DNA of 64,000 nucleotides from assembly GCF_900105065.1 (NCBI RefSeq), contig NZ_LT629749.1:4650001-4714000 (forward strand), in the 5' to 3' direction. The first letter of the stretch is position 1; each line of letters begins with the position of its first letter. The stretch is from Friedmanniella luteola. Its GTDB lineage: Bacteria > Actinomycetota > Actinomycetes > Propionibacteriales > Propionibacteriaceae. Below, one piece after another: positions 1-64,000 of the stretch. A program made the position numbers and the translations under genes. The notes beneath the pieces are model-generated. The model did not search any database. It was not told the DNA's origin and saw nothing but the letters and a program-made list of their open reading frames with translations.

Positions 1-702
1 GCCGAGCGTCGAGCCGAGGCCCAGCAGCAGCTCCTCGCCGGAGGTGAAGGGCGCGGAGGTGTCACCGCGGCCGAAGACCCCGAGGAACAGGCCGAGCACG
101 CCGATGGAGACGACGTTGTTGGCGATGGGCGCCCACATCATCGGGCCGAAGCGGTCGCGGGCGTTGAGGACCTGCCCGGCCAGCACGTGCACGCCGTAGA
201 AGAAGACCTGCGGCATGCAGTAGTAGCCGAGCACGACCATCGAGTCGTACTGCGCGGCGAGGCCGGGCGCCCGCCAGGAGTCGGCGGAGTAGAGCCAGAT
301 GACCGCCGGCACCGCGAGGGTCAGCAGCACGGTGATGAGGCCCAGCCCCAGCAGGCCGGCCGTCATGATCCGGTTGGTGTAGGCCTCGCCGCCGTCCGCG
401 TCGCCCCGGATGGCGCGGACGATCTGCGGCACGAGCACGGTGTTCAGCACCCCGCCGGCGAGCAGGATGTACATGCTGTTCGGCACGGTGTTGGCCACCG
501 TGAACATGTCGGCCTGCCGGGTCGCGTTGCCGAACAGGTACACCAGCAGCATCAGCCGGCCGAAGCCGAGCAGCCGCGACAGCAGGGTGCCGGCCGCCAT
601 CAGCGCGCTGGCCGAGACCAGCGCCGAGGTGCGGCCCGCGCCGCCCCGGTCCGGCGGGGCCGGCGTGGGGGTGGAGGTGGGGCTGGTGGAGGTGTCGGTC
701 AT
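1..702 (-). CDS. murJ: Lipid II flippase MurJ (N-terminal part, cut by window edge)
   Basis: MurJ/MviN is the polytopic membrane flippase of the MOP superfamily that moves lipid II to the outer face for peptidoglycan synthesis. Only the first 234 codons are here; the rest lies left of position 1. After a Pro/Thr-rich cytoplasmic tail the protein shows the family pattern: LLSRLLGFGRLMLL in the first membrane segment, NTVPNSMYILLAGGVLNTVLVPQ in the second, and the signature GQVLNARDRFGPMMWAPIANNVV near residue 180. The ATG at 702 follows the stop of the DUF6049 gene by a single base, so the two are co-transcribed. DUF6049-murJ beside a CCA-adding enzyme is the usual actinobacterial order. Family assignment is secure; the C-terminus cannot be judged. 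Confidence 0.93.
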   Translation of the reverse strand, partial: MTDTSTSPTSTPTPAPPDRGGAGRTSALVSASALMAAGTLLSRLLGFGRLMLLVYLFGNATRQADMFTVANTVPNSMYILLAGGVLNTVLVPQIVRAIRGDADGGEAYTNRIMTAGLLGLGLITVLLTLAVPAVIWLYSADSWRAPGLAAQYDSMVVLGYYCMPQVFFYGVHVLAGQVLNARDRFGPMMWAPIANNVVSIGVLGLFLGVFGRGDTSAPFTSGEELLLGLGSTLG

Positions 703-703
703 C

Positions 704-2857
704 TCAGGCGTCCGTCGGGTCGGGGCGGCTGGCGGGCGGGGCCTCGGGCGGCGGTGCCGAGGTCAGCCCGCTGGGGGCCGGGGGCGCGGCGGCGGCCAGC
801 TCGGCCGCCCGGGCCCGGGTGCGGTTGACCTGGCGGATCCGCAGCGCCGTGCTCCCGGCGAACACGACCAGCGCGGCCGCCGCGATCGCCCAGCCGGTGG
901 TGCCGTTCTGGGTGACGCGGACGTCGATCCGCTGCGGCCGGCCGACCGGGGTGCCGTCCAGGGTCTGCAGCTGGGCCCGCACGGGCACCGTGCCGTTGGC
1001 CTTGGCGCTCACCTGCGCGTTCGCGGTGTAGCTGTCGCCGGCGCGGATCATCCGGACGCCGTCGCGGACGTCGCCCAGCTCGATCGGGGCGATCCGCAGC
1101 CGTTGCCGGTTGTCGGAGACGAAGACCAGGCGCAGGCGGACGGCCCCGGCCTCGGGGTCGTCCGGGTCGGCGGGCAGCTGGTTCTCGACGGTGATCGGGA
1201 AGACGACGCCGTCCTGGGCGATGGTGCTGACCTTCGGGTTGGTGCTGATCAGCAGCTGGTCCTCCAGCGTCGCGTCCAGCGCGTCCTGCTGGGTCTCGAG
1301 CCAGGGGCTGCGGAGGCGTTCCTCGTCCCGCCAGGCCGTGCTGGCGGCCCGGGCGACGGCCGCCTGGCCGGCGATCTCCACCGCGTCACCGTCCACGAGC
1401 AGCTCGGCGTAGGTCGACCAGCTGGCCGCGAAGCCCCGCAGGGTGGCCAGCTGGCCGCTGGTGAGCTCGGCCTCCCGTGCCTCGGCCGGGTAGCTGAGCC
1501 GGCCGTCCCAGCGGGCCGGGGTGCCGCTGAGCAGGTCGCTGAGGGTGGTCCGCCTGATCCACGGCGCGGCGACGCCAGGGTCCTCGCCCTGCACCTGGTT
1601 GGTGGCGCTGACCAACCGCACCCGGCCGCGGGTCACCCCGTCGGTGGCCTCGCTCGCCTGCACCCAGGTGTCGGCCAGCGACCGCTGGCGCACCTGGACA
1701 GGGGTGTTGCGGGGGTCGGGTCCGGGACCGCCGCCGGACGCGGCACTGCTGAACCGGACGACCGGGGGACGGTCGCCGCCGCCCAGCAGCGGCTCGTCGC
1801 CGTCGGTCACGGACCGGTCGGAGAGGACGACGGCGGCCGGCTCCAGCCGCTCGGCCGCACGCAGGGTGGCCTCGTCGGCCAGGCCGTCGGCGGGCAGCAC
1901 CAGCAGCGGGAGCGAGGCGGTGGCCTCCACCCGGCGGCTGGCCGCGGCGGCGGCGTCGAGCACGCGGGTCTGCCGGTCGTGCACGAGCGCCGCGATGTCC
2001 GGGGAGCCGTAGAGCAGGCGGAAGCCGTCGCGGTCGTCCCGCACGCGGCTGAAGCGCTGCAGCCAGGCGGCGGCGTCGGCCTGGCCGCGGCCCGGGGCCG
2101 TGCTGCCGTCGCCGGTCTGGACGGCGTAGCCGGCGCGCATCGTGGTCAGCTCCTCGACCAGCGCGGGGTCGACGGCGAAGCTCACCGCGTCGCTGTCGGC
2201 CGCGGCGAGCAGGGCGCTCAACCGGCCCCCGGGACGCACCTCGTCGGCGAGGTGGTCGTCGGTCAGCACCCCGCGGCGGAGCTGGGACGGTCGCGAGCCG
2301 AGCACCACCAGCGACGTCATCCGCAGGCTCGCGCCCGGGGGCTCGGCCAGCACGGGGACGAAGGTCCGGGTGCGGCCGACGGCGGTGGTGTTGCCGTTCT
2401 GCAGCACGTGGACGCCGATCAGGTAGAGGCCGTCCGCGGGGGAGAGCTGGAGGTCCGCGACGCGCGCCGTCAGGGTGAAGTCGGCGGTCGCGCCGGGCTG
2501 GAGGTACGGGTCGTCGGGGGTGTAGAGGTCCTGGTAGACGGGGGTGTGGCGGTTGCCCAGCGGGACGTTGGACTCCGAGGCCAGCGCCTGCTCGACGCCC
2601 TCGGCGCCGGTGATCGGGGCCTGGTCGCGCCAGAAGATGGCCTGCAGGCGGAACAGCCGCTCGTCGGTGACGTTCTCCACCCGCCCGGTCAGGGTGATGG
2701 TGCCGTCCCGTTCCGGGAGCGCGGGCGTCATGGCCGTGAGCGTGATCCGCACGAGCGCCTCGGGCTCGGCGGCGGCCGCGGACGGGGCCGGGCCGAGGGG
2801 CCCGAGCAGCGCCGCGCACCCGGCCAGCAGCGCCAGCAGCACGCGGAGAGCCCTCAT
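704..2857 (-). CDS. Secreted, membrane-anchored DUF6049 family protein
   Basis: A 717-residue exported protein. It has a cleavable signal peptide (hydrophobic residues 4-20, then APSAAAAE), a long extracytoplasmic region and one C-terminal transmembrane segment near residues 655-672 (WAIAAAALVVFAGSTAL), followed by a basic and Pro/Ala-rich cytoplasmic tail. The early part (about 37-165) resembles an immunoglobulin-like beta domain with a GRVENVTDERLFRLQ strand pattern, and another beta-rich part precedes the membrane segment. This is the conserved actinobacterial protein found next to MurJ (the Rv3909 position in mycobacteria), thought to be linked to cell-wall assembly; the biochemical role is unknown. 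It starts 122 bases from the divergent cca gene. In mycobacteria a Nudix gene (mutT4) sits between them; here it is absent. Confidence 0.82.
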   Translation of the reverse strand: MRALRVLLALLAGCAALLGPLGPAPSAAAAEPEALVRITLTAMTPALPERDGTITLTGRVENVTDERLFRLQAIFWRDQAPITGAEGVEQALASESNVPLGNRHTPVYQDLYTPDDPYLQPGATADFTLTARVADLQLSPADGLYLIGVHVLQNGNTTAVGRTRTFVPVLAEPPGASLRMTSLVVLGSRPSQLRRGVLTDDHLADEVRPGGRLSALLAAADSDAVSFAVDPALVEELTTMRAGYAVQTGDGSTAPGRGQADAAAWLQRFSRVRDDRDGFRLLYGSPDIAALVHDRQTRVLDAAAAASRRVEATASLPLLVLPADGLADEATLRAAERLEPAAVVLSDRSVTDGDEPLLGGGDRPPVVRFSSAASGGGPGPDPRNTPVQVRQRSLADTWVQASEATDGVTRGRVRLVSATNQVQGEDPGVAAPWIRRTTLSDLLSGTPARWDGRLSYPAEAREAELTSGQLATLRGFAASWSTYAELLVDGDAVEIAGQAAVARAASTAWRDEERLRSPWLETQQDALDATLEDQLLISTNPKVSTIAQDGVVFPITVENQLPADPDDPEAGAVRLRLVFVSDNRQRLRIAPIELGDVRDGVRMIRAGDSYTANAQVSAKANGTVPVRAQLQTLDGTPVGRPQRIDVRVTQNGTTGWAIAAAALVVFAGSTALRIRQVNRTRARAAELAAAAPPAPSGLTSAPPPEAPPASRPDPTDA

Positions 2858-2979
2858 GCGCGCTGCCTCCTCACCGGTTCATCCTAGAGCCGGACAACGC
2901 ACGGGCAGCCCGCTGCGCTCCCGACGGCGGGCGTCGGGACGGCGGCCGTGGCCGGGCCGCGCCGGTAGAGTGGGTCGGC

Positions 2980-4431
2980 GTGTCCACGCCCACGTTGAAC
3001 CAGGCCCAGGCCAACGCGGTGGCCGAGCTGCTGCGGATCGCGCCGGTCGCCGGCCGGCTCGGCCGGCTCTTCGCCGAGGCCGGGCACGAGCTGTACCTCG
3101 TCGGCGGCAGCGTCCGCGACGCCCTGCTGGACCGCCTCGGCCACGACCTCGACTTCACCACCTCGGCGCGGCCCGACGACGTCGAGGCGCTGCTGCGCCG
3201 CTTCTCCCCGGCGGTCTGGACGATCGGCAAGGAGTTCGGGACCATCGGCTGCAAGGTCGAGGACCAGGGCACCAGCTGGGTGGTCGAGGTCACCACCTTC
3301 CGCTCCGACGCCTACGCCGCGGACAGCCGGAAGCCGGTCGTGCAGTTCGGGGACACCCTCGCCGGCGACCTCGTCCGGCGCGACTTCACCGTCAACGCCA
3401 TGGCGGTCGCGCTGCCCGAGAACCGCTTCGTCGACCCGTACGGCGGGCTCGCCGACCTGGCCGCCGGGCAGATCCGGACGCCCGGGACGCCCGAGGCGTC
3501 GTTCAGCGACGACCCGCTGCGGATGATGCGGGCCGCCCGCTTCGCCGCCCAGCTGGGCTTCACCCCGGCGCCGGAGGTGGTGGCGGCGATGACGGCCATG
3601 GCGGACCGGATCGCCATCATCTCCGCCGAGCGGGTGCGCGACGAGCTGACCAAGCTGCTGCTGACCGACCGTCCGCGGCCGGGGCTGGACCTGCTGGTCC
3701 GGACCGGGCTGGCCGACCGGGTGCTGCCCGAGCTCCCCGCGCTGCGGCTGGAGCGCGACGAGCACCACCGCCACAAGGACGTCTACGAGCACAGCCTGAC
3801 CGTGCTGGAGCAGGCGATCGAGCTGGAGGGTCGGCTGCCGTCGCGGCCCGACCTGGTGAACCGGCTGGCCGCGCTGCTGCACGACGTCGGCAAGCCGGCG
3901 ACGCGCAAGTTCGAGGAGGGCGGCAAGGTCTCCTTCCACCACCACGACGTCGTCGGCGCGAAGCTGGTCCGCAAGCGGCTGACCGCGCTGCGCTTCTCCA
4001 GCGACGAGGTCAAGGCGGTCAGCGAGCTGGTGTTCCTGCACCTGCGCTTCCACGGCTACGGCGAGGGCAGCTGGACCGACTCCGCTGTCCGCCGCTACGT
4101 CCGCGACGCCGGCGACCAGCTGGAGCGGCTGCACATCCTCACCCGCGCCGACTGCACCACCCGCAACCAGGCCAAGGCGGCCCGGCTGCGGGCGGCGTAC
4201 GACGACCTCGAGGACCGCATCGCCGTGCTGTCCGAGCAGGAGGAGCTGGCGTCCCTGCGGCCCGACCTCGACGGCCGCCAGATCATGGCGCTGCTCGACG
4301 TCCCGCCCGGCCCCCTGGTGGGCCAGGCCTACCGTCACCTGCTGGAGCTGCGGATCGAGGAGGGACCCCTCGGTCCCGAGCGGGCCGAGGAGGCGCTGCG
4401 CGCCTGGTGGGCGGAGCAGGCGCCGGGCTGA
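2980..4431 (+). CDS. cca: CCA tRNA nucleotidyltransferase
   Basis: Adds or repairs the 3'-terminal CCA of tRNAs. The 483-residue protein has a class II nucleotidyltransferase head: LVGGSVRDALLDRLGHDLDFTT at about 36-57 carries the flexible GGSVRD loop and the DxD metal ligands. The RRDFTVNAMA motif follows at about 130, then the DPLRMMRAARFAAQLGF segment at about 176. An HD-type domain (HRHKDVYEHSLTVLEQAI and LLHDVGKPATR, about 265-310) is usual for the actinobacterial proteins annotated PcnA/Cca. The GTG start at 2980 is the only one that keeps the normal N-terminus. It is transcribed away from the DUF6049-murJ pair. Orthology to CCA-adding rather than poly(A) polymerase is inferred from the lineage. 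Confidence 0.93.
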   Translation: MSTPTLNQAQANAVAELLRIAPVAGRLGRLFAEAGHELYLVGGSVRDALLDRLGHDLDFTTSARPDDVEALLRRFSPAVWTIGKEFGTIGCKVEDQGTSWVVEVTTFRSDAYAADSRKPVVQFGDTLAGDLVRRDFTVNAMAVALPENRFVDPYGGLADLAAGQIRTPGTPEASFSDDPLRMMRAARFAAQLGFTPAPEVVAAMTAMADRIAIISAERVRDELTKLLLTDRPRPGLDLLVRTGLADRVLPELPALRLERDEHHRHKDVYEHSLTVLEQAIELEGRLPSRPDLVNRLAALLHDVGKPATRKFEEGGKVSFHHHDVVGAKLVRKRLTALRFSSDEVKAVSELVFLHLRFHGYGEGSWTDSAVRRYVRDAGDQLERLHILTRADCTTRNQAKAARLRAAYDDLEDRIAVLSEQEELASLRPDLDGRQIMALLDVPPGPLVGQAYRHLLELRIEEGPLGPERAEEALRAWWAEQAPG

Positions 4432-4448
4432 GCTCGTGCGGCCCCCGG

Positions 4449-4497
4449 GTGCTGCTGCGCCCGTTGCAGCGGGCGCAGGAGCGTCGAACGGCCGCAG
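4449..4497 (+). repeat. Palindrome-centred repeat, copy 1 (left of the AbiEi-like gene)
   Basis: A roughly 48-base unit beginning TGCTGCTGCG, with a near-perfect 20-base palindrome at 4457-4476 (GCGCCCGTTGCAGCGGGCGC, one mismatched pair) and ending CGGCCGCAG. A second copy in the same orientation lies at 5475-5520. It also closes the cca transcript and could act as a terminator hairpin, though no T-run follows. Confidence 0.75.
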
Positions 4498-4566
4498 GAC
4501 CGGGCGTTGTCCACAGATCCCTTGCGTGGGCGGTCCGACGGGCGCCCGATCTGGTCGGCTAGGGCC

Positions 4567-5475
4567 ATGTCCGACCACCCCGTGCTCACCCGTGACCTGC
4601 TCGCGGCCGGCTACTCTCCTGCGGAGGTGGCCCGGCTCGTCCGCTCGGGTGAGCTGGTCCGGCTCCGCCGAGGTGCCTACCGGACCGCTGCAGACCTCGA
4701 GCCCGATGCCGAGACCCGGCACCGCCAGCTGCTGCTCGCCACCGTACCGCTGCTGGCTCCGGACTCCGTGCTGAGCCATCGCTCCGCAGCGGTGGTGCTG
4801 GGCCTGCCGGTCGTCGGCGCTCTGGGACGGGTGGAGATCACCCGGTCGAGCGTGACCAGTGGCAAGGTGCGGGGAGCCGTGCACCTCCGGGCGGCGCCGC
4901 TGCCCGACGACGAGGTGACCAGCGTCGACGGCTGGCAGGTGACGACGCCGGCCCGGACGGTGGTCGACCTCGCCCGCACCTTGCCGCTCGGTCCGGCCGT
5001 CGCTGCCGGGGACGCCGCCCTGAGGGCTGGGACCTCGGTCGAGGAGGTCGAGTCGGTGCTCGCGAGCTCCGCCGGCCGGCCCGGCCTGGCCGCAGCGCGC
5101 CGGGCCTGCCGGTCGCTGGACGGCCGGAGCGAGAGCGCCGGCGAGTCGCTGAGCAGGGTCGTCCTGCACCGGCTGGGCCTGCCACCGTCGGGGCTGCAGC
5201 ACGAGGTGCGTTCGGCGGACGGGGCACTGGTCGGGCGCTGCGACTTCGTCTGGGAGGAGCAGCGGACGCTCGGCGAGTTCGACGGCCGGGTGAAGTACGG
5301 CCGGCTGCTGCGGCCCGGCCAGCGTGCCGAGGACGTGCTGTGGGCCGAGAAGCTGCGTGAGGACGCGCTCCGTGACCTGGGCTGGCAGATCGTCCGCTGG
5401 ACGTGGGCCGATCTGGACCGGGAGATCGTGCTGGCCGACCGGTTGCACCGCGCCTTCCGTCGTACGGCCCGTTGA
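4567..5475 (+). CDS. AbiEi-type antitoxin-domain / DUF559-like protein
   Basis: A 302-residue protein common in actinomycetes. The N-terminal 60 residues form a winged-helix start of the type IV antitoxin (AbiEi) kind: LTRDLLAAGYSPAEVARLVRSGELVRLRRGAYR. A middle part (LSHRSAAVVLGLPVVG, then TTPARTVVDLARTLP) is typical of these proteins. The C-terminal third resembles a DUF559/Vsr-like nuclease fold: RCDFVWEEQRTLGEFDGRVKYGR and ALRDLGWQIVRWTWADL, where Asp/Glu residues could bind metal. No toxin partner (AbiEii) is adjacent, so a working toxin-antitoxin pair is not supported. I prefer the ATG at 4567; a TTG at 4507 would add 20 unconserved-looking residues. The gene sits between two copies of a palindromic repeat, which suggests insertion as a unit. 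Biological role unknown. Confidence 0.75.
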   Translation: MSDHPVLTRDLLAAGYSPAEVARLVRSGELVRLRRGAYRTAADLEPDAETRHRQLLLATVPLLAPDSVLSHRSAAVVLGLPVVGALGRVEITRSSVTSGKVRGAVHLRAAPLPDDEVTSVDGWQVTTPARTVVDLARTLPLGPAVAAGDAALRAGTSVEEVESVLASSAGRPGLAAARRACRSLDGRSESAGESLSRVVLHRLGLPPSGLQHEVRSADGALVGRCDFVWEEQRTLGEFDGRVKYGRLLRPGQRAEDVLWAEKLREDALRDLGWQIVRWTWADLDREIVLADRLHRAFRRTAR

Positions 5476-5520
5476 TGCTCCTGCGCCCGTTGCAACGGGC
5501 GCGGGACGACCGATCGGCCG
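5475..5520 (+). repeat. Palindrome-centred repeat, copy 2 (right of the AbiEi-like gene)
   Basis: Second copy of the repeat seen at 4449-4497, same orientation. The centre is a perfect 20-base palindrome, GCGCCCGTTGCAACGGGCGC, at 5483-5502, followed by the shared CGGCCGCAG tail. It overlaps the stop region of the AbiEi-like gene and lies just before the convergent MFS gene end at 5529, so it may double as a bidirectional terminator. Confidence 0.75.
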
Positions 5521-5528
5521 CAGCGGGG

Positions 5529-6851
5529 TCAGACCGGCTGGGCCTGCAGGGACTCGGTGCCGCGGTCCATGGCGAGCCCGCGGGTCACGGCGGCGAAGAC
5601 GGCGGCGGTGACGAGGTAGCAGGCGGCCAGCACGACCAGCACCAGGACCGACTTGCCGTCGGCCGGCAGCACCAGCGCGCCGATCACCGCGGCGACGACG
5701 AGGGCCATGTTGAAGACCATGTCGTAGAGCACGAAGACGCGGCCCTTGAGCTCGTCGTCGACGTGGGCCTGGACGAGGGTGTCGACGCAGATCTTGACGT
5801 TCTGCGCGGTCACGCCCAGCAGGAACGCGGCCACCAGCAGCGGCACCGTCGCGTAGATGGCCCCCGGCAGCACCTGCAGGACGCCCGAGGCCACCAGGCT
5901 CACCACCAGCCAGCGCCGGACGCCGAGCCGCGCGGTCCCGGGCGGGGTGACGGCGGCGGCCACCACGAACCCGGCCCCGGTGACCACCACCAGCAGCCCC
6001 AGGTCCGCGATCGCCGCGTCGACCTCGTCGACGGTGTGGAAGTAGTTGCGGTAGACCAGGATCGTCGCCACCGTGACGATCCCGTAGACCACCCGGTGGG
6101 CGCCGATGGTCAGCAGCCCGATCCCGGCGGCGGGGCGCTGCTGCAGGTGCCGGAGCGCCTCGACCAGACCGGCGACGACGTCGCCGGCCCGGGTCGGCTC
6201 CTCGACGTCGGGACCCAGCCGGTCCCGCGGGATCCGCAGCGCCAGGCTGACGCTCAGCACGAAGCCGGCCGCGGCGACGGTGAAGAGCACCGCGTTGGCG
6301 GTGAAGTCGGGCATCGACTGGCCGAGCAGCAGGCGCAGCCCCGTCCCGACCCCCACGCCGACCAGTGCCCCGGCCGGCCCGACCGTGGGCACCACCGAGT
6401 TGGCGACCATGTACTCGTCGGGCTCGATGGTGTGCGGCAGCGACGCCGAGAGCGCGGCGAGCAGGAAGCGGTTGAGGCTCATCGCCAGCAGGACGAGGCC
6501 GTAGAACACCGCCTCGACGGCCGGCGTCCGCAGCCCGGTGGCCACCAGGGCCGCCAGCCCGAGGCAGAGCACCGAGCGGCCGAGGTCGACGACGACCAGC
6601 ACCTGGCGCCGGGAGAAGCGGTCCAGCACCACCGCGACGAAGGGGCCGAGCACCGAGAACGGCAGCAGGGTGATGGCCAGGACGGTGGCGATGGAGGCGG
6701 CGTCGGGCTGCCGCTCGGGGGAGAACAGCACGAACGAGGCCAGCGCGATCTGCAGCAGGCCGTCGCAGGACTGGGTGGCCACCCGGACCGCGAGCAGCCT
6801 CCGGAACAGCTGGTGCCGCCACAGGCGCCGCAGGCTGCGGAGGAACTCCAC
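5529..6851 (-). CDS. MFS transporter (EntS/MFS_3-like exporter)
   Basis: A 440-residue polytopic membrane protein of the major facilitator superfamily with about 12 predicted membrane helices. The early sequence FRRLLAVRVATQSCDGLLQIALASFVLFSPE, then LPFSVLGPFVAVVLDRFSRRQVLVVVDLGRS with the D-R-x-S-R-R loop 2-3 motif, is typical of the MFS_3 group of drug or siderophore exporters. The GTG start at 6851 lies one base beyond the stop of the LCP gene (6853), so the two are probably co-transcribed. Substrate cannot be read from the sequence; a cell-envelope link is only suggested by the neighbour. Confidence 0.87.
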   Translation of the reverse strand: MEFLRSLRRLWRHQLFRRLLAVRVATQSCDGLLQIALASFVLFSPERQPDAASIATVLAITLLPFSVLGPFVAVVLDRFSRRQVLVVVDLGRSVLCLGLAALVATGLRTPAVEAVFYGLVLLAMSLNRFLLAALSASLPHTIEPDEYMVANSVVPTVGPAGALVGVGVGTGLRLLLGQSMPDFTANAVLFTVAAAGFVLSVSLALRIPRDRLGPDVEEPTRAGDVVAGLVEALRHLQQRPAAGIGLLTIGAHRVVYGIVTVATILVYRNYFHTVDEVDAAIADLGLLVVVTGAGFVVAAAVTPPGTARLGVRRWLVVSLVASGVLQVLPGAIYATVPLLVAAFLLGVTAQNVKICVDTLVQAHVDDELKGRVFVLYDMVFNMALVVAAVIGALVLPADGKSVLVLVVLAACYLVTAAVFAAVTRGLAMDRGTESLQAQPV

Positions 6852-6852
6852 C

Positions 6853-7890
6853 TCAGCCCTCGGGGTACTTCTTGACGTACGCCTCCATCGTGTCCTTCTT
6901 GAGCGCCTCCGAGAGCTCCGCGAGCTTCGTCGTGTCGACGACGTCGATGCTCTGGCCGCCGGCGGTGGTGCCGAACCCGCTCAGGGGCGCCTGCAGCAGG
7001 GTGATGTCCTGGGCCCGGAGGCGCAGGGACAGCGCCGTCCGGCGGATCTCGGCGTCGGTGAGGCTGTTGTCCACGGTGAGGTGCTTGGCCAGGTTCGTGA
7101 TGAAGCCGGTGAAGCGCGCCGGGTCGGAGATGACGTCGGCGCTGAGCCCCTTCGCCACGATGGCCTTGATGACGTTGCGCTGGTTCTCGGCCCGGTCGAG
7201 GTCCCCGTTCGGCAGCGAGTGGCGCTCCCGGACGAACCACAGGGCCTTCTCGCCCTGGAGGGTGACCTTGCCCTTGGGGTAGTCGAAGCCGTGCGAGCTG
7301 AAGGCCGTCTTGTTGGTGACGGTGACGCCCCCGAGGTCCTCGGTGAGGCCGATGAACCCCTCGAGCCCGACGAGGACGACGTGGTCCATCCGCACGTTGG
7401 TGAGCTGCTCCAGCGTCCGGACGGCGAGGGCCGGGCCGCCGAACGCGTAGGCGTCGTTGATCTTGCTCTTGCCGTGGCCCGGGATGTCGACGTACATGTC
7501 CCGGGGGAACGAGATGATCGAGGCCTGGTCCCGCTCCTTGTTCAGGTGGACGACCATGATCGAGTCGCTGCGGCCGTCGCCCTCGTCCTCGGGGTCGCGG
7601 CTGTCCGAGCCCAGCAGCACGTAGTTCAGGGTGCCGGTCTCGGGCTCGGCGCTCGGCCGGGCCGACTCGCCGGACGGGGCGTCACCCGGCAGGTCGATGC
7701 CGCGGTTGATGTTGCTGGTCAGGCCGCTGTCGACGCGCCAGGCGTAGACGCCGACCGCCACCAGGGCCAGCACCACGACCCCGGCCACCACGGCCAGCAG
7801 GCGTGGCCAGAGGCGTCGCCGCCGGCGGGTGCGGACAGGGGTGCTCGCGCTCCCCGCGTCGGGGCCTGCGGGCGCTGGGGTCTCGGGCAT
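6853..7890 (-). CDS. LytR-CpsA-Psr (LCP) family phosphotransferase
   Basis: LCP proteins transfer lipid-linked polymers such as teichoic acids, arabinogalactan or capsule onto peptidoglycan on the outer face of the membrane. This 345-residue protein has a short Pro-rich, basic cytoplasmic head (TRRRRRLWPR), one membrane anchor at about residues 26-47, and then the LCP domain. Landmarks are NYVLLGSDSR, GRSDSIMVVHLN, ISFPRDMYVDIPGHGKSKINDAYAFGG and the RHSLPNGDLDRAENQRNVIKAI segment, with the expected Asp and Arg residues of the catalytic pocket. I place the start at the ATG at 7890; upstream codons continue the frame but read as intergenic DNA. The Wzm/Wzt-type exporter at 9.3-11 kb may supply the polymer. 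Confidence 0.93.
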   Translation of the reverse strand: MPETPAPAGPDAGSASTPVRTRRRRRLWPRLLAVVAGVVVLALVAVGVYAWRVDSGLTSNINRGIDLPGDAPSGESARPSAEPETGTLNYVLLGSDSRDPEDEGDGRSDSIMVVHLNKERDQASIISFPRDMYVDIPGHGKSKINDAYAFGGPALAVRTLEQLTNVRMDHVVLVGLEGFIGLTEDLGGVTVTNKTAFSSHGFDYPKGKVTLQGEKALWFVRERHSLPNGDLDRAENQRNVIKAIVAKGLSADVISDPARFTGFITNLAKHLTVDNSLTDAEIRRTALSLRLRAQDITLLQAPLSGFGTTAGGQSIDVVDTTKLAELSEALKKDTMEAYVKKYPEG

Positions 7891-8071
7891 GCAGATGGGT
7901 CCTCGGCTGGAAGGTGAGCGCAGTCTACGGGCGGGGTCCGCCGGGGACGGGGCTGCGACAGGCCGGCGTCCCGCGTCGCTCAACGCACGAGCCGGCCCGA
8001 TCGAGCCCGGACGGCGGCCCGGGACCGCACCGCGCCGACCGGCGGGGCCCGGCCGGCGCTAGGTTGGCCTC

Positions 8072-8461
8072 ATGTCGCGCGCCGAGGAAGCCGCCCGCCG
8101 CGCCGAGCTGGCCGCCGCGCAGGAGCGCGGGGAGTCGGTGCAGGCCCAGAAGCTCGTCGACGCGTTCGTCACCGAGGCCCGGGCGCGCGGGCTGGCCCCC
8201 GAGCCGCTGCGGGCCGTCCTGTTCACGGGGCAGTCCGTGCGGACGGACAAGACCGGCTGGTACCTGCGCAAGAACCGCAGCCTGGCCATCGGCGACGACG
8301 GCTCCTACTACGTGCTGACGGTGCCCGGTGGCCTGCGCGAGCGGCTGTCCGGGGTGCGGCTGCAGCCCAGCCCGCCGCCGCTGGTGGTGGGCAAGGGCGG
8401 CCGTGACGGGGAGTCGGGCTCGTTGACCGACTTCCTGCAGTGGCGGCTCGACGCGGGTTGA
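8072..8461 (+). CDS. Conserved hypothetical protein, small, soluble
   Basis: A 129-residue protein with an Ala/Glu/Arg-rich helical start (residues 1-35) followed by a compact beta-rich core: VLFTGQSVRTDKTGWYLRKNRSLAIGDDGSYYVLTVPGG. It has no signal peptide, membrane segment or catalytic motif that I recognise. Similar small proteins occur widely in actinomycetes without known function. It stands alone, divergent from the LCP gene, and ends just before the ArsR promoter. Confidence 0.65.
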   Translation: MSRAEEAARRAELAAAQERGESVQAQKLVDAFVTEARARGLAPEPLRAVLFTGQSVRTDKTGWYLRKNRSLAIGDDGSYYVLTVPGGLRERLSGVRLQPSPPPLVVGKGGRDGESGSLTDFLQWRLDAG

Positions 8462-8464
8462 CCC

Positions 8465-8494
8465 TTGAAAGGCAAGCCATGACTTGCCTATAGT
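8465..8494 (+). promoter_or_regulatory. SigA-type promoter with ArsR operator in the spacer; leaderless start
   Basis: A -35 box TTGAAA (8465-8470) and a -10 box TATAGT (8489-8494) are separated by exactly 18 bases. Those 18 bases form an inverted repeat, GGCAAGCCATGACTTGCC (8471-8488; arms GGCAAG and CTTGCC). Transcription should start about 7 bases after the -10, at or next to the ATG at 8502, giving a leaderless mRNA. The palindrome is the natural operator for the ArsR repressor encoded immediately downstream. Confidence 0.88.
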
Positions 8495-8501
8495 GCAGGA
8501 G

Positions 8502-8801
8502 ATGGAGGACGAGGCGGAGGCCGGCCTGTACCGGGCGCTGGCCGACCCGACCCGGCGTCTCCTGCTCGACGAGCTGCGCGAGCGCGACGACCAGTCGCTG
8601 TTCGAGCTGTGCACCCGGCTGGCCGTGGTGCACCAGGTCACCTCGTCCCGGCAGGCGGTGTCCCAGCACCTCGCGGTGCTGGAGGCGGCGGGTCTGGTGC
8701 GGACGCGGCGGAGCGGGCGGACCAAGCTGCACACGCTCTCCACCGCACCCCTGCGCGCCGTCCTGGAGCGCTGGCCGCTGCCCACCGAGGAGACCCCATG
8801 A
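8502..8801 (+). CDS. ArsR-family transcriptional repressor
   Basis: A 99-residue winged-helix regulator: LYRALADPTRRLLLDELRERDDQSLFELC, then the recognition helix region TSSRQAVSQHLAVLEAAGLVRTRRSGRTKLHTL. It lacks a Cys-rich metal site, so it belongs with the non-metal ArsR members (SdpR or glyoxalase-linked type). The operator palindrome at 8471-8488 lies inside its own promoter, which predicts autorepression. Its stop overlaps the start of the next gene by 4 bases (ATGA), so the VOC protein shares its control. Start taken at the ATG at 8502, which coincides with the predicted transcription start; the in-frame ATG at 8484 lies inside the operator. Confidence 0.92.
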   Translation: MEDEAEAGLYRALADPTRRLLLDELRERDDQSLFELCTRLAVVHQVTSSRQAVSQHLAVLEAAGLVRTRRSGRTKLHTLSTAPLRAVLERWPLPTEETP

Positions 8802-9235
8802 CCACCGAACCCGCCCCGCGGATCGTCCTGACCAGCATCCACGTCGACGACCAGGCCCGTGCCCGGGCCTTCTACACCGACGTGCTGGGCTTCCGGCTCA
8901 AGCACGACCTCCCGCTGGGCGAGCACCGCTGGCTGACCGTCGTGAGCGCGCAGGACCCCGACGGCGTCGAGCTGCTGCTGGAGCCCGACGACCACCCGGC
9001 GGCCCGGGCCTACCAGGCCGCGCTGACGGCGGACGGCATCCCGAGCGGCTCCTTCGCCGTCGACGACGTGCGGGCCGTCGTGGCCGTGCTCGAGGCGCGC
9101 GGCGTGCGGGTGGTCCAGCCACCCACGGAGATGGGCCCGGTCGTCACCGCCGTCATCGACGACACCTGCGGGAACCTGCTGCAGCTGACGGCGCCGTCGG
9201 CGCTCGCTCCGCTCACCCGCGGAGAGGGCTCCTAG
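8798..9235 (+). CDS. VOC (glyoxalase/dioxygenase) family protein
   Basis: A 145-residue single VOC domain protein with the beta-alpha-beta-beta-beta pattern: IVLTSIHVDDQARARAFYTDVLGFRLKHDLPLGEHRWLTVV, then a second half with FAVDDVRAVVAVLEARGVRVVQPPTEMGPVVTAVIDDTCGNLLQL. Metal ligands of the usual His/Glu type are possible at His in SIHV and Glu in ELLLE. The arrangement arsR-VOC with a 4-base overlap is common in actinomycetes and points to a small inducible detoxification or resistance unit. The substrate is not recognisable. Confidence 0.87.
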   Translation: MTTEPAPRIVLTSIHVDDQARARAFYTDVLGFRLKHDLPLGEHRWLTVVSAQDPDGVELLLEPDDHPAARAYQAALTADGIPSGSFAVDDVRAVVAVLEARGVRVVQPPTEMGPVVTAVIDDTCGNLLQLTAPSALAPLTRGEGS

Positions 9236-9289
9236 CCTCCGGCGTGGGCCGGGGGCAGCGTCGGCGGCTCCTCCCGGGGATCGAGCCCG

Positions 9290-10088
<799 letters not shown>

Positions 10089-10114
<26 letters not shown>

Positions 10115-10970
10115 GCTCCCTCGAGATGAAGAACAGGAAGCCGAGGACCGCGACGGCCACCGCCCAGACGGCCGAGGTGACCCACATCGACAGGTCGGGC
10201 ACCCGGCCCTCCTGGATGGCGTCGGAGTAGCCCCCGAGCATCGAGTACATCGGGTTGATCTGGATCAGGGTGAGCATCCAGCGCGGGAAGTCGCTGTTGA
10301 AGATCGCCTCCGGGAGCCAGAGCACGGGCGACAGGTACATCCAGAGCCGGACGAAGAAGGGCAGGAAGCTCGAGGTGTCGCGGAAGTAGATCTGCAGCGT
10401 GGAGAAGAACGCGGCCATGCCCATCCCGAACAGGATCATCGTCACCAGGAAGTAGCCACCCAGCAGCATCTGCCAGCTCCACTGGTCGCGGAGGAAGAGC
10501 ACGTGGAAGAAGAGGTAGACGGGGATCGTCGGCAGGAACCGGAAGAACGCGGTGCGCACCGCCGAGAGCGGGATCAGCAGGCGGGGGAAGGCGGTGTTGA
10601 TCAGCAGCCGGCCCGATGTCGTGACCGACGTCGCGCCCGAGGTGATCGAGGTCGAGACGAGGTTGAACGCGAACAGCCCGAGGGTGAGGTGGGTGAAGAA
10701 GGCCGGGTCGTGCCGACCGCGGATGATCGTCACCAGCAGGTAGTAGACGGCCGCCGTCAGCAGCGGGTTCAGCACCAGCCAGGCCTGGCCGAAGAAGGTG
10801 GAGACGTTGGCGCTGCGCATCGTGGCGCGGCTCATCTCGGCGGCGAACTCCCGGCGGTGCCACAGCTCGCGGAAGTACGGGACGAGCGGGGGCAGCCCGG
10901 CACGGTGCGGGCCGTAGCGGTGGTAGACCGGCTCGAACTCCGTCTCGTTGTCCCGGGTGGGCGCCGTCAT
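10089..10970 (-). CDS. Polysaccharide/teichoic acid ABC exporter, permease subunit (Wzm/TagG type)
   Basis: A 293-residue ABC-2 type permease with six predicted membrane segments. The N-terminal cytoplasmic part has YFRELWHRREFAAEMSRATMRSANVSTFFGQAWLVLNPLL, the hallmark start of Wzm/TagG proteins. The later region contains FFVRLWMYLSPVLWLPEAIF and IQINPMYSMLGGYSDAIQEG. It is the first gene of a two-gene operon with the ATPase. The 473 bases upstream (10971-11443) separate it from the divergent secreted phosphoesterase. Confidence 0.92.
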
Positions 10971-11245
10971 GGCCGCACCGTCTCCATTCCGACTCCTGCT
11001 CGTCCGTGGTCACGACCGTCGGTCCGGGTCCGTGTGGCGTCCGGGGCCGGCTCCCGGCTGCCCGATCTGGGTGGACAGTCTGCCACGAGCCCGACCTCCG
11101 GCCCGCTCAGCCGGGACGCCCGCGCGCGGTGCCGGCGCGGCGACGGACCGGGCACGCCCAGCGACCACCACCTCACGCGCTCACCCTAGGCCCGGGGACC
11201 GCCGGCGGCCCGGCACGCCCGTCGAGGGGGCCCGGGTCGTCCACC

Positions 11246-11383
11246 GGGACCGAAGTCCCGTCCCCGGACGCCTTTCGTCACCGGGGCGGGGAGGGCCTTC
11301 GGGCACACCCCGCGCGGTTCCGCAGGCGAAGGTCCCGACTCCGCTCCCGCCCGTAGCGGTGCCCGCCCGCGCCTTCCTAGGGT
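11246..11383 (+). promoter_or_regulatory. Candidate DosR-like box and -10 element upstream of the secreted phosphoesterase
   Basis: Part of a 473-base gap (10971-11443) without a gene. At 11246-11259 GGGACCGAAGTCCC fits GGGAC-N4-GTCCC, the core of the DosR/DevR dormancy-regulator site of mycobacteria. Weaker relatives occur at 11293-11306 (GGGCCTTCGG core) and 11323-11336 (a GTCCC half-site). A possible -10 (TAGGGT, 11378-11383) lies about 60 bases before the ATG at 11444. Binding by a NarL-type regulator is inference. I see nothing recognisable in 10971-11240. Confidence 0.4.
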
Positions 11384-11443
11384 CGTGGTCACTCGGGGTT
11401 CGACCAGGAAATCCACCACCTTCCAACGATCCCGAGGTGCACC

Positions 11444-12913
11444 ATGAAGTCGATCAAGATCATCGGAGCGGCCGGTGCCAGCATCGCCCTGCTGGCCGGC
11501 GCCGGTGTCCAGGCGGCCTCGGCGGCCTCACCCACCTGCTCGGCGCTGGACGACCCCATCTACCAGGTCGTGAACCCGAAGGTCGGTTCGAGCCTGCTGA
11601 CCCCGTGGGCCGGCGAGGTCACCAAGGCGGCGAAGCACGGCTTCACCGCCGACCGCGGCGTCGTCTTCTACGGCTCCACCGTCAAGGCCGCCGGCCTGGT
11701 CGGCGTGCACCGCCTGTACAACGCCAAGACCCAGGACTTCCTCTTCTCCATCAGCAGCACCGAGATCGGGTCCGCCGTCAGCGCGAAGGGCTACGTCGAC
11801 CAGGGCACCAGCTTCTACGTCTCGCCGACCGGCGCGACCGGCTGCCGGGTGGGCATGCCGCGGCTGGTGAAGGGCACCCAGCACCGGGTCGCCACGCTGA
11901 CCGGCGAGAGCGCCACCATGACGAAGGCCGGCTGGACCCTCGAGGGGGTCCGCTTCTACGTCGCCACGAAGGGCGCCGACCCGGCCGCACCCGAGACCCC
12001 GGCCCCGACGCCCACGCCGACCCCCACGCCCTCCAGCCCCGCCGCGTCCGCCGGTCCGTTCCAGTTCGCGGTCGTGCCCGACACCCAGCTCGAGGTGCTC
12101 AAGGCCGGTGACGCCCGGATGAAGGCGCGCAACCAGTGGCTGGTCAACCAGAAGGTGGCCTTCGTCGCCCAGACCGGCGACCTCGTGAACTGGGACACCG
12201 ACGCCCACGAGCAGTACGACCGCGCGAAGGTCGGGATGGGCGTGCTGACCGCCAACCAGACCCCGTACACGGTCGCCGTCGGCAACCACGACTCGATGGC
12301 CACCGGCGTCGGCGGCAGCGCCCGGCCGGGGAAGACCTGGGAGCTGGTCCGGGACACCCGGACGCTGAACCACTACTTCTCCGCCGAGGACTTCGGCAAC
12401 GTGGCCGGCGCGTTCGAGCCCGGCAAGATCGACAACGTCTACGCGACCTACCAGGCCGGCGGCAAGAAGTTCATGGTCCTCACGCTCGAGTTCGCGCCCC
12501 GCAAGGCCGCCGTCGCCTGGGCCCGCTCCGTCGTGGCCAGCCACCCCGACCACAACGTCATCATCTCCACGCACTTCTACCTCAACGGGAACAACACCAT
12601 CTCCACCAGCAACGGTGGCTACGGCGACGCGTCCGGCAAGTACGTCTTCGACAACCTGGTCAGCCAGTACCCGAACATCAAGATGGTCTTCTCCGGCCAC
12701 GTGGGCTACGCCGCCAAGGCCCGGGTCGACACCGGCAAGGCCGGCAACAAGGTCTACTCCTTCCTGACCACCTTCCACGAGGGCACCACCAACCCGGTCC
12801 GGATGCTCAGCGTGGACACCACGAAGGGGACGGTCTCCAGCACGATCTACGCCCCCTTCGACAACAAGACCTGGCACGCCTACGACCAGACCGTCGCCGT
12901 CGACTTCGTCTGA
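11444..12913 (+). CDS. Secreted metallophosphoesterase with N-terminal DUF5648-like domain
   Basis: A 489-residue exported protein. Residues 1-28 are a Sec signal peptide (KSIKIIGAAGASIALLAGAGVQAASA). Residues 30-180 resemble the DUF5648-type module found on secreted actinobacterial proteins (VHRLYNAKTQDFLFSIS, FYVSPTGATGCRV). A Pro/Thr linker (PAPTPTPTPTPSSP) leads to a calcineurin-like phosphoesterase domain with VVPDTQ, QTGDLVNW, VGNHDS, ISTHFYLNG and SGHVGY, which supply the metal-binding Asp, Asn and His residues. It probably acts outside the cell on phosphate esters. Upstream DNA carries a DosR-like box, and a strong hairpin terminator follows. Substrate unknown. Confidence 0.85.
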   Translation: MKSIKIIGAAGASIALLAGAGVQAASAASPTCSALDDPIYQVVNPKVGSSLLTPWAGEVTKAAKHGFTADRGVVFYGSTVKAAGLVGVHRLYNAKTQDFLFSISSTEIGSAVSAKGYVDQGTSFYVSPTGATGCRVGMPRLVKGTQHRVATLTGESATMTKAGWTLEGVRFYVATKGADPAAPETPAPTPTPTPTPSSPAASAGPFQFAVVPDTQLEVLKAGDARMKARNQWLVNQKVAFVAQTGDLVNWDTDAHEQYDRAKVGMGVLTANQTPYTVAVGNHDSMATGVGGSARPGKTWELVRDTRTLNHYFSAEDFGNVAGAFEPGKIDNVYATYQAGGKKFMVLTLEFAPRKAAVAWARSVVASHPDHNVIISTHFYLNGNNTISTSNGGYGDASGKYVFDNLVSQYPNIKMVFSGHVGYAAKARVDTGKAGNKVYSFLTTFHEGTTNPVRMLSVDTTKGTVSSTIYAPFDNKTWHAYDQTVAVDFV

Positions 12914-12991
12914 CCCCGTCCCCCGACCCGGCGGTCAACGCGCCGCAGTCCTCCCTCCCGATCGGGGGAGAGGGGAGACCGCCGGGCAGGA

Positions 12992-13026
12992 GCAGCACGG
13001 CGGGCCACCCGGCCCGCCGTTGCTGC
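12992..13026 (+). terminator. Strong hairpin terminator after the phosphoesterase
   Basis: Arms 12992-13006 (GCAGCACGGCGGGCC) and 13011-13026 pair along 15 bases with one bulged T and a 4-base loop. No T-run follows, which is usual for high-GC actinomycetes. It lies 79 bases after the phosphoesterase stop and before the ABC exporter start. Confidence 0.75.
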
Positions 13027-13107
13027 GTCCCGGGGGTGCGCGCTGCTGACCTAGGCTCGGCGCATGAGGCACCAGGCCCGTCGCACCACCGCTCCGGCAC
13101 GCCGCCC

Positions 13108-15126
13108 GTGACCACGGCCCCCGCACCCACCGCCCCGGCCACGGCCACCCCACCGGCCCCGGACGACCGGGTGCTCTCCCGGATCGCCGGGCTTCTCGCG
13201 CCGTACAAGGCGAAGATGCTGCTGGTCGCGGTGGCGGTGGTCACCGCGGCGGTGCTGACCTCGGTCGCCCCCTTCCTCACCCGGGCCGTCTTCGACGACG
13301 CGCTCTTCCGGGTGGACGGCGGACCGGCCGACCTCCGGCTGCTGGCGTGGCTGGTCGCCGGGCTGTGCGTGATCCCGGTGCTGAGCGCGCTGATCGGCAT
13401 CGGCCAGAACCTGCTGACCGCGACCATCGGCAACTCGGCGATGGCCGACCTCCGCAGCACCCTCTTCGCCCACCTGCAGAAGATGGAGCTCGCCTTCTTC
13501 ACCGCGACCAGGACGGGCGCCATCCAGTCCCGGCTGGCCAACGACGTCAGCGGCGTCCGGACGGTGCTGACCGACACCGCGACGACGATCCTGCAGAACT
13601 CGGTCACCGTCATCTCGGCGTTCATCGCGATGGTCCTGCTGTCCTGGGAGCTGACGGTCCTGACGCTGGTGCTGATGCCGCTGTTCGTCGTCCTCCAGGT
13701 CCGGGTGGGCCGGCGGCGCCAGCGGCTGGCGCGCCGCACCCAGGAGTCGCTGTCGGAGATGACGGCGATCACGGAGGAGTCGCTCTCGGTCTCGGGCATC
13801 CTGCTGGCCAAGGTGTTCAACCGGGCCGACTCCGAGGTGGCCCGCTACCGCGAGGAGAACCGGCGGCAGACGCGGCTGCAGGTCGAGCAGGCCATGACCG
13901 GCCGGGCGTTCTTCGCGCTGGTGCAGACCTTCTTCGCGATCACCCCGGCGCTGATCTACCTGGTCGCCGGGTTCATGATCACCGGTCGGCTGGGCGGCGG
14001 GTCCGGGCTGACCGCCGGCACCCTCGTCGCGTTCACCACCCTGCAGGCGCGGCTGCAGATGCCGCTCATCCAGCTCATGCGGGTGACGCTGGACGTGCAG
14101 ACCTCGCTGGCCCTGTTCCGGCGGATCTTCGAGTACCTCGACCTCGTGCCCGCCGTCCAGGAACGGGCCGGGGCCCGCGACCTGCCCGGGGGCGCGGAGG
14201 GTGGCTCGGTGGAGTTCCGCGACGTCTGGTTCCGCTACCCGGAGCCGCGCGAGCTGACCGGCGGCCGCGCCGGCGCGGCGCGCTTCGCCCGGCCCGAGGC
14301 GGTCGTGGACCCGGAGGCGCCCGTGGAGCCCGAGCGGCCCGCGGGGGACGGCTGGACCCTGCGCCACCTCAGCCTCACGGTCCGGCCCGGGCAGCTGGCC
14401 GCGATCGTCGGCCCGTCCGGGTCGGGCAAGACGACGATGACCTACCTGGTGCCGCGCTTCTACGACGTGAGCGAGGGCGCGGTGCTCGTGGACGGCGTCG
14501 ACGTGCGGGACGCCACCATGAACTCCCTGGCCGAGGCCGTCGGGATGGTCACCCAGGAGCCGTACCTGTTCCACGGCACCATCTACGACAACATCGCGTA
14601 CGCCCGGCCCGACGCGACCGAGGCGGAGATCCACCAGGCGGCGCGCGACGCCAACATCCACGAGCGGATCATGAGCTTCGACGACGGCTACGAGACCATC
14701 ACCGGCGAGCGGGGCTACCGGCTCTCCGGCGGGGAGAAGCAGCGGCTCGCCATCGCGCGGGTGTTCCTGATGAACCCGCGGGTGCTGATCCTGGACGAGG
14801 CGACCTCAGCGCTGGACACCGAGACGGAGCGGCTGGTGCAGGACGCCCTCGAGCGGGCCACCCGCGGCCGGACCACGATCGCCATCGCCCACCGGCTCTC
14901 GACCATCCAGAACGCCGACGTCATCTTCGGCCTCGAGGACGGGGTGCTGGTGGAGCAGGGCAGCCACGCCGAGCTGCTGGCCCGCGGCGGGCTGTACGCC
15001 CGGCTCTACACCGAGCAGTTCAGCGGCGGCGCCGTCGAGGCCCGCTTCGCCGACGGCGTCCTGTTCAGCGACGGCAGCACGGTCTGCGACGGCCGCGGCC
15101 GTCAGCGGGCCGACGTCAGCCTCTGA
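13108..15126 (+). CDS. ABC exporter, fused membrane and ATPase domains (half-transporter)
   Basis: A 672-residue type IV ABC exporter. The membrane domain spans about residues 20-330 with six helices (first ones KAKMLLVAVAVVTAAVLTSVAPFLTRAVFDD and LAWLVAGLCVIPVLSALIGIG). The ATPase part has Walker A GPSGSGKTTMT, Q-loop TQEPYLFHGTIYDNIAYARP, signature LSGGEKQRLAIAR, Walker B VLILDEATSALD and the switch IAHRLSTI. An unusual insert of about 45 residues (ELTGGRAGAARFARPEAVVD and on) interrupts the start of the ATPase domain between FRYPEPR and GWTLRHLSL. No partner gene is adjacent, so a homodimer is likely. I take the GTG at 13108 as the start, since earlier codons lie within a hairpin. A REP-like palindrome follows the stop. 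Substrate unknown. Confidence 0.9.
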   Translation: MTTAPAPTAPATATPPAPDDRVLSRIAGLLAPYKAKMLLVAVAVVTAAVLTSVAPFLTRAVFDDALFRVDGGPADLRLLAWLVAGLCVIPVLSALIGIGQNLLTATIGNSAMADLRSTLFAHLQKMELAFFTATRTGAIQSRLANDVSGVRTVLTDTATTILQNSVTVISAFIAMVLLSWELTVLTLVLMPLFVVLQVRVGRRRQRLARRTQESLSEMTAITEESLSVSGILLAKVFNRADSEVARYREENRRQTRLQVEQAMTGRAFFALVQTFFAITPALIYLVAGFMITGRLGGGSGLTAGTLVAFTTLQARLQMPLIQLMRVTLDVQTSLALFRRIFEYLDLVPAVQERAGARDLPGGAEGGSVEFRDVWFRYPEPRELTGGRAGAARFARPEAVVDPEAPVEPERPAGDGWTLRHLSLTVRPGQLAAIVGPSGSGKTTMTYLVPRFYDVSEGAVLVDGVDVRDATMNSLAEAVGMVTQEPYLFHGTIYDNIAYARPDATEAEIHQAARDANIHERIMSFDDGYETITGERGYRLSGGEKQRLAIARVFLMNPRVLILDEATSALDTETERLVQDALERATRGRTTIAIAHRLSTIQNADVIFGLEDGVLVEQGSHAELLARGGLYARLYTEQFSGGAVEARFADGVLFSDGSTVCDGRGRQRADVSL

Positions 15127-15142
15127 GCAGACCGCGGCCTGG

Positions 15143-15167
15143 GCCTGTCGAAGGCCCTTCGACAGGC
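15143..15167. repeat. REP-like palindrome (CCTTCGACAGGC family)
   Basis: Arms GCCTGTCGAAGG (15143-15154) and CCTTCGACAGGC (15156-15167) form a perfect 12-base inverted repeat around one base. The sequence CTTCGACAGGCTC recurs at 42264-42276, and its complement GAGCCTGTCGAAG at 38793-38805. It sits between convergent genes (ABC exporter and oxidoreductase) and may serve as a bidirectional terminator. Confidence 0.8.
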
Positions 15168-15264
15168 TCAGGGGAGCGGCAGCTCCGCGCGCGGTGCGAC
15201 GAGGCTCCCGGGCGTGGGCCGAGGACAGCGGACCGGCGAGCTGTGGCGTTGCTGGACCCGACGA

Positions 15265-16362
15265 TCAGGCGGCGCGGACGTCGTCCCACGTGCCCCGCGC
15301 GTAGGCGGCCGGGTAGGGCGCCTCGCGCCAGGTCAGCCCCAGCTCCGCGGCGGCCCGGAGCGGCCAGGACGGCTCGCGCAGGGCGGCGCGGGCCAGCAGC
15401 ACGGAGTCGGCCTGGCCGGAGGCCAGCACCTCCTCGGCCTGCTGCGGGGTGGTGATGAGGCCGACGGCGCCGGTCGGGACGCCCGCCTGGCTGCGGACGG
15501 CCGCGGAGAACGGCAGCTGGTAGCCCGGGCCGACCGGGATGTCGGCGGTCACGTTGCCGCCGGTGGAGACGTCGACCAGGTCGACGCCCCGGTCCTTGAG
15601 CACCCCGGCGAGCCGGACCGAGTCGTCGCCGTCCCAGCCGCCCTCGGTCCAGTCGGTGGCGGAGATCCGCACGAACAGCGGCTTGCCGTCGGGCCAGACG
15701 GCGCGGACCGCGTCGACGACCTCGAGCAGCAGCCGGGTGCGGCCGGCGAAGCCGCCGCCGTAGCCGTCGGTGCGGGTGTTGGACAGCGGCGAGAGGAACT
15801 GGTGCAGCAGGTAGCCGTGGGCCGCGTGCACCTCGACGACGTCGAAGCCGGCCTCGTCGGCCCGGCGGGCGGCGTCGGCGAAGGCCGTGACGACGCCGGG
15901 CAGGTCCGCGGTCGTGAGGGCGCGGGGGGCGGAGTAGCCGGGGAACGCGTCCGTGCCCGGGCCGACGGAGGTCCAGCCGCCCTCGTCCTCGGCGACGGTG
16001 CCGGTGGGCTCGCCCGGGAAGCCGCGGTAGGTGGAGGCCTTGCGCCCGGCGTGCGCCAGCTGCACGCCGATCGTCGAGCCCTGGGCGTGCACGAAGTCCA
16101 CGACGGGGGCCCACGCGTCCCGCTGCTCGTCGTTCCAGAGCCCGGTGTCCTGCGGGCTGATCCGGCCCTCGGGCACGACGGCGGTGGCCTCGGTGATGAT
16201 CAGACCGAACCCGCCCTGGGCTCGCGAGCCGAGGTGAACGAGGTGCCAGTCGGTGGGCACGCCGTCCTCGGCCAGCACGGAGTACTGGCACATCGGTGCC
16301 AGCCAGACGCGGTTGGGGATCGTGAGGTCACGCAGGGTCAGGGGGGTGAAGAGCGCGGGCAT
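15265..16362 (-). CDS. NADH:flavin oxidoreductase, old yellow enzyme (YqjM-like)
   Basis: A 365-residue FMN-dependent ene-reductase of the OYE family, thermophilic-like YqjM subclass. The N-terminus LFTPLTLRDLTIPNRVWLAPMCQYS carries the Cys that tunes the flavin in that subclass. GVQLAHAGRKAST, FDVVEVHAAHGYLLHQFLSPLSNTRTDGYGG and the C-terminal QADSVLLARAALREPSWPL match the fold, with the substrate-binding His pair in AHAGR and HAAHGY. It reduces activated C=C bonds of enones with NAD(P)H; the physiological substrate is open. I place the start at the ATG at 16362 because upstream codons do not resemble the family. Confidence 0.92.
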   Translation of the reverse strand: MPALFTPLTLRDLTIPNRVWLAPMCQYSVLAEDGVPTDWHLVHLGSRAQGGFGLIITEATAVVPEGRISPQDTGLWNDEQRDAWAPVVDFVHAQGSTIGVQLAHAGRKASTYRGFPGEPTGTVAEDEGGWTSVGPGTDAFPGYSAPRALTTADLPGVVTAFADAARRADEAGFDVVEVHAAHGYLLHQFLSPLSNTRTDGYGGGFAGRTRLLLEVVDAVRAVWPDGKPLFVRISATDWTEGGWDGDDSVRLAGVLKDRGVDLVDVSTGGNVTADIPVGPGYQLPFSAAVRSQAGVPTGAVGLITTPQQAEEVLASGQADSVLLARAALREPSWPLRAAAELGLTWREAPYPAAYARGTWDDVRAA

Positions 16363-16445
16363 GTCCAGGGCAACCGGGCGGGACCAGGCCCGATTCCGCA
16401 CCGTCGGCGTGCGCTCGGTCACACGGGTCGCCTAGCCTCGCCGCC

Positions 16446-17015
16446 ATGACCTGCCGAGCCCTGCTGCTGACCGGCACCGTCGGGGTGGGTAAGACCACCA
16501 CGGCCGACGCGGTGGGGGACCGGCTGCGGGAGCAGGGGGTGCCGCACGCGGTCGTCGACCTCGACGAGCTGCGCCGCTGCTGGCCGGCCCCGGCCGGCGA
16601 CCCCTTCCACACCGCCCTCGAGCTGAGGAACCTGGCGGCGGTCGCGCGCGCCTACCGGGCGGCCGGCGCGGTGCGGCTGGTGCTGGCCGGCGTGGCCGAG
16701 AGCCGCGACGACCGGGAGCGCTACGCCGGGGCGCTGGGCGTCCCCCTGCAGGTGGTGCGGCTGCTCGGCGCCGCCGCCGTCGTCGAACCCCGGCTGCGGG
16801 CGCGGCACTCCGACGACCCGGAGGGGCTCGCCTGGCACCTGCACCGGCGGGGCGAGCTGGACGCCGTGCTGGACGCGGCCGCCGTCGCCGACGCCGACGT
16901 GCGGGTGGACGGGCTGTCCCGGGGCGCCGTGGCCGACGCGGTGCTGCGGGCGGCGGGCTGGGTCGCACAGAAATGTGCTCCGTCAGCGGACGGGTTTGAC
17001 GTTTCACGCGCTTGA
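16446..17015 (+). CDS. P-loop NTPase / small-molecule kinase-like protein
   Basis: A 189-residue protein that begins with a Walker A loop, LLLTGTVGVGKTTTADAVGDRLREQG, followed by VVDLDELRR, a layout shared by adenylylsulfate-kinase-like and chloramphenicol-phosphotransferase-like proteins. A VRLVLAGVAES strand follows, and no other cofactor or membrane signal is visible. It could phosphorylate a small molecule; the substrate is not recognisable. It is divergent from the oxidoreductase and 52 bases ahead of the response regulator. Confidence 0.75.
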   Translation: MTCRALLLTGTVGVGKTTTADAVGDRLREQGVPHAVVDLDELRRCWPAPAGDPFHTALELRNLAAVARAYRAAGAVRLVLAGVAESRDDRERYAGALGVPLQVVRLLGAAAVVEPRLRARHSDDPEGLAWHLHRRGELDAVLDAAAVADADVRVDGLSRGAVADAVLRAAGWVAQKCAPSADGFDVSRA

Positions 17016-17067
17016 CAGCGCCACCCGGCCTATCGTGGCTCCACCACGACGTTCTCCGGGGGGACAG

Positions 17068-17757
17068 ATGTCGAACGGTGGCAACACTGATGGGGCGGCG
17101 CTGACGGCGCCCCGACCGAGCGAGGTCCGGGACGAGACCACGGTGCTGGTGGTGGACGACCACCAGTGCTTCAGCGATCTGCTGACGGCCGCGCTCGCGG
17201 CCGTCCCGGGCTTCCGCTGCCTGGGCACGGCCTCGTCCGCGGCCGAGGGGGTCGAGCTGGCCGGCCGGTTGAGGCCCGACGTCGTCGTCATGGACATCCA
17301 GATGCCGGGCACCGACGGCCTGGCCGCCACCCGCCGGCTGCGGCAGGCGAGCCCGGCGACCGCCGTCGCCGTCGTCACCGCGCACACCGACGCCGAGTGG
17401 GTGGCGCGTGCCGCGCAGGCCGGCGCCTCGGCCTTCATCCCCAAGGGGGGCACGCTCGCCGAGATGGTCGACCTGCTGCGCAGTGCCCGGCCGGGCCGCA
17501 TGGTGGTGGCGCCGTCGCTCCGCCGGACCGCGCCGGTATCCACCGCGGCCGGGGCGCCGGACGCGCTGACCGCCCGTGAGCTCGAGGTGCTGGGCTACAT
17601 CGGCCAGGGCCTGCAGGCCAAGAGCGTGGCCCGGGTGATGGGGATCAGCGTGCACACCTGCCGGGGCTACATCAAGACCGTCTACGCGAAGCTCCACGTG
17701 AGCAGCCGGATCGAGGCCGTCAACCGCGCCCGCCAGCTGCAGCTCCTCGACTCGTGA
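17068..17757 (+). CDS. NarL/LuxR-type response regulator
   Basis: A 229-residue regulator. Its receiver domain (about 17-135) has the acidic pair in VVDDHQCF, the phospho-acceptor Asp in VVVMDIQMPGTDGL, Thr in VTAH and Lys in IPKGG. A LuxR-type helix-turn-helix domain (about 165-222) follows: LTARELEVLGYIGQGLQAKSVARVMGISVHTCRGYIKTVYAKL. The histidine kinase starts within its stop codon (GTGA overlap), so it is a cognate pair. It is closely related to the regulator at 26149: both share ASAAEGV-like, VVMDIQMP and RAAQAGASAF stretches, which suggests duplication inside this cluster. Probable targets are the copper/oxidase genes downstream. Confidence 0.93.
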   Translation: MSNGGNTDGAALTAPRPSEVRDETTVLVVDDHQCFSDLLTAALAAVPGFRCLGTASSAAEGVELAGRLRPDVVVMDIQMPGTDGLAATRRLRQASPATAVAVVTAHTDAEWVARAAQAGASAFIPKGGTLAEMVDLLRSARPGRMVVAPSLRRTAPVSTAAGAPDALTARELEVLGYIGQGLQAKSVARVMGISVHTCRGYIKTVYAKLHVSSRIEAVNRARQLQLLDS

Positions 17758-19148
17758 GCAAGCGGGCGTCGGGCGTCCGGGTCATCCGCATCGGCGCGCG
17801 GCGCGAGCTGACGCTGCTGGTCGGTCTGGGGCTGGCCGTGATGCTGGCCATCGGCCTCGGCGCGGCCTTCGCCAGCCAACGGGTCGCGCAGACCCAGGCC
17901 CTGGACGACGCCGAACGGATGACGGTGCGGCTGGCCAACCTGGTGATCAAGCCGGGACTGCCGGGCTACCTGGAGTACGACGAGGCGAAGGCCGACGAGC
18001 TGCGGCGCGCCCTCGCCAACCGGATGTCCGACGGCTACCTGACCGAGGTGACCGTGTGGGGCGCCGATGGCATGGTCCTGTTCAGCAACAAGGCCGAGGA
18101 CGTCGGCAACCTGGTGGAGCCGGTCCCGATCGAGGTCCAGGACGCCATCGCGGGCCGCACGACGTCGGACTTCGAGGACGACCCGCCCGAGGCGGACGCC
18201 CTGCCCAGCGCGGGCGCCCCGGCCGGTGTCGAGGAGGACCGCGGGCCCAGCCGCTACGTCGAGGTCTACACCCCGCTCGTCATGCCCGGGTACCCGCCGA
18301 TGGCCTTCGAGGCCTACTACGACTACCACCGGGTCGAGGACGTCGCCGACCGCCTGCTCCGGCAGACCCTGCCGCTGGTGCTGGGGCCGCTGCTGGTCCT
18401 GCAGGCGATCCAGATCCCGATCGCCGTCTCCCTGGCCCGGCGGCTCCGGCGGCACCAGGACGAGCGCGCGCGGCTGCTCGAGCGCGCCCTCTCGAGCTCC
18501 GACGCCGAACGCGTCCGCTTCGCCGCCGACCTGCACGACGGTCCGATCCAGGACCTGGCCGGGATCGGCTACGCGCTGGGAGCGGTCGCGCCGTCGGTCG
18601 ACCCGAAGCACGCCCCGCTGATGGCCCGGGTCCAGGAGGCCCTCCAGCGCTCCGTGCAGAGCCTGCGCACCCTGATGACCGACCTGTACCCGCCCGACCT
18701 GCGCGACGGCAACCTCGTCGAGGCGCTGGGCGCGCTGGCGTCGAACGTCCGGGCGGAGGGTCTCGCGGTCGACCTGCAGCTCGCCGACGTGCCCGAGCTG
18801 GCCGAGGACCAGGTGACGACCCTGTACCGCGTGGTGCGGGAGAGCCTGGCCAACGTCGTCAAGCACGCGCAGGCGAGCACCGTGACCATCTCGCTGGGCC
18901 CGGTCGCGCCCGACGCCACCGACCCGCAGACCGCCCGCGTCCGGCTCGTCGTCGCCGACGACGGCGTGGGGGTGGACCCCTCCCGGCTGGACAAGCGCGC
19001 CGAGGGCCACCTGGGCCTCCGGCTGCTCGCCGACCGCGTGGAGAGCCTCGGTGGCCGGCTCGTGGTCGCGACCGGACCGGACCGGGGCACCTCCGTCGAG
19101 GTGGAGCTGCCGGTCGACTCCGCGGCCCGCCGGGGCCTGCCGGGCTGA
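17754..19148 (+). CDS. Sensor histidine kinase (HisKA_3 / NarX-DegS type)
   Basis: A 464-residue membrane kinase. A first transmembrane segment (about 14-38, LTLLVGLGLAVMLAIGLGAAF) and a second (about 205-225, PLVLGPLLVLQAIQIPIAVSL) enclose an extracytoplasmic sensor domain of roughly 160 residues without cysteines or an obvious ligand motif. The dimerisation/phospho-acceptor domain follows, with DLHDGPIQDLAGIGYALGA (His near residue 261), then the ATPase domain with RVVRESLANVVKHAQAS (N box), VVADDGVGVD (G1) and GHLGLRLLADRV (G2). It partners with the overlapping response regulator. The signal is unknown; a redox or copper stimulus is suggested only by the neighbours. Confidence 0.93.
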   Translation: MSKRASGVRVIRIGARRELTLLVGLGLAVMLAIGLGAAFASQRVAQTQALDDAERMTVRLANLVIKPGLPGYLEYDEAKADELRRALANRMSDGYLTEVTVWGADGMVLFSNKAEDVGNLVEPVPIEVQDAIAGRTTSDFEDDPPEADALPSAGAPAGVEEDRGPSRYVEVYTPLVMPGYPPMAFEAYYDYHRVEDVADRLLRQTLPLVLGPLLVLQAIQIPIAVSLARRLRRHQDERARLLERALSSSDAERVRFAADLHDGPIQDLAGIGYALGAVAPSVDPKHAPLMARVQEALQRSVQSLRTLMTDLYPPDLRDGNLVEALGALASNVRAEGLAVDLQLADVPELAEDQVTTLYRVVRESLANVVKHAQASTVTISLGPVAPDATDPQTARVRLVVADDGVGVDPSRLDKRAEGHLGLRLLADRVESLGGRLVVATGPDRGTSVEVELPVDSAARRGLPG

Positions 19149-19156
19149 GACCCCGC

Positions 19157-20842
19157 TCAGCCGTTCACCGGGACGACCAGGACCGCGGTGGGCTCGTCGA
19201 ACCGGCTCGTCCGGGCGCTGACCAGCAGCTGCCACGCGCCGGGCACCGGCAGGGCCGCCGAGACGGCGTAGCGTCCCGGCTGGTCGAGCGGTCGCACGGT
19301 GGCCGGCAGCGGGCCGAGGCCCTGCTCCGGCAGCGACAGCGAGACCCGCGGCGGCTCGTCGATGACCAGCGGGGCGCCGTCCGGACCGCGCAGGGTCAGC
19401 TCCGCGGTCCGCGTGCCCACCCCGCCCGGGGCGACGCTCAGCTGCACGCTCCCCGTGCCCAGCTCGGCCCGCTGCGCCGACGCCGCGGTGACTGCCGCCG
19501 GGCTGCCGGGCTCGGCCGGCGCGCTGGGGCTCTGCCCGACGAGCACGCCGGTGACGGCGAGGGCGACGACGACGACGGCCGCCTCGTCGACGACGGCGGC
19601 GCGGAGCCGCCGCCACTGCTCGGCCGGTGCGCCGCGACGGCGGACCGCACCGACCAGGGAGTAGCGGTTCCAGGCCGCGAGCACGCCGACGACGGCCACC
19701 AGGGCCAGCTTGGCCAGCAGGGCGCGGCCCCAGCCGGTGCCCGTCAGGTCGGCGGGCCGCTCCAGCACCAGGGTGGCCATGGCCAGGCCGCTCACGCCGA
19801 GCAGGCCGACCAGCACGCCCGCCAGCGCCGAGAACCGGACGACGACGGCCGCGGTGGCCACCGCCTCCTCGGGCCGGCGGCGCGCGGCCAGCAGGTGCAG
19901 GCCGAGCCCGAGCAGCCCACCGGACCAGACGGCGGCGGCGCTGACGTGCACCAGGTCGAGCAGCGCCATCACCCACGTCGGGCCGACGGTGCGGGTGTGC
20001 CCGGTCGCCAGCACGGAGGACAGGGCGACGAGCGACCCCAGCAGCCCGACGCCCCGGGCGGCTGCGGCGGGCAGCCGCCCGGCGACCAGCAGCAGCAGGG
20101 CGCCCGCGGTGACGAGGGCCACGGCGGCGCCGGCCCCCGAGCCGGAGCCGAGGCCCTCCTGCCAGGCCCAGCCGTCGGCCAGGTCGGAGACCGGACCACC
20201 CGCCTGCTCCACCGCGCTGGTGCCGGCCAGCAGCAGGGTGGCGGTCACGGCGAGCGCCAGGCCGCCGACGACGAGCCGTCCGCCGCGGCCGGACCAGGTC
20301 CCCGGGGCGAGCACCAGGTGGCGGAAGACCCAGAGCCCGACGCCGCCGAGCAGGCCGAGCCAGCTGAGGACCTGCAGGGACGTCCGCAGGGTGGCGACGG
20401 CCCCGCCGCGGGTGTCGAGGTCCGGGGCCGAGGGTGGTGTCGCCGAAGGAGCCCCGACGGCGAAGGCGACGGCCCCGCCCACGGGGTGGCCGTCGGCCGA
20501 GACGACGCGCCAGCCCAGCAGGTAGCTGCCCCGGGCGAGCCCGGTCGGCAGCGCCGCGGTGACGACGCGGTCCCGGCTGCTCACGCCGACGGTGCTGGGC
20601 ACGCCGTCGACGGTGTGCCGGCCCGTGCTGTCGTAGAGGGCGAAGCCGCCCTCGACCACGGTGACGGGTTCGTTGAACCGGAGCTCGACGGTGCCGGGCG
20701 CGGCGGCGACCACGGTGCCGTCGGCGGGCACCGTGTCGACCAGCCGGGTGTGCGCGGACGCGGACGGGGCGCCGAGCACGGCGCCGAGCAGGAGCGCGGC
20801 CAGCAGTCCGAGCGCGCGGGCCCAGCGGCGGCGGTTGCGCAC
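19157..20842 (-). CDS. CopC-CopD fusion: copper resistance/uptake membrane protein
   Basis: A 561-residue fusion. A signal peptide ends at SASA, so the mature chain begins with His (HTRLVDTVPADGT), the N-terminal Cu(II) ligand of CopC. The CopC beta domain continues to about residue 130 and contains SADGHPVGG, which holds the other Asp and His ligands. The CopD part (about 150-460) has eight or more membrane helices, including LDLVHVSAAAVWSGGLLGL. A C-terminal exported beta domain (about 470-561, VQLSVAPGGVGTRTAELTLRGPDG) follows, related to the extra domain of actinobacterial fusions. CopC/CopD proteins bind periplasmic copper and move it inward. It overlaps no gene but starts 1 base from the end of the YcnI gene, so the two form an operon. 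Confidence 0.9.
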   Translation of the reverse strand: MRNRRRWARALGLLAALLLGAVLGAPSASAHTRLVDTVPADGTVVAAAPGTVELRFNEPVTVVEGGFALYDSTGRHTVDGVPSTVGVSSRDRVVTAALPTGLARGSYLLGWRVVSADGHPVGGAVAFAVGAPSATPPSAPDLDTRGGAVATLRTSLQVLSWLGLLGGVGLWVFRHLVLAPGTWSGRGGRLVVGGLALAVTATLLLAGTSAVEQAGGPVSDLADGWAWQEGLGSGSGAGAAVALVTAGALLLLVAGRLPAAAARGVGLLGSLVALSSVLATGHTRTVGPTWVMALLDLVHVSAAAVWSGGLLGLGLHLLAARRRPEEAVATAAVVVRFSALAGVLVGLLGVSGLAMATLVLERPADLTGTGWGRALLAKLALVAVVGVLAAWNRYSLVGAVRRRGAPAEQWRRLRAAVVDEAAVVVVALAVTGVLVGQSPSAPAEPGSPAAVTAASAQRAELGTGSVQLSVAPGGVGTRTAELTLRGPDGAPLVIDEPPRVSLSLPEQGLGPLPATVRPLDQPGRYAVSAALPVPGAWQLLVSARTSRFDEPTAVLVVPVNG

Positions 20843-20843
20843 C

Positions 20844-21599
20844 TCAGGCCTGGTCGGGGCGGGTCCGCGCCGAGCGGCCGCGGACGAGGGCGGTCAGGCC
20901 GGCAGCCAGGCCGAGGGCGCCGAGCACCAGGCCGCCGAGGTCGGCCGCGCCGGTGGTCGAGCCGGCCGGCACCGTGGCCGTGGCGACGGCTCCCTCGGCA
21001 GCCTCGGCTTCCTCGGCCGGTGCCGCCGCGGCGTCATGACCATGGCCGTGGGCGGCCGCGTCGGTGACCGTCACGGAGGGAGCGGGGTGCTCGAGGGCGT
21101 CGGCGTCCTGGCCGGCGGCGGGGACCTGGGTCCACCCGGTCTCACCCTCCGTGCAGGTCTGCACCGTGGGGAAGACCAGCGTGCGGCCGGCCGCGTCCTC
21201 GGGCAGCGACACCTGGAGCGAGAGGGTGTCCCGGTAGCCCTCGGCGAGCGGGGTGCGGGCGGTCCACACCACCTCGGACACCCGCTCGGTGAGGACCTTG
21301 CCGTGCGCGGTGGTGACCGGTGCGGCGAGCTCCTCGGTGCGCTTGGCCACCGTCCACCCCGGGTTGACGGTGGGGGTCACCGACTCGATCCCGGCCGGGA
21401 CGCGGACCGCGACCCGCGTGGTGGGCGAGCCGTCGCAGCCGTGCGGGACCGCGAGGGTGAGCACCGCGTAGCTGCCGGCGGCGGTGGTGTCGGCGGTGAC
21501 GGAGACGTGGGCGGAGGCCGAGCCCGGCAGGGCCACGGCGGCGAGCGCGGCGGCGGCGCCGATGGCGGCGAGCCGGGCGGTGGTACGGGTGCTGGTCAT
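20844..21599 (-). CDS. ycnI: YcnI-type (DUF1775) copper-binding exported protein
   Basis: A 251-residue protein with a signal peptide ending SASA, giving a mature N-terminal His (HVSVTADTT). In DUF1775/YcnI proteins this His, with an Asp/Glu and a Trp, binds Cu(II). The body shows the beta-sandwich pattern AVLTLAVPHGCDGSPTTRVAVRVPAG and PTVNPGWTVAKRTEE. After a His-rich linker (HGHGHDAAAAPAEEAE) comes one C-terminal membrane helix (LGGLVLGALGLAAGLTALV) and a basic tail. It is the first gene of the ycnI-copCD operon and is divergent from the receiver-only regulator across a 321-base gap that holds a C-run/G-run element. Confidence 0.9.
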   Translation of the reverse strand: MTSTRTTARLAAIGAAAALAAVALPGSASAHVSVTADTTAAGSYAVLTLAVPHGCDGSPTTRVAVRVPAGIESVTPTVNPGWTVAKRTEELAAPVTTAHGKVLTERVSEVVWTARTPLAEGYRDTLSLQVSLPEDAAGRTLVFPTVQTCTEGETGWTQVPAAGQDADALEHPAPSVTVTDAAAHGHGHDAAAAPAEEAEAAEGAVATATVPAGSTTGAADLGGLVLGALGLAAGLTALVRGRSARTRPDQA

Positions 21600-21778
21600 G
21601 GTGTTCCCCCTGAGGACCCGGTCACGGGCCCGTGCTGCTGGTGCTCGGTCGCGCGGGCCTGGGCCGGGACCGGGAGACGGCTGGACACCGGCCCCGGAGC
21701 CGTGGGCCGGCCCGCGATGGTGCCCTCAGCCTGCTGCCGGCGCGGTGCCGCGAGCAGCCTCACGAGGGGGAGGGGAGG

Positions 21779-21875
21779 CCCCCCCGAACGGGGGGGCCGG
21801 CCACCGGCCCCCTCATCCAGGGGGTGCCGTCCTCACGCGCCGGGGGTGGATTTTTCCCCTCCCGGTGTTCATGCT
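21779..21875 (+). promoter_or_regulatory. Candidate regulon element D, upstream of the receiver-only regulator
   Basis: An inverted run pair, seven C (21779-21785), GAAC, seven G (21790-21796), is followed by a further C-run (21808-21812) and, on the opposite strand, a GTGAGG box (21831-21836). A possible -10 CATGCT (21870-21875) lies 45 bases before the ATG at 21921. The layout repeats at 22466, 24907 and 26835. It may serve the divergent ycnI operon as well. The rest of the 21600-21920 gap shows no gene. Confidence 0.5.
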
Positions 21876-21920
21876 GGGGTGGCGGGCCACCGTCCGCCGC
21901 CCGCCTCAGAGGGGATCCGC

Positions 21921-22334
21921 ATGACACGCGTGCTGGTCGTGGACGACCACGACTTCTTCCGCGGGTCACTCGTCGAGCTGGTCAACGCCAGCGGCGACCT
22001 GGTGGCCGTCGGGGAGTGCGCCGACGGGGCGACCGTGGCCGCCGCCGTCGCGGAGCTGGACCCGGAGGTGGTGCTGATGGACGTGCGGATGACCACCCGG
22101 TCGGGGCTCGAGGCCACCGCCGACCTGCAGCGGGCCGGCTCCTCCGCCCGCGTCATCTTGTTCAGCTCCGACCCCGTCCGCACCAACCGCGCCGCCGCGG
22201 AGGCCAACGGGGCGGTCGGCTACCTGGTGAAGGGCGCCGACGGGGCCCACGTGCTGGACGCCGTGCGCCACGTCGCCCGCGGCGGGACCGCCTGGCCGGA
22301 GGACGTCGCCGCCGGCTTCTCCACCGCCGTCTGA
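21921..22334 (+). CDS. Receiver-only response regulator
   Basis: A 137-residue stand-alone receiver domain: VLVVDDHDFFRGSLVELVNASGDL, phospho-acceptor Asp in EVVLMDVRMTTRSGLEAT, Ser in ILFSSD and Lys in YLVKGADGAHV. It lacks the LuxR-type output domain present in its two neighbours and ends shortly after the fold (EDVAAGFSTAV). It could act as a phosphate sink, an adaptor, or a partner of the two NarL-type regulators. The stop is followed by a 308-base gap that carries the element of the multicopper oxidase gene, so this is a natural short gene rather than a truncation visible in the DNA. Confidence 0.9.
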   Translation: MTRVLVVDDHDFFRGSLVELVNASGDLVAVGECADGATVAAAVAELDPEVVLMDVRMTTRSGLEATADLQRAGSSARVILFSSDPVRTNRAAAEANGAVGYLVKGADGAHVLDAVRHVARGGTAWPEDVAAGFSTAV

Positions 22335-22465
22335 GCCTGGCGACCCGGCCCCACGCCGGGGGCGTCGGGTGCCCGTCGGCCCGGCTGAGCGCGCACCGAC
22401 CGACGGCCGTCGGCGCGCTCGCCCGCGCACCGACCGACCGGTCGAGAGGCTCTCCCGGGGACCGC

Positions 22466-22564
22466 GACCCCCGTGTTTGGGGGGTCGCCGCTCCCCCACC
22501 CGTGAGGGTCCTGCGGGGGACCCCGAGGCACGAGGCTTGCGGCAACGGGAAACCCGGGCCAGCC
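22466..22564 (+). promoter_or_regulatory. Candidate regulon element A, upstream of the multicopper oxidase
   Basis: Five C (22468-22472), GTGTTT, a G-run (22479-22484), a C-run (22493-22497), then ACCCGTGAGGGTCCTGCGGG (22498-22517), CGAGGCT (22531-22537, possible -10) and a small palindrome ACGGGAAACCCGG. Nearly the whole 99-base block recurs at 24907-25003 with the same 30-base step from CGTGAGGG to CGAGGCT. The remainder of the 22335-22642 gap has no gene. Confidence 0.6.
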
Positions 22565-22642
22565 GCCCGCGGAACCGTTCCGGGGACCAGGGGCCCCGGA
22601 GCGCTGACCCGCCTCACGATCACACGTCCGGGGGGACAACAG

Positions 22643-24313
22643 ATGAAGCTCTCGCGTCGCGACGCACTCAAGCTCGGCGGGCTCGCCGCCATCGGTTCCG
22701 CAGGCCTCGCCCTGCCGCTCGGCCGGTCCGTGGAGGCCAGCACGCCCAGCCTGCTCAGCAGCGGGAACTTCCCGGGCCGCTACGCCAAGCCCCTCACCCT
22801 CCCGCCGGTGCTGGCGCCGACCTCGGTGGTCGAGGAGGGCGGGAAGGTCGTCCGGAAGTACTACGAGGTCACGGCGAGGACCGCCACCGTCCCCGCCGGC
22901 AAGATCCTGCCCAAGCTGAGCACCACGATGCTGGGCTACAACGCCTCGATCCCGGGCCCGCGCATCGACGTCGAGCAGGGTCAGACGGTCCAGCTGATCG
23001 TGCGCAACGCGCTCGGGGCCAGCACGGCGACCTTCAAGACCCCGAGCCCGATCTCGACCCACCTGCACGGGTCGGCGTCGCTGCCGCAGTACGACGGCTA
23101 CGCCGGGGACCTGACCCTCAACGGGCAGAAGAAGTACTACCAGTACCCGAACTTCCAGCCGGCCCGGACGCTGTGGTACCACGACCACGCGCAGCACTAC
23201 ACCGCGCAGAACGCCTACTCCGGTCTGGCCGCGCAGTACCACCTGCACGACGCGGTGGAGCGCGCGGCGCTGCCGCAGGGTGAGTACGACGTGCCGCTGA
23301 CGCTGTCGGACGCGATGTTCAAGGCGGACGGCTCGCTGATGTACGACGACCGCTCGCACTCCGGCCTGTGGGGCGACGTGATCATGGTCAACGGGACCCC
23401 GTGGCCGGTGATGCCCGTGAAGCGCGCCGTCTACCGGTTCCGGCTGCTGAACGCCTCGATCTCGCGCTCCTACCGGCCCAGCCTCTCGAACGGTGCCTCG
23501 GTGCACATGGTGGCCACCGACGGCGGGATGATGCCCAAGGTCCAGAAGGTCACGCAGTGGCGGCACGGCAGCGCCGAGCGCTACGAGTTCCTGGTCGACT
23601 TCCGCAGCTACGCCCCCGGCACCCGCATCGAGCTGAAGAACCTCAGCAACCCGAACAACCGCGACTACGACCACACCGGCAAGATCATGGCCTTCGACGT
23701 CATCGGCGACGCGGTGCCGGACGCCGTCAAGAACTGGAAGATCCCGACCGAGTTCCGCGTCACCGTCGACCCCGCCACCGGGGAGAAGCGGCTGACCGAC
23801 GACCCGACCAAGCCGCTGGTCAACAGCGAGGTGATGGACCTGGCGCCGACCAAGAACCTGAAGGTCCGCAACATCCGGGTCCAGAAGGACGACGTCACCA
23901 ACGAGTGGAGCATCAACGGCGACACGTGGAACGACATCGTCGAGTCGGAGTACACGAAGGTGGTCGCCGACCCGGGCCTCGGCGACACCGAGATCTGGGA
24001 GATCGAGAACAAGTCCGGTGGCTGGTTCCACCCGGTGCACATCCACCTGATCGACTTCAAGATCCTCAGCCGCAACGGCAAGCCGCCCTTCCCCTACGAG
24101 CTCGGCCCGAAGGACGTGGTCTACGTCGGGGAGAACGAGGTCGTCCGGGTGATCATGAAGTTCGGGCCGCACCGCGGGAAGTACATGATGCACTGCCACA
24201 ACCTGCCGCACGAGGACCACGACATGATGCACCAGTTCAGCGTGGGCCTGGACTCCGAGCACGAGGACGGGAACGACCCGATCAAGGGTGACCCCGCCAC
24301 CGACGACGACTGA
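22643..24313 (+). CDS. Tat-exported multicopper oxidase (CotA/bilirubin-oxidase-like)
   Basis: A 556-residue oxidase with a twin-arginine signal (LSRRDALKLGG, residues 3-13, then a hydrophobic stretch), so it is exported folded. All four copper motifs are present: HLHG (about 140), WYHDH (about 178-182), HPVHIH (about 463) and HCHNLPHEDHDMM (about 517). The last supplies Cys, two His and Met for the type 1 copper. Three cupredoxin-like domains fit the length (CotA is about 513). Such enzymes oxidise phenols, bilirubin or metal ions with reduction of O2 to water. The ends are unusually acidic (EHEDGNDPIKGDPATDDD). It is preceded by element A and followed 9 bases later by a signal peptidase gene. 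The copper-handling genes nearby could load it. Substrate unknown. Confidence 0.94.
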   Translation: MKLSRRDALKLGGLAAIGSAGLALPLGRSVEASTPSLLSSGNFPGRYAKPLTLPPVLAPTSVVEEGGKVVRKYYEVTARTATVPAGKILPKLSTTMLGYNASIPGPRIDVEQGQTVQLIVRNALGASTATFKTPSPISTHLHGSASLPQYDGYAGDLTLNGQKKYYQYPNFQPARTLWYHDHAQHYTAQNAYSGLAAQYHLHDAVERAALPQGEYDVPLTLSDAMFKADGSLMYDDRSHSGLWGDVIMVNGTPWPVMPVKRAVYRFRLLNASISRSYRPSLSNGASVHMVATDGGMMPKVQKVTQWRHGSAERYEFLVDFRSYAPGTRIELKNLSNPNNRDYDHTGKIMAFDVIGDAVPDAVKNWKIPTEFRVTVDPATGEKRLTDDPTKPLVNSEVMDLAPTKNLKVRNIRVQKDDVTNEWSINGDTWNDIVESEYTKVVADPGLGDTEIWEIENKSGGWFHPVHIHLIDFKILSRNGKPPFPYELGPKDVVYVGENEVVRVIMKFGPHRGKYMMHCHNLPHEDHDMMHQFSVGLDSEHEDGNDPIKGDPATDDD

Positions 24314-24322
24314 GCCGGGAAC

Positions 24323-24805
24323 GTGATGCGCTGGAAGGGCGTCGCGGCGGTCGCTGCGCTGATCGCCGGTGTGGCGGGGGCTCGGCTCAGCGTGTTCGAT
24401 CCCGTGCGGGTCTCCTCCGGGAGCATGGCGCCGACGGTCTGCACCGGGGACCTGGTGGTCATCGACCACCTCGCTCCCCGGCGCGGCGTCGCCGTCGACG
24501 ACATCATCACCTTCCGCTCCCCGACCGAGGGCACCGAGCAGATCAAGCGGGTCGTCGCGGTGGCCGGCCAGCGGGTCGGCATCGCCGACGCCCAGCTGGT
24601 CGTCGACGGCCGGGAGGTCGAGGAGCCCTACGTCGACCTCGCGACCATCGACGGCGTCTACTTCGGCCCCGTGCTCGTCCCCGCGGGCACCGTCTTCGTC
24701 ATGGGCGACGCCCGCGAGCTGTCGGTCGACTCGCGGGCCTTCGGGCCCGTCCCGCTCGACACCGTGGACGGCCGGCTCTCCGGACGTCTCTGGTCGGCCT
24801 GCTGA
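24323..24805 (+). CDS. Signal peptidase I-like protein, short
   Basis: A 160-residue S26-type signal peptidase. One N-terminal membrane helix (VAAVAALIAGVAGARLSV) is followed by the catalytic Ser motif SSGSMAPT (Ser near residue 33), VIDHLAPRRGVAVDDIITF, the Lys box EQIKRVVAVAGQRV (Lys near 75) and the C-terminal box VFVMGDARELSVDSRAFGPV. It is shorter than typical housekeeping LepB (about 250). It begins 9 bases after the multicopper oxidase, so it is probably co-expressed and may process proteins of this cluster. The start may be GTG 24323 or ATG 24326. Confidence 0.9.
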   Translation: MMRWKGVAAVAALIAGVAGARLSVFDPVRVSSGSMAPTVCTGDLVVIDHLAPRRGVAVDDIITFRSPTEGTEQIKRVVAVAGQRVGIADAQLVVDGREVEEPYVDLATIDGVYFGPVLVPAGTVFVMGDARELSVDSRAFGPVPLDTVDGRLSGRLWSAC

Positions 24806-24906
24806 CCGACCGGCCCGACCCGTCGACCGGCAGACAGCCCGGGACGTCGTCGCCGACCCGGGCCGACGGTGCTCCGACCGGCCCCGTCGGGGGCTGCCGG
24901 AGCCCC

Positions 24907-25003
24907 CACCCCCGTGTTTGGGGGGTCGTCGGCCCCCCACCCGTGAGGGTCCTGCGGGGAGCTGGGACGTCCGAGGCTGGTGGCCACGGGAACCCCGGCA
25001 GCC
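24907..25003 (+). promoter_or_regulatory. Candidate regulon element B, upstream of the CopD-like gene
   Basis: Close copy of element A: C-run 24909-24913, GTGTTT, G-run 24920-24925, C-run 24933-24938, CGTGAGGG (24942-24949), CGAGGCT (24972-24978) and ACGGGAACCCCGG. The only base changes cluster between the GTGAGGG box and CGAGGCT. It accounts for about a third of the 284-base gap between the signal peptidase and the CopD-like gene; the rest shows nothing. Confidence 0.6.
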
Positions 25004-25089
25004 ACGTTGTCGCGAACCTCCATGGCGCTGGTCGGCTTCGGGTCCATCACCTCCACACCTCCGCGCACCACCTCGCACCAGGAGCTCCG

Positions 25090-26079
25090 ATGTCCTACCT
25101 CGCCCAGCGTGCCGTCCTCGACACCCGCACCCGCGTCCGGCTCTGGACGAGCGGCCTCACGGGTCTGACCACCGCGGCGGCGCTGCTCGCCCTCGCCGCG
25201 CTGCTGGCCCTGCGCTGGTGGCAGCAGACGACGGCGGTGCCGCTCAGCTGGCAGCTGCCGCCCGCCGAGGCGCTGTTCCTGCTGCCCGGGGTCCCGGTGC
25301 TGGGGCTGATCGCCCTCCGGGCGGTCGTGGGTGGCCGGATGCGCACCGTCGCCGGCCACCACCTGATGACCTGGGCGGGCCGGTGGGCGTGGGTGTGGGT
25401 GGCCGCGACGGCCGCCGGCCTGCTGCACACCCTGCGCGGTCTCGCCGGGGTGACGCTGGGCCAGCTCGTCGGCGCCGACCACCTGGTCCTGGTGGCCTCG
25501 CGCAGCGAGACGGTCCGCTCCGGGCTGGGGGTGCTGTGGGTCGCCCTCCTGGTCGCCCTCTTCGCGACCCGGCTCAGCGGCTGGCGGGAGTCCTCGGCCC
25601 TGCTCGTCCTCACCGGCACCGCGCTGGTGGCCGGGATGCCGGTGGACCCGGCGCTGGCCCACGGCCACGCCGACACCGCCCACTCCGTCGTCGCGGTGGT
25701 CGGGGCCGTCCAGGTGCTGGCCCTGGCCTGCTGGCTGGGCGCCCTGCTGGCCGTCGGGCACCTGCGCACCCCGCCCTACCTGCTCCGTCACCACCTGATC
25801 CGCTACGGCACGCTGGCGACCGTGGTCGCGCTGCTGGCCGGCGTCACCGGGGTGCTGGCCGGCCTGCTGGCCACCGAGGCGCGGACCTCGCTGGTGGTCG
25901 GGGCCGCCCAGCTGGCCGGGGTCGCCCTGGTGGCCGCGGTCGGGTACCGGCACCGCCGCCGGACGGTCGACGTCGTGGCCGAGGGCCGTGCGGTCCTGCT
26001 GCTCGCCCTCGTCGCCGGCGAGGCCGTCGTCCTGGTCGCCCTGCTCGCCCTGGGAGCCCTGCTGCCGACCGGGCTCTGA
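25090..26079 (+). CDS. CopD-like polytopic membrane protein
   Basis: A 329-residue protein with about eight membrane helices. Similarity to CopD is seen in helix-borne His residues: VAGHHLMTWAGRWAWVWVAATAAGLLHTLRGLAG and LAHGHADTAHSVVAVVGAVQVLALACWLGALLAVGHL. It lacks the CopC domain and signal peptide of the fusion at 19157. A role in moving copper across the membrane, perhaps for metalation of the exported oxidase, is inferred from family and position. It is preceded by element B, suggesting control shared with the multicopper oxidase, and is followed by a response regulator 69 bases on. Confidence 0.75.
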   Translation: MSYLAQRAVLDTRTRVRLWTSGLTGLTTAAALLALAALLALRWWQQTTAVPLSWQLPPAEALFLLPGVPVLGLIALRAVVGGRMRTVAGHHLMTWAGRWAWVWVAATAAGLLHTLRGLAGVTLGQLVGADHLVLVASRSETVRSGLGVLWVALLVALFATRLSGWRESSALLVLTGTALVAGMPVDPALAHGHADTAHSVVAVVGAVQVLALACWLGALLAVGHLRTPPYLLRHHLIRYGTLATVVALLAGVTGVLAGLLATEARTSLVVGAAQLAGVALVAAVGYRHRRRTVDVVAEGRAVLLLALVAGEAVVLVALLALGALLPTGL

Positions 26080-26148
26080 ACCGGCTGCCGGACCTGCTGG
26101 TCTGTGCCACGATCGGGCCTCCGAGATGCAGAGCTGCAGGAGGTCGAC

Positions 26149-26817
<669 letters not shown>

Positions 26818-26834
26818 CAACCCTCGACCCGACC

Positions 26835-26867
26835 CCCCATCTGGGGGGTGGGCCGTTCCCCCGGCTG
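26835..26867 (+). promoter_or_regulatory. Candidate regulon element C (first part), after the response regulator
   Basis: C-run 26836-26841, ATCT, G-run 26846-26851, TGGGCCGTT, C-run 26861-26865. This repeats the spacing seen in elements A, B and D. As it lies 18 bases after the regulator stop it might also work as a terminator hairpin. A CGAGGCT (26971-26977) follows 104 bases later. Confidence 0.45.
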
Positions 26868-26970
26868 GGCGTGGTGCGCCGCCCGGGGACGCGCCCAGGA
26901 TCGTCCTGCGAGCAACCGCTGGACCGGCGGTGCGGTGGGCCCCACGTCCCCTCCGCGCCCGTCGCGGTTG

Positions 26971-27071
26971 CGAGGCTGCTCGGTCGCACCGGCCGCTGCC
27001 GTCACCCCCTGGCAGCGGCCCTGGCGCCAGCAGCCGTCGAGGGCCTGCCGTTCCCCGCGGCAGGCCCTCTT
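26971..27071 (+). ncRNA. Candidate small structured RNA or attenuator leader
   Basis: Within the 384-base gap before the peroxidase, CGAGGCT at 26971-26977 (the -10-like word of elements A and B) precedes two strong hairpins. The first has perfect 10-base arms GGCCGCTGCC (26991-27000) and GGCAGCGGCC (27011-27020). The palindrome CTGGCGCCAG (27021-27030) follows. The last hairpin has perfect 12-base arms at 27039-27050 and 27058-27069. No open reading frame fits. A transcript of about 90 bases is predicted from structure only; expression is not shown. Confidence 0.4.
27039..27069 (+). terminator. Hairpin terminator upstream of the peroxidase
   Basis: Arms GAGGGCCTGCCG (27039-27050) and CGGCAGGCCCTC (27058-27069) pair perfectly over 12 bases with a 7-base loop and are followed by TT. 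Being 133 bases before the peroxidase ATG, it either ends a short upstream RNA or attenuates read-through from the regulator gene. Confidence 0.7.
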
Positions 27072-27095
27072 CGCACGACGCACGCCCCGGCGGCG

Positions 27096-27165
27096 CCCCC
27101 CCACGTGAGGGGTCCGGTGCACCCCTCAGGAGCGGCTGCCGGGCGGAGCGCGGGGCCGCGAGGCT
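27096..27165 (+). promoter_or_regulatory. Candidate regulon element C (second part), promoter region of the peroxidase
   Basis: A C-run, then CCACGTGAGGGGTCCGG (27101-27117), shares the GTGAGGG word with elements A and B. Here it forms part of an 8-base inverted repeat, TGAGGGGT (27106-27113) and ACCCCTCA (27121-27128). CGAGGCT at 27159-27165 may be the -10; it lies 36 bases before the ATG at 27202. The step between the two words is 55 bases rather than 30. Confidence 0.5.
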
Positions 27166-27201
27166 GGGGCAGTCGCGTCCACCAGGGGGAGAGAACCGAC
27201 C

Positions 27202-28950
27202 ATGCCGCACCGCGCCCAGACCGCCACCTGCCCGTTCACCGGGCGGACCGCCGCACCGTCCGCCTCGCCGGCGCCGGCCGGGGACCACCGGGGAGCCGAC
27301 CCGGCCCGCCGGGAGGTCCGGCGTCGGACCGTCCTCGGGGCCGCCGTCGCCGCCCTCGTCGCGAGCGGCCTGCAGGCGGGCCCGCTGGGGGCGGTCCGGG
27401 CGGCCGCGGCCGGTCGTCGGGCGCTCCGCGGCACCCACGGCCAGAGCCTGCGCGGGCTCGACGTCGCCGCCAAGCTGGGTCGCGACCGCGAGGCCCGCTT
27501 CGGGCTGATGTTCAAGAAGCTGCCGGCCTACGCCCCCTCCGACGCCCTGCTCAAGACGCTGGCCCGGCGGATGGACGACGGCAAGGCCCCGTTGTCGGAC
27601 GTGCGGTTCAGCGACCCGGACAGCGACACCTCGATGCCCGCGGGCTACATCTACTTCGGCCAGTTCGCCGACCACGACATCACCCTCGACAAGACGCCGT
27701 TGACCCTGCAGCAGCAGGACCCCCGCGGGGCGACGAACTACGACTCACCCCGCTTCGACCTGGGCAGCGTGTACGGGGGCGGGCCCACCGCCAACCCCGA
27801 GCTGTACGACCCGGCGCGGCCGGGCTACCTGCTGGTCAGCGAGCACGACGGCATCGTCGACCTGCCGCGCGACGCCGTCGGCGCGGCCTTCCTCGGCGAC
27901 CCGCGCAACGACGAGAACCTGATCGTGGCGCAGCTGCACACCGTGTTCCTGCGGCTGCACAACACGCTCCGCGACTCCGGGCTCACCTTCGAGCAGGCCC
28001 GCCAGCAGGCCCGGTTCCACTTCCAGTGGCTGATCGTGCACGACTTCCTCCCCCGGCTGGTCGGCCAGGGGGTCGTCGACGCGATCCTGGCCCGCCGGGC
28101 CGACGGCACGCTGACCGCGCGGACGTCCTTCTACAAGCCGCGGAACGCGGCGAAGCCCTACATGCCGGTGGAGTTCTCCGGCGCCGCCTACCGCTACGGG
28201 CACTCCATGATCCGGGCCGAGTACGAGATGCAGGACCAGCACACCGTGCCGCTGTTCGCCCAGGACGGCTACGAGGACCTGCGCGGCAGCCGACCGATCC
28301 CGCACGACCTGTGGGTGGACTGGAACTACTTCTTCGACATCCCGGGCCTCAGCTCGCCGGACGACCGGAACATGGGCCGGCGCATCGACACCCAGATCTC
28401 CCTGCCGCTCTCGACGCTGCCGCCCACGGTGGTGGCGCCGACCGCCGGGGCCATCCTCGCCCTGGCTGAGCGGAACCTGCTGCGGGGCAAGCGGCTGGGG
28501 CTGCCGTGCGGCCAGGACGTGGCGGCGGCGATGGGCCTGAAGCCGCTGACGAACGCGCAGCTGGGCGGGCTGCCGGAGGCGGGCTGGAGCAAGAAGGCGC
28601 CGCTCTGGTACTACGTGCTCAAGGAGGCCGAGCTCGGCGGTGGGCAGCGGCTCGGCCCCGTCGGCGGCCGGATCGTCGCCGAGGTGTTCCTCGGCCTGCT
28701 GGCGATGGACCCGACGTCCTACTTCACGCTGCGGCCCCGCTTCGACCCGGGCGCCGGCTTCACGGTCGGGGACCTCATCCTCAAGGCGGGCGCCTTCGAC
28801 CCGCGCGGGCTGCCCCAGCCGCAGCTGCCGGAGGAGCCGGACGTGCCGGAGGAGCCGGACGTGCCCGAGGAGGAGCTGGAGCCGGTGCCGCTGGACCCGG
28901 ACGAGGAGATCGACCCGGAGGCCGTGATCCCGCTGCCCGGCGACGTCTGA
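27202..28950 (+). CDS. Tat-exported animal-type haem peroxidase
   Basis: A 582-residue protein of the peroxidase-cyclooxygenase (An_peroxidase) superfamily. The N-terminus carries VRRRTVLGAAVAALVASGLQAG (about 39-60), a twin-arginine signal. Catalytic landmarks are the distal His in GQFADHDITLD (about 152-162), the Arg/Glu pair in DPRNDENL, then LHTVFLRLHNTL, and the proximal His in YRYGHSMIRAEYEM (about 332). The C-terminus ends in an acidic repeat, three tandem copies close to PEEPDV, then EEEIDPEAV. It would use H2O2 to oxidise halides or organic substrates outside the cell. It is preceded by a regulatory block and candidate RNA, and ends before a large inverted repeat. Substrate unknown. 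Confidence 0.93.
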   Translation: MPHRAQTATCPFTGRTAAPSASPAPAGDHRGADPARREVRRRTVLGAAVAALVASGLQAGPLGAVRAAAAGRRALRGTHGQSLRGLDVAAKLGRDREARFGLMFKKLPAYAPSDALLKTLARRMDDGKAPLSDVRFSDPDSDTSMPAGYIYFGQFADHDITLDKTPLTLQQQDPRGATNYDSPRFDLGSVYGGGPTANPELYDPARPGYLLVSEHDGIVDLPRDAVGAAFLGDPRNDENLIVAQLHTVFLRLHNTLRDSGLTFEQARQQARFHFQWLIVHDFLPRLVGQGVVDAILARRADGTLTARTSFYKPRNAAKPYMPVEFSGAAYRYGHSMIRAEYEMQDQHTVPLFAQDGYEDLRGSRPIPHDLWVDWNYFFDIPGLSSPDDRNMGRRIDTQISLPLSTLPPTVVAPTAGAILALAERNLLRGKRLGLPCGQDVAAAMGLKPLTNAQLGGLPEAGWSKKAPLWYYVLKEAELGGGQRLGPVGGRIVAEVFLGLLAMDPTSYFTLRPRFDPGAGFTVGDLILKAGAFDPRGLPQPQLPEEPDVPEEPDVPEEELEPVPLDPDEEIDPEAVIPLPGDV

Positions 28951-28985
28951 GCGGTGCCCGGGTCGCGGTGGGGGCGGCGACGGGA

Positions 28986-29096
28986 GTTCCGGACCCGGGA
29001 TAGGCACCCGCACAGGGGATGGACCTGGCCGCGCGGGGAACGCGGACCAGGCCGGATGCGTTCGGCCTATCCCGGGCGTCAGGGACCCCCCGGAAC
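28986..29096. repeat. Nested inverted repeat between convergent genes
   Basis: Outer arms GTTCCGG (28986-28992) and CCGGAAC (29090-29096). Next arms CCCGGGATAGG (28994-29004) and CCTATCCCGGG (29066-29076), 11 bases and perfect. An inner pair CCTGGCCGCG and CGCGGACCAGG lies around 29025-29056. It fills the 151-base gap between the peroxidase and the convergent guanine deaminase. It may be a bidirectional terminator or the remains of a small mobile element. Confidence 0.65.
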
Positions 29097-29101
29097 TGAC
29101 A

Positions 29102-30547
29102 TCACCGTACTGGACCCGAACTAATCTCGTGGCCACCGACGAAGACCCCGGAGACGGCGGGTTCCCGCAAGCCCATCAGCAGGGCGAAGAGGGTGGAGTC
29201 CGCCGCGGAGCGCTCGTCGGTCGTTCGTGCGACGCCTTCGAGGATAGTCGCGAGCGGTGGCCAGCCGGAGGCGTCGACGAGGACCAGGTCGGCCTCTTTC
29301 CCGGCGTCGAGGTTGCCGAACCGGGCGTCGGAGTCCAGCGCCTGGGCCCCGGCCAGGGTGCCCGTGTAGAGCAGCTCGGCCGGGTGCAGCGCGACGGCGG
29401 CGTCACCGGGCTCGGAGAGGTGCACCTTGTAGGCGTCGTTGAGCACCCGGCTGACCAGCCACTCGTCGCCGGCGCCGATGTCGGTGCCCAGCGCGACGCG
29501 GACACCCGCCGCGGTGGTGCGCCGCCACGGCATCGTGCCGGAGCCGAGGAACTGCTGCGAGGTGGGGCAGTGCGCCACCGAGCTGCCCGTCTCCGCCAGC
29601 CGGGCCAGCTCGGCGTCGGTGCAGTGCACGGCGTGGGCCAGGATGCTGCGCCGGCCCAGCAGGCTCTCCCCGCCGACGGCGGAGCCCGGCCGGAAGCGGC
29701 CGTCGTAGGTGTCGAGGTAGTCCCGGACCCCGTAGGCCGCGCGGACGGCTGCCACCTCGCCGACGCCGGGCGTGTCGTTCTCGGAGAGGTGGGAGTGGAA
29801 GTAGACGCCGCGCTCGCGCACCCCGGCGTAGAGCTCGCCCAGCCCGGCCAGCGTGGTCGGGGTGACCGACAGGCTGAACCGGGGCACGACGGCGACCTGC
29901 AGCCGCGCGGTCGCCGGGTCGCCGGTGTCGGCCAGGTGCCAGCGCTCGATCTCCTCCGCCACGAGGGCCAGCGCCTCGTCCTCGCCGGTCAGCAGCGGGG
30001 CTGCGGCGGCGGACCCCACGGTCTGGATGCCGCGGCCGCTGACCAGGCGCAGCCCGGCCTCCTGGTGCGCGGCGAACAGGGCGTCCTGCGCCGCGGGGAA
30101 GGCCGAGCCGAAGACGAGCGCGGCCGTCGTGCCGGCGGCCACCCGCTGCCGCACGAAGGCGGTCGCCAGCGCGGTGGCCACCTCCGGGTCGGCCAGCCGG
30201 GCCTCCGCGGGGAAGATGCAGTGCTGCAGCCAGTGCAGCAGCTGGCCGCCGCCGTGGGCGTCGACGGTGGCGGTCTGCGGGTAGTGCAGGTGGGTGTCGA
30301 CGAACCCCGGCAGCACGAAGTCGGCGCGGCGGACGGGCGTGCGGGCGTGCTCCGCGGGCAGGTCCGCGTGGTCGCCCAGCCAGGCGATCGTGCCGTCGGC
30401 GGCGATCACCAGGGCGCCGTCGGGCAGCGAGACGAGCTGCTCGCGGGCGGTGGCCAGGGTGGCGTCCCCGGCGACGTGGAAGACGTGGCCGCGGACGACC
30501 AGTCGAGCCCCCGCCGGGGTCGGCTCCGGCCCGGCTGCCGGCCTCAC
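29102..30547 (-). CDS. guaD: Guanine deaminase / amidohydrolase
   Basis: A 481-residue amidohydrolase-superfamily enzyme. Metal ligands are visible in GFVDTHLHYPQT (about 79-90, HxH), YFHSHLSEND (His), SILAHAVHCT (His) and LGTDIGAG (Asp). PQTATVDAHGGGQLLHWLQHCIFPAEARLADPEVA closely matches bacterial guanine deaminases, which convert guanine to xanthine and ammonia. It is the last gene of the purine-degradation run; its start overlaps the uricase stop by 4 bases (ATGA). The product xanthine would feed the xanthine dehydrogenase encoded upstream. Confidence in guanine over other purine substrates is good, from both sequence and context. Confidence 0.9.
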   Translation of the reverse strand: MRPAAGPEPTPAGARLVVRGHVFHVAGDATLATAREQLVSLPDGALVIAADGTIAWLGDHADLPAEHARTPVRRADFVLPGFVDTHLHYPQTATVDAHGGGQLLHWLQHCIFPAEARLADPEVATALATAFVRQRVAAGTTAALVFGSAFPAAQDALFAAHQEAGLRLVSGRGIQTVGSAAAAPLLTGEDEALALVAEEIERWHLADTGDPATARLQVAVVPRFSLSVTPTTLAGLGELYAGVRERGVYFHSHLSENDTPGVGEVAAVRAAYGVRDYLDTYDGRFRPGSAVGGESLLGRRSILAHAVHCTDAELARLAETGSSVAHCPTSQQFLGSGTMPWRRTTAAGVRVALGTDIGAGDEWLVSRVLNDAYKVHLSEPGDAAVALHPAELLYTGTLAGAQALDSDARFGNLDAGKEADLVLVDASGWPPLATILEGVARTTDERSAADSTLFALLMGLREPAVSGVFVGGHEISSGPVR

Positions 30548-31452
30548 ACCAGGCCCGTGTAGCCGTACCAGGCGGGGCCGGCGTCCGGGGCGTCGTCGCG
30601 GGTGACCTGGGCCTGGATGAGGCCGTAGGGCCGGTCGTCGGCGTGGAAGACCTCGCCCGGGTTCTCCAGCCCGAAGGGGCTGAGGTCGTAGAGGAAGTGG
30701 TGCTTGTTGGGCGCCGACAGCCGCACCTCCGCCACGAACGGGTGGGCCTCGAGGACGGCCCGGCCCATCTCGAACAGGGTCTGCTGCAGGGCGAGGGAGT
30801 GCACCTGCGCGAACGTCGCGACCAGCAGCTGCCGGATGCCGGCGTAGGTCGTGTCCCAGTCGACGCCGGCGTGCTCGGTGAAGCGCCAGCGCGCCACCAG
30901 GGAGGTGGCCATCACGCGGTCGGTGGTGGGCTGCAGCACGGTGTAGGGGTCGGTGCGGAACCCGGTGAACTCCGAGCCCGTCGACTTGAGGATGGTCAGG
31001 TCCTTCAACCCGCCCGTCACCCAGACCTGCTGGTCCGCGCCGGTGCCCTCGACGGTCACCGCGGCCGTCCGCACCTCCTGGCCCTTCCGCACCCAGGTGT
31101 GGTCGTGCTCCGCGCCGTCGACGACGACCCGTTCCCAGGCGAACTCCTCCACCTCGACGCGGGCGCCGGCGACCGGCTCGACGTCGTCGACGAAGTGCCG
31201 GGCCAGCGCCAGCGCGTAGTCCTCGACGGTCCGCAGGCCCTTCTCCCGGGCGTAGGCGTACACCGTCTGCTTCTGGCTGTCGGTGGGCAGCACCGCGGCC
31301 TGGTCACCCGCGGTGTGGGCCAGGCCGAAGTCGCCGCGCAGCGCGGTCGAGACGCTGAGGTCGCGGATCTCGTGCCGGGGCGTGTCCCGGTAGATCCGGA
31401 CGACGCGGTTCTCCGCCTTGCCGTACTGGTGGGTGCCGAGCACGATGCCCAT
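30544..31452 (-). CDS. Urate oxidase (factor-independent uricase)
   Basis: A 302-residue cofactorless urate oxidase that turns urate into 5-hydroxyisourate and H2O2. The N-terminus LGTHQYGKAENRVVRIYRD holds the catalytic Lys. LPTDSQKQTVYAYAREKG has the conserved Thr, and LSAPNKHHFLYDLSPFGLENPGEVFHADDRPYGLIQAQV is the signature region with substrate-binding His and Asn. Length matches the family (about 300). It overlaps the deaminase start and follows the xanthine dehydrogenase by 85 bases. No hydroxyisourate hydrolase or OHCU decarboxylase gene is in this window. Confidence 0.95.
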   Translation of the reverse strand: MGIVLGTHQYGKAENRVVRIYRDTPRHEIRDLSVSTALRGDFGLAHTAGDQAAVLPTDSQKQTVYAYAREKGLRTVEDYALALARHFVDDVEPVAGARVEVEEFAWERVVVDGAEHDHTWVRKGQEVRTAAVTVEGTGADQQVWVTGGLKDLTILKSTGSEFTGFRTDPYTVLQPTTDRVMATSLVARWRFTEHAGVDWDTTYAGIRQLLVATFAQVHSLALQQTLFEMGRAVLEAHPFVAEVRLSAPNKHHFLYDLSPFGLENPGEVFHADDRPYGLIQAQVTRDDAPDAGPAWYGYTGLV

Positions 31453-31537
31453 GGCCGTCCTCCCGGTCGCGCTGGTGGGTCGCGCCGATCCTAGGCAGCC
31501 CCGGTGACGGACCGGGGTCGGCGCGGCGGCTGCGGCG

Positions 31538-34330
31538 TTACGCGGCTCGCGTCGCCGTGGCCGTTCCCGCGGCCGTGGTCCGCGGCGCCGGGCGGGGCGC
31601 GGGGTCGGGGCCGGCGGTCTGCAGCAGCCGCCACAGCCGGTCCCGGGACATCGGCAGCTCCCGGGGCCGGACGCCGAGGGCGTCGGCCACCGCGTTGGCC
31701 AGGGCGGGGGCGACCGGGTTGTAGGGCGACTCGCTCATCGACTTGGCCCCGTAGGGGCCGAGGGCGTCGCTGGTGTCGGCGAAGTAGACCTCGGTGTCGG
31801 GGACGTCGGACATCTGCGGCAGGTGGTAGTTGCGCAGCACGGCCGTGGTGACCCGGCCCTCGTCGAGGACCAGCTCCTCCCACAGGGCGGTGCCCAGCGC
31901 CTGGGCCACCCCGCCCTCGACCTGCCCGCGGCACTGCGCCGGGTTCATCACGAAGCCGGCGTCGGCCGCCTGCACCGACTGCAGGACGGCCACCTCCCCG
32001 GTCCCGGTGTCGACCGCCACCCGGAAACCGTGGACGTTGAAGGCCAGCGAGCGGACGGCGCCGTCGGCGGCGGCCTCGCGGCGCAGGGACGGGGCGTCGC
32101 CGAGCAGGGCGGGGAAGCCGAGCACCGTCGTGCCGTCCGAGAGCCCGTCGGGGCCGGGCCGCCAGCGGTCCGGGTCGGTGCCGGTGAGGGCGGCGGCCCG
32201 CTCGGCCAGCGCGGTCCGGACGGCCGTCGCCGCCGTGTGCACGGCCCGACCGGCGACCACCGTGCCGGTCGAGCCGAAGGCGCCGACGTCGTGGCCGGTG
32301 GCGTCGGTGTCGGACTGGTGGACGCGCACCCGGTCCGCCGTCGTGCCCAGCACGCTGGCCACGATCTGGGTGTGCACGGTGGTGGTGCCGTTGCCGAACT
32401 CCGCGGTCCCGACGCCGAGGGTGCACCCGCCGTCGCGGTCGAGCGTCACGCTCGCCTCCGCCGGGTGGCCGCGGGGCGGGATGGTGGCGATCATCGCCAT
32501 GGCGACGCCCTGGCCCACCCGCCAGCGCTCCCCGACGGGCGGCTCCACGCCGTTGCCCCGGGCCAGCGCCGCCTCGGTGAGGTCCAGGCACTGGTCCAGG
32601 CCGTAGGAGCCGAACACGAGGTCGTCGCCCTCGACGTGGGTGACCACCAGCGGGTCGCCGGGCCGGACGACGTTGCGCCGGCGCAGCTCGACGGGGTCGA
32701 CCCCCAGCTCGGCGGCCAGCTCGTCGAGGGCCGACTCGAGGGCGAAGATGACCTGGCCCAGCCCGTAGCCGCGGAAGGCGCCGGAGGGCAGGTTGTTCGT
32801 GTAGACGGCGGCGGCGTCGACCCGCTTGTTCGGCACCCGGTAGATGGCCACCGACTCCGACACGCCGTGGAACATGACCCCGGCGGAGTGGTTGCCGTAG
32901 GCGCCGGTGTCGGTGAGCACGTCGAGCGCCAGGGCCGTGATCTGGCCGTCCCGGGTGCCGGCGAGGGTGACGTCGACGCGGAAGGGGTGCCGGCAGGGCG
33001 CCGTGGTCAGCTCCTCGGTGCGCGTCATCTCCAGCTGCGCCGGCCGCCCGGTGGTCAGCACGGCCAGGGCGACCAGGTCCTCGGTGAGGAGCTCCTGCTT
33101 GCCGCCGAAGCCGCCGCCGACCCGGGCGGTGAACACCCGGACCGCGCTCCGCTCGAGGTCGAACAGCCGGGCGATCTCGTCCCGGACCAGGAACGGCACC
33201 TGCGAGCTGGTCCGCAGCACCAGCCGGCCGTCGTCGTCACGCCAGCCGATCGTCGCGTGCGTCTCCAGGTGGCCGTGGTTGACCCGCTGGGTGCGCCAGC
33301 GCCCCCGCACCACCGCGTCGGCCGCGGCCACGGCGGCGTCCACGTCGCCGTGCTCGCCGTGCAGCTCGGCGGCGACGTTGCGCCGGGGGGCGGCGATCCG
33401 GGTGGTGGTGGGGTCCTTGTCGCCGTGCAGGGCGGGCACGTCCGGGTCCTGCGCCCGTTCCGGGTCGAAGTTGGCGGGCAGCAGCGCGTAGTCCACGACG
33501 AGCAGCCGGCAGGCGGCCTCCGCGACGGCGAGGGTCTCGGCCACCACGGCGGCGACCCGCTGACCGCGGAACCGGACCACGGTGTCGAGCACGTACGTGT
33601 CGTCGGGGTCGTCCAGCCGGTCCGCGTGCCGCCCGGTGGAGAACGGGGTGGTCGGGGCGTCGGCCGCGGTCAGCACCGCGACGACGCCGGGCAGCGCCTC
33701 GGCGGCCCGGGTGTCGATGCCGCGCACCCGGGCGGCGGCGTGCGGGCTGCGGAGCACCGCCAGGTGGGTGAGCCCGGGGACCGTGACGTCGAGGGTGTAC
33801 GGCTCGCGGCCGCCGACCACCCGGCGACCGGCGGGCGCGCCGAGGGAGCGGCCGACGGCGGCGGCGTCGGGTGCCTCGGCGGGAGGTGCCGGCGGGGTGC
33901 CGGTGACCGCGGCGCCGACCGCCTCCCGGATGGCCCGGTAACCGGTGCAGCGGCAGAGGTTCCCCTTGAGCAGCCGCGGCAGGTCCGGCAGGTCGTCCGC
34001 GGTCAGCGTCGAGGCGGTGACCACCATCCCCGGTGTGCAGAAGCCGCACTGGAAGGCCGCGTGGTCGACGAAGGCCTGCTGCACCGGGCTCGGCTGCTCG
34101 GGCGTGCCCAGCCCTGCGGCTGTGGTGACCGAGCGGCCCTCCGCCCGGCCGGCGGGGACGATGCAGGCGTGCACCGGCGTCCCGTCGAGCAGCACCGAGC
34201 AGGCGCCGCAGTCCCCGGAGTCGCAGCCCTTCTTGACGGCGTGGTGGCCCTGCTCGCGCAGCAGCGTGCGCAGGCACTGGCCGGGCCGCGGCTCCACCTC
34301 GACGGGCACGTCGTCGACGTGGAACCTCAC
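31538..34330 (-). CDS. Xanthine dehydrogenase: fused 2Fe-2S and molybdopterin-binding subunits
   Basis: A 930-residue fusion. Residues 1-165 form the small subunit: a plant-type 2Fe-2S site (KKGCDSGDCGACSVLLDGTPVHAC) and a second cluster (FQCGFCTPGMV, LCRCTGYR). Residues 180-930 form the molybdopterin domain: ARVGGGFGGKQELL, GAFRGYGLGQVIFALESALDELA and the end region PYGAKSMSESPYNPVAPALANAVADALG. The usual bacterial layout has these as separate genes. The start is GTG 34330, which overlaps the FAD subunit stop by 4 bases; a longer open frame to 35167 is only the shadow of that gene. Oxidises hypoxanthine/xanthine to urate. No XdhC-type cofactor-insertion gene is adjacent. Confidence 0.92.
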   Translation of the reverse strand: MRFHVDDVPVEVEPRPGQCLRTLLREQGHHAVKKGCDSGDCGACSVLLDGTPVHACIVPAGRAEGRSVTTAAGLGTPEQPSPVQQAFVDHAAFQCGFCTPGMVVTASTLTADDLPDLPRLLKGNLCRCTGYRAIREAVGAAVTGTPPAPPAEAPDAAAVGRSLGAPAGRRVVGGREPYTLDVTVPGLTHLAVLRSPHAAARVRGIDTRAAEALPGVVAVLTAADAPTTPFSTGRHADRLDDPDDTYVLDTVVRFRGQRVAAVVAETLAVAEAACRLLVVDYALLPANFDPERAQDPDVPALHGDKDPTTTRIAAPRRNVAAELHGEHGDVDAAVAAADAVVRGRWRTQRVNHGHLETHATIGWRDDDGRLVLRTSSQVPFLVRDEIARLFDLERSAVRVFTARVGGGFGGKQELLTEDLVALAVLTTGRPAQLEMTRTEELTTAPCRHPFRVDVTLAGTRDGQITALALDVLTDTGAYGNHSAGVMFHGVSESVAIYRVPNKRVDAAAVYTNNLPSGAFRGYGLGQVIFALESALDELAAELGVDPVELRRRNVVRPGDPLVVTHVEGDDLVFGSYGLDQCLDLTEAALARGNGVEPPVGERWRVGQGVAMAMIATIPPRGHPAEASVTLDRDGGCTLGVGTAEFGNGTTTVHTQIVASVLGTTADRVRVHQSDTDATGHDVGAFGSTGTVVAGRAVHTAATAVRTALAERAAALTGTDPDRWRPGPDGLSDGTTVLGFPALLGDAPSLRREAAADGAVRSLAFNVHGFRVAVDTGTGEVAVLQSVQAADAGFVMNPAQCRGQVEGGVAQALGTALWEELVLDEGRVTTAVLRNYHLPQMSDVPDTEVYFADTSDALGPYGAKSMSESPYNPVAPALANAVADALGVRPRELPMSRDRLWRLLQTAGPDPAPRPAPRTTAAGTATATRAA

Positions 34331-35133
34331 CGGAGCTCCTGCCGGATCTCCTGCGCCAGCAGCCCGCTGACGGCGCGCCGCCAGTCCGCGGCCCCGTGCG
34401 GGTCGCTGAACCAGCCGTCGACGGCGGCCACGTCGGCGGCCAGCGCGGCCGCGTCCGGCAGGGCGGGGTAGCGCAGCTGGACGGGTCGGACGGTGGCGGC
34501 GGTGATGGTCAGCAGGAAGCCGCCGTCGGCGGGGCGGCGGCCGACCAGCACCGCGCCCGAGCGGCCCAGCGCGGAGAGCGCGGTCCGGCGGAACGCCGTC
34601 CGGGACGCCAGCGCGGCCGGACCGACCTCCACCGAGCGCAGCACGTCGCCCGGGCCGAGCGCGTTGGTCGTGTTGCCCGTGACGAAGGCGGCGGCCGGCA
34701 GCACCGCGTCGGTGCCGTCGGCACGCCAGAGCACGACGTCGGCGTCCAGCCCGGCGGCCAGGCTGGTCATCGGGCCGGCGGGGAGCGAGGTGCAGAGGTT
34801 GCCGCCCAGCGTGGCGACGGCCCACACCTTGGTGGAGCCGTGCAGCGCCGTGCAGGCCAGCCGGAACAGCGGGGCGGCCGGTCCGTCGAGCCGGTCGGAG
34901 AGCGTCGCGACCTCCGCCAGCGTGCAGGTGGCCGCCAGGCTGAGGCCGCCGTCGGGGCGGACGGTGACCGCCGGCCAGCCCAGCGTGGTGATGTCCACCA
35001 GGCCGGTCAGGTGGTCCTGCGGCTCGCCGAACAACCAGGACCCGCCGGCGAGCACCGCCGTGCGGTGGTCCAGGGCGGCCAGGTCCGCGCGCGTCCGGGC
35101 GGCTCGCACGGCGGTCACGGTGTTGAGGTCCAC
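34327..35133 (-). CDS. Xanthine dehydrogenase FAD-binding subunit
   Basis: A 268-residue CoxM/XdhB-type flavin subunit. The FAD loop is LAGGSWLFGEPQDHLTGLVDITTLG (about 29-53); ATLGGNLCTSLPAGPMTSLAAGLDADVVL forms the second FAD contact. It passes electrons from the Mo and 2Fe-2S subunits to NAD. It is the first gene of the purine operon, read leftward, followed by the fused Mo/Fe-S subunit with a 4-base overlap. Confidence 0.9.
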   Translation of the reverse strand: MDLNTVTAVRAARTRADLAALDHRTAVLAGGSWLFGEPQDHLTGLVDITTLGWPAVTVRPDGGLSLAATCTLAEVATLSDRLDGPAAPLFRLACTALHGSTKVWAVATLGGNLCTSLPAGPMTSLAAGLDADVVLWRADGTDAVLPAAAFVTGNTTNALGPGDVLRSVEVGPAALASRTAFRRTALSALGRSGAVLVGRRPADGGFLLTITAATVRPVQLRYPALPDAAALAADVAAVDGWFSDPHGAADWRRAVSGLLAQEIRQELR

Positions 35134-35205
35134 GCTCTACTCTCACCCGGCGGACCGCCGTTTTCACGCCGTGCGCGTTGCGGCTGCGTTACACCTTCCG
35201 CCGGC

Positions 35206-36825
35206 TCAGCGCACCGCCCGGCCGAAGGCGTCGGCGTCGGCCGGCGTGCCGCGCACCCCCGGCGTGCCCTGGTGCAGGGTGCGGCTGCCGAACGGGTTGG
35301 GCCCGAACTCGAAGGTCGACAGCTGCTGCACCAACCCGTCGCGGTCGGCGCCGACGCTCTCCCCGGGCACCCCGACGACCAGGCTGTCCAGGTCGGGGGT
35401 CTGCACCGGGGCGGCGGCCACCGACCAGCCGAAGGCGTCGCCCGGCTCGGGGACCCCGCGCAGGCCGTCGACGTCCTGGTGGAACCGGGTCCCCCCGCTC
35501 TCGGCCGTGGTGAGGCCGGCGGGGCTGCCGTCGAGCACCGTCACCGAGCCGGCCCGGCCGACCGAGCCGACCGCGTCCCGGGGGGCGCCGACGGCCAGGT
35601 CGAGGAGGGGACCACCGTCGAGGTGGCCCATCGCCAGCGCGGAGCCGAACGCGTCGTCCGGGCCGGCCACGCCCTGCACCCCCGGTGAGTCCTGGGTCCA
35701 GCCCTGGCTGCCGGTGGTGGTGATCCCGGTGGCCGAGCCGCGGAGGAACGTGACCGACCCGGCCCCGGACCGGCGGTCCGGGCCGACGCCGTTCTCCCCC
35801 GGTGCGCCGACGGCCAGGTCGTCGTGGCCGTCCCCGGTCACGTCGCCCGCCGCCAGGGCGCCGCCGAAGCGGTCGCCCTCCTCGGCCGCGCCGGGCACCC
35901 GGGGGCTCGCCTGGCCGAGGGCCAGCGCCGGTCCCGCACCCACCCCGACGCCGGACCGCCCGGGCAGCACGGCGACGACGCCGGCGCCCGCGTTCTCACC
36001 GTCGACGCCGACCGCCAGGTCGTCGACGTCGTCGCCGTCGAAGTCGCCGACGGCCAGCGCCGTGCCGAAGCCGTCGCCGTCCTCCGGCGTGCCGGGCACC
36101 CCAGCGGTGGCCTGGCTGACCGCCGACGTCCGGCCGGCGCCCCCGAGCCCGGCGGCCCCGCCGCGCAGCACCACCACCGACCCGCCGGAGGAACCGCCGA
36201 CCCGGTCGAAGGGTGCCCCGACGGCGAGGTCGGCCACCCCGTCGCCGTCCAGGTCCCCGGCGGCCAGCGTCTCGCCGAAGCGGCCCTTCGGTCCGCCGGC
36301 CCCGGCGCCGAGCAGGTCGTCGTGCGTCCAGCTGGCGGCCCGCGCAGTGCTCAGGCCCGTGGGGGAGCCGTAGAGGACGGTCACCGCGCCGCGGGAGGTG
36401 TTCTCCCCGGGCGCCCCGACGGCGAGGTCGGCGCACTGGTCGCCGTCGAAGTCGGCCAGCACGGCGCTGCTGCCGAAGTGGTCCCCGGCCTCGCCCGTGC
36501 CGGGCACCCCCGGGGTGTCCTGGCTGACGTACTCGTCGTCCCGCGCCGTCCCGGCCGGGGTGGCCCGGAGGCCGGCTGTGGAGCCGTAGAAGACGTGCAC
36601 GGCGCCCGCGCCCCGGGCGTAGCCCGGTTCCCCGACGACGACCTCGGCGTGGCCGTCGCCGTTCACGTCGCCCCGGACGGCGCCGGCGCAGTCCGTGGCC
36701 GCCGACGCCGGTCCCGCGGCCAGGCCGGTCGTCAGCAGGACGAGCGCGCAGCCCGTCGTCAGGGACCGGGCGAGCGCACCGGTCAGCCGCCGGTCGTGCG
36801 CCGGGCGTCGAACGTCATCGTCCAT
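35206..36825 (-). CDS. Exported FG-GAP/VCBS repeat protein
   Basis: A 539-residue secreted protein. A Tat/Sec-like signal (RRPAHDRRLTGALARSLTTGCALVLLTTGLAAGPASA) precedes about seven integrin-like FG-GAP repeats of 60-70 residues. Each has a calcium-loop pattern such as DVNGDGHAEVVVGEPGY, DFDGDQCADLAVGAPGE, DLDGDGVADLAVGAPFD, DFDGDDVDDLAVGVDGE and DVTGDGHDDLAVGAPGE. These build a seven-bladed beta-propeller with bound Ca2+. No anchor or enzyme domain is seen. The later repeats (DAFGSALAMGHLDGGPLLDLAVGAP) lack some Asp ligands. I use the ATG at 36825; it overlaps the end of the EamA gene by 11 bases. Function unknown, probably adhesion or scaffolding. Confidence 0.85.
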   Translation of the reverse strand: MDDDVRRPAHDRRLTGALARSLTTGCALVLLTTGLAAGPASAATDCAGAVRGDVNGDGHAEVVVGEPGYARGAGAVHVFYGSTAGLRATPAGTARDDEYVSQDTPGVPGTGEAGDHFGSSAVLADFDGDQCADLAVGAPGENTSRGAVTVLYGSPTGLSTARAASWTHDDLLGAGAGGPKGRFGETLAAGDLDGDGVADLAVGAPFDRVGGSSGGSVVVLRGGAAGLGGAGRTSAVSQATAGVPGTPEDGDGFGTALAVGDFDGDDVDDLAVGVDGENAGAGVVAVLPGRSGVGVGAGPALALGQASPRVPGAAEEGDRFGGALAAGDVTGDGHDDLAVGAPGENGVGPDRRSGAGSVTFLRGSATGITTTGSQGWTQDSPGVQGVAGPDDAFGSALAMGHLDGGPLLDLAVGAPRDAVGSVGRAGSVTVLDGSPAGLTTAESGGTRFHQDVDGLRGVPEPGDAFGWSVAAAPVQTPDLDSLVVGVPGESVGADRDGLVQQLSTFEFGPNPFGSRTLHQGTPGVRGTPADADAFGRAVR

Positions 36826-37780
36826 CTCCGGATCGTCGCGCCCCGGCCCCGACGGCACCAGTGGTCAGAACGGGTGCCTGCGGGGCCGGTGGTCCGGCGG
36901 GTGCCGGGCTGGGGGGCCGGGAGGCGAACAGCACGCCCGCGACGACCACCAGACCGGCCACCAGCTCGGTCGGGTCGACGCGCTCGTCGAGCAGCAGCCA
37001 CGAGCTGAGGACGCCGACCACGGGCACGAGCATCGAGAACGGGGCCACCACGCCGGCCGGGTGCCGGGACAGCAGCGCGTTCCAGATCCCGTAGCCCAGC
37101 AGGGTGGCCACCACGACGATGTAGAGCAGCCCGAGCACCGAGGGCAGCGCGTCGAGGGTGGGGGCGGTGCGCAGGGCGGTCAGCACGCGGTCCGGGCCCT
37201 CCACGAGCAGCGAGAGCACCAGCATCGGCAGCGGCGGCACGACCGACATCCACAGGGTCAGGTGGAGGGGCTTCGGGGCCCGGGCCTGCCGGCTGCACAC
37301 GTTGCCGAACGCCCAGCCGAGGGCGCCGCAGAGGGTCAGCACCACCGGCAGGAGGGCGGCGACCTGGGCGCGGTGGACGGCGATGACGGCCAGCCCGAGG
37401 ACGGCGACGGCGATGCCGACCGCCTGGCGGCGGGTGATCCGCTCGCGCAGCCAGACGCCGGCGATCAGGACGGTGAACGGCGCCGAGGCCTGCAGCACCA
37501 GCGACGCGAGACCGCTCGGCATGCCGGCGGCCATGCCGAGGTAGAGGAACGCGAACTGCAGCAGCCCGATCCCGAGCCCGACCCCGAGCAGCCAGCGCAG
37601 CGGCACCTGCGGGCGGGGGACCAGGAGCAGTGCCGGCACGGCGACCAGGGTGAAGCGGAGCGCCACCATGAGCAGCGGCGGGAAGTGCTCGAGGGCGATG
37701 GCGGTGGCCGGGAAGTTCAGCCCCCAGACGACGGCGACGAGCAGGGCGCGGAGCTGGTCGCGGGGAGGCACGACGACCAT
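36815..37780 (-). CDS. EamA/DMT-family transporter
   Basis: A 321-residue drug/metabolite transporter with ten predicted membrane helices in two EamA halves. The first helix is LRALLVAVVWGLNFPATAIALEHFPPLLMVALRF; the end of the first half reads ASLVLQASAPFTVLIAGVWLRERITRRQAVGIAVAVLGLAVI, and the second half ends with MLVPVVGVLSSWLLLDERVDPTELVAGLVVVAGVLFASR. Substrate is likely a metabolite or amino acid for export. It is divergent from the LysR-type gene across 64 bases, the usual pairing in which the regulator controls the transporter. Start at ATG 37780 preferred over codons up to 37822, which enter the shared promoter. Confidence 0.9.
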   Translation of the reverse strand: MVVVPPRDQLRALLVAVVWGLNFPATAIALEHFPPLLMVALRFTLVAVPALLLVPRPQVPLRWLLGVGLGIGLLQFAFLYLGMAAGMPSGLASLVLQASAPFTVLIAGVWLRERITRRQAVGIAVAVLGLAVIAVHRAQVAALLPVVLTLCGALGWAFGNVCSRQARAPKPLHLTLWMSVVPPLPMLVLSLLVEGPDRVLTALRTAPTLDALPSVLGLLYIVVVATLLGYGIWNALLSRHPAGVVAPFSMLVPVVGVLSSWLLLDERVDPTELVAGLVVVAGVLFASRPPSPAPAGPPAPQAPVLTTGAVGAGARRSGDGR

Positions 37781-37844
37781 CCTCGCGGCCCTGACGGTGA
37801 AGGACAAACGACTTCTGCTCACGTCACGGTGTAGCGTCGCTCAT

Positions 37845-38762
37845 GTGTCGAGACCGACGGTGGAGCATCTGGAGCTGCTCCGCGAGCTGCACGACCGCGG
37901 CAGCCTGGCCGCTGTCGCGGCGGCCCTGCACAAGACGCCGTCGGCGCTGTCGCAGCAGCTGAAGGCCGCGCAGCGCGAGCTGGGCGTGCCGCTGGTGGCG
38001 CGGTCGGGGCGGGGGCTGCAGCTCACGGACGCCGGGACCGCGCTGGCCCGCAGTGCGGTGGGGGTGGCCACCGCGCTGGCCGAGGCGGAGGCCTCCTGGC
38101 AGCGCTTCCAGGGCTCGGCGACCGGGACGGTCCGGCTCGCCTGCTTCCACTCCGCTGGGGAGCTGCTGGTGCCGGGCCTGCTGGACCGGCTGCGACCGCA
38201 TCCCGGCCTGGTGCTCGAGACCTCCGACGAGGACGTCGCGCAGGACGACTTCGGCGCGCTCGCCGCCGACTACGACGTCGTCGTCGCCCACCGCTCCGAC
38301 GACGTGGCGGCGCCCGCGCGGGAGGACCTCGTGGTGGTGCCGCTGCTCCGCGAGCCGATGGACGTCGCCCTGCCGGCGGACCACCCGCTGGCCACCCGGG
38401 CGCACGTGACGCCGGCCGACGTCATCGGGGAGGACTGGATCGCCCCGCCGGCGGAGTTCCCGATCGACCGGGTGCTCAGCGCCATCGCGGCCCGCGCCGG
38501 CGCGCCGGTCCGGGTGGTGCGGCGGACGACGCACCTGCCGCTGACGGAGCTGCTGGTCGCCCGCGGCCACGGCGTCGCGCTGCTGCCCCGGTACACCACC
38601 CGCGAGCACGCCCCGGCGGGGCTGGTGCTGGTCCCGCTCCGCGACCTCCGGGCGGGCCGGCTGGTCGAGGCCCTGCTCCGACCCGACCGGCACGCCCGGT
38701 GGGTGGTCCGGCTGGTCGTCGACGAGCTGGTCGCCGAGGCGGGGGCGGTCGTCGCTCCCTGA
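37845..38762 (+). CDS. LysR-family transcriptional regulator
   Basis: A 305-residue LysR-type regulator. The N-terminal winged helix is HLELLRELHDRGSLAAVAAALHKTPSALSQQLKAAQRELGVPLVARSGRGLQLTDAG (about 6-62), followed by a coiled linker and a periplasmic-binding-like effector domain (GTVRLACFHSAGELLVPGLLDRL onward). The domain contains no unusual insert. It starts with GTG at 37845 and is divergent from the EamA transporter, so it likely controls that gene in response to the exported metabolite. Confidence 0.9.
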   Translation: MSRPTVEHLELLRELHDRGSLAAVAAALHKTPSALSQQLKAAQRELGVPLVARSGRGLQLTDAGTALARSAVGVATALAEAEASWQRFQGSATGTVRLACFHSAGELLVPGLLDRLRPHPGLVLETSDEDVAQDDFGALAADYDVVVAHRSDDVAAPAREDLVVVPLLREPMDVALPADHPLATRAHVTPADVIGEDWIAPPAEFPIDRVLSAIAARAGAPVRVVRRTTHLPLTELLVARGHGVALLPRYTTREHAPAGLVLVPLRDLRAGRLVEALLRPDRHARWVVRLVVDELVAEAGAVVAP

Positions 38763-38790
38763 GCCGTCCGTGATCTGAGCCATCCGTGCC

Positions 38791-38859
38791 CTGAGCCTGT
38801 CGAAGGGCCTCCGCCAGGCTCAGGCCGCGGTGGTCGACGAGCTCAGGCCGCGGTGGTCG
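38791..38859. repeat. REP-like inverted repeat and short tandem repeat
   Basis: CTGAGCCTG (38791-38799) and CAGGCTCAG (38815-38823) form a 9-base inverted repeat that contains GAGCCTGTCGAAG, the complement of the element at 15156. It is followed by two copies of CTCAGGCCGCGGTGGTCG (38819-38836 and 38842-38859). It lies between convergent genes and may act as a terminator. Confidence 0.75.
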
Positions 38860-38878
38860 GCAGGCTCGGGGTCCGTGG

Positions 38879-40570
38879 TCAGGCGCGGGAGGTCAGCGGG
38901 GTGACGGTGATCTTGCCCGGGTTGAGGTTGCGGCCCGGGTCGACGCCGGCGAAGAGGCCCTCCATCATCTGCACGCCGGCGGCGGAGATGTCCTGCTCCA
39001 GCCAGGGCGCGTGCTCGGTGCCGACGCCGTGGTGGTGCGAGAGCGTGCCGTGCGTGTCGATGAAGGCCTGCTGGATGGCCGACTTCACGACGTCGTAGCG
39101 GGCCAGCGGCTCCTGGTCGTCGTGCCGGAAGGCGAAGGTGAAGTACAGGCAGGCGCCGGAGTGGTAGCTGTGCGACAGGTGGCACATGACCCAGCCCTGC
39201 ACGCCGATCTGCGCGAACGCCTTGCGGGCCGCCGCGGTGACGTTGTCGTACATCGGCACCAGCTGCGACCACGGCGCGGCCGTCTCGGACACGTCCGCGG
39301 CGGCGCCCCGGTCCAGCAGGAAGTCCCGGATGTAGGGGGTGTCGAACTTCTTCTGGTCGTACAGCTCGCCCGGACCCTTGCCGAGGCCGATGCCGCCGTG
39401 CTTGCCGATGATCTTCTTGACGATCGCCTTCTGCCGCGCCACGTGCTCCGGGCCGCCCTCGTAGCCCACGAAGGAGAGGCAGACGGCGTCGAGGTCCCAG
39501 CCGCGGCGCTCGAGGACCTTGAACAGGCCCTTGCTGACCAGGCCGGACACGGAGACGCCCTTGCTCTTCTTGCGGGTGGAGAAGGAGAACCGGGTCTCCC
39601 CGGCGTCGGACACGCGGGTCACCGACGGCGACGCGTCGCTGGTCGAGATCTCCTGCATGGCGGCGACCCCGGCCTCGAAGGAGGGGAACAGGTAGCCGAG
39701 GATCACCCGCTCCTCGGGGATCCGGTGCACCTGGACGGTCACCTCGGTGATGACGCCGAGCCGGCCCTCGGAGCCGAGCACCATCTCGCGGACGCTGGGC
39801 CCGCTGGAGGTGCTGGGCAGGCCGCGGAGCACGAGCACCCGGCCGGGCATGACCATCCGCAGGCCGCGGGTGATGTCGGCGATGTCGCCGTACTTGTCCG
39901 ACTGCATGCCGGACGAGCGGGTCGCCACCCAGCCGCCGAGGGTCGAGTGGGTGAAGCTGTCCGGGAAGTGGCCGAGCGTCCAGCCGCGGGCGTTGAGCTG
40001 CTCCTCCAGGTCGGGACCGAGCGCGCCGGCCTGGATCCGGGCCAGCCCCGCCTCCTCGTCGACGTCGAGCACGCGGGTCAGCCGACCGAGGTCCAGGCTG
40101 ATGACGGGCCGGGTCTCGGCCTCGGGGGCCTGCAGGCTGCCGGCGATGTTGCTGCCGCCGCCGAAGGGGATCAGCACCGCGTCGGCGGCGATCGCCGCGT
40201 CGACGACCTGCTGGACCTCGGCCTCGTCGGCGGGGTAGACGACCACGTCGGGCACCCGGGGCAGGTCGTTGCCCCGCAGCCGCATCAGGTCGCGGATGCT
40301 CTTGCCGTAGGTGTGGACGACCCGGTCCTCGTCCTCGCTGACGGCGTTCTCGTCGCCGACGACGGCGCGGAGCCGGCCGAGCAGCTCGTCCCCGATCAGC
40401 GGGGTCGGGATGTCGAGGTCGGAGAGCTGGGTCTGCCGGCCGGGCGGGGTGTCCAGGTCGAGGTCGATGATCTCCAGCACGAAGGGCCGCAGGCCCGGCT
40501 TGTCCTCGTGGTGGAAGCTGACGCCCTCGACGCCCCAGCCGTACCACTTCATGTGCTGAACGGCAGGCAT
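38879..40570 (-). CDS. Alkyl-dihydroxyacetonephosphate synthase homologue (FAD-binding oxidase)
   Basis: A 563-residue FAD-linked oxidase of the VAO/PCMH fold. The start MKWYGWGVEGVSF is a hallmark of the ADPS (AGPS) family. The FAD loop is FGGGSNIAGSLQAP, followed by DLGRLTRVLDVDEEAGLARIQAGALGPDLEEQL and HSTLGGWVATRSSGMQSDKYGDIADI. The C-terminal catalytic region has WVMCHLSHSYHSGACLYFTFAF and GTLSHHHGVGTEHAPWLEQDI, with the Tyr and the His-rich stretch used for ether-bond formation. The enzyme replaces the acyl group of acyl-DHAP with a fatty alcohol. Acyltransferase and SDR genes follow on the same strand, consistent with an ether-lipid route, though many actinobacterial members are uncharacterised. 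Confidence 0.87.
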   Translation of the reverse strand: MPAVQHMKWYGWGVEGVSFHHEDKPGLRPFVLEIIDLDLDTPPGRQTQLSDLDIPTPLIGDELLGRLRAVVGDENAVSEDEDRVVHTYGKSIRDLMRLRGNDLPRVPDVVVYPADEAEVQQVVDAAIAADAVLIPFGGGSNIAGSLQAPEAETRPVISLDLGRLTRVLDVDEEAGLARIQAGALGPDLEEQLNARGWTLGHFPDSFTHSTLGGWVATRSSGMQSDKYGDIADITRGLRMVMPGRVLVLRGLPSTSSGPSVREMVLGSEGRLGVITEVTVQVHRIPEERVILGYLFPSFEAGVAAMQEISTSDASPSVTRVSDAGETRFSFSTRKKSKGVSVSGLVSKGLFKVLERRGWDLDAVCLSFVGYEGGPEHVARQKAIVKKIIGKHGGIGLGKGPGELYDQKKFDTPYIRDFLLDRGAAADVSETAAPWSQLVPMYDNVTAAARKAFAQIGVQGWVMCHLSHSYHSGACLYFTFAFRHDDQEPLARYDVVKSAIQQAFIDTHGTLSHHHGVGTEHAPWLEQDISAAGVQMMEGLFAGVDPGRNLNPGKITVTPLTSRA

Positions 40571-40648
40571 GGCCGCACTCCCTCTCGTCGTCCCGGGGTG
40601 GTCCCGGTCTGCCCACCGGCTGCGCCGACGTCGGTCGGCGCGGGTCGG

Positions 40649-41329
40649 TCAGGCGTGGTCGTCCCGATAGCTCGTGGTGTAGTCGTACAGGCTCCGCACT
40701 GCCTTGGCGATCCGCTCGGAGAACTGGGCGACCTTCTCGCCCTCCTCCGGACGCATCGGCTCACCGAAGGTGACGTAGACCGGCGGACGGCCGCGGTCGG
40801 GCCAGTTGCGGCCGTGCGGCATGGCCTCGGAGGCCCCCACGAGGGCCACCGGCAGACAGGGTACGTCGCGGCTGATGCACAGGGCGGCGGCGCCGGGCTT
40901 GAACGAGCCCATCTCACCGGTGCGGGACCGGGTCCCCTCGGGGAAGAGCAGCAGGGGCACGCCGTCGTCGAGCAGGCTGGTCGCCAGCCCCTTGCGGCCG
41001 CGGAGGCCGGTCCGGTCGACGGGGAAGGCGTTGAAGAACAGCGAGGTCAGCCCCTTGCGCCACCACACGTCGAAGAAGTAGTCGGCGGCGGCCCCCGCGG
41101 CCACGTAGCGCGAGAGCTTCCGGGGCAGCGCGGTGATGATGAGCGGGGCGTCGAGGTGCGAGCTGTGGTTGGACACGACGACGTACGGCCCGGAGACGCC
41201 CGCGAGGTTCTCCTCGCCCAGGACGGTGACCGTGGTCATCCGCCAGATCGCCGGCTTGAGGATCAGCCGCTGCGCGACGAACCGCGCCCCGGCGTGCACG
41301 GGGGAGGTGTAACGGCTGCGGCTGGACAC
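40649..41329 (-). CDS. 1-acyl-sn-glycerol-3-phosphate acyltransferase (PlsC type)
   Basis: A 226-residue PlsC-like acyltransferase. The catalytic HX4D motif is in VVSNHSSHLDAPLII (His and Asp about 59-64), followed by FFNAFPVDRTGLRGRKG, the phosphate-binding LLLFPEGTRSRTG (about 123-135) and a C-terminal VPCLPVALVGASEAMP. No clear membrane helix is visible, but family members bind the membrane surface. It acylates lysophosphatidate or a related glycerol phosphate. The gene starts 88 bases below the SDR stop and is followed by the ADPS homologue after 78 bases, suggesting co-expression. Confidence 0.9.
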   Translation of the reverse strand: MSSRSRYTSPVHAGARFVAQRLILKPAIWRMTTVTVLGEENLAGVSGPYVVVSNHSSHLDAPLIITALPRKLSRYVAAGAAADYFFDVWWRKGLTSLFFNAFPVDRTGLRGRKGLATSLLDDGVPLLLFPEGTRSRTGEMGSFKPGAAALCISRDVPCLPVALVGASEAMPHGRNWPDRGRPPVYVTFGEPMRPEEGEKVAQFSERIAKAVRSLYDYTTSYRDDHA

Positions 41330-41417
41330 GCCGCCACAGTATCGGAACCGTCAGACGCTCTTCACCCCGTCGGCACCGCGGCGACGCGCGTCGTTCGCCG
41401 GGACGGCGCGGCCGGGC

Positions 41418-42185
41418 TCAGTGCCGGCTGGAGGAGAGGGCACGGGAGGCCCGTCGGACCAGCGGCCGCGGCGCGAGCCGGGCGGCCAGCATCAGCGCCT
41501 GGTAGCGCCGCGACGGGATCGAGATCACCTTGCCGGCGGCCACGTCCCGGAGGCACTCCGCGACCAGGGCGTCGGCGTCCAGCCACATCCAGGAGGGGAT
41601 CGAGCCGGTGCCGATGTCGGCCCGCTCGTGGAACTCGGTGCGCACCCAGCCGGGGCAGAGGACCGTGGCGGTGACGCCGGTGCCGACGAGCTCGTTCGCC
41701 AGCCCCTCGGTGTAGACGCCCACGAAGGACTTGAGGGCGGAGTAGCCGCCCATCGTCACGTAGCCCGCGGTGCTGCCGACGTTGACGACGGCGCCGTGGC
41801 CGCGGGTGGTCATGGCCCGCGCGGCGGCACCGGACAGCACCATGACGGCGCGCACCATCACGTCGAAGCCGTGCTCGAACGCGGACAGGTCCTCCGCGGT
41901 CAGCCGCTGCCGGATCCCGAAGCCGGCGTTGTTGACCAGCAGGTCGACGGGGCGCGCGGCGTCGCCGAGCCGGGCGGCGACCCGGTCGACGTCGGCCCGG
42001 ACCGCCAGGTCGGCGGGCAGCACCTCGACGTCGACGCCGTGCCGCGCGCGCAGGTCGGCGGCGGTCTGCTCCAGCCGGACGGCGTCGCGGGCGACCAGGA
42101 CGAGGTCGTCGCCCCGGGCCGCCAGGGCGCGCGCGAACGCCGCGCCGATCCCCGACGTGCCGCCCGTCACCAGTGCTGTCGCCAT
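41418..42185 (-). CDS. Short-chain dehydrogenase/reductase
   Basis: A 255-residue SDR. Cofactor loop TGGTSGIGAAFARAL (about 7-21), NNAG at about 83-86, catalytic Ser in VNVGSTAGYVTMGG, then YSALK with catalytic Tyr and Lys (about 151-155), and PGWVRTEFHE. A longer C-terminus (WMWLDADALVAECLRDVAAGKVISIPSRRYQALMLAARLAPRPLVRRASRAL) resembles the DltE/NAD-dependent branch with membrane-near tail. The substrate is unknown; a reductase in ether-lipid or fatty-alcohol metabolism is suggested by the downstream PlsC and ADPS genes. I use ATG 42185; an ATG at 42194 would add three residues. Confidence 0.85.
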   Translation of the reverse strand: MATALVTGGTSGIGAAFARALAARGDDLVLVARDAVRLEQTAADLRARHGVDVEVLPADLAVRADVDRVAARLGDAARPVDLLVNNAGFGIRQRLTAEDLSAFEHGFDVMVRAVMVLSGAAARAMTTRGHGAVVNVGSTAGYVTMGGYSALKSFVGVYTEGLANELVGTGVTATVLCPGWVRTEFHERADIGTGSIPSWMWLDADALVAECLRDVAAGKVISIPSRRYQALMLAARLAPRPLVRRASRALSSSRH

Positions 42186-42252
42186 GAGATCCACCCTAGG
42201 GGCTGAGCGCCGGCCGCCCCGAGCCCGTCCTCGCGCCGCGGCGCCGGAGCTG

Positions 42253-42280
42253 GTCGAGGGACCCTTCGACAGGCTCGGGA
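42253..42280. repeat. REP-like element (CTTCGACAGGCTC)
   Basis: GTCGAGGGACCCTTCGACAG (42253-42272) pairs GTCGAGGG with CCCTTCGAC (one G-T-like mismatch) and extends into GGCTCGGGA. It matches the palindrome at 15143-15167 and the complement of the one at 38791. It lies 14 bases before the end of ackA, in the gap between the ackA stop and the SDR start. Confidence 0.7.
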
Positions 42281-42293
42281 CGCGGCGGGGAGC

Positions 42294-43454
42294 TCAGCCG
42301 GCGGGTCCGGTCTCGAGCAGGGCGACGGTCTGCCGGGCGATCTCCAGCTCCTCGTTGGTCGGGACCACGGTGACGGTCACCGGGGAGCCGTCGGGGGAGA
42401 TGACCCGTGCCTCCCGGCCGGGAGACCCGTTGCGCTCCGCGTCGACGGACAGCCCGAGGCCGTCGAGGCCCTCGACCACGGCGGCCCGCAGGGCGGCGTT
42501 GTTCTCCCCGACGCCGGCGGTGAAGGTGAGCACGTCCAGCCGGCCCAGCTGGACCAGGTAGGCGCCCAGGTAGTGCTTGAGCCGGTGGACGTACACGTCG
42601 AAGGCCAGGGCGGCGTGCTCGTCGCCGCCGGCGCGCAGCTCCTGCAGCTGCCGGAAGTCGTTGACGCCGCTCAGGCCCTTGAGGCCGGACCGCTTGTTCA
42701 GCAGGTCGTCGACCTCCTCCACCGACAGCCCCGCCTCCCGGTGGAGGTAGGAGTGCAGGCCCGGGTCGACGTCGCCCGAGCGGGTGCCCATCACCAGGCC
42801 CTGCAGCGGGGTCAGCCCCATCGAGGTGTCGACCGCGCGCCCGCCGCGCACCGCGGAGGCCGAGCAGCCGTTGCCCAGGTGCAGGACGACCTGGTCCAGC
42901 TCCTCCAGCGGCCGGCCGACCAGGGCGGCGACGGCGCGGGAGACGTAGCGGTGGGAGGTGCCGTGCATGCCGTAGCGGCGGATCCGGTGCTGCTCGGCCA
43001 GCTCCCGGGGGAGGGCGTAGGTGGAGGCGGCGGCCGGCAGGGTGGTGAAGAAGGCGGTGTCGAACACGGCGACGTGCGGCACGGCGAGCCGGGCCCGGGC
43101 GGCCTCGATGCCCGCCACCGCGCCCGGGTTGTGCAACGGGGCCAGCGGGCTGAGGTCGCGGATCTGGTCCACCACCGCGTCGGTGAGCACCACCGGGTCG
43201 GAGAAGTCCGGCCCGCCGTGCACCACGCGGTGCCCCACGGCGCGCAGGCCGACGGCGTCCAGGTCGACGCCGTCCTCGACCAGCCGGCGCCGCAGCTGCT
43301 CGACCGCCGCCGCGTGGTCGGCGACGTCGCTGCCGTCCTCGCCGATCCGCTCGACGAGCCCCTTGGTCCGCACCTCCCCGCTGCCGGGCACCACGAGCTG
43401 GTACTTCAGCGAGGACGAGCCGGCGTTGAGGACCAGCACCGGGCCGTCGGTCAT
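42294..43454 (-). CDS. ackA: Acetate kinase
   Basis: A 386-residue ASKHA-fold kinase that converts acetyl phosphate and ADP to acetate and ATP. The N-terminus [15 protein letters not shown] (about 5-19) is the classic phosphate 1 motif. [42 protein letters not shown] and TFTAGVGEN complete the acetate-kinase fingerprint, and length is normal (about 390). It overlaps the pta stop by 4 bases (ATGA at 43451-43454), so pta and ackA form one operon for overflow acetate metabolism or acetate assimilation. Confidence 0.97.
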
Positions 43455-45577
43455 GCCCGGACCCCCTGCTCCCGGACCCCCTGCTCCCGGACCCCGTGCT
43501 GCTGGACCCCTTGCGCCTGGACGGCGGTGATCGCGACCGTGTTGACGATGTCCTCCACCAGGGCTCCTCGCGACAGGTCGTTGACGGGCTTGCGGAGGCC
43601 CTGCAGGACGGGTCCGATCGCCACCGCGTGGGCGCTGCGCTGCACCGCCTTGTAGGTGTTGTTGCCCGTGTTGAGGTCCGGGAAGATGAAGACGGTCGCC
43701 CGGCCGGCCACCGCCGAGTCCGGCAGCTTGGTGCGGGCGACCCCGGGGTCGATGGCCGCGTCGTACTGGATCGGCCCCTCCAGCGGCAGCTCGGGCGCGC
43801 GCTCCGCGACCAGCGCCGTCGCCGCGCGCACCTTCTCCACCTCCGCGCCCGCCCCCGAGCTGCCGGTGGAGTAGGACAGCATCGCCACCCGCGGGTCGAT
43901 GCCGAACTGGCGGGCCGTGTCGGCCGAGGACACCGCGATGTCGGCCAGCTGCTCGGTCGTCGGCTCGGGGATGACGGCGCAGTCGCCGTAGACCAGCACC
44001 CGGTCGGCCAGGCACATCAGGAAGACGCTGGAGACGGTGTCGACCCCGGGCCGGGTCTTCACGAACTCCAGCGCCGGCCGGATGGTGTGCGCGGTGGTGT
44101 TGACCTCGCCGGAGACCATGCCGTCGGCGAGGCCGAGGTGCACCATCATCGTGCCGAAGTAGGAGATGTCGGTGACCCGCTCGCGGGCCTTCTCCAGGGT
44201 CATCCCCTTGTGCGCGCGGGCCTCGGCGTAGGCGGCCGCGAAGCGCTCCACCAGCTCCGGGTCGGTGGGGGAGACGACGGTGGCCGCGTCGAGGTCGAGC
44301 CCCAGCGCTGAGCCGCGGGCCCGCACCTTCGTCTCCTCCCCCAGCAGGGTCAGGTCGGCGACGCCGCGGCGGAGCAGGATCGCGGCCGCCTCGAGGATCC
44401 GGTCGTCGGTGGCCTCGGGGAGCACGATGTGCTGCCGGTCCGCGCGCGCCCGCTCGACCAGCTGGTACTCGAACATCAGCGGGGTGCGCACCTCGCTGGC
44501 CGGCACGTCGACCGCCGCCAGCAGCGCCGCCTGGTCCACCTGCTCGGCGAACAGCCGCCGTGCCGTCTCGACCTTGCTGGTGGAGACCTTGGTCATCGGC
44601 CCGCGCACCCGCATCAGCCTCTCGGCGGTGGTGAACGTGCCGAGGTCGGTGAGGGCGATCGGCAGGTCCTGCTGGACGCCGTCGGACAGCCGCCGGATGG
44701 TGTCGGGCAGCGGGTAGCCGCCGGTGAGCAGGATGCCGGCGAGCGTCGGGAAGGTGCCCGACTGGTGGGCGAGCATCAGCCCGGGGATCAGGTCGGTGCG
44801 GTCGCTCGGGGCGATCACGGTCACGTCGGGGCGCAGCCGGGCCAGCACGTTGGGCAGGCTCATGGCGGCCACGATCAGACCCAGCGACTCGCGGTCCATC
44901 CAGCTCTCGCTGCCCAGGGTCAGGGCGCCGTCCGCGGCCTCGACCAGGGCGCGGAAGGTCGGGGCGGACAGCACGGGGCTCTCGGGGATGGCGGCGACGA
45001 CGAGGGGGGCGAGGGTGGCGAGCGCCGCCATCGTGGCCTCGATCTCGGGCGGCTCGACCCGGTTGGCGATGACGGCCACCGTCTGGGCGTGGTTGGCGCG
45101 CAGCTCGGCGATGGCGCCGTCGGCGGCCGCGCGGATCTGCTCCGGCGTCCGCTCGCGGCCGTGCACCACGAGCACGACGGGGGAGCCGAGGTTCGCCGCG
45201 ATCTTGGCGTTCAGCGAGAGCTCGGTGCCGGTGGAGACGTCGGTGTAGTCCGAACCCAGCACCAGGATGACCTCGAAGCGGTCGGCCAGGTGCCCGAAGC
45301 GCTCGACGATGACGTGCAGCGCCTCGTCGGGGTCGGTGCGGGCGGCGTCGTAGGTCACCCCGAGGGCCTCCGCGTAGTCCTGCTCGACGCCCGGCTGGCT
45401 GACCAGCAGGTCGACGATGAGGTCGACGTCGTCGTCACCGGAGTGCAAGGCGGTGGTCACCGGCCGGAAGACCCCGACCGAGCCGACCTCCCGGACGAGG
45501 GCGTCCAGCAGGCCGAGGGCCACCGCCGACTTGCCCGTCAGGCCCTCGGGCGAGGCCACGTACACGCTCCGGCTCAT
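43451..45577 (-). CDS. pta: Phosphate acetyltransferase, long form with DRTGG domain
   Basis: A 708-residue phosphotransacetylase that interconverts acetyl-CoA and acetyl phosphate. The N-terminal 220 residues are a P-loop-like dethiobiotin-synthetase type domain ([24 protein letters not shown]), then a DRTGG domain near 225-330, then the PTA_PTB catalytic domain from about 385 ([31 protein letters not shown], then [18 protein letters not shown] and [18 protein letters not shown]). The C-terminus is extended by five-residue repeats ([19 protein letters not shown]) encoded by a 15-base tandem repeat. It is the first gene of the pta-ackA operon and is divergent from the Ser/Thr kinase. Confidence 0.96.
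43459..43518 (-). repeat. 15-base tandem repeat at the 3' end of pta
   Basis: Four copies of a 15-base unit at 43459, 43474, 43489 and 43504, read on the plus strand as GGACCCCCTGCTCCC twice (identical) and then two diverged copies. In the pta frame this gives GVREQ-like pentapeptides just before the stop and the ackA start. Copy number may vary between strains. Confidence 0.9.
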
Positions 45578-45684
45578 GCGGGCAGGGTAGCGGCCGACGG
45601 CGACGGCGCGACGGCCGTCGCCCCGGCCGCGACGCTCGCCGGTGCACCCGTTCCCCCGCAGGGTTCGGCCCGCCCGCCTAGGGT

Positions 45685-47208
45685 GTGGGCGTGGCGATCG
45701 AACCCCCGCAGATCCCGGGGCTCACGGACTGGCGTCCGCTCGCCCGGGGTGGCTTCGCGGTGGTCTGGGAGGCGCGGCAGGCGACCCTGGACCGGCTGGT
45801 CGCGGTCAAGGTGGACCAGCGCCGGCTGGACGTCGAGTCGGAGCGGCTGCGGTTCCTCCGCGAGGCCGGGGCCGCCGGGCAGATGTCGGCGCACCCGGGG
45901 ATCGTCACGGTGCACGACGCCGGCATCCTGGCCGACGACCGGCCCTACATCGTCATGGAGCTCTGCCCGGGTGGTTCCCTCACCCGCTACCTCGCGGCGG
46001 CGGACCGGCCGTCGGAGGAGCGGGTGCGCGAGATCGGCGTGCGGATCGCCGACGCCCTGGCCGCCACCCACGCCCGGGGCGTGCTGCACCGCGACGTGAA
46101 ACCCGCCAACATCCTCGTCGACGCCTACGACCGGGTGGGCCTGGCCGACTTCGGGCTGGCCGCGCTGCCCGGCCCCGACACGTCCCGCGCCGAGGCGTTC
46201 GAGGGCGTGACGCCCGCCTACACCGCCCCCGAGGCGCTGCTGCGGCGGCCGCCCACGCCCGCCGGGGACGTCTACTCCCTCGCGGCGACGCTCTACGCCC
46301 TGCTCGCCGGCCGGCCGCCGCGCTGGCCCGCGGGCCCCACCCCGGGGCTCGCCGACGTCGTCGCGGCGCAGCGCGAACCGCTGGCGCCGCTGCCCGACGT
46401 CGACCCCGGTCTGATGGCGGTGCTCGGCGAGGCCCTCGACCTCGATCCCGCCGCCCGGCCCACGGCCGCCGGGCTGCGGGACCGGCTGGCCGCCCTGCCG
46501 CTCAGCGGGGACACCCCCGACGGGGACGAGCCGAGCGCCGTCGTCGCCCAGGCCGACACCGGCACCGAACCGGACAGCGGCCGCCGCCGCACGCGCGCCC
46601 TGGTGCTGCCGCTCGTCGGTCTGGTGCTGGTCGCGCTGCTGGTGGCCGGGCTGCTGCTGGTCGACCGCGGTCCCGGCACCGCCGCACCGGCCGCCACCCC
46701 GCCCCCGGTCGGCTCGAGCGCGGCGCCCGAGCCCACGACCGACGGCTCCTCCACCCCGCCGGGCGCGGACCCGTCCCCGTCGCCCACGACGGCCGGACCG
46801 ACCCGGGGCGCGGCGCTGCCCGCCGGCTACGACGACTGCTCCGCGGAGCTCGGGGGGACCAGCTACTGCCCGACCGAGCCGGAGTGCTGGGCCGGCATCA
46901 TCTCGGTGTTCGACCTGCCCTCCCTGGGCACCCCCCGGGACTGCGACGAGACGCACGTCTACCAGACCTTCGCGGCGGGCCCGCTGGACGTCGAGGTGCG
47001 CCGGCAGTCCCAGCTGGAGGAGCTGCGGGCGGTCCGGCAGATCTGCGACGCCGACGTGCTCGACCGGAGGCTCACCGACGCGGACCGCGAGACCGACTGG
47101 GAGGTGCTGGCCCTGCCGCCGCAGGAGGCCGACGGCAGCGACCGGGTCTACCGCTGCCTGTTCGGCCGCGGCGACCGGGACGCCCCGGTGGAGCTCACCG
47201 CGGGCTGA
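45685..47208 (+). CDS. Membrane Ser/Thr protein kinase (orphan, PknB-like)
   Basis: A 507-residue kinase. The N-terminal catalytic domain (about 12-272) has a degenerate glycine loop LARGGFAVVWEA, the ATP Lys in VAVKVDQRR, catalytic HRDVKPANILV (about 136-146), DFGLAAL and activation-segment TPAYTAPEALL. A cytoplasmic linker follows, then a membrane helix (about 305-328, LVLPLVGLVLVALLVAGLLLVD), a Pro/Ser/Thr-rich stalk and a C-terminal outer domain with four or more Cys (DDCSAELGGTSYCPTEPECWAGI, PRDCDETHVYQTF) of the septum-formation (DUF4190-linked) type. There are no PASTA repeats, so the external ligand differs from that of PknB. It stands alone between pta and endonuclease IV. Start may be GTG 45685 or 45691. 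Confidence 0.88.
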   Translation: MGVAIEPPQIPGLTDWRPLARGGFAVVWEARQATLDRLVAVKVDQRRLDVESERLRFLREAGAAGQMSAHPGIVTVHDAGILADDRPYIVMELCPGGSLTRYLAAADRPSEERVREIGVRIADALAATHARGVLHRDVKPANILVDAYDRVGLADFGLAALPGPDTSRAEAFEGVTPAYTAPEALLRRPPTPAGDVYSLAATLYALLAGRPPRWPAGPTPGLADVVAAQREPLAPLPDVDPGLMAVLGEALDLDPAARPTAAGLRDRLAALPLSGDTPDGDEPSAVVAQADTGTEPDSGRRRTRALVLPLVGLVLVALLVAGLLLVDRGPGTAAPAATPPPVGSSAAPEPTTDGSSTPPGADPSPSPTTAGPTRGAALPAGYDDCSAELGGTSYCPTEPECWAGIISVFDLPSLGTPRDCDETHVYQTFAAGPLDVEVRRQSQLEELRAVRQICDADVLDRRLTDADRETDWEVLALPPQEADGSDRVYRCLFGRGDRDAPVELTAG

Positions 47209-47293
47209 GGCCCCGGGTCAGCTCGGGGGGTGGCTCGGCACCCGCGGGCTCGTGCGGTGCGCCGGCCTCGGCCGAGCACGGCCGGTCCTCCGG

Positions 47294-48094
47294 TCAGACG
47301 TGCTCCCGGAGCCAGGCGATGTCGCCGGCCTGGCCCTCCCGGCCGCCCGGTGTCTCGACGACGACCGGGGCGCCGGCGACCCGGACCACCTCCGCGAGGG
47401 CCTCGGGGTCCACCTGGCCGGCCCCGAAGTTCGCGTGCCGGTCGGCGCCGGAGTCGAAGCCGTCGCGGGAGTCGTTGGCGTGCACGAGGTCGATCCGGCC
47501 GGTGATCGCGCGGACCCGGTCGACGAGGCCGACCAGCTCCTCGCCCCCGGCGTGGGCGTGGCAGGTGTCCAGGCAGAAGCCGACGGTGTCCCCGCCGGGG
47601 GCGTCGCCGACGGCCTCCCACAGCCGCGCCACCCGCTCCAGCCGGCGGGCCATCGCGTTGTCCCCGCCCGCGGTGTTCTCGATCAGCAGCGGCACCGGCA
47701 TCTCCAGCCGCTCGACGCACTTGCGCCAGTTGTCGAAGCCGGTCTCGGGGTCGTCGTCCTTGAGCACGTGCCCGCCGTGCACCACCACGCCCGCCGCGCC
47801 CACCTCGGCGGCGGCGTGCAGGTACTGCTGGAGGAACTTGCGGCTGGGGATGCGGATCCGGTTGTTGCTGGTGGCCACGTTCAGCACGTACGGCGCGTGC
47901 ACGTAGAGGGCGATGCCGGCCTCCTCGGCGTCCGCCCGCAGACCGGCGGCGCCGCCGGGGTGGGCGAACTCGGGGCCCTTCCAGCCCTGGGGGTCGCCGA
48001 GGAAGAACTGGGCGAGGGTCGCGTCGCGGGCCCGGGCCTCCGCCACCGGGTCCGCCTGCTCGCCGTGCCCACCGATCGCCAGCGTCGTCGTCAT
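47294..48094 (-). CDS. nfo: Endonuclease IV (AP endonuclease)
   Basis: A 266-residue TIM-barrel AP endonuclease that cuts 5' to abasic sites. Metal ligands lie in LYVHAPYVLNVA (His), VVVHGGHVL (His), IENTAGGDN (Glu), CLDTCHAHAGG (Asp, His, His), VHANDSRDGFDSGADRHANFGAGQVD (His, Asp, His) and VVVETPGG (Glu). The length is near the normal 280. A Zn3 enzyme of base-excision repair is expected. It is transcribed convergently with the kinase; no partner genes are apparent. Confidence 0.93.
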   Translation of the reverse strand: MTTTLAIGGHGEQADPVAEARARDATLAQFFLGDPQGWKGPEFAHPGGAAGLRADAEEAGIALYVHAPYVLNVATSNNRIRIPSRKFLQQYLHAAAEVGAAGVVVHGGHVLKDDDPETGFDNWRKCVERLEMPVPLLIENTAGGDNAMARRLERVARLWEAVGDAPGGDTVGFCLDTCHAHAGGEELVGLVDRVRAITGRIDLVHANDSRDGFDSGADRHANFGAGQVDPEALAEVVRVAGAPVVVETPGGREGQAGDIAWLREHV

Positions 48095-48208
48095 GCCCGT
48101 GACCCTAGCGACGACCGCTGACAGCGCACCGGCGCCGCCGCGCGCCGGGGCCGGACGTGCGACGGGGCACCGACCGGTTGGTCGGTGCCCCCTCGGGGAG
48201 CGCTCAGG

Positions 48209-48484
48209 TCACATGTTCGCGAGCCGGCCGAAGGTGCCGGTCGAGGCGTTGTAGACGATGCTGAGGACGAACAGCACGACGCCGACGACGATGCCGGCGA
48301 GGGCCACGTTGTTCTTCCACCCGGCCGCCGCGGACTGGCGGTAGGCGATGAAGCTGACGATGGCGCCGATCAGGCTGCAGAAGATCGCGAGGACCAGCCC
48401 GACGATGCCGAGGGTCTTGCCGGGCAGCGGACCGGCCTGGGGCGCCGGTCCGGACGGGTAGGCGCCGGGCGGGTACTGGGACAT
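48209..48484 (-). CDS. DUF4190-like small membrane protein
   Basis: A 91-residue protein with a Pro/Gly/Tyr-rich soluble start (MSQYPPGAYPSGPAPQAGPLPG) followed by two membrane helices (KTLGIVGLVLAIFCSLIGAIVSFIAY and NNVALAGIVVGVVLFVLSIVYN). This is the common actinobacterial DUF4190 layout. The ATG at 48484 is preceded by an acceptable purine-rich ribosome site (AAGGAGA, 48490-48496 on the minus strand); the longer open frame to 48892 is a shadow of the divergent gene. Function unknown. Confidence 0.85.
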   Translation of the reverse strand: MSQYPPGAYPSGPAPQAGPLPGKTLGIVGLVLAIFCSLIGAIVSFIAYRQSAAAGWKNNVALAGIVVGVVLFVLSIVYNASTGTFGRLANM

Positions 48485-48590
48485 GGGGTTTCTCCTTGCG
48501 GTGGCCCGAGGTCGATGGCGCAGGCAGCGTAGCCTCCGCCCAGGCCAGAGTCGGGTCTTCGTGACGCAACCGTGTCGGTAGCATCCGGGC

Positions 48591-49547
48591 GTGGAGCGGC
48601 GCGCAGGTCCGGGCGCTCCGGGCGACGCCGTCCGGGTGACGCTGCTGGGTCCCCAGCGCGCTGCGGCCGGCGCCCGCACGGCGGTGGCCGAGATCATCCC
48701 CGACGGCCCGGTCGCCGCGGTCAACGCGGGCTGGCGCGAGCGGGAGTCCGACACCGGCGAGCTCGACGACGTGCTGGGGGGCCGGCTGGTCAACCTGGAG
48801 CTGCACCGTCGCTGGCAGCAGCTGCTCGACACCGACCCCGCCCTGGCCGAGGCGGAGCAGCGGCTGGCCGACCGGCTGGACGCGCTCCGCACCGCCTACC
48901 GGGTGCGGCTCCGCCCGGCCCTGGACGCGGTCCGGGCGGTCCGCCGGCAGGTGCGGGACGCCTCCGTCGCGGAGGAGGCGGACGCCGACGCCCTGGCGGC
49001 CCTCCGGGCCCTGGACGGGTGGCACCTGGCCCGGGGCCGGCAGCTGCGCGTCGAGCACCAGGAGGACGTGGGGCTGGCCCGGCACCCGGCGGTGGCGCAG
49101 CACCGCTCGGAGGTGGCCGGGCTGCTCGCCGACAGCGCCGGCCTGGTGGTGACGGGCGGGCACGTCGGCGTCCTGCTGCACGTGCTGGAGCTGTTCGCGG
49201 TGGCCGACGTGGTCACCGGACCGGTCATCACCTGGTCCGCGGGAGCCATGGCGCTCGCCGAGCGCGTCGTCCTCTTCCACGACCACCCGCCCCGCGGGGA
49301 GCGCCCGCCCGAGGTGCACGCCGACGGGCTCGGCCTCTACGCCGGCGTGGTGCCCTTCCCGCACGCCCGCCGCCGGCTGCGCCTCGACGAGCCCGAGCGG
49401 ATGGCCCTGCTCGCCCGTCGGCTGGCCCCGTCCCGGGCCGTCCTGCTCCCCGACGGCGCCCGGTTCGACCTCGGCCACGGCGTGCTGCCGCGCTCGGCGC
49501 CCCGGCTGGACGCGACCGGGCTGGTCGGCACGGGGGTGGCCGGGTGA
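48591..49547 (+). CDS. Type 1 glutamine amidotransferase-like (peptidase S51 / cyanophycinase-like) protein
   Basis: A 318-residue protein with a helical central part (about 70-170) and a nucleophile elbow in GPVITWSAGAMALAERVVLFHDHPP (Ser near 239), as in cyanophycinase and dipeptidase E of the S51 group. VRVTLLGPQRAA, then VVTGGHVGVLLHVLELFAVADV match the sheet around the elbow. The helical segment (HRRWQQLLDTDPALAEAEQRLADRLDAL) is not part of the basic fold and gives a distinctive insertion. Its stop overlaps the next start (GTGA). It could hydrolyse a peptide or cyanophycin-like substrate; the role is unknown and the family call is moderate. Confidence 0.6.
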   Translation: MERRAGPGAPGDAVRVTLLGPQRAAAGARTAVAEIIPDGPVAAVNAGWRERESDTGELDDVLGGRLVNLELHRRWQQLLDTDPALAEAEQRLADRLDALRTAYRVRLRPALDAVRAVRRQVRDASVAEEADADALAALRALDGWHLARGRQLRVEHQEDVGLARHPAVAQHRSEVAGLLADSAGLVVTGGHVGVLLHVLELFAVADVVTGPVITWSAGAMALAERVVLFHDHPPRGERPPEVHADGLGLYAGVVPFPHARRRLRLDEPERMALLARRLAPSRAVLLPDGARFDLGHGVLPRSAPRLDATGLVGTGVAG

Positions 49548-50758
49548 GCACCCCCGGCACCGCGGGCTCCGGAGCCGGGCCCGGGGGGCGGCGCAGCCGG
49601 CTGCCGGTCAACCGGCTGCGGGACCGCATCCGCCGCGCGGCGGCCGAGGGCGAGCCGCCCGAGGCCGTCGTGCAGGGCTTCTTCGACCGGCAGGACTTCC
49701 CCGTGGTGGAGGGGTTGCGGTGCACCTTCGCCGTCCGGGTCGCCGACGCCGACGCCGTCACGCTGCGGCACCGGGTGGTCGGGCTGGCCGACCCGCTGGC
49801 CCTGCGCCGGCTCGCCGGCACCGACGTCTGGTACGTCGTCGTGGAGATCCCGCCCGACTCCCGGGTGGAGTACCAGTTCGAGGTCCGCCGGGGCGAGAGC
49901 CACGAGCGCTTCAACGACCCGGGCAACCCGCACCAGGCGCGCGGACCCTTCGGCAGCTCCTCGGTCCTGCACAGCGCGGGCTACACGACCCCCGCCTGGG
50001 CCGTGCCCGACCCCGACGCCCGACCCGGCGAGCTCGTGGAGACCTGGGTGCGCAGCACGGCGCAGCGACGCGACAACCGCGTCACCCTCTACCTGCCGGC
50101 GCGCTTCCGGCGGTCCGCGCGCTACCCGCTGCTGGTCGTGCACGACGGCGGCGACTACCTCGAGTACGCCGCCATGAAGACGGTGCTGGACAACCTCATC
50201 CACCGGCTCGACGTCGCCGAGACGGTGGTGGCCTTCACCCACCCCGGGGACCGGCTGGTGGAGTACCCGAACTCCAGCGCCCACGCCCGCTGGGTGGCCA
50301 CCGAGCTGCTCGGCCACCTGGAGCAGGAGCTGCCGCTGGCCCCGGGGCCGGCCGCGCGCGCCCTGATGGGCTCCAGCTTCGGCGCGGTGGCCGCGCTGTC
50401 CACCGCGGTCCGCCACCCCGGCACCTTCGGCTCGCTGCTGCTGCAGTCCGGGTCCTTCGTGTTCACCGACATCGGCGCCGACCACGGTGAGGACAAGGCC
50501 TTCGACCCCGTCGTCCGCTTCGTCAACCGCTACCGGGCCCGACCCACCCGGGTCGCCGACCGGTTGTTCGTCTCCTGCGGTGTCTACGAGGACCTCATCG
50601 TCGCGAACCGGTCGATGGTCCCCGTCTTCGGTGCCACCGGGATGGACGTGGAGTACGTGGAGTCCCGCGACGGCCACAACTGGGAGTCCTGGCGGGACCG
50701 GCTGCAGGACGGCCTCAGCTGGGTGCTGCCCGGTGAGGCGATGTTCGTCTACGAGTGA
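49544..50758 (+). CDS. Esterase family protein with N-terminal carbohydrate-binding-like domain
   Basis: A 404-residue alpha/beta hydrolase of the enterochelin-esterase (esterase D) type. The first part (about 45-140) is an early-set/CBM48-like beta domain (FAVRVADADAVTLRHRVVGLADPLALRRLAGTDVWYVVVEIPPDSRVEYQFEV), as in Fes/IroD enzymes. The catalytic part (about 175-400) has VTLYLPARF, LLVVHDGGDYLEYAAMKTVL, nucleophile ALMGSSFGAVAALSTAV (GxSFG elbow), a later Asp region, and the final His in VESRDGHNWESWRD. It overlaps the S51-like gene by 4 bases, so the two are co-translated. It may act on a siderophore or peptide ester; no siderophore genes are near. Confidence 0.8.
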   Translation: MSTPGTAGSGAGPGGRRSRLPVNRLRDRIRRAAAEGEPPEAVVQGFFDRQDFPVVEGLRCTFAVRVADADAVTLRHRVVGLADPLALRRLAGTDVWYVVVEIPPDSRVEYQFEVRRGESHERFNDPGNPHQARGPFGSSSVLHSAGYTTPAWAVPDPDARPGELVETWVRSTAQRRDNRVTLYLPARFRRSARYPLLVVHDGGDYLEYAAMKTVLDNLIHRLDVAETVVAFTHPGDRLVEYPNSSAHARWVATELLGHLEQELPLAPGPAARALMGSSFGAVAALSTAVRHPGTFGSLLLQSGSFVFTDIGADHGEDKAFDPVVRFVNRYRARPTRVADRLFVSCGVYEDLIVANRSMVPVFGATGMDVEYVESRDGHNWESWRDRLQDGLSWVLPGEAMFVYE

Positions 50759-50771
50759 GCCCGGCGGCGGA

Positions 50772-50929
50772 TTGGCCCGGGGCGCCGCGGGCCGGGTAGA
50801 GTGGCGCGCTGTGCTGCGGCTCCGGCCGCAGCCCAGGTCGGACCCACCCGTGTGGGACCGGCCGGCATTCGCCCTCCTGTTGCGGGACCCGCCTGCAGCC
50901 GCTGAGACCAGAGGAGGTGGAGTTCGCGC
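50772..50929 (+). promoter_or_regulatory. Promoter and structured leader of the rpsF operon
   Basis: A plausible -35 TTGGCC (50772-50777) and -10 TAGAGT (50797-50802, spacer 19) would give a leader of about 120 bases. The hairpin CTGCGGCTCCGGCCGCAG (50814-50831) is perfect, and another pairs CCCAC with GTGGG near 50845-50856. AGAGGAGGTGG before the ATG at 50930 is the ribosome site. An S6:S18-binding leader would fit precedent for this operon but is not demonstrable here. Confidence 0.5.
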
Positions 50930-51220
50930 ATGCGCCCTTACGAGGTCATGGTCATCCTCGACCCTGAGACCGATGAGCGTTCCGTCCAACCCACGCTCGA
51001 GCAGTTCCTGACCGTCATCACCAAGGGTGGCGGCACCGTGGAGAACCTGGACATCTGGGGTCGTCGCCGGCTGGCGTACGAGATCCAGAAGAAGTCCGAG
51101 GGCATCTACGCCGTCATCACGATGCAGGCCAACCCGGTCGACGTGAAGGAGCTGGACCGCCAGTTCTCGATCAACGAGTCGATCATGCGCACCAAGGTCA
51201 TCCGCACCGACGCCCACTGA
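50930..51220 (+). CDS. rpsF: Small ribosomal subunit protein bS6
   Basis: A 96-residue S6 protein that sits on the central platform of the 30S subunit with S18. The full match [55 protein letters not shown] is diagnostic. The length is normal for actinomycetes (no C-terminal glutamate tail). First gene of rpsF-ssb-rpsR-rplI, with a 174-base gap to ssb that contains no gene. Confidence 0.98.
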
Positions 51221-51394
51221 GCAGGCGCGGGCCGTCCACAGGCTCGTCCTCGTCCGCGGCTGCGTCCACAGCCCGCCCTCGGCTCTCGGGCCTGTCAGCC
51301 CGGGCTGGCAAGGTGGTCGCCGTGGCTGACCGGGACCGCTGAGGACCTCCGCCCACCGCTCGCTCGTACGTCGCATCTCAACCCAGGAGACCCC

Positions 51395-52000
51395 ATGGCA
51401 GGCGAAACACCCATCACCCTGGTCGGCAACCTCACCGCCGACCCGGAGCTGCGCTTCACCCCCTCGGGTGCCGCGGTCGCGAACTTCACCGTCGCGTCCA
51501 CACCGCGCACCTTCGACCGCCAGTCGAACGAGTGGCGTGACGGCGATGCGATGTTCCTCAACTGCGCCGTCTGGCGCCAAGCTGCGGAGAACGTCGCCGA
51601 GTCGCTCCAGAAGGGCATGCGGGTCATCGTCCAGGGCCGCCTGAAGTCACGGAGCTACGAGACCCGCGAGGGTGAGAAGCGCACCGTGTTCGAGGTCGAC
51701 GTCGACGAGATCGGCCCGGCGCTGCGCTACGCGACCGCGAAGGTCACCCGCACCACGAGCAGTGGTGGCGGCGGCGGCCAGGGCGGCGGTGGCGGCTACG
51801 GCGGCGGAGCCGGTGGCGGCGGTGGCAGCCGACCCTCCGGGGGCGGCGGCTACGGCGGCAGCGGCGGCGGCGGCAACGCCGGCGGCGGCGGGGGCGAGGA
51901 CCCCTGGGCCACCGGCGGCAGCGGCGGCGGCGGCGGCGGAAACCGCACCCAAGGCTCCGACCCCTGGGCGACGCCCCAGAGCGACGAGCCCCCGTTCTGA
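51395..52000 (+). CDS. ssb: Single-stranded DNA-binding protein
   Basis: A 201-residue SSB. The OB fold occupies about 1-115 ([65 protein letters not shown]). A glycine-rich linker (about 126-185), encoded by near-perfect GGC/GGT triplet runs, is followed by the acidic tip DEPPF, which recruits repair and replication partners. The tail carries two copies of DPWAT, at both ends of the second glycine run, suggesting local duplication. It lies between rpsF and rpsR, the standard order. Confidence 0.98.
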
Positions 52001-52102
52001 TCGGCCCGGCTCCCCGCTGAGCCGATCCAGGACCCCACACCCCATCCGGCACATTCCGGCCATCGAGCACAGACTCGCGCCGGGCTCGAGAGGAGCACCA
52101 CA

Positions 52103-52339
52103 ATGGCCAGCACCGCACCCGCCAAGCGGGCACCGAAGAAGAAGTCGAACCCGCTGCGCAAGGGCCAGCACATCGACTACAAGGACACCGCCACGCTGCG
52201 GAAGTTCATCTCCGAGCGCGGCAAGATCCGCGCCCGCCGGGTGACCGGGCTCTCCGTGCAGGAGCAGCGCAAGGTCGCCATCGCCATCAAGAACGCCCGC
52301 GAGGTTGCGCTGCTGCCGTACGCCTCGACGGCTCGCTGA
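52103..52339 (+). CDS. rpsR: Small ribosomal subunit protein bS18
   Basis: A 78-residue S18 protein. The core [54 protein letters not shown] is characteristic and complete; it lacks the Cys residues of the zinc-binding (C+) form, so it is a C- paralogue. The lysine-rich N-terminus ([14 protein letters not shown]) is typical for actinomycetes. It sits 102 bases after ssb and 14 bases before rplI. Confidence 0.97.
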
Positions 52340-52353
52340 GGAGGGAAGCCCAG

Positions 52354-52803
52354 ATGAAGCTCATCCTGACGGCTGCCGTGGACAACCTCGGTGGCGCCGG
52401 CGACGTGGTCGAGGTCAAGGACGGCTACGGCCGGAACTACCTCCTGCCGCGTGGCTTCGCCATCCGCTGGACCCGTGGCGGCGAGAAGCAGATCGACGGC
52501 ATCAAGCGGAGCCGTTCGGCCCGCGAGATCCGCGGCATCGACCACGCCCAGGAGGTGCGGACGCAGCTCGAGGGCCTGAGCGTCGAGCTCCCGGTGCGGG
52601 CCGGTGACACCGGCAAGCTGTTCGGCGCCGTGACGGCGGCCGACATCGCCGGGGCCATCAAGAAGGTCGGCAACGTCTCGGTCGACAAGCGCTCGGTCGA
52701 GATCCGGAAGCCGATCAAGTCGATCGGCAACCACACCGTCGGCGTGAAGCTGCACGACGCGGTCACCGCGCACGTCCAGCTCGCCGTCGTCGCCGCTTCC
52801 TGA
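52354..52803 (+). CDS. rplI: Large ribosomal subunit protein bL9
   Basis: A 149-residue L9 protein. The N-terminal RNA-binding domain reads MKLILTAAVDNLGGAGDVVEVKDGYGRNYLLPRGFAIRWT, followed by the long helix and the C-terminal domain with KLFGAVTAADIAGAIKK and the end VGVKLHDAVTAHVQLAVV. Normal length. Last gene of the rpsF block, with GAGGAGGGAAG before its ATG as ribosome site. Confidence 0.98.
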   Translation: MKLILTAAVDNLGGAGDVVEVKDGYGRNYLLPRGFAIRWTRGGEKQIDGIKRSRSAREIRGIDHAQEVRTQLEGLSVELPVRAGDTGKLFGAVTAADIAGAIKKVGNVSVDKRSVEIRKPIKSIGNHTVGVKLHDAVTAHVQLAVVAAS

Positions 52804-52930
52804 GCGACGCACCTGCTCGACCACGACGCCCCGGGGCCCTGCGCCCCGGGGTGTCGTGCTGTCCGCGGGCGGGTACCGGCCGCGGCGCCGGGTCCGGTGG
52901 ACGCCGCTGCGCGTCACGTAGGGTCGGCCC

Positions 52931-53488
52931 GTGATCCTGCCCACCGAGGAGGCCCGCCTCCGCCGCCGCCGTGGCTACCAGCGCCGCGGCGTGGTCGCCG
53001 GCATCGCGGCGGTGTCCATGGTCCTCAGCGCCGTCCTCCCGCACGTCGGGATCCAGGCCTTCGACGCCTACGGGCGCGGGCTGATCGGCGCCACCCGCTT
53101 CTTCGTCGCCGCCCAGCCGGACGCCGAGGGCTTCGGCGCGGTCCACCGCGGCCGGCTCGCCTTCGGCCTCGACATCACCTACCTGGGGCTGGCTGCCCAG
53201 CAGATCGGCCTGCTGGCCGGGCTCGGCTCGTTCTGGTCGCTGGCCGCGGCCACGCTGGGCCGCTGGGTCCGCCGGTTGGCGCTGCTGTCCGGGTGGCTGC
53301 TGGCCGCCAGCGCCGTGCTCGTGGTCACCGGCTACAACCAGCTCGAGGCGGCCGGCGTCCCCTCCCGGCTGGGCGTCGCCTGGGTGTTCGCGCTGGTCGC
53401 CGGGGTGGTCATGGTCCTCGGGGCGCTGGAGGCCCGGAAGCGGCTCGACAGCACCTGGTACTGGACCAAGCCGGACCTCAACGGCTGA
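52931..53488 (+). CDS. Hypothetical four-helix membrane protein
   Basis: A 185-residue protein with a basic cytoplasmic start (EEARLRRRRGYQRRG) and about four membrane helices: VVAGIAAVSMVLSAVLPHVG, YLGLAAQQIGLLAGLGSFWSLAAA, RLALLSGWLLAASAVLVVTGY and LGVAWVFALVAGVVMVLGALEA, ending ARKRLDSTWYWTKPDLNG. No cofactor, catalytic or transport motif is visible. It starts with GTG 127 bases after rplI and faces the convergent MATE gene. Function unknown. Confidence 0.75.
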   Translation: MILPTEEARLRRRRGYQRRGVVAGIAAVSMVLSAVLPHVGIQAFDAYGRGLIGATRFFVAAQPDAEGFGAVHRGRLAFGLDITYLGLAAQQIGLLAGLGSFWSLAAATLGRWVRRLALLSGWLLAASAVLVVTGYNQLEAAGVPSRLGVAWVFALVAGVVMVLGALEARKRLDSTWYWTKPDLNG

Positions 53489-53520
53489 CCGGCGGGTCCC
53501 GGGGCCTGCCGACCGGCGAC

Positions 53521-54846
53521 CTACCGGACGGCCGCGCCGGTCCGCACCCAGGCACCGGTGCGGACCCGCAGCACCAGCGTCGTCATCCGGGCCAGCATGA
53601 AGACCCCGTACGCGGCCCAGAGCCAGACCAGACCGGCGCCCTCCGCACGCACCAGCAGCGCCAGCGGTGCGTAGGCCAGCAGGGCGAGCAACCCGGCGAG
53701 GGCCAGGTAGCGGCTGTCGCCCGCACCGATCAGCACGCCGTCGAGGACGTAGACCACCCCGGCCACCGGGGTGACCACCGCGACGACCAGCAGCACGGCG
53801 CCGACCAGCTGCTGCACCTGCGGGTCGGGGGAGAAGAACCCGACGTAGAGCGGGCGGGCCGCCCAGACGAGGAGGCCGAAGACCACCCCGGCGAGCACGC
53901 CCCAGCCGACCATCCGCCGCGTCATCGCCCGGCCGAGCTCCGCCTCGCCCGCGCCCAGCGCCCGCCCGATGATCGCCTGGCCGGCGATGGCCAGGGCGTC
54001 CAGGGCGAAGGCCAGCAGCACCCAGAGGCTGTTGACCACCTGGTGCGCGGCCAGCGCGACGGTCCCGCTCGTGGTGGCGACCAGGGTGGTCAGGGTGACC
54101 GCGCCCTGCAGGGTCGCGGTGCGCAGCACGAGCCAGGTCCCGGACCGGGCCGCCCGCAGCACGCCGCCGGGCGCGAAGCGGGGCCGGGCGTGCACCGCCC
54201 GCATCCGGCGGACGACCACCACGGCCACCACGACGGCCGCGGCGGTCTGGGCCAGCAGGGTCCCCAGGGCGGAGCCGGCGATGCCCAGGCCGACGCCGTG
54301 GACGAGGAGGAGGTTCAGCACGATGTTCACGAGGTTGGTGGCGATCACGACCTGCAGCGGTGTCCGGGTGTCCTGCAGCCCGCGCAGCACCCCCGTGCCG
54401 GCCAGCAGCAGCAGGATCGAGGGCAGGCCGAAGGCCGCGACCCGCAGGTAGGTCGTCGCCCCCGCCGTCACCGCCGGCGACGCCCCGTACGCGCCGACGA
54501 GAGCCGGCACGGCGAGCTGCAGGGCGGCGCAGAGCAGCACGCCGAGCAGGACGGCCAGCACCAGCCCGTCGAAGCCGCCGGCCAGCGCGGCCGCGCGGTC
54601 GCCCGCCCCCATGCGGCGGGCGACGGTCCCGGTCGTGCCGTAGGCCAGGAAGATGCACAGGCCGGTGAGCACCCCCAGGACGTTCGCGGCGATCCCCAGC
54701 CCCGCGAGGGCGTCGGTGCCCAGGTGGCCGATGATCGCCGAGTCGGCCAGCAGCAGCAGGGGCTCCGAGACCAGGGTCGCCAGGGTGGGCAGGGCGAGCC
54801 CGAAGATCTCCCGGTCCAGCCGCCGCGTGGGGGTGGACCGGGTCAC
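53521..54846 (-). CDS. MATE-family multidrug/metabolite exporter
   Basis: A 441-residue MATE (DinF-type) antiporter with 12 predicted helices. The start REIFGLALPTLATLVSEPLLLLADSAIIGHLGTDALAGLGIAANVLG is the family hallmark, and the second half begins near ATLQGAVTLTTLVATTSGTVALAAHQVV. It expels cationic or organic compounds in exchange for Na+ or H+. It follows crgA on the same strand after an 85-base gap containing an inverted repeat, so it could be read through from crgA. Confidence 0.92.
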   Translation of the reverse strand: MTRSTPTRRLDREIFGLALPTLATLVSEPLLLLADSAIIGHLGTDALAGLGIAANVLGVLTGLCIFLAYGTTGTVARRMGAGDRAAALAGGFDGLVLAVLLGVLLCAALQLAVPALVGAYGASPAVTAGATTYLRVAAFGLPSILLLLAGTGVLRGLQDTRTPLQVVIATNLVNIVLNLLLVHGVGLGIAGSALGTLLAQTAAAVVVAVVVVRRMRAVHARPRFAPGGVLRAARSGTWLVLRTATLQGAVTLTTLVATTSGTVALAAHQVVNSLWVLLAFALDALAIAGQAIIGRALGAGEAELGRAMTRRMVGWGVLAGVVFGLLVWAARPLYVGFFSPDPQVQQLVGAVLLVVAVVTPVAGVVYVLDGVLIGAGDSRYLALAGLLALLAYAPLALLVRAEGAGLVWLWAAYGVFMLARMTTLVLRVRTGAWVRTGAAVR

Positions 54847-54864
54847 GCGGGCGGTGCCGGGGCG

Positions 54865-54896
54865 TCGTCCACAGGAGTTATCCCCATTGTGGACGA
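54865..54896. promoter_or_regulatory. Inverted pair of DnaA-box-like words
   Basis: TCGTCCACA (54865-54873) and its reverse complement TGTGGACGA (54888-54896) flank TTATCCCCA (54878-54886). Each differs by one base from a DnaA-box form (TTGTCCACA or TTATCCACA). The whole also works as a 9-base inverted repeat with a 14-base loop, so a terminator for crgA or an operator for the MATE gene are alternatives. Confidence 0.45.
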
Positions 54897-54931
54897 ATCA
54901 CACAGGTGTAGTTCGACGGGTGGAGGACGGG

Positions 54932-55201
54932 TCAGCGCCAGAGCGTGGCGATGCCGAAGGCGGCCGCCATGCCGCCCATGCCGATCAGGATGTTCCAGTT
55001 GCCGAGGTCGCTCATGTAGGGGATGCTCGGCCCCGCGACGTAGTAGACGATCAGCCAGATCACACCCAGCAGCCCGACCGTGATGAAGGTCGGCGGGACC
55101 CACCGCCGGCTGGACGGGGCCTTCACCTTGGCCGGCTTGGCCTCCTGGCGGGCCCGACGCAGCTTCGCGTCGGCGGACTTGCGGGTTCTCGACTCTGGCA
55201 C
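54932..55201 (-). CDS. crgA: Cell division protein CrgA
   Basis: An 89-residue CrgA protein. A basic cytoplasmic start (ESRTRKSADAKLRRARQEAKPAKVKAPSSRRWVPP) is followed by two membrane helices (TFITVGLLGVIWLIVYYVAG and LGNWNILIGMGGMAAAFGIATLW) joined by the conserved PSIPYMSDLGNWN loop. It links FtsZ and penicillin-binding proteins at the division site and in Streptomyces inhibits septation. GTG 55201 gives the family length; an earlier start at 55327 would add a tail not found in the family. Divergent from the DUF881 gene, as usual. Confidence 0.93.
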   Translation of the reverse strand: MPESRTRKSADAKLRRARQEAKPAKVKAPSSRRWVPPTFITVGLLGVIWLIVYYVAGPSIPYMSDLGNWNILIGMGGMAAAFGIATLWR

Positions 55202-55294
55202 GCTCAACTCCTCGGTGTCGGTCGGTAGCGTAGTCGGCGAACCCGGCCGGAGCCATCTCGTCGGGGCCGCACGACGCGTCGGGAGGGCAGCCGG

Positions 55295-56134
55295 GTGGAG
55301 CGGGAGCAGGGGGTCGGACCGGGCCACCGGGTCCGTCGCGCCCTGCGCCGCGCCCGGACCGCGCAGCTCCGGCGCGACGCCACCCGCCGCCCCGCCGGCC
55401 GGGTGCTCACGGCCGCGGTCTGCCTGCTGGCGGGTCTGATGGTGGTGGTGAGCGCGGTCAACGCCCGGGGCACCGACCTGCGGCCCGGCCGCAACACCGA
55501 TCTGGTGAGCCTGGTGCAGTCCCAGTCACGCCGCAACGCCGACCTCGCCCGGCAGGTCAGCGAGGTCCGCGCCCAGGTGGACGCGCTGGCGAGCGTCGAG
55601 GACACCGACCCGGCCCTCCAGGCCCGGCTGGAGCGGGCGTCCGCGGCGGCCGCCTTCACCGCCCTGACGGGCCCTGCGGTCTCGGTCACCATCGACGACG
55701 CCCCCGACACGGTGGCGGCCGATGGCGTCGACCCGGACCTGCTGGTCGTCCACCAGCAGGACATCCAGGCCGTCGTCAATGCCCTGTGGAGCGGCGGAGC
55801 GGAGGCCATGACCATCCAGGGCCAGCGGGTCATCTCGACCACCGGGGTCAAGTGCGTCGGCAACACCGTCGTGCTGCACGGCATCCCCTACGCCCCGCCC
55901 TACGTGGTGAGCGCGCTGGGCGATCCCGGTCGGCTGCGGGCCGCGCTGGCCGGCTCCCCGGCCCTGCAGATCTACCAGCAGTACGTGGCCGCCTACGGCC
56001 TGGTCTACCAGGAGCGCTCGCTCGGGCGGGCCGACTTCCCGGCCCACGAGGGCTCGCTCGACCTGCAGTTCGCCACTCCGCCCGGCGGGAACAGCGCCTC
56101 ACCGACCGCCGAGGACGACGAGACCCCGCGCTGA
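55295..56134 (+). CDS. DUF881 family membrane-anchored protein
   Basis: A 279-residue protein with a basic head, one membrane segment (about 36-52, VLTAAVCLLAGLMVVVSAVNARG), a short coiled coil (LVSLVQSQSRRNADLARQVSEVRAQVDAL) and the DUF881 domain (VSVTIDDAP, LLVVHQQDIQAVVNALWSGGAEAMTIQGQRVISTTGVKCVGNTVVLHGIPYAPPYVVSALGD). DUF881 proteins are conserved beside crgA and the pknB cluster in Actinomycetota and may take part in division or wall assembly; no activity is known. The tail SPTAEDDETPR is acidic. Confidence 0.9.
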   Translation: MEREQGVGPGHRVRRALRRARTAQLRRDATRRPAGRVLTAAVCLLAGLMVVVSAVNARGTDLRPGRNTDLVSLVQSQSRRNADLARQVSEVRAQVDALASVEDTDPALQARLERASAAAAFTALTGPAVSVTIDDAPDTVAADGVDPDLLVVHQQDIQAVVNALWSGGAEAMTIQGQRVISTTGVKCVGNTVVLHGIPYAPPYVVSALGDPGRLRAALAGSPALQIYQQYVAAYGLVYQERSLGRADFPAHEGSLDLQFATPPGGNSASPTAEDDETPR

Positions 56135-56171
56135 CGCTGGTCACCCCGGGGGGCGCCGCCGCCGGAGGGGG

Positions 56172-56831
56172 ATGATGGCAGGTGTGAGCGCCGCCAAGAT
56201 CCTGGTGATCGACAACTACGACTCCTTCGTCTACAACCTCGTCCAGTACCTGGCCCAGCTGGGCGCCGAGGTCGAGGTCTGGCGCAACGACGACCCGCGC
56301 TTCGCCGACCCCGGCTTCGTGCGCGGGTTCGACGGCATCCTGCTCTCGCCCGGCCCCGGCACGCCCGAGGGCGCCGGCGTCTGCGTCGACGTCGTCCGCC
56401 AGCAGGCGGGCGTGCTGCCGATCTTCGGTGTCTGCCTCGGCCTGCAGTCCATCGGCGTCGCCTACGGCGGGGTGGTCGACCGGGCCCCGGAGCTGCTGCA
56501 CGGGAAGACCTCGCTGATCGAGCACCAGGGGCGCGGCGTCCTGGCCGGGCTGCCGCAGCCGTTCACCGCCACCCGCTACCACTCGCTGGCCATCGAGCCC
56601 GAGACGGTGCCGCCGGTGCTGGAGGTCACCGCGCTCACCGAGAGCGGCGTCGTGATGGCCGTCCGGCACCGCGAGCTGGCGGTGGAGGCCGTGCAGTTCC
56701 ACCCCGAGTCGGTGCTCACCGAGGGCGGCTACCAGATGCTCGCGAACTGGCTCGCCGTCTGCGGCGACACCGAGGCGCCGGCCCGCGCCGTCGGGCTGGC
56801 CCCGCTGATGTCGGCGGGTTCTGAGCGCTGA
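56172..56831 (+). CDS. pabA: Aminodeoxychorismate/anthranilate synthase amidotransferase component
   Basis: A 219-residue class I glutamine amidotransferase that supplies ammonia to chorismate for folate or tryptophan. ILVIDNYDSFVYNLVQYLAQLGAEVEVWRND is the standard start. The oxyanion motif is LLSPGPGTPE, the nucleophile Cys is in FGVCLGLQSIG, and the His-Glu pair is in VQFHPESVLT. The position beside crgA/DUF881 and upstream of pknB matches the actinobacterial pabA/trpG gene. No component I partner is near, so the same protein may serve both pathways. The start may be at 56172 or a later codon. Confidence 0.92.
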   Translation: MMAGVSAAKILVIDNYDSFVYNLVQYLAQLGAEVEVWRNDDPRFADPGFVRGFDGILLSPGPGTPEGAGVCVDVVRQQAGVLPIFGVCLGLQSIGVAYGGVVDRAPELLHGKTSLIEHQGRGVLAGLPQPFTATRYHSLAIEPETVPPVLEVTALTESGVVMAVRHRELAVEAVQFHPESVLTEGGYQMLANWLAVCGDTEAPARAVGLAPLMSAGSER

Positions 56832-56855
56832 GGGCTCGGCGCGCGGGAGCGCGCC

Positions 56856-57488
56856 TCAGCGCACGCCGTGCGGGCGGAACTGGACGCTGATCCGCGGCCC
56901 GACGGGCTTGCTGGTCTTGGGGATGGCGTGCTCCCAGGTGCGCTGGCAGGACCCGCCCATGACGACGAGGTCGCCGTGCCCGAGCTGCTGCCGGATCGAG
57001 GCGCCGCCGCCCCGCGGCCGCAGCACGAGGTGCCGGGGCGACCCCAGGGAGACGATCGCCACCATGGTGTCCTCCATCCGTCCGCGGCCGATGGTGTCGC
57101 CGTGCCAGGCGACCGAGTCCCGGCCGTCCCGGTACAGGCAGAGTCCCGCGGTGGTGAAGGGCTCGCCCAGCTCGGGGCCGTAGTGGGCGTTCAGCGCGTC
57201 CCGGGCGGTGACGAGCGCGGGATGCGGGAGCGGGTCGGCCTCCCCGTAGAAGCAGAGCAGCCGCGGGACGTCGACCACCCGCTCGTACATCTGCCGGCGC
57301 TCCGCCACCCAGGGCACCTCGCCCAGCAGGGTGTCGAACAGGGTGTCGGCCCCGCTCAGCCACCCCGGGAGCACGTCGACCCACGCGCCGCGGCCCAGCA
57401 CCTGCCGGGTCACGAGCCCACCCAGCGGTCCGAGCCCGTCGTCGGGCTCGGGCAGGTCGAAGAGCGAGGTCTGGACCAGGCTGGTCAT
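56856..57488 (-). CDS. AlkB-like 2-oxoglutarate/Fe(II) dioxygenase
   Basis: A 210-residue AlkB-family oxygenase that repairs alkylated bases by oxidative demethylation. Metal ligands are His and Asp in VAWHGDTIGRG (about 130-140) and the distal His in RTWEHAIPK; 2-oxoglutarate Arg residues are in PRISVQFRPH. RHLVLRPRGGG and LGHGDLVVMGGSCQ are typical of AlkB. The N-terminal part (YERVVDVPRLLCFYGEADPLPHPALVTARDALNAHYG) matches the substrate-lid region. It stands alone between pabA and pknB, convergent with pabA. Confidence 0.9.
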   Translation of the reverse strand: MTSLVQTSLFDLPEPDDGLGPLGGLVTRQVLGRGAWVDVLPGWLSGADTLFDTLLGEVPWVAERRQMYERVVDVPRLLCFYGEADPLPHPALVTARDALNAHYGPELGEPFTTAGLCLYRDGRDSVAWHGDTIGRGRMEDTMVAIVSLGSPRHLVLRPRGGGASIRQQLGHGDLVVMGGSCQRTWEHAIPKTSKPVGPRISVQFRPHGVR

Positions 57489-57531
57489 GTCGCCAGGCTA
57501 GCACCAATCGCACGGGTGTTCTATTAGCGCG

Positions 57532-59343
<1,812 letters not shown>

Positions 59344-59491
59344 CTCGTGGTTCCTCTCCGTGTGGCCGCTCGGACCTGCGTGCCCGCCCCCCACCCCTCC
59401 TGGGCTCCCCGTGCCCCGCGCCATTGTGGGGCACCGAGGTGACGGGCGGGTGCTGCCCCGGCGGCCGGGCGACCCGAGGTCGCGCACCCGG

Positions 59492-60928
59492 TCACAGCCC
59501 GGCCTCCATCACCGCGCGGGCGATCGGGGCCGCCACCCGGCCGCCGGCGATGTCCTGGCGGGGGATGTCGGCGTCCTCCACCACCACCGCGACGGCCACC
59601 CGCGGGTCGTCCGCCGGGGCGAAGGAGGTGAACCAGGCGAAGGGCTTGCGCGACGGGTCGGACTGGGCGGTGCCCGTCTTCCCGCCCACCTCGACGCCGG
59701 CGATGGCGCCGTTGCGGCCGGTGCCCGAGGCCACCGTCTCGACCATCATCTGCTGCAGCTGCTGCGCGTTCTCCGGCGTCATCGCCTCCGACAGCTCCGT
59801 CGGCTCGTGCGTCGACAGCGGCTTCAGGTCCGGTGCCTGCACCATGCTGACCAGGTAGGGGTCCATCACGACGCCGTCGTTGGCGATGCCGGCGGTGACC
59901 ATCGCCATCTGCAGGGGGCTGGCCGCGACGTCGAACTGCCCGATCGAGCTGAGGGCGAGCTGGGCGTCGTCGAGGTCGTCGGGGAAGCGGCTGGCCACGC
60001 CGTTCAGGTCGGCGAGGTGGCGCTGGTCGAAGCCGAAGGCCTGCGCCTGCTCGCGGAGCTTGTCCTGGCCGAGCTCGAGGCCGAGGTTGGCGAAGGCGGT
60101 GTTGCAGGAGACCTTGAGCGCCTGGGTCAACGTGATCGAGGTGCCGCCGCAGTTCGTCGAGTTGGGCAGCACCGTCTTCGTGCCGGGCAGCGTCAGCCGG
60201 GCGGGGCTGTCGACCTTCGAGTCCGGCTCCTGGCCGTCGGCCAGGGCGGCGGCGGCCGTCACCAGCTTGAAGGTGGAGCCCGGCGGGTAGATCTCCCGGG
60301 CTGCGCGGTTGGCCAGCGGCCGGTCCTCCGCCCCGGCCAGCCGGTCGTAGGCCCGGCCGGCCTCCTCGATCTGGTGGCTCGCGATGTCGTTCGGGTCGTA
60401 GGTCGGGCTGGTCACCAGGGCCAGCACGGCGCCGGTCTGCGGGTCCAGGGCGACGACCGCGCCCTTCTGGTCACCGAGCGCCCGGGCCGCCGCCTCCTGC
60501 ATGGCGGGCACGATCGTCGTCTGGACGCTCGCCCCCTGCGGGGCGCGGTTGGTGGTCAGGTCGATCAGGCGCCGGACGAACAGGGCGTCCGCGGTGCCGG
60601 CGAGCTGGCTGTTGTACGTGCTCTCCACGCCCGAGCTGCCGTGGTCGTAGGAGTAGAAGCCGGTGACCGGGGCGTAGAGCGACCCGGCCGGGTAGCTGCG
60701 CTGGTAGCGGAAGCGGTCCTTCGACGGCTCGGTGGTGGCGATCTCGGTCTTGCCGGCCGCCAGGATCGCGCCCCGGTCCTGCGCGAACTCGGCGTCCCGG
60801 ACGCGGCGGTTCTGCGGCTCGGCGGCCAGCGACCCCGTGCGGAACAGCGTCATGTAGGTGCCGTTGGCCAGCAGCAGCGCGAACATCAGCATCGTCACGA
60901 ACGCCACCCGGCGGATGGGCCGGTTCAC
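59492..60928 (-). CDS. pbpA: Penicillin-binding protein PbpA (class B transpeptidase)
   Basis: A 478-residue monofunctional transpeptidase. A single N-terminal membrane segment (VAFVTMLMFALLLANGTYMTLF) anchors it, followed by the dimerisation domain (RGAILAAGKTEIATTEPSKDRFRYQRSYPAGSLYAPVTGFYS). The catalytic domain has SxxK in PPGSTFKLVTAAAAL (Ser near 214), SxN in VSCNTAFANLGLELG and KTG in VGGKTGTAQSD. It cross-links peptidoglycan at the septum or pole with FtsW. The GTG start at 60928 overlaps the ftsW stop by 4 bases. Confidence 0.96.
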   Translation of the reverse strand: MNRPIRRVAFVTMLMFALLLANGTYMTLFRTGSLAAEPQNRRVRDAEFAQDRGAILAAGKTEIATTEPSKDRFRYQRSYPAGSLYAPVTGFYSYDHGSSGVESTYNSQLAGTADALFVRRLIDLTTNRAPQGASVQTTIVPAMQEAAARALGDQKGAVVALDPQTGAVLALVTSPTYDPNDIASHQIEEAGRAYDRLAGAEDRPLANRAAREIYPPGSTFKLVTAAAALADGQEPDSKVDSPARLTLPGTKTVLPNSTNCGGTSITLTQALKVSCNTAFANLGLELGQDKLREQAQAFGFDQRHLADLNGVASRFPDDLDDAQLALSSIGQFDVAASPLQMAMVTAGIANDGVVMDPYLVSMVQAPDLKPLSTHEPTELSEAMTPENAQQLQQMMVETVASGTGRNGAIAGVEVGGKTGTAQSDPSRKPFAWFTSFAPADDPRVAVAVVVEDADIPRQDIAGGRVAAPIARAVMEAGL

Positions 60929-62322
60929 GCTGGTCCACCGCCGCTCACGGCGGGCGCCCGGACGAGCTGGGTGGTCTCCGCGTCGGGGTCGAGCGGTGTC
61001 ACCGTGACCACCGGCTTCCGCGCCTGGTGCGAGACGACGAGCAGCAGCGCGACGACGATCCAGTTGGAGATCATCGACGATCCGCCCTGGGACATGAACG
61101 GCGTGGTCAGGCCGGTCAGCGGCAGCAGCCGGGTGACGCCGCCGATGATCGTGAACACCTGCAGCGCGAAGGCGAAGGACAGCCCCGCAGCCAGCAGCTT
61201 GCCGAACGGCTCACGGCACTGCAGCGCGGTCCGGAGCCCGCGGGCCACCACCAGCCCGTAGACGAGGATGATCGCCATCAGCCCGGTCATCCCCAGCTCC
61301 TCGCCGAGGGCGGCGGCGATGAAGTCGCTCCGGGCCAGCGGGGTCAGCCCGGGCCGGCCCTCGCCCAGCCCGGTGCCCAGCAGACCGCCCCAGGCCATGC
61401 CGAACTGGGCGTTGATCACCTGGTAGTAGGCGTCGTAGTCCGAGAAGGGGTCCAGCCAGGCCCCGACCCGGACCCGGACGTGACCGAAGAGCTGGTAGCC
61501 GAGGTAGGCGCCGAGCGCGAAGAGCAGGGTGCCGAGCACGGGCCAGCCGGCCCGCTCCGTCGCGACGTAGAGCATCATGACGAACAACCCGAAGAACAGC
61601 AGCGAGGTTCCCAGGTCGCGCTGCCGGACCAGCACGGCGAGGCTGACGAGCCACATCACGAGGATCGGGCCGAGGTCGCGTGCCCGGGGCAGGTCGAGGC
61701 CCAGCACCCGCCAGCCGGCGAGCGCCAGCACGTCGCGCTTCTCCACCAGGTAGGAGGCGAAGGCGATGGACAACAGCACCTTCGCCGCCTCGGCGGGCTG
61801 GAAGCTGTAGGGGCCGACGGCGATCCAGATCCGCGCGCCGAACTTCTCCACCCCCAGCCCGGGCACCAGGGGCAGCAGCAGGAGGACCACGCCGGCCAGC
61901 CCGATCGTGTAGGTGAAGCCCTGGAGCGGACGGTGGTCGCGGAGCAGCATGACCACCGCGACGAAGAGGGCGACGCCCAGCACGGTCCAGATGAGCTGCT
62001 GGCGGGCCCCGTTGAGCGGGGGCGCGTTGATCAGGTCGATCCGGTGGATCATCGTCAGCCCGAGCCCGTTGAGCAGCACCACGCAGGGCAGCAGCACCGG
62101 GTCGGCGTAGGGGAGCCGCCAGCGGACGGCGAGGTGGGCGGCGAGCGCGAGCCCGCCGCAGACCGCGGCGACCACCGGGAACCGCGGGGAGACCGTGCCC
62201 AGGACGTTCAGGTCGACGACCGCGAAGGCGGCCAGCCCGATGCCGAGGGCGAAGACCAGCAGGGCGAGCTCGGTGCCGCGGCGCTTGCGGGGCACGACCG
62301 TCATCGGCGTGGCGGCGCTCAC
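60925..62322 (-). CDS. ftsW: SEDS-family peptidoglycan polymerase FtsW/RodA
   Basis: A 465-residue polytopic SEDS glycosyltransferase with about 12 helices. The SEDS fingerprint includes FFGLFVMMLYVATERAGWPVLGTLLFALGAYLGYQLFGHVRVRVGAWLDPFSDYDAYYQVINAQFGMAWGGLLGTGLGEGRPGLTPLARSDFIAAALGEELGMTG and the closing TTPFMSQGGSSMISNWI. It polymerises lipid II together with PbpA. The C-terminus is cytoplasmic. I place the start at GTG 62322, one base after the pstP stop; longer frames up to 62592 are relics of the damaged pstP coding sequence. In this operon the gene is normally called ftsW or rodA; both are possible. Confidence 0.94.
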   Translation of the reverse strand: MSAATPMTVVPRKRRGTELALLVFALGIGLAAFAVVDLNVLGTVSPRFPVVAAVCGGLALAAHLAVRWRLPYADPVLLPCVVLLNGLGLTMIHRIDLINAPPLNGARQQLIWTVLGVALFVAVVMLLRDHRPLQGFTYTIGLAGVVLLLLPLVPGLGVEKFGARIWIAVGPYSFQPAEAAKVLLSIAFASYLVEKRDVLALAGWRVLGLDLPRARDLGPILVMWLVSLAVLVRQRDLGTSLLFFGLFVMMLYVATERAGWPVLGTLLFALGAYLGYQLFGHVRVRVGAWLDPFSDYDAYYQVINAQFGMAWGGLLGTGLGEGRPGLTPLARSDFIAAALGEELGMTGLMAIILVYGLVVARGLRTALQCREPFGKLLAAGLSFAFALQVFTIIGGVTRLLPLTGLTTPFMSQGGSSMISNWIVVALLLVVSHQARKPVVTVTPLDPDAETTQLVRAPAVSGGGPA

Positions 62323-62323
62323 C

Positions 62324-62656
62324 TCAGCAGCCCGGCCCGGTCGTCGCGGACGCGTCGGGGCTGGCGGGCACCTCCGACGCCGCGGGCGTGGGGTGGCGCG
62401 GGGGGTGGCCGTCCCGCTCGGTCGCGGCGCCGGGGACGGGGACGGGGTGGGCCGGGCCAGCTCGCAGCGCCGAGCCGCCTCGGTCAGCTCGGCGACGGTC
62501 TGCCGGGCCGACTCGAGGCTGCCGACCTCGATGCCGGCCTCGACCTGGGTCGCGTAGAAGGCGGGCAGCTGGGCGATCAGCAGCGGCTGCACCTCGTAGA
62601 CCCGTGAGAGCGGGATGACGACGTCGTCCGGCAGCCCCTGGAAGATCGCGCGTCAC
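62324..62656 (-). pseudogene. pstP: Truncated PP2C-type phosphatase PstP; catalytic domain absent
   Basis: PstP dephosphorylates PknA/B and their targets and normally has about 450 or more residues with a PP2C domain of some 240 residues. Here the GTG at 62656, overlapping the fhaB stop (GTGA), matches the expected start, but only about 110 codons separate it from the stop at 62324. After VTR the DNA jumps, in another frame, to the outer C-terminal domain (IFQGLPDDVVIPLSRVYEVQPLLIAQLPAFYATQVEAGIEVGSL), then ELARPTPSPSPAPRPSG. Frame returns at a C-run (62390-62393) to give the usual ending, ASEVPASPDASATTGPGC. The PP2C motifs (DG, DGMGG, GDSR, DN) are missing. Deletion in the genome or a local assembly fault are both possible. 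Confidence 0.8.
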
Positions 62657-63132
62657 GGCTCCAGCTTGAGGATCGTCTTGCCGATCCGCAGGGTGTCCGA
62701 CATCGAGATGGCGGTGGGGGCGGTGATCCGGGCACCGTTGACGTAGGTGCCGTTGGTGGAGCCGAGGTCCTCGATGTAGAGCCCGCTCTCGCCGGCCACC
62801 ACGCGGGCGTGCCGGGTCGAGACGTAGTCGTCGTCGAGGATCAGCTGGCAGTCGGCCCCCCGGCCGATCATCACGAGCCCCGGCACGAGCTCGGCGGCCT
62901 CACCGGTCTGCTGGCCCTGGACGATGCTGAGCACCCGCGGCTCACCGCGCGGCCGCCGGGTGCGGCGCGCCGGCGGCAGGGGCGACTCCAGCTCGCGGGC
63001 CTCGGGCTGGTCCGGGGCCGGCACCGCCTTGCCGAAGAGGTCGGTGCGGATCACCGAGACCGCGGAGAAGATGAACAGCCACAGCAGGGCCAGGAACAGC
63101 ACCTTGAGGACGGTGAGCGCGATCTCGGACAC
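62653..63132 (-). CDS. fhaB: FHA-domain protein FhaB (FipA type)
   Basis: A 159-residue protein. One N-terminal membrane segment (IALTVLKVLFLALLWLFIFSAVSVI) is followed by a basic linker and an FHA domain (about 70-150) with LVMIGRGADCQLILDDDYVSTRHARVVAGESGLYIEDLGSTNGTYVNGARI, which binds phosphothreonine. It recruits phosphorylated partners to the division site with PknB and PbpA. The GTG start at 63132 is 3 bases below the fhaA stop. Complete; no frame problem is visible inside it. Confidence 0.93.
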   Translation of the reverse strand: MSEIALTVLKVLFLALLWLFIFSAVSVIRTDLFGKAVPAPDQPEARELESPLPPARRTRRPRGEPRVLSIVQGQQTGEAAELVPGLVMIGRGADCQLILDDDYVSTRHARVVAGESGLYIEDLGSTNGTYVNGARITAPTAISMSDTLRIGKTILKLEP

Positions 63133-63135
63133 AGG

Positions 63136-63885
63136 TCATCGACCGGCCGGCGCGTGGACGAGCATCCGGGTCGAGCCGATCTCGATCCGGGAGCCCTCCT
63201 GCAGCGCGGCCTCGCGCACCCTGTGCCCGTTGACGACGATCCCGTTCGTGGAGCCCAGGTCGACGATGTGCAGCCGCTGCGACGCCCCCACACCCTCCAC
63301 CTGGATCTCGGCGTGGCGCCGCGAGATGCCGGGGTCGTTGATCCGCAGGTCCGCCTCGGTGCCGCGGCCGATGACCAGGCCGGGCGGGTCAGGGCGTGCC
63401 GGGTGCCGTTGACCTCGAGGACGAGCTGCTGGCGCAGGTCCGGGGCGGCGGGCCGCGGGGGCTCGGGCCGCCGGGTGGGCGGGCGGGCCGGTCGGTGCCC
63501 CCCGCTCCTCGACGCCGGCGACGGCCTCGGACTCGACGGTGAAGCGCCCGGTCGGCAGGGCCGGGACGAGCGCGAGGTGGATGCGGATCGGCCCGTTGAA
63601 CTGGTAGCCCATCTCCGACGCGTGGTGGCGCAGCTCGGCGGCCAGCTCCGTGGTGAGGGTGCTGCTGTAGGGCGCCAGCTTGTCGTGGTCGTGCGGGGAC
63701 AGGCCGACGGTGAAGTCGTTGGGCACCAGGCGCTTGTCCCGGGACATGAGCTTGGCCTCGGCGTCCAGCTCCCGCTGCAGCCGCGCCGCGATCTCGACGG
63801 GCTGCACGTCGCCCTTGAAGGCGCGGGCGAACACGCCGTTCACGGCGCCCTCGACCTTCTTCTCGAAGCGTCCGAAGATCCCCAT
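63136..63885 (-). CDS. fhaA: FHA-domain protein FhaA (with frame switches)
   Basis: A 249-residue protein. The N-terminal DUF3662 domain (about 1-125; MGIFGRFEKKVEGAVNGVFARAFKGDVQPVEIAARLQRELDAEA) is intact, as is the C-terminal FHA domain from LVIGRGTEADLRINDPGISRRHAEIQVEG onward. Between them, about 40 codons (63503 to 63381) read as a Pro/Arg/Ala jumble, whereas the next frame gives PDLRQQLVLEVNGTRHALTRP, the expected first FHA strand. Two compensating single-base changes explain this: one in the C-run at 63498-63503 and one near 63380-63384. The protein as encoded would lose the first FHA strand. FhaA binds phosphothreonine for the PknB pathway. It is the first gene of the operon; the 115 bases upstream show no gene. 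Confidence 0.9.
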   Translation of the reverse strand: MGIFGRFEKKVEGAVNGVFARAFKGDVQPVEIAARLQRELDAEAKLMSRDKRLVPNDFTVGLSPHDHDKLAPYSSTLTTELAAELRHHASEMGYQFNGPIRIHLALVPALPTGRFTVESEAVAGVEERGAPTGPPAHPAARAPAARRPGPAPAARPRGQRHPARPDPPGLVIGRGTEADLRINDPGISRRHAEIQVEGVGASQRLHIVDLGSTNGIVVNGHRVREAALQEGSRIEIGSTRMLVHAPAGR

Positions 63886-64000
63886 GTCCCTCCTTCCCTG
63901 GTCCGGTCCAACCTAGATCGTAGTGGGAGTGACCCCGGGGACCCGCCCCGCGCGCGCCCGCGCCGCTGCTGCCCGGTGCCGCCCGGGACGCACGTGGCGA

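Follow-up and report, generated by a model that had tools for sequence, protein, structure and literature searches.

A conserved actinobacterial locus with a candidate operator shared by an exported multicopper oxidase and an animal-type haem peroxidase

INTRODUCTION

In Pseudomonas putida GB-1, the Mn(II)-oxidizing system (MnxG, McoA and MopA; MnxS1, MnxS2 and MnxR) joins multicopper oxidases with an animal haem peroxidase; enzymes of these two kinds also occur together in the locus described here. Passages of PMC11409713 and PMC11930936 describe that a two-component system is required in GB-1 and that a copper-chaperone gene (SCO1/SenC) lies beside mcoA; the regulation and purpose of Mn oxidation are described as unknown in a passage of the latter. 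MopA-type animal haem peroxidases oxidize Mn(II), according to part of PMC6247904, and CotA of Bacillus pumilus WH4 does so in vitro (passage of PMC3618234). A further point of comparison is the YcnI–YcnJ pair of Bacillus subtilis, where a CopC–CopD fusion adjoins YcnI, as it does here. A passage of PMC13344008 assigns to YcnJ the import of copper for oxidases under copper limitation, and to YcnI a secondary role. Finally, the peroxidase–cyclooxygenase superfamily includes short peroxicins, and actinobacterial members are mentioned in part of PMC4420034.

The locus of Friedmanniella luteola analysed here differs from these systems in several respects. MnxR of GB-1 is a sigma54-dependent regulator, whereas the regulators here are of the NarL type (Response_reg and GerE). 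Its oxidase resembles bilirubin oxidase, its linked peroxidase is of a short type, and a signal peptidase gene belongs to the set; a full MnxG homologue was not found in the genome, and no sigma54-dependent MnxR-type regulator is among the locus genes. Unlike YcnI–YcnJ, the copper genes are linked to an exported oxidase and not to respiratory oxidases. Among titles and abstract beginnings we found no publication on such an actinobacterial gene set.

RESULTS

Genes of the locus

All the genes named by the initial annotation were found in the window (the whole stretch of 64 kb that was analysed), and Pfam supported the domains of each, with the exception of CopD2.

17068..17757, + strand: RR1, NarL-type response regulator (Pfam Response_reg and GerE); recognition helix HTCRGYIK
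17754..19148, + strand: HK, membrane-bound histidine kinase carrying an extracytoplasmic sensor portion (Pfam HisKA_3 and HATPase_c)
19157..20842, − strand: CopC–CopD fusion (CopCD), putative copper uptake (Pfam CopC and CopD)
20844..21599, − strand: YcnI (DUF1775; Pfam, E 5.4e-45)
21921..22334, + strand: RRrec, receiver-only regulator (Pfam Response_reg only)
22643..24313, + strand: MCO, bilirubin-oxidase/CotA-like multicopper oxidase with a Tat-type start (Cu-oxidase_2 and Cu-oxidase_3; 2xll, E 2.8e-85)
24323..24805, + strand: S26 signal peptidase (SPase) adjoining the oxidase (Peptidase_S26; TIGR02227, 115.4 bits, cut-off 47)
25090..26079, + strand: CopD2, polytopic membrane protein, at most distantly related to CopD
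26149..26817, + strand: RR2, second NarL-type response regulator (Pfam); recognition helix NTARGYVK
27202..28950, + strand: PER, Tat-type exported animal-type haem peroxidase (An_peroxidase, 56.6 bits, cut-off 25)

The Tat signals of MCO and PER were judged by eye from the sequence. Besides this S26 peptidase, the genome contains a single further S26 match. In the CopC–CopD fusion both CopC and CopD domains were found, and a YtkA domain was undetected at E 0.001 (Pfam). The sensor part of HK was conserved with that of genome G710 and partly with that of G669. An FMN oxidoreductase gene lies upstream of the locus. Beyond PER, guanine deaminase and uricase genes lie on the opposite strand; these genes follow PER in Microlunatus capsulatus as well.

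The protein initially labelled as a second CopD-like protein is encoded in the locus, but its label is weak. None of the three alignment members scanned had a Pfam match at E ≤ 10, CopD included, and hhalign gave no match to the CopCD of the locus; we therefore rejected its assignment as a plain CopD. CopD2 is connected to CopD solely by tblastn, which matched it (30%, E 5e-8) to a protein identified as CopD with Pfam. Both M. capsulatus and M. flavus have a CopD2 orthologue.

The exported oxidase and peroxidase

MCO aligned with fungal bilirubin oxidase (2xll) across the motifs HLHG, HDH, HPxHxH and HCHxxxHxxHDMM, which we take to be the copper-ligand motifs. The alignment thus bears out the earlier proposal that the oxidase has a complete set of them. 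The cupredoxin domains, these motifs (read from the alignment) and a best match within the subfamily place MCO among the bilirubin-oxidase/CotA-type enzymes. Its nearest solved structures are bilirubin oxidases, followed by CotA; it differs from both in its Tat-type export signal and in its setting, a cluster under predicted regulation that also encodes a peptidase. Bilirubin-oxidase-like enzymes are oxidases of broad range. MCO was rejected as a CueO/CopA resistance oxidase, as it scored 198.1 bits for CueO (cut-off 525) and 35.8 bits for copper_res_A (cut-off 478.95; NCBIfam).

PER passed the An_peroxidase cut-off, and the distal His, Arg, Glu, proximal His and Asn were conserved. Eight residues, Q154, D157, H158, D159, R235, E238, H334 and N425, were invariant among 20 aligned peroxidases, and we presume that they have catalytic roles. 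Part of PMC4420034 gives matching RxxE and His-Asn patterns. We rejected PER as a MopA-type long peroxicin, since it has 582 aa and no RTX/hemolysin calcium-binding domain (Pfam); a separate long peroxidase of the same genome (L112:2819-9358) is large, has an RTX domain and is of the MopA type. In being a short bacterial animal-type haem peroxidase, PER resembles the functionally little-characterized short peroxicins.

Conservation in relatives

The initial annotation had made its joint system depend on conservation beyond this genome, and such conservation was observed. In M. capsulatus the full locus was conserved with the peroxidase linked. In M. flavus the order RR1–HK–CopCD–YcnI–RRrec–MCO–SPase–CopD2–RR2 was kept and the peroxidase gene was unlinked. 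RR1 had a match at the 89% amino-acid identity level in M. capsulatus, and RRrec matched at 89% in M. capsulatus and 66% in M. flavus. On four further contigs the oxidase and peroxidase genes are probably linked.

More distant genomes also carried the oxidase with the peptidase, often together with CopC/CopD and a NarL-type system. We observed linkage of the oxidase to a signal peptidase in 11, to CopC/CopD in 10, to a NarL-type regulator in 13 and to a histidine kinase in 12 of the 24 oxidase loci, counts that are lower bounds because many flanks were shorter than 10 kb (2.2 kb on one side for L133, 2.9 for L093 and 4.4 for L092). The respective numbers were 0, 0, 4 and 4 among 19 control loci, and 1, 0, 12 and 3 among 60 random stretches. 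An MnxG-like giant oxidase was encoded near the oxidase in 4 of the 24 loci (the one tested matched MnxG 9bxa with E 7.2e-79), and a MopA-type long peroxidase in two, both from one genus. Linked peptidase, regulator and MnxG-like genes were absent from 13, 11 and 20 of the loci, respectively. In this set, a partial match at a contig end (G300) was excluded, two adjacent oxidase genes of G311 were taken as one locus, and G018, which occurs as L013 and L096, was counted once.

Relatives of the peroxidase were found in 31 of 396 phylum-level genomes. Of the other 30 peroxidase-bearing genomes, 18 were represented by 19 loci, none of which had an oxidase near the peroxidase. The presence of MnxG itself in Microlunatus was also considered and dropped, as G000 and G059 matched its N-terminal membrane domain only and G018 gave no match.

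Predicted palindromic operator sites

A position weight matrix (PWM) for a palindromic operator was trained only on eight intergenic regions of M. capsulatus and M. flavus, with symmetry imposed. Above 12 bits, it gave eight matches in the window, corresponding to seven distinct sites, all intergenic and within the locus; the 15 top window matches corresponded to eight sites (some in several registers), all between locus genes. At the same threshold, 1.2 Mb (25%) of the same genome contained two matches, both within genes, and the 340 kb of the 19 peroxidase-centred loci contained none. L113 and L114 were left out of the background, having been chosen by pattern match. The sites of the locus were as follows.

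21780..21824: palindrome pair before RRrec, 27 bp apart (21780-21797, 10.1 bits; 21807-21824, 12.5 bits)
22467..22509: palindrome pair of the MCO promoter (22467-22484 and 22492-22509), then GAGGCTTG at 22532-22539
24908..24950: palindrome pair of the CopD2 promoter (24908-24925 and 24933-24950), then GAGGCTGG at 24973-24980
26831..26848: single palindrome directly 3' of RR2 (13.8 bits)
27097..27137: palindrome pair of the PER promoter (27097-27114, 15.9 bits; 27120-27137, 6.8 bits), then GAGGCTGG at 27160-27167

Two sites 23–25 bp apart, followed 22 nt on by GAGGCT(T/G)G, thus lie in front of each of three genes, those for the oxidase, CopD2 and the peroxidase. The CopD2 pair sits in a 96-bp repeat (24903-24998) of the region upstream of MCO (22462-22557). 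At the RRrec promoter no GAGGCT-like element was found at 22 nt. The palindrome 3' of RR2 occupies about the same position in three species and could alternatively be a terminator hairpin.

Two peroxidase promoters outside the training set had nearly the same arrangement. The unlinked PER of M. flavus had a 17.0-bit site, a 6.5-bit one at a distance of 25 bp and GAGCCTGG at 22 nt; for PER of Blastococcus the values were 15.9 bits, 25 bp (9.5 bits) and GACGCTCG at 21 nt. Since the promoters of M. capsulatus, like the PER promoter of M. flavus, have orthologues among the tested or training promoters, part of the agreement reflects descent. The long peroxidase of the same genome had one 13.1-bit palindrome without a pair and without a −10 element at that spacing, and another match in this 14-kb region (13.3 bits) falls inside a gene. 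Near the non-Microlunatus oxidase loci the operator was not found, save for single matches in L082, L088 and L092.

When the genome was scanned with a simple pattern, allowing at most two mismatches, 13 matches were obtained against 21 for a backward control, and hence no enrichment; its two exact matches both lay in the locus, from whose very sites the pattern was derived. A longer pattern gave two matches, both in the locus, against two for its control.

The predicted site resembles the known site TACCCCTAAAGGGGTA, as given in part of PMC4549865. As symmetry was imposed during training, the low-information central pair is at most compatible with a NarL-like site.

Judged from these promoter sequences, co-regulation of the oxidase, CopD2 and peroxidase genes is well supported. 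A single circuit for both enzymes had been proposed at the outset: the predicted operators are indeed shared by MCO and PER, while the regulator that would bind them is assigned by inference.

DISCUSSION

We see about an even chance that these genes form the core of a regulon for extracytoplasmic oxidation governed by a two-component system, with Mn(II) as the leading but not the sole substrate. HK would sense an outside signal and phosphorylate RR1, and the activated regulator would bind the NarL-like palindrome pairs, immediately 5' of the −35 region. It would activate MCO–SPase, CopD2–RR2, PER and RRrec, and perhaps the divergent YcnI–CopCD genes. RR2 may use the same operator sites as RR1, and RRrec may serve as a phosphate sink or partner. 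Copper would be captured and moved by YcnI, CopC and CopD, which, from family knowledge and linkage, may load MCO. The folded oxidase and peroxidase would be exported via Tat, a dedicated S26 peptidase would cleave one exported protein, and both enzymes would oxidize Mn(II) towards Mn(III/IV), the copper oxidase using oxygen. We infer which regulator binds, its signal and activation rather than repression, as well as the peptidase target and the peroxidase co-substrate; the GAGGCT-like, −10-like element at fixed spacing would fit activation.

Among possible substrates of the exported enzymes Mn(II) is the most likely, because some related oxidase loci encode MnxG-like and MopA-type enzymes, the two classes reported as Mn(II) oxidizers. 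Two reports count against this reading: MopA requires oxygen and NAD+ (part of PMC6247904), and in P. putida GB-1 MopA is without activity in the wild type (passage of PMC11930936). The missing full MnxG homologue, the missing RTX domain of PER and the broad range of bilirubin-oxidase-like enzymes also weigh against it. Mn oxidation by Microlunatus did not appear in the titles and abstract beginnings of the papers listed, a search that left most subscription journals outside. More tentatively, and somewhat short of an even chance, there may be a dedicated Mn(II)-oxidation regulon in Actinomycetota comprising the NarL-type system, the copper oxidase, the short and the MopA-type long peroxidase, copper supply and the peptidase, with the paired-palindrome promoter staying with the PER gene where this is unlinked, and also in another taxonomic order.

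The same co-regulated set might instead act on phenolic or tetrapyrrole compounds, through the chemistry of a laccase or bilirubin oxidase combined with a phenol peroxidase, for humic breakdown or pigment formation. The bilirubin oxidases and CotA as the closest solved relatives of MCO, together with the FMN oxidoreductase gene upstream, speak for such substrates, but the partners found elsewhere are MnxG-like and MopA-type enzymes, and no aromatic-degradation family was found among the 15 proteins scanned (14.0–31.5 kb); we regard this reading as unlikely, though as the likeliest of the alternatives. A role in copper defence is improbable. CopC, CopD and YcnI would suit a CueO-like oxidase, and the inverted C and G tracts of the palindromes, which we assume to resemble CsoR operators, would then be bound by a CsoR-type sensor encoded elsewhere and not by a NarL-type regulator. 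However, MCO falls far under the CueO and CopA cut-offs, the locus genes contain no CsoR family protein by Pfam, the fixed spacing to the −10-like element would fit activation, and the haem peroxidase would be left unexplained.

That PER serves the purine-breakdown genes, sharing only its promoter type with the oxidase, is more doubtful still. Uricase makes H2O2, and guanine deaminase and uricase genes follow PER both here and in M. capsulatus; yet both are encoded on the opposite strand, PER is an exported protein, and the PER gene of M. flavus lies elsewhere with its operator retained. A chance grouping of unrelated common genes seems very improbable: NarL-type regulators are common indeed (12 of 60 random stretches), but the gene order is conserved in three species and the operators are confined to the locus.

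What is new here is a predicted operator, confined to the locus within the window and common to the oxidase, CopD2 and peroxidase promoters. With the genes so closely grouped and the operator defined, the sensor, the regulators, both enzymes, the copper supply and the dedicated peptidase would become testable. The locus would also connect actinobacterial haem peroxidases of a class that has received little study with a regulatory circuit, and the operator would offer a sequence signal for finding more members of the regulon.

Gene content and enzyme identities

The genome is a single contig of 4.72 Mb, of which the window covers positions 4,650,001-4,714,000. The gene map and the Pfam and NCBIfam searches bore out the gene content and positions given in the initial annotation: RR1 and RR2 (NarL-type regulators), HK (kinase), CopC-CopD, YcnI, RRrec (receiver-only regulator), MCO (multicopper oxidase), SPase (S26 signal peptidase, one of the two S26 matches of the genome), CopD2 and PER (exported short haem peroxidase). 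The CopD2 gene, described as a second CopD-like protein, is indeed present, but its product is at best a divergent CopD relative. MCO best matched bilirubin oxidase among solved structures, with CotA second, and in profile searches it scored far under the curated CueO and CopA cut-offs. PER gave a modest yet clear Pfam An_peroxidase match, and its active-site residues were invariant in 20 relatives picked from the best 120.

We also observed two features around PER in the window:
27202-27330: CPF(S/T)G motif, with C10, P11 and F12 nearly invariant in the 20 relatives; it precedes the twin arginines as a conserved extension ahead of the Tat-type signal
29102-33000, after PER on the opposite strand: genes for a guanine deaminase-like amidohydrolase and uricase, plus one resembling xanthine dehydrogenase (assigned by eye); a guanine deaminase-like gene and uricase also follow PER in M. 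capsulatus

Conservation and linkage of the gene set

Within the family, PER, MCO and CopD2 were each found in the same 3 of 117 genomes, the own genome counted. M. capsulatus has the entire set in identical order at ~75-89% identity. In M. flavus, the genes from RR1 to RR2 are clustered, YcnI and RRrec being separated by one additional gene for a secreted protein, and the peroxidase lies on a separate contig; the deposited peroxidase gene (L010:10001-11687) has a frame shift near residue 210. Among the best 120 relatives of each enzyme, compared by eye, four oxidase/peroxidase pairs had an equal longest-contig size and the same source, which suggests linkage in four further genomes:
P0030/P0123, contig of 12,041
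P0003/P0127, contig of 140,022
P0037/P0129, contig of 15,317
P0009/P0135, contig of 9,808

At phylum level, peroxidase relatives occurred in 31 of 396 genomes and oxidase relatives in 11 (E <= 1e-60), and at class level the oxidase was found in 8 of 394 (E <= 1e-100), the own genome being included each time. CopD2 was restricted to the own genome among the 396. The oxidase was absent from the 19 peroxidase loci examined (18 of the other 30 peroxidase-bearing genomes).

Partners within 10 kb of the oxidase, where flanks reach (24 distinct loci), and matches of the same queries in two controls (19 peroxidase-centred loci; 60 sampled 20-kb own-genome stretches)
Partner; oxidase loci; peroxidase loci; own-genome stretches
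Signal peptidase; 11, all within 1.2 kb; 0; 1 (the genome's other S26 gene)
NarL-type regulator; 13; 4; 12
Kinase; 12; 4; 3
CopC/CopD; 10 (weak match in L082); 0; 0
Secreted protein without description; 6 (partly partial matches); 0; 0
MnxG-like giant oxidase; 4; 0; 0
PER-type peroxidase; 2; -; -
Oxidase-like; -; -; 1

Linkage of the peptidase and CopC/CopD to the oxidase was far above background, and that of the regulator and kinase was moderately above it.

The secreted protein of the six loci (~610-730 aa) has a conserved start, HGFPAWYxDSxGxRxExC ... PGEFFYQ. It had no match inside the window; the M. flavus copy had no Pfam or NCBIfam match, and the copy in genome G710 gave a PKD-type match. 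Its positions are as follows:
L061:6705-8549 (M. flavus)
L137:6594-8528
L138:13402-15603
L081, L082 and L095: partial
In G710, which belongs to another family within the same taxonomic order, an RR1-HK-receiver-only-CopC run (L138:16825-20000) lies ~6 kb from an oxidase-peptidase pair.

A shared operator and promoter layout

A 96-bp stretch is repeated upstream of MCO and CopD2 (82%). We trained a palindromic 18-bp matrix by expectation maximisation, with symmetry imposed, on eight M. capsulatus and M. flavus intergenic regions. The 15 best matches in the window represent eight sites in several registers, all intergenic within the locus, and the next best (7.9 bits) lies inside MCO. Above 12 bits, the window had eight matches (seven sites), every one in the locus, compared with none in 340 kb of control loci and two, both genic, in the sixty own-genome stretches (1.2 Mb). 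Simulating 20 Mb with a third-order Markov model gave an expectation of 5.1 matches per Mb. The agreement across species in part reflects descent, because most promoters in the test have orthologues in the training set. The window's CopD2 promoter is without counterpart in M. capsulatus and M. flavus, but is a copy of the MCO promoter.

The starts of the paired sites are 25, 25 and 23 bp apart at MCO, CopD2 and PER, respectively, with GAGGCT(T/G)G 22 nt beyond the second site in all three promoters. In M. capsulatus, the spacing is 22 for MCO (GAGTGTGG) and 23 for PER; the M. flavus MCO promoter has GAAGGTTG at 22. The RRrec promoters also have paired sites, but their spacing differs. Two peroxidase promoters outside the training set were similarly arranged: that of the unlinked M. 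flavus PER (17.0 bits, second site at 25 bp with 6.5 bits, GAGCCTGG at 22) and that of PER from Blastococcus, a member of a different order (15.9 bits, second at 25 with 9.5 bits, GACGCTCG at 21). If GAGGCTKG is the -10 element, the second palindrome would sit directly upstream of -35, about the position from which NarL is described to act, through 7-2-7 sites, at napF and yeaR (PMC4549865).

Candidate regulators

The recognition-helix core T(C/A)RGY(V/I)K is common to RR1 and RR2 of the own genome and M. capsulatus, and it recurs in the oxidase-linked regulators of three other genomes (G710, G808 and G669). In M. flavus, the two regulators carry TCRSY(I/V)K, and the regulators of the MnxG clusters have a different helix. 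Conservation of the HK sensor part extends to G710 and, within the called portion, to G669. The own genome also has a second RR1/HK-like pair at ~2.11 Mb (61%; 55% and 60% in two frames), adjoining another oxidase-like gene, and therefore cross-talk is possible:
L184:5515-10840 (own genome, about 2.1055-2.1108 Mb): paralogous RR1-HK pair, kinase matches in two frames
Near this pair are a gene resembling multicopper oxidases (28%) and a membrane domain of four helices that is related to the N-terminus of the MnxG-like proteins.

Partners of the oxidase in other lineages

Four genomes (G311, G169, G353 and G332) share the order CopC-CopD-MCO-4TM protein-SPase-giant oxidase; in G332 the giant oxidase is 8 kb off and interrupted by the contig end, and in the other three NarL-type regulators and kinases are close to the cluster. 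One of the giant proteins (in G353, a 798-aa part) matched MnxG (9bxa; E 7.2e-79). The oxidase and a NarL-type pair of G808 and G669 adjoin a 1.9-kaa protein that combines An_peroxidase, RTX and fn3 domains, as MopA does. A homologue of these long peroxidases (2,354 and 2,336 bits) is present at 1.70 Mb of the own genome:
L112:2816-9358 (own genome, about 1,702,816-1,709,358): MopA-type long peroxidase with An_peroxidase, RTX, six fn3 stretches and Big_5

Its upstream gap contains a single 13.1-bit site resembling the MCO site, with neither a site pair nor a -10 match; the surrounding 14 kb also has a 13.3-bit match inside a gene. We regard the upstream site as suggestive.

Mn(II) oxidation has been reported for the enzyme classes of the MnxG-like and MopA-type partners (PMC6247904, PMC11409713), and MopA is reported to be inactive in wild-type P. 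putida GB-1 (PMC11930936). Across three lineages, then, this type of oxidase has different companion enzymes, each from a class with reported Mn(II) oxidation, which is an association and not proof.

We regard the locus as a variant on gene sets already described, those of Mn oxidation or of the laccase type. We consider, with good confidence, that it forms one co-regulated exported oxidase system, and we propose, much more tentatively, that Mn(II) may be its natural substrate.
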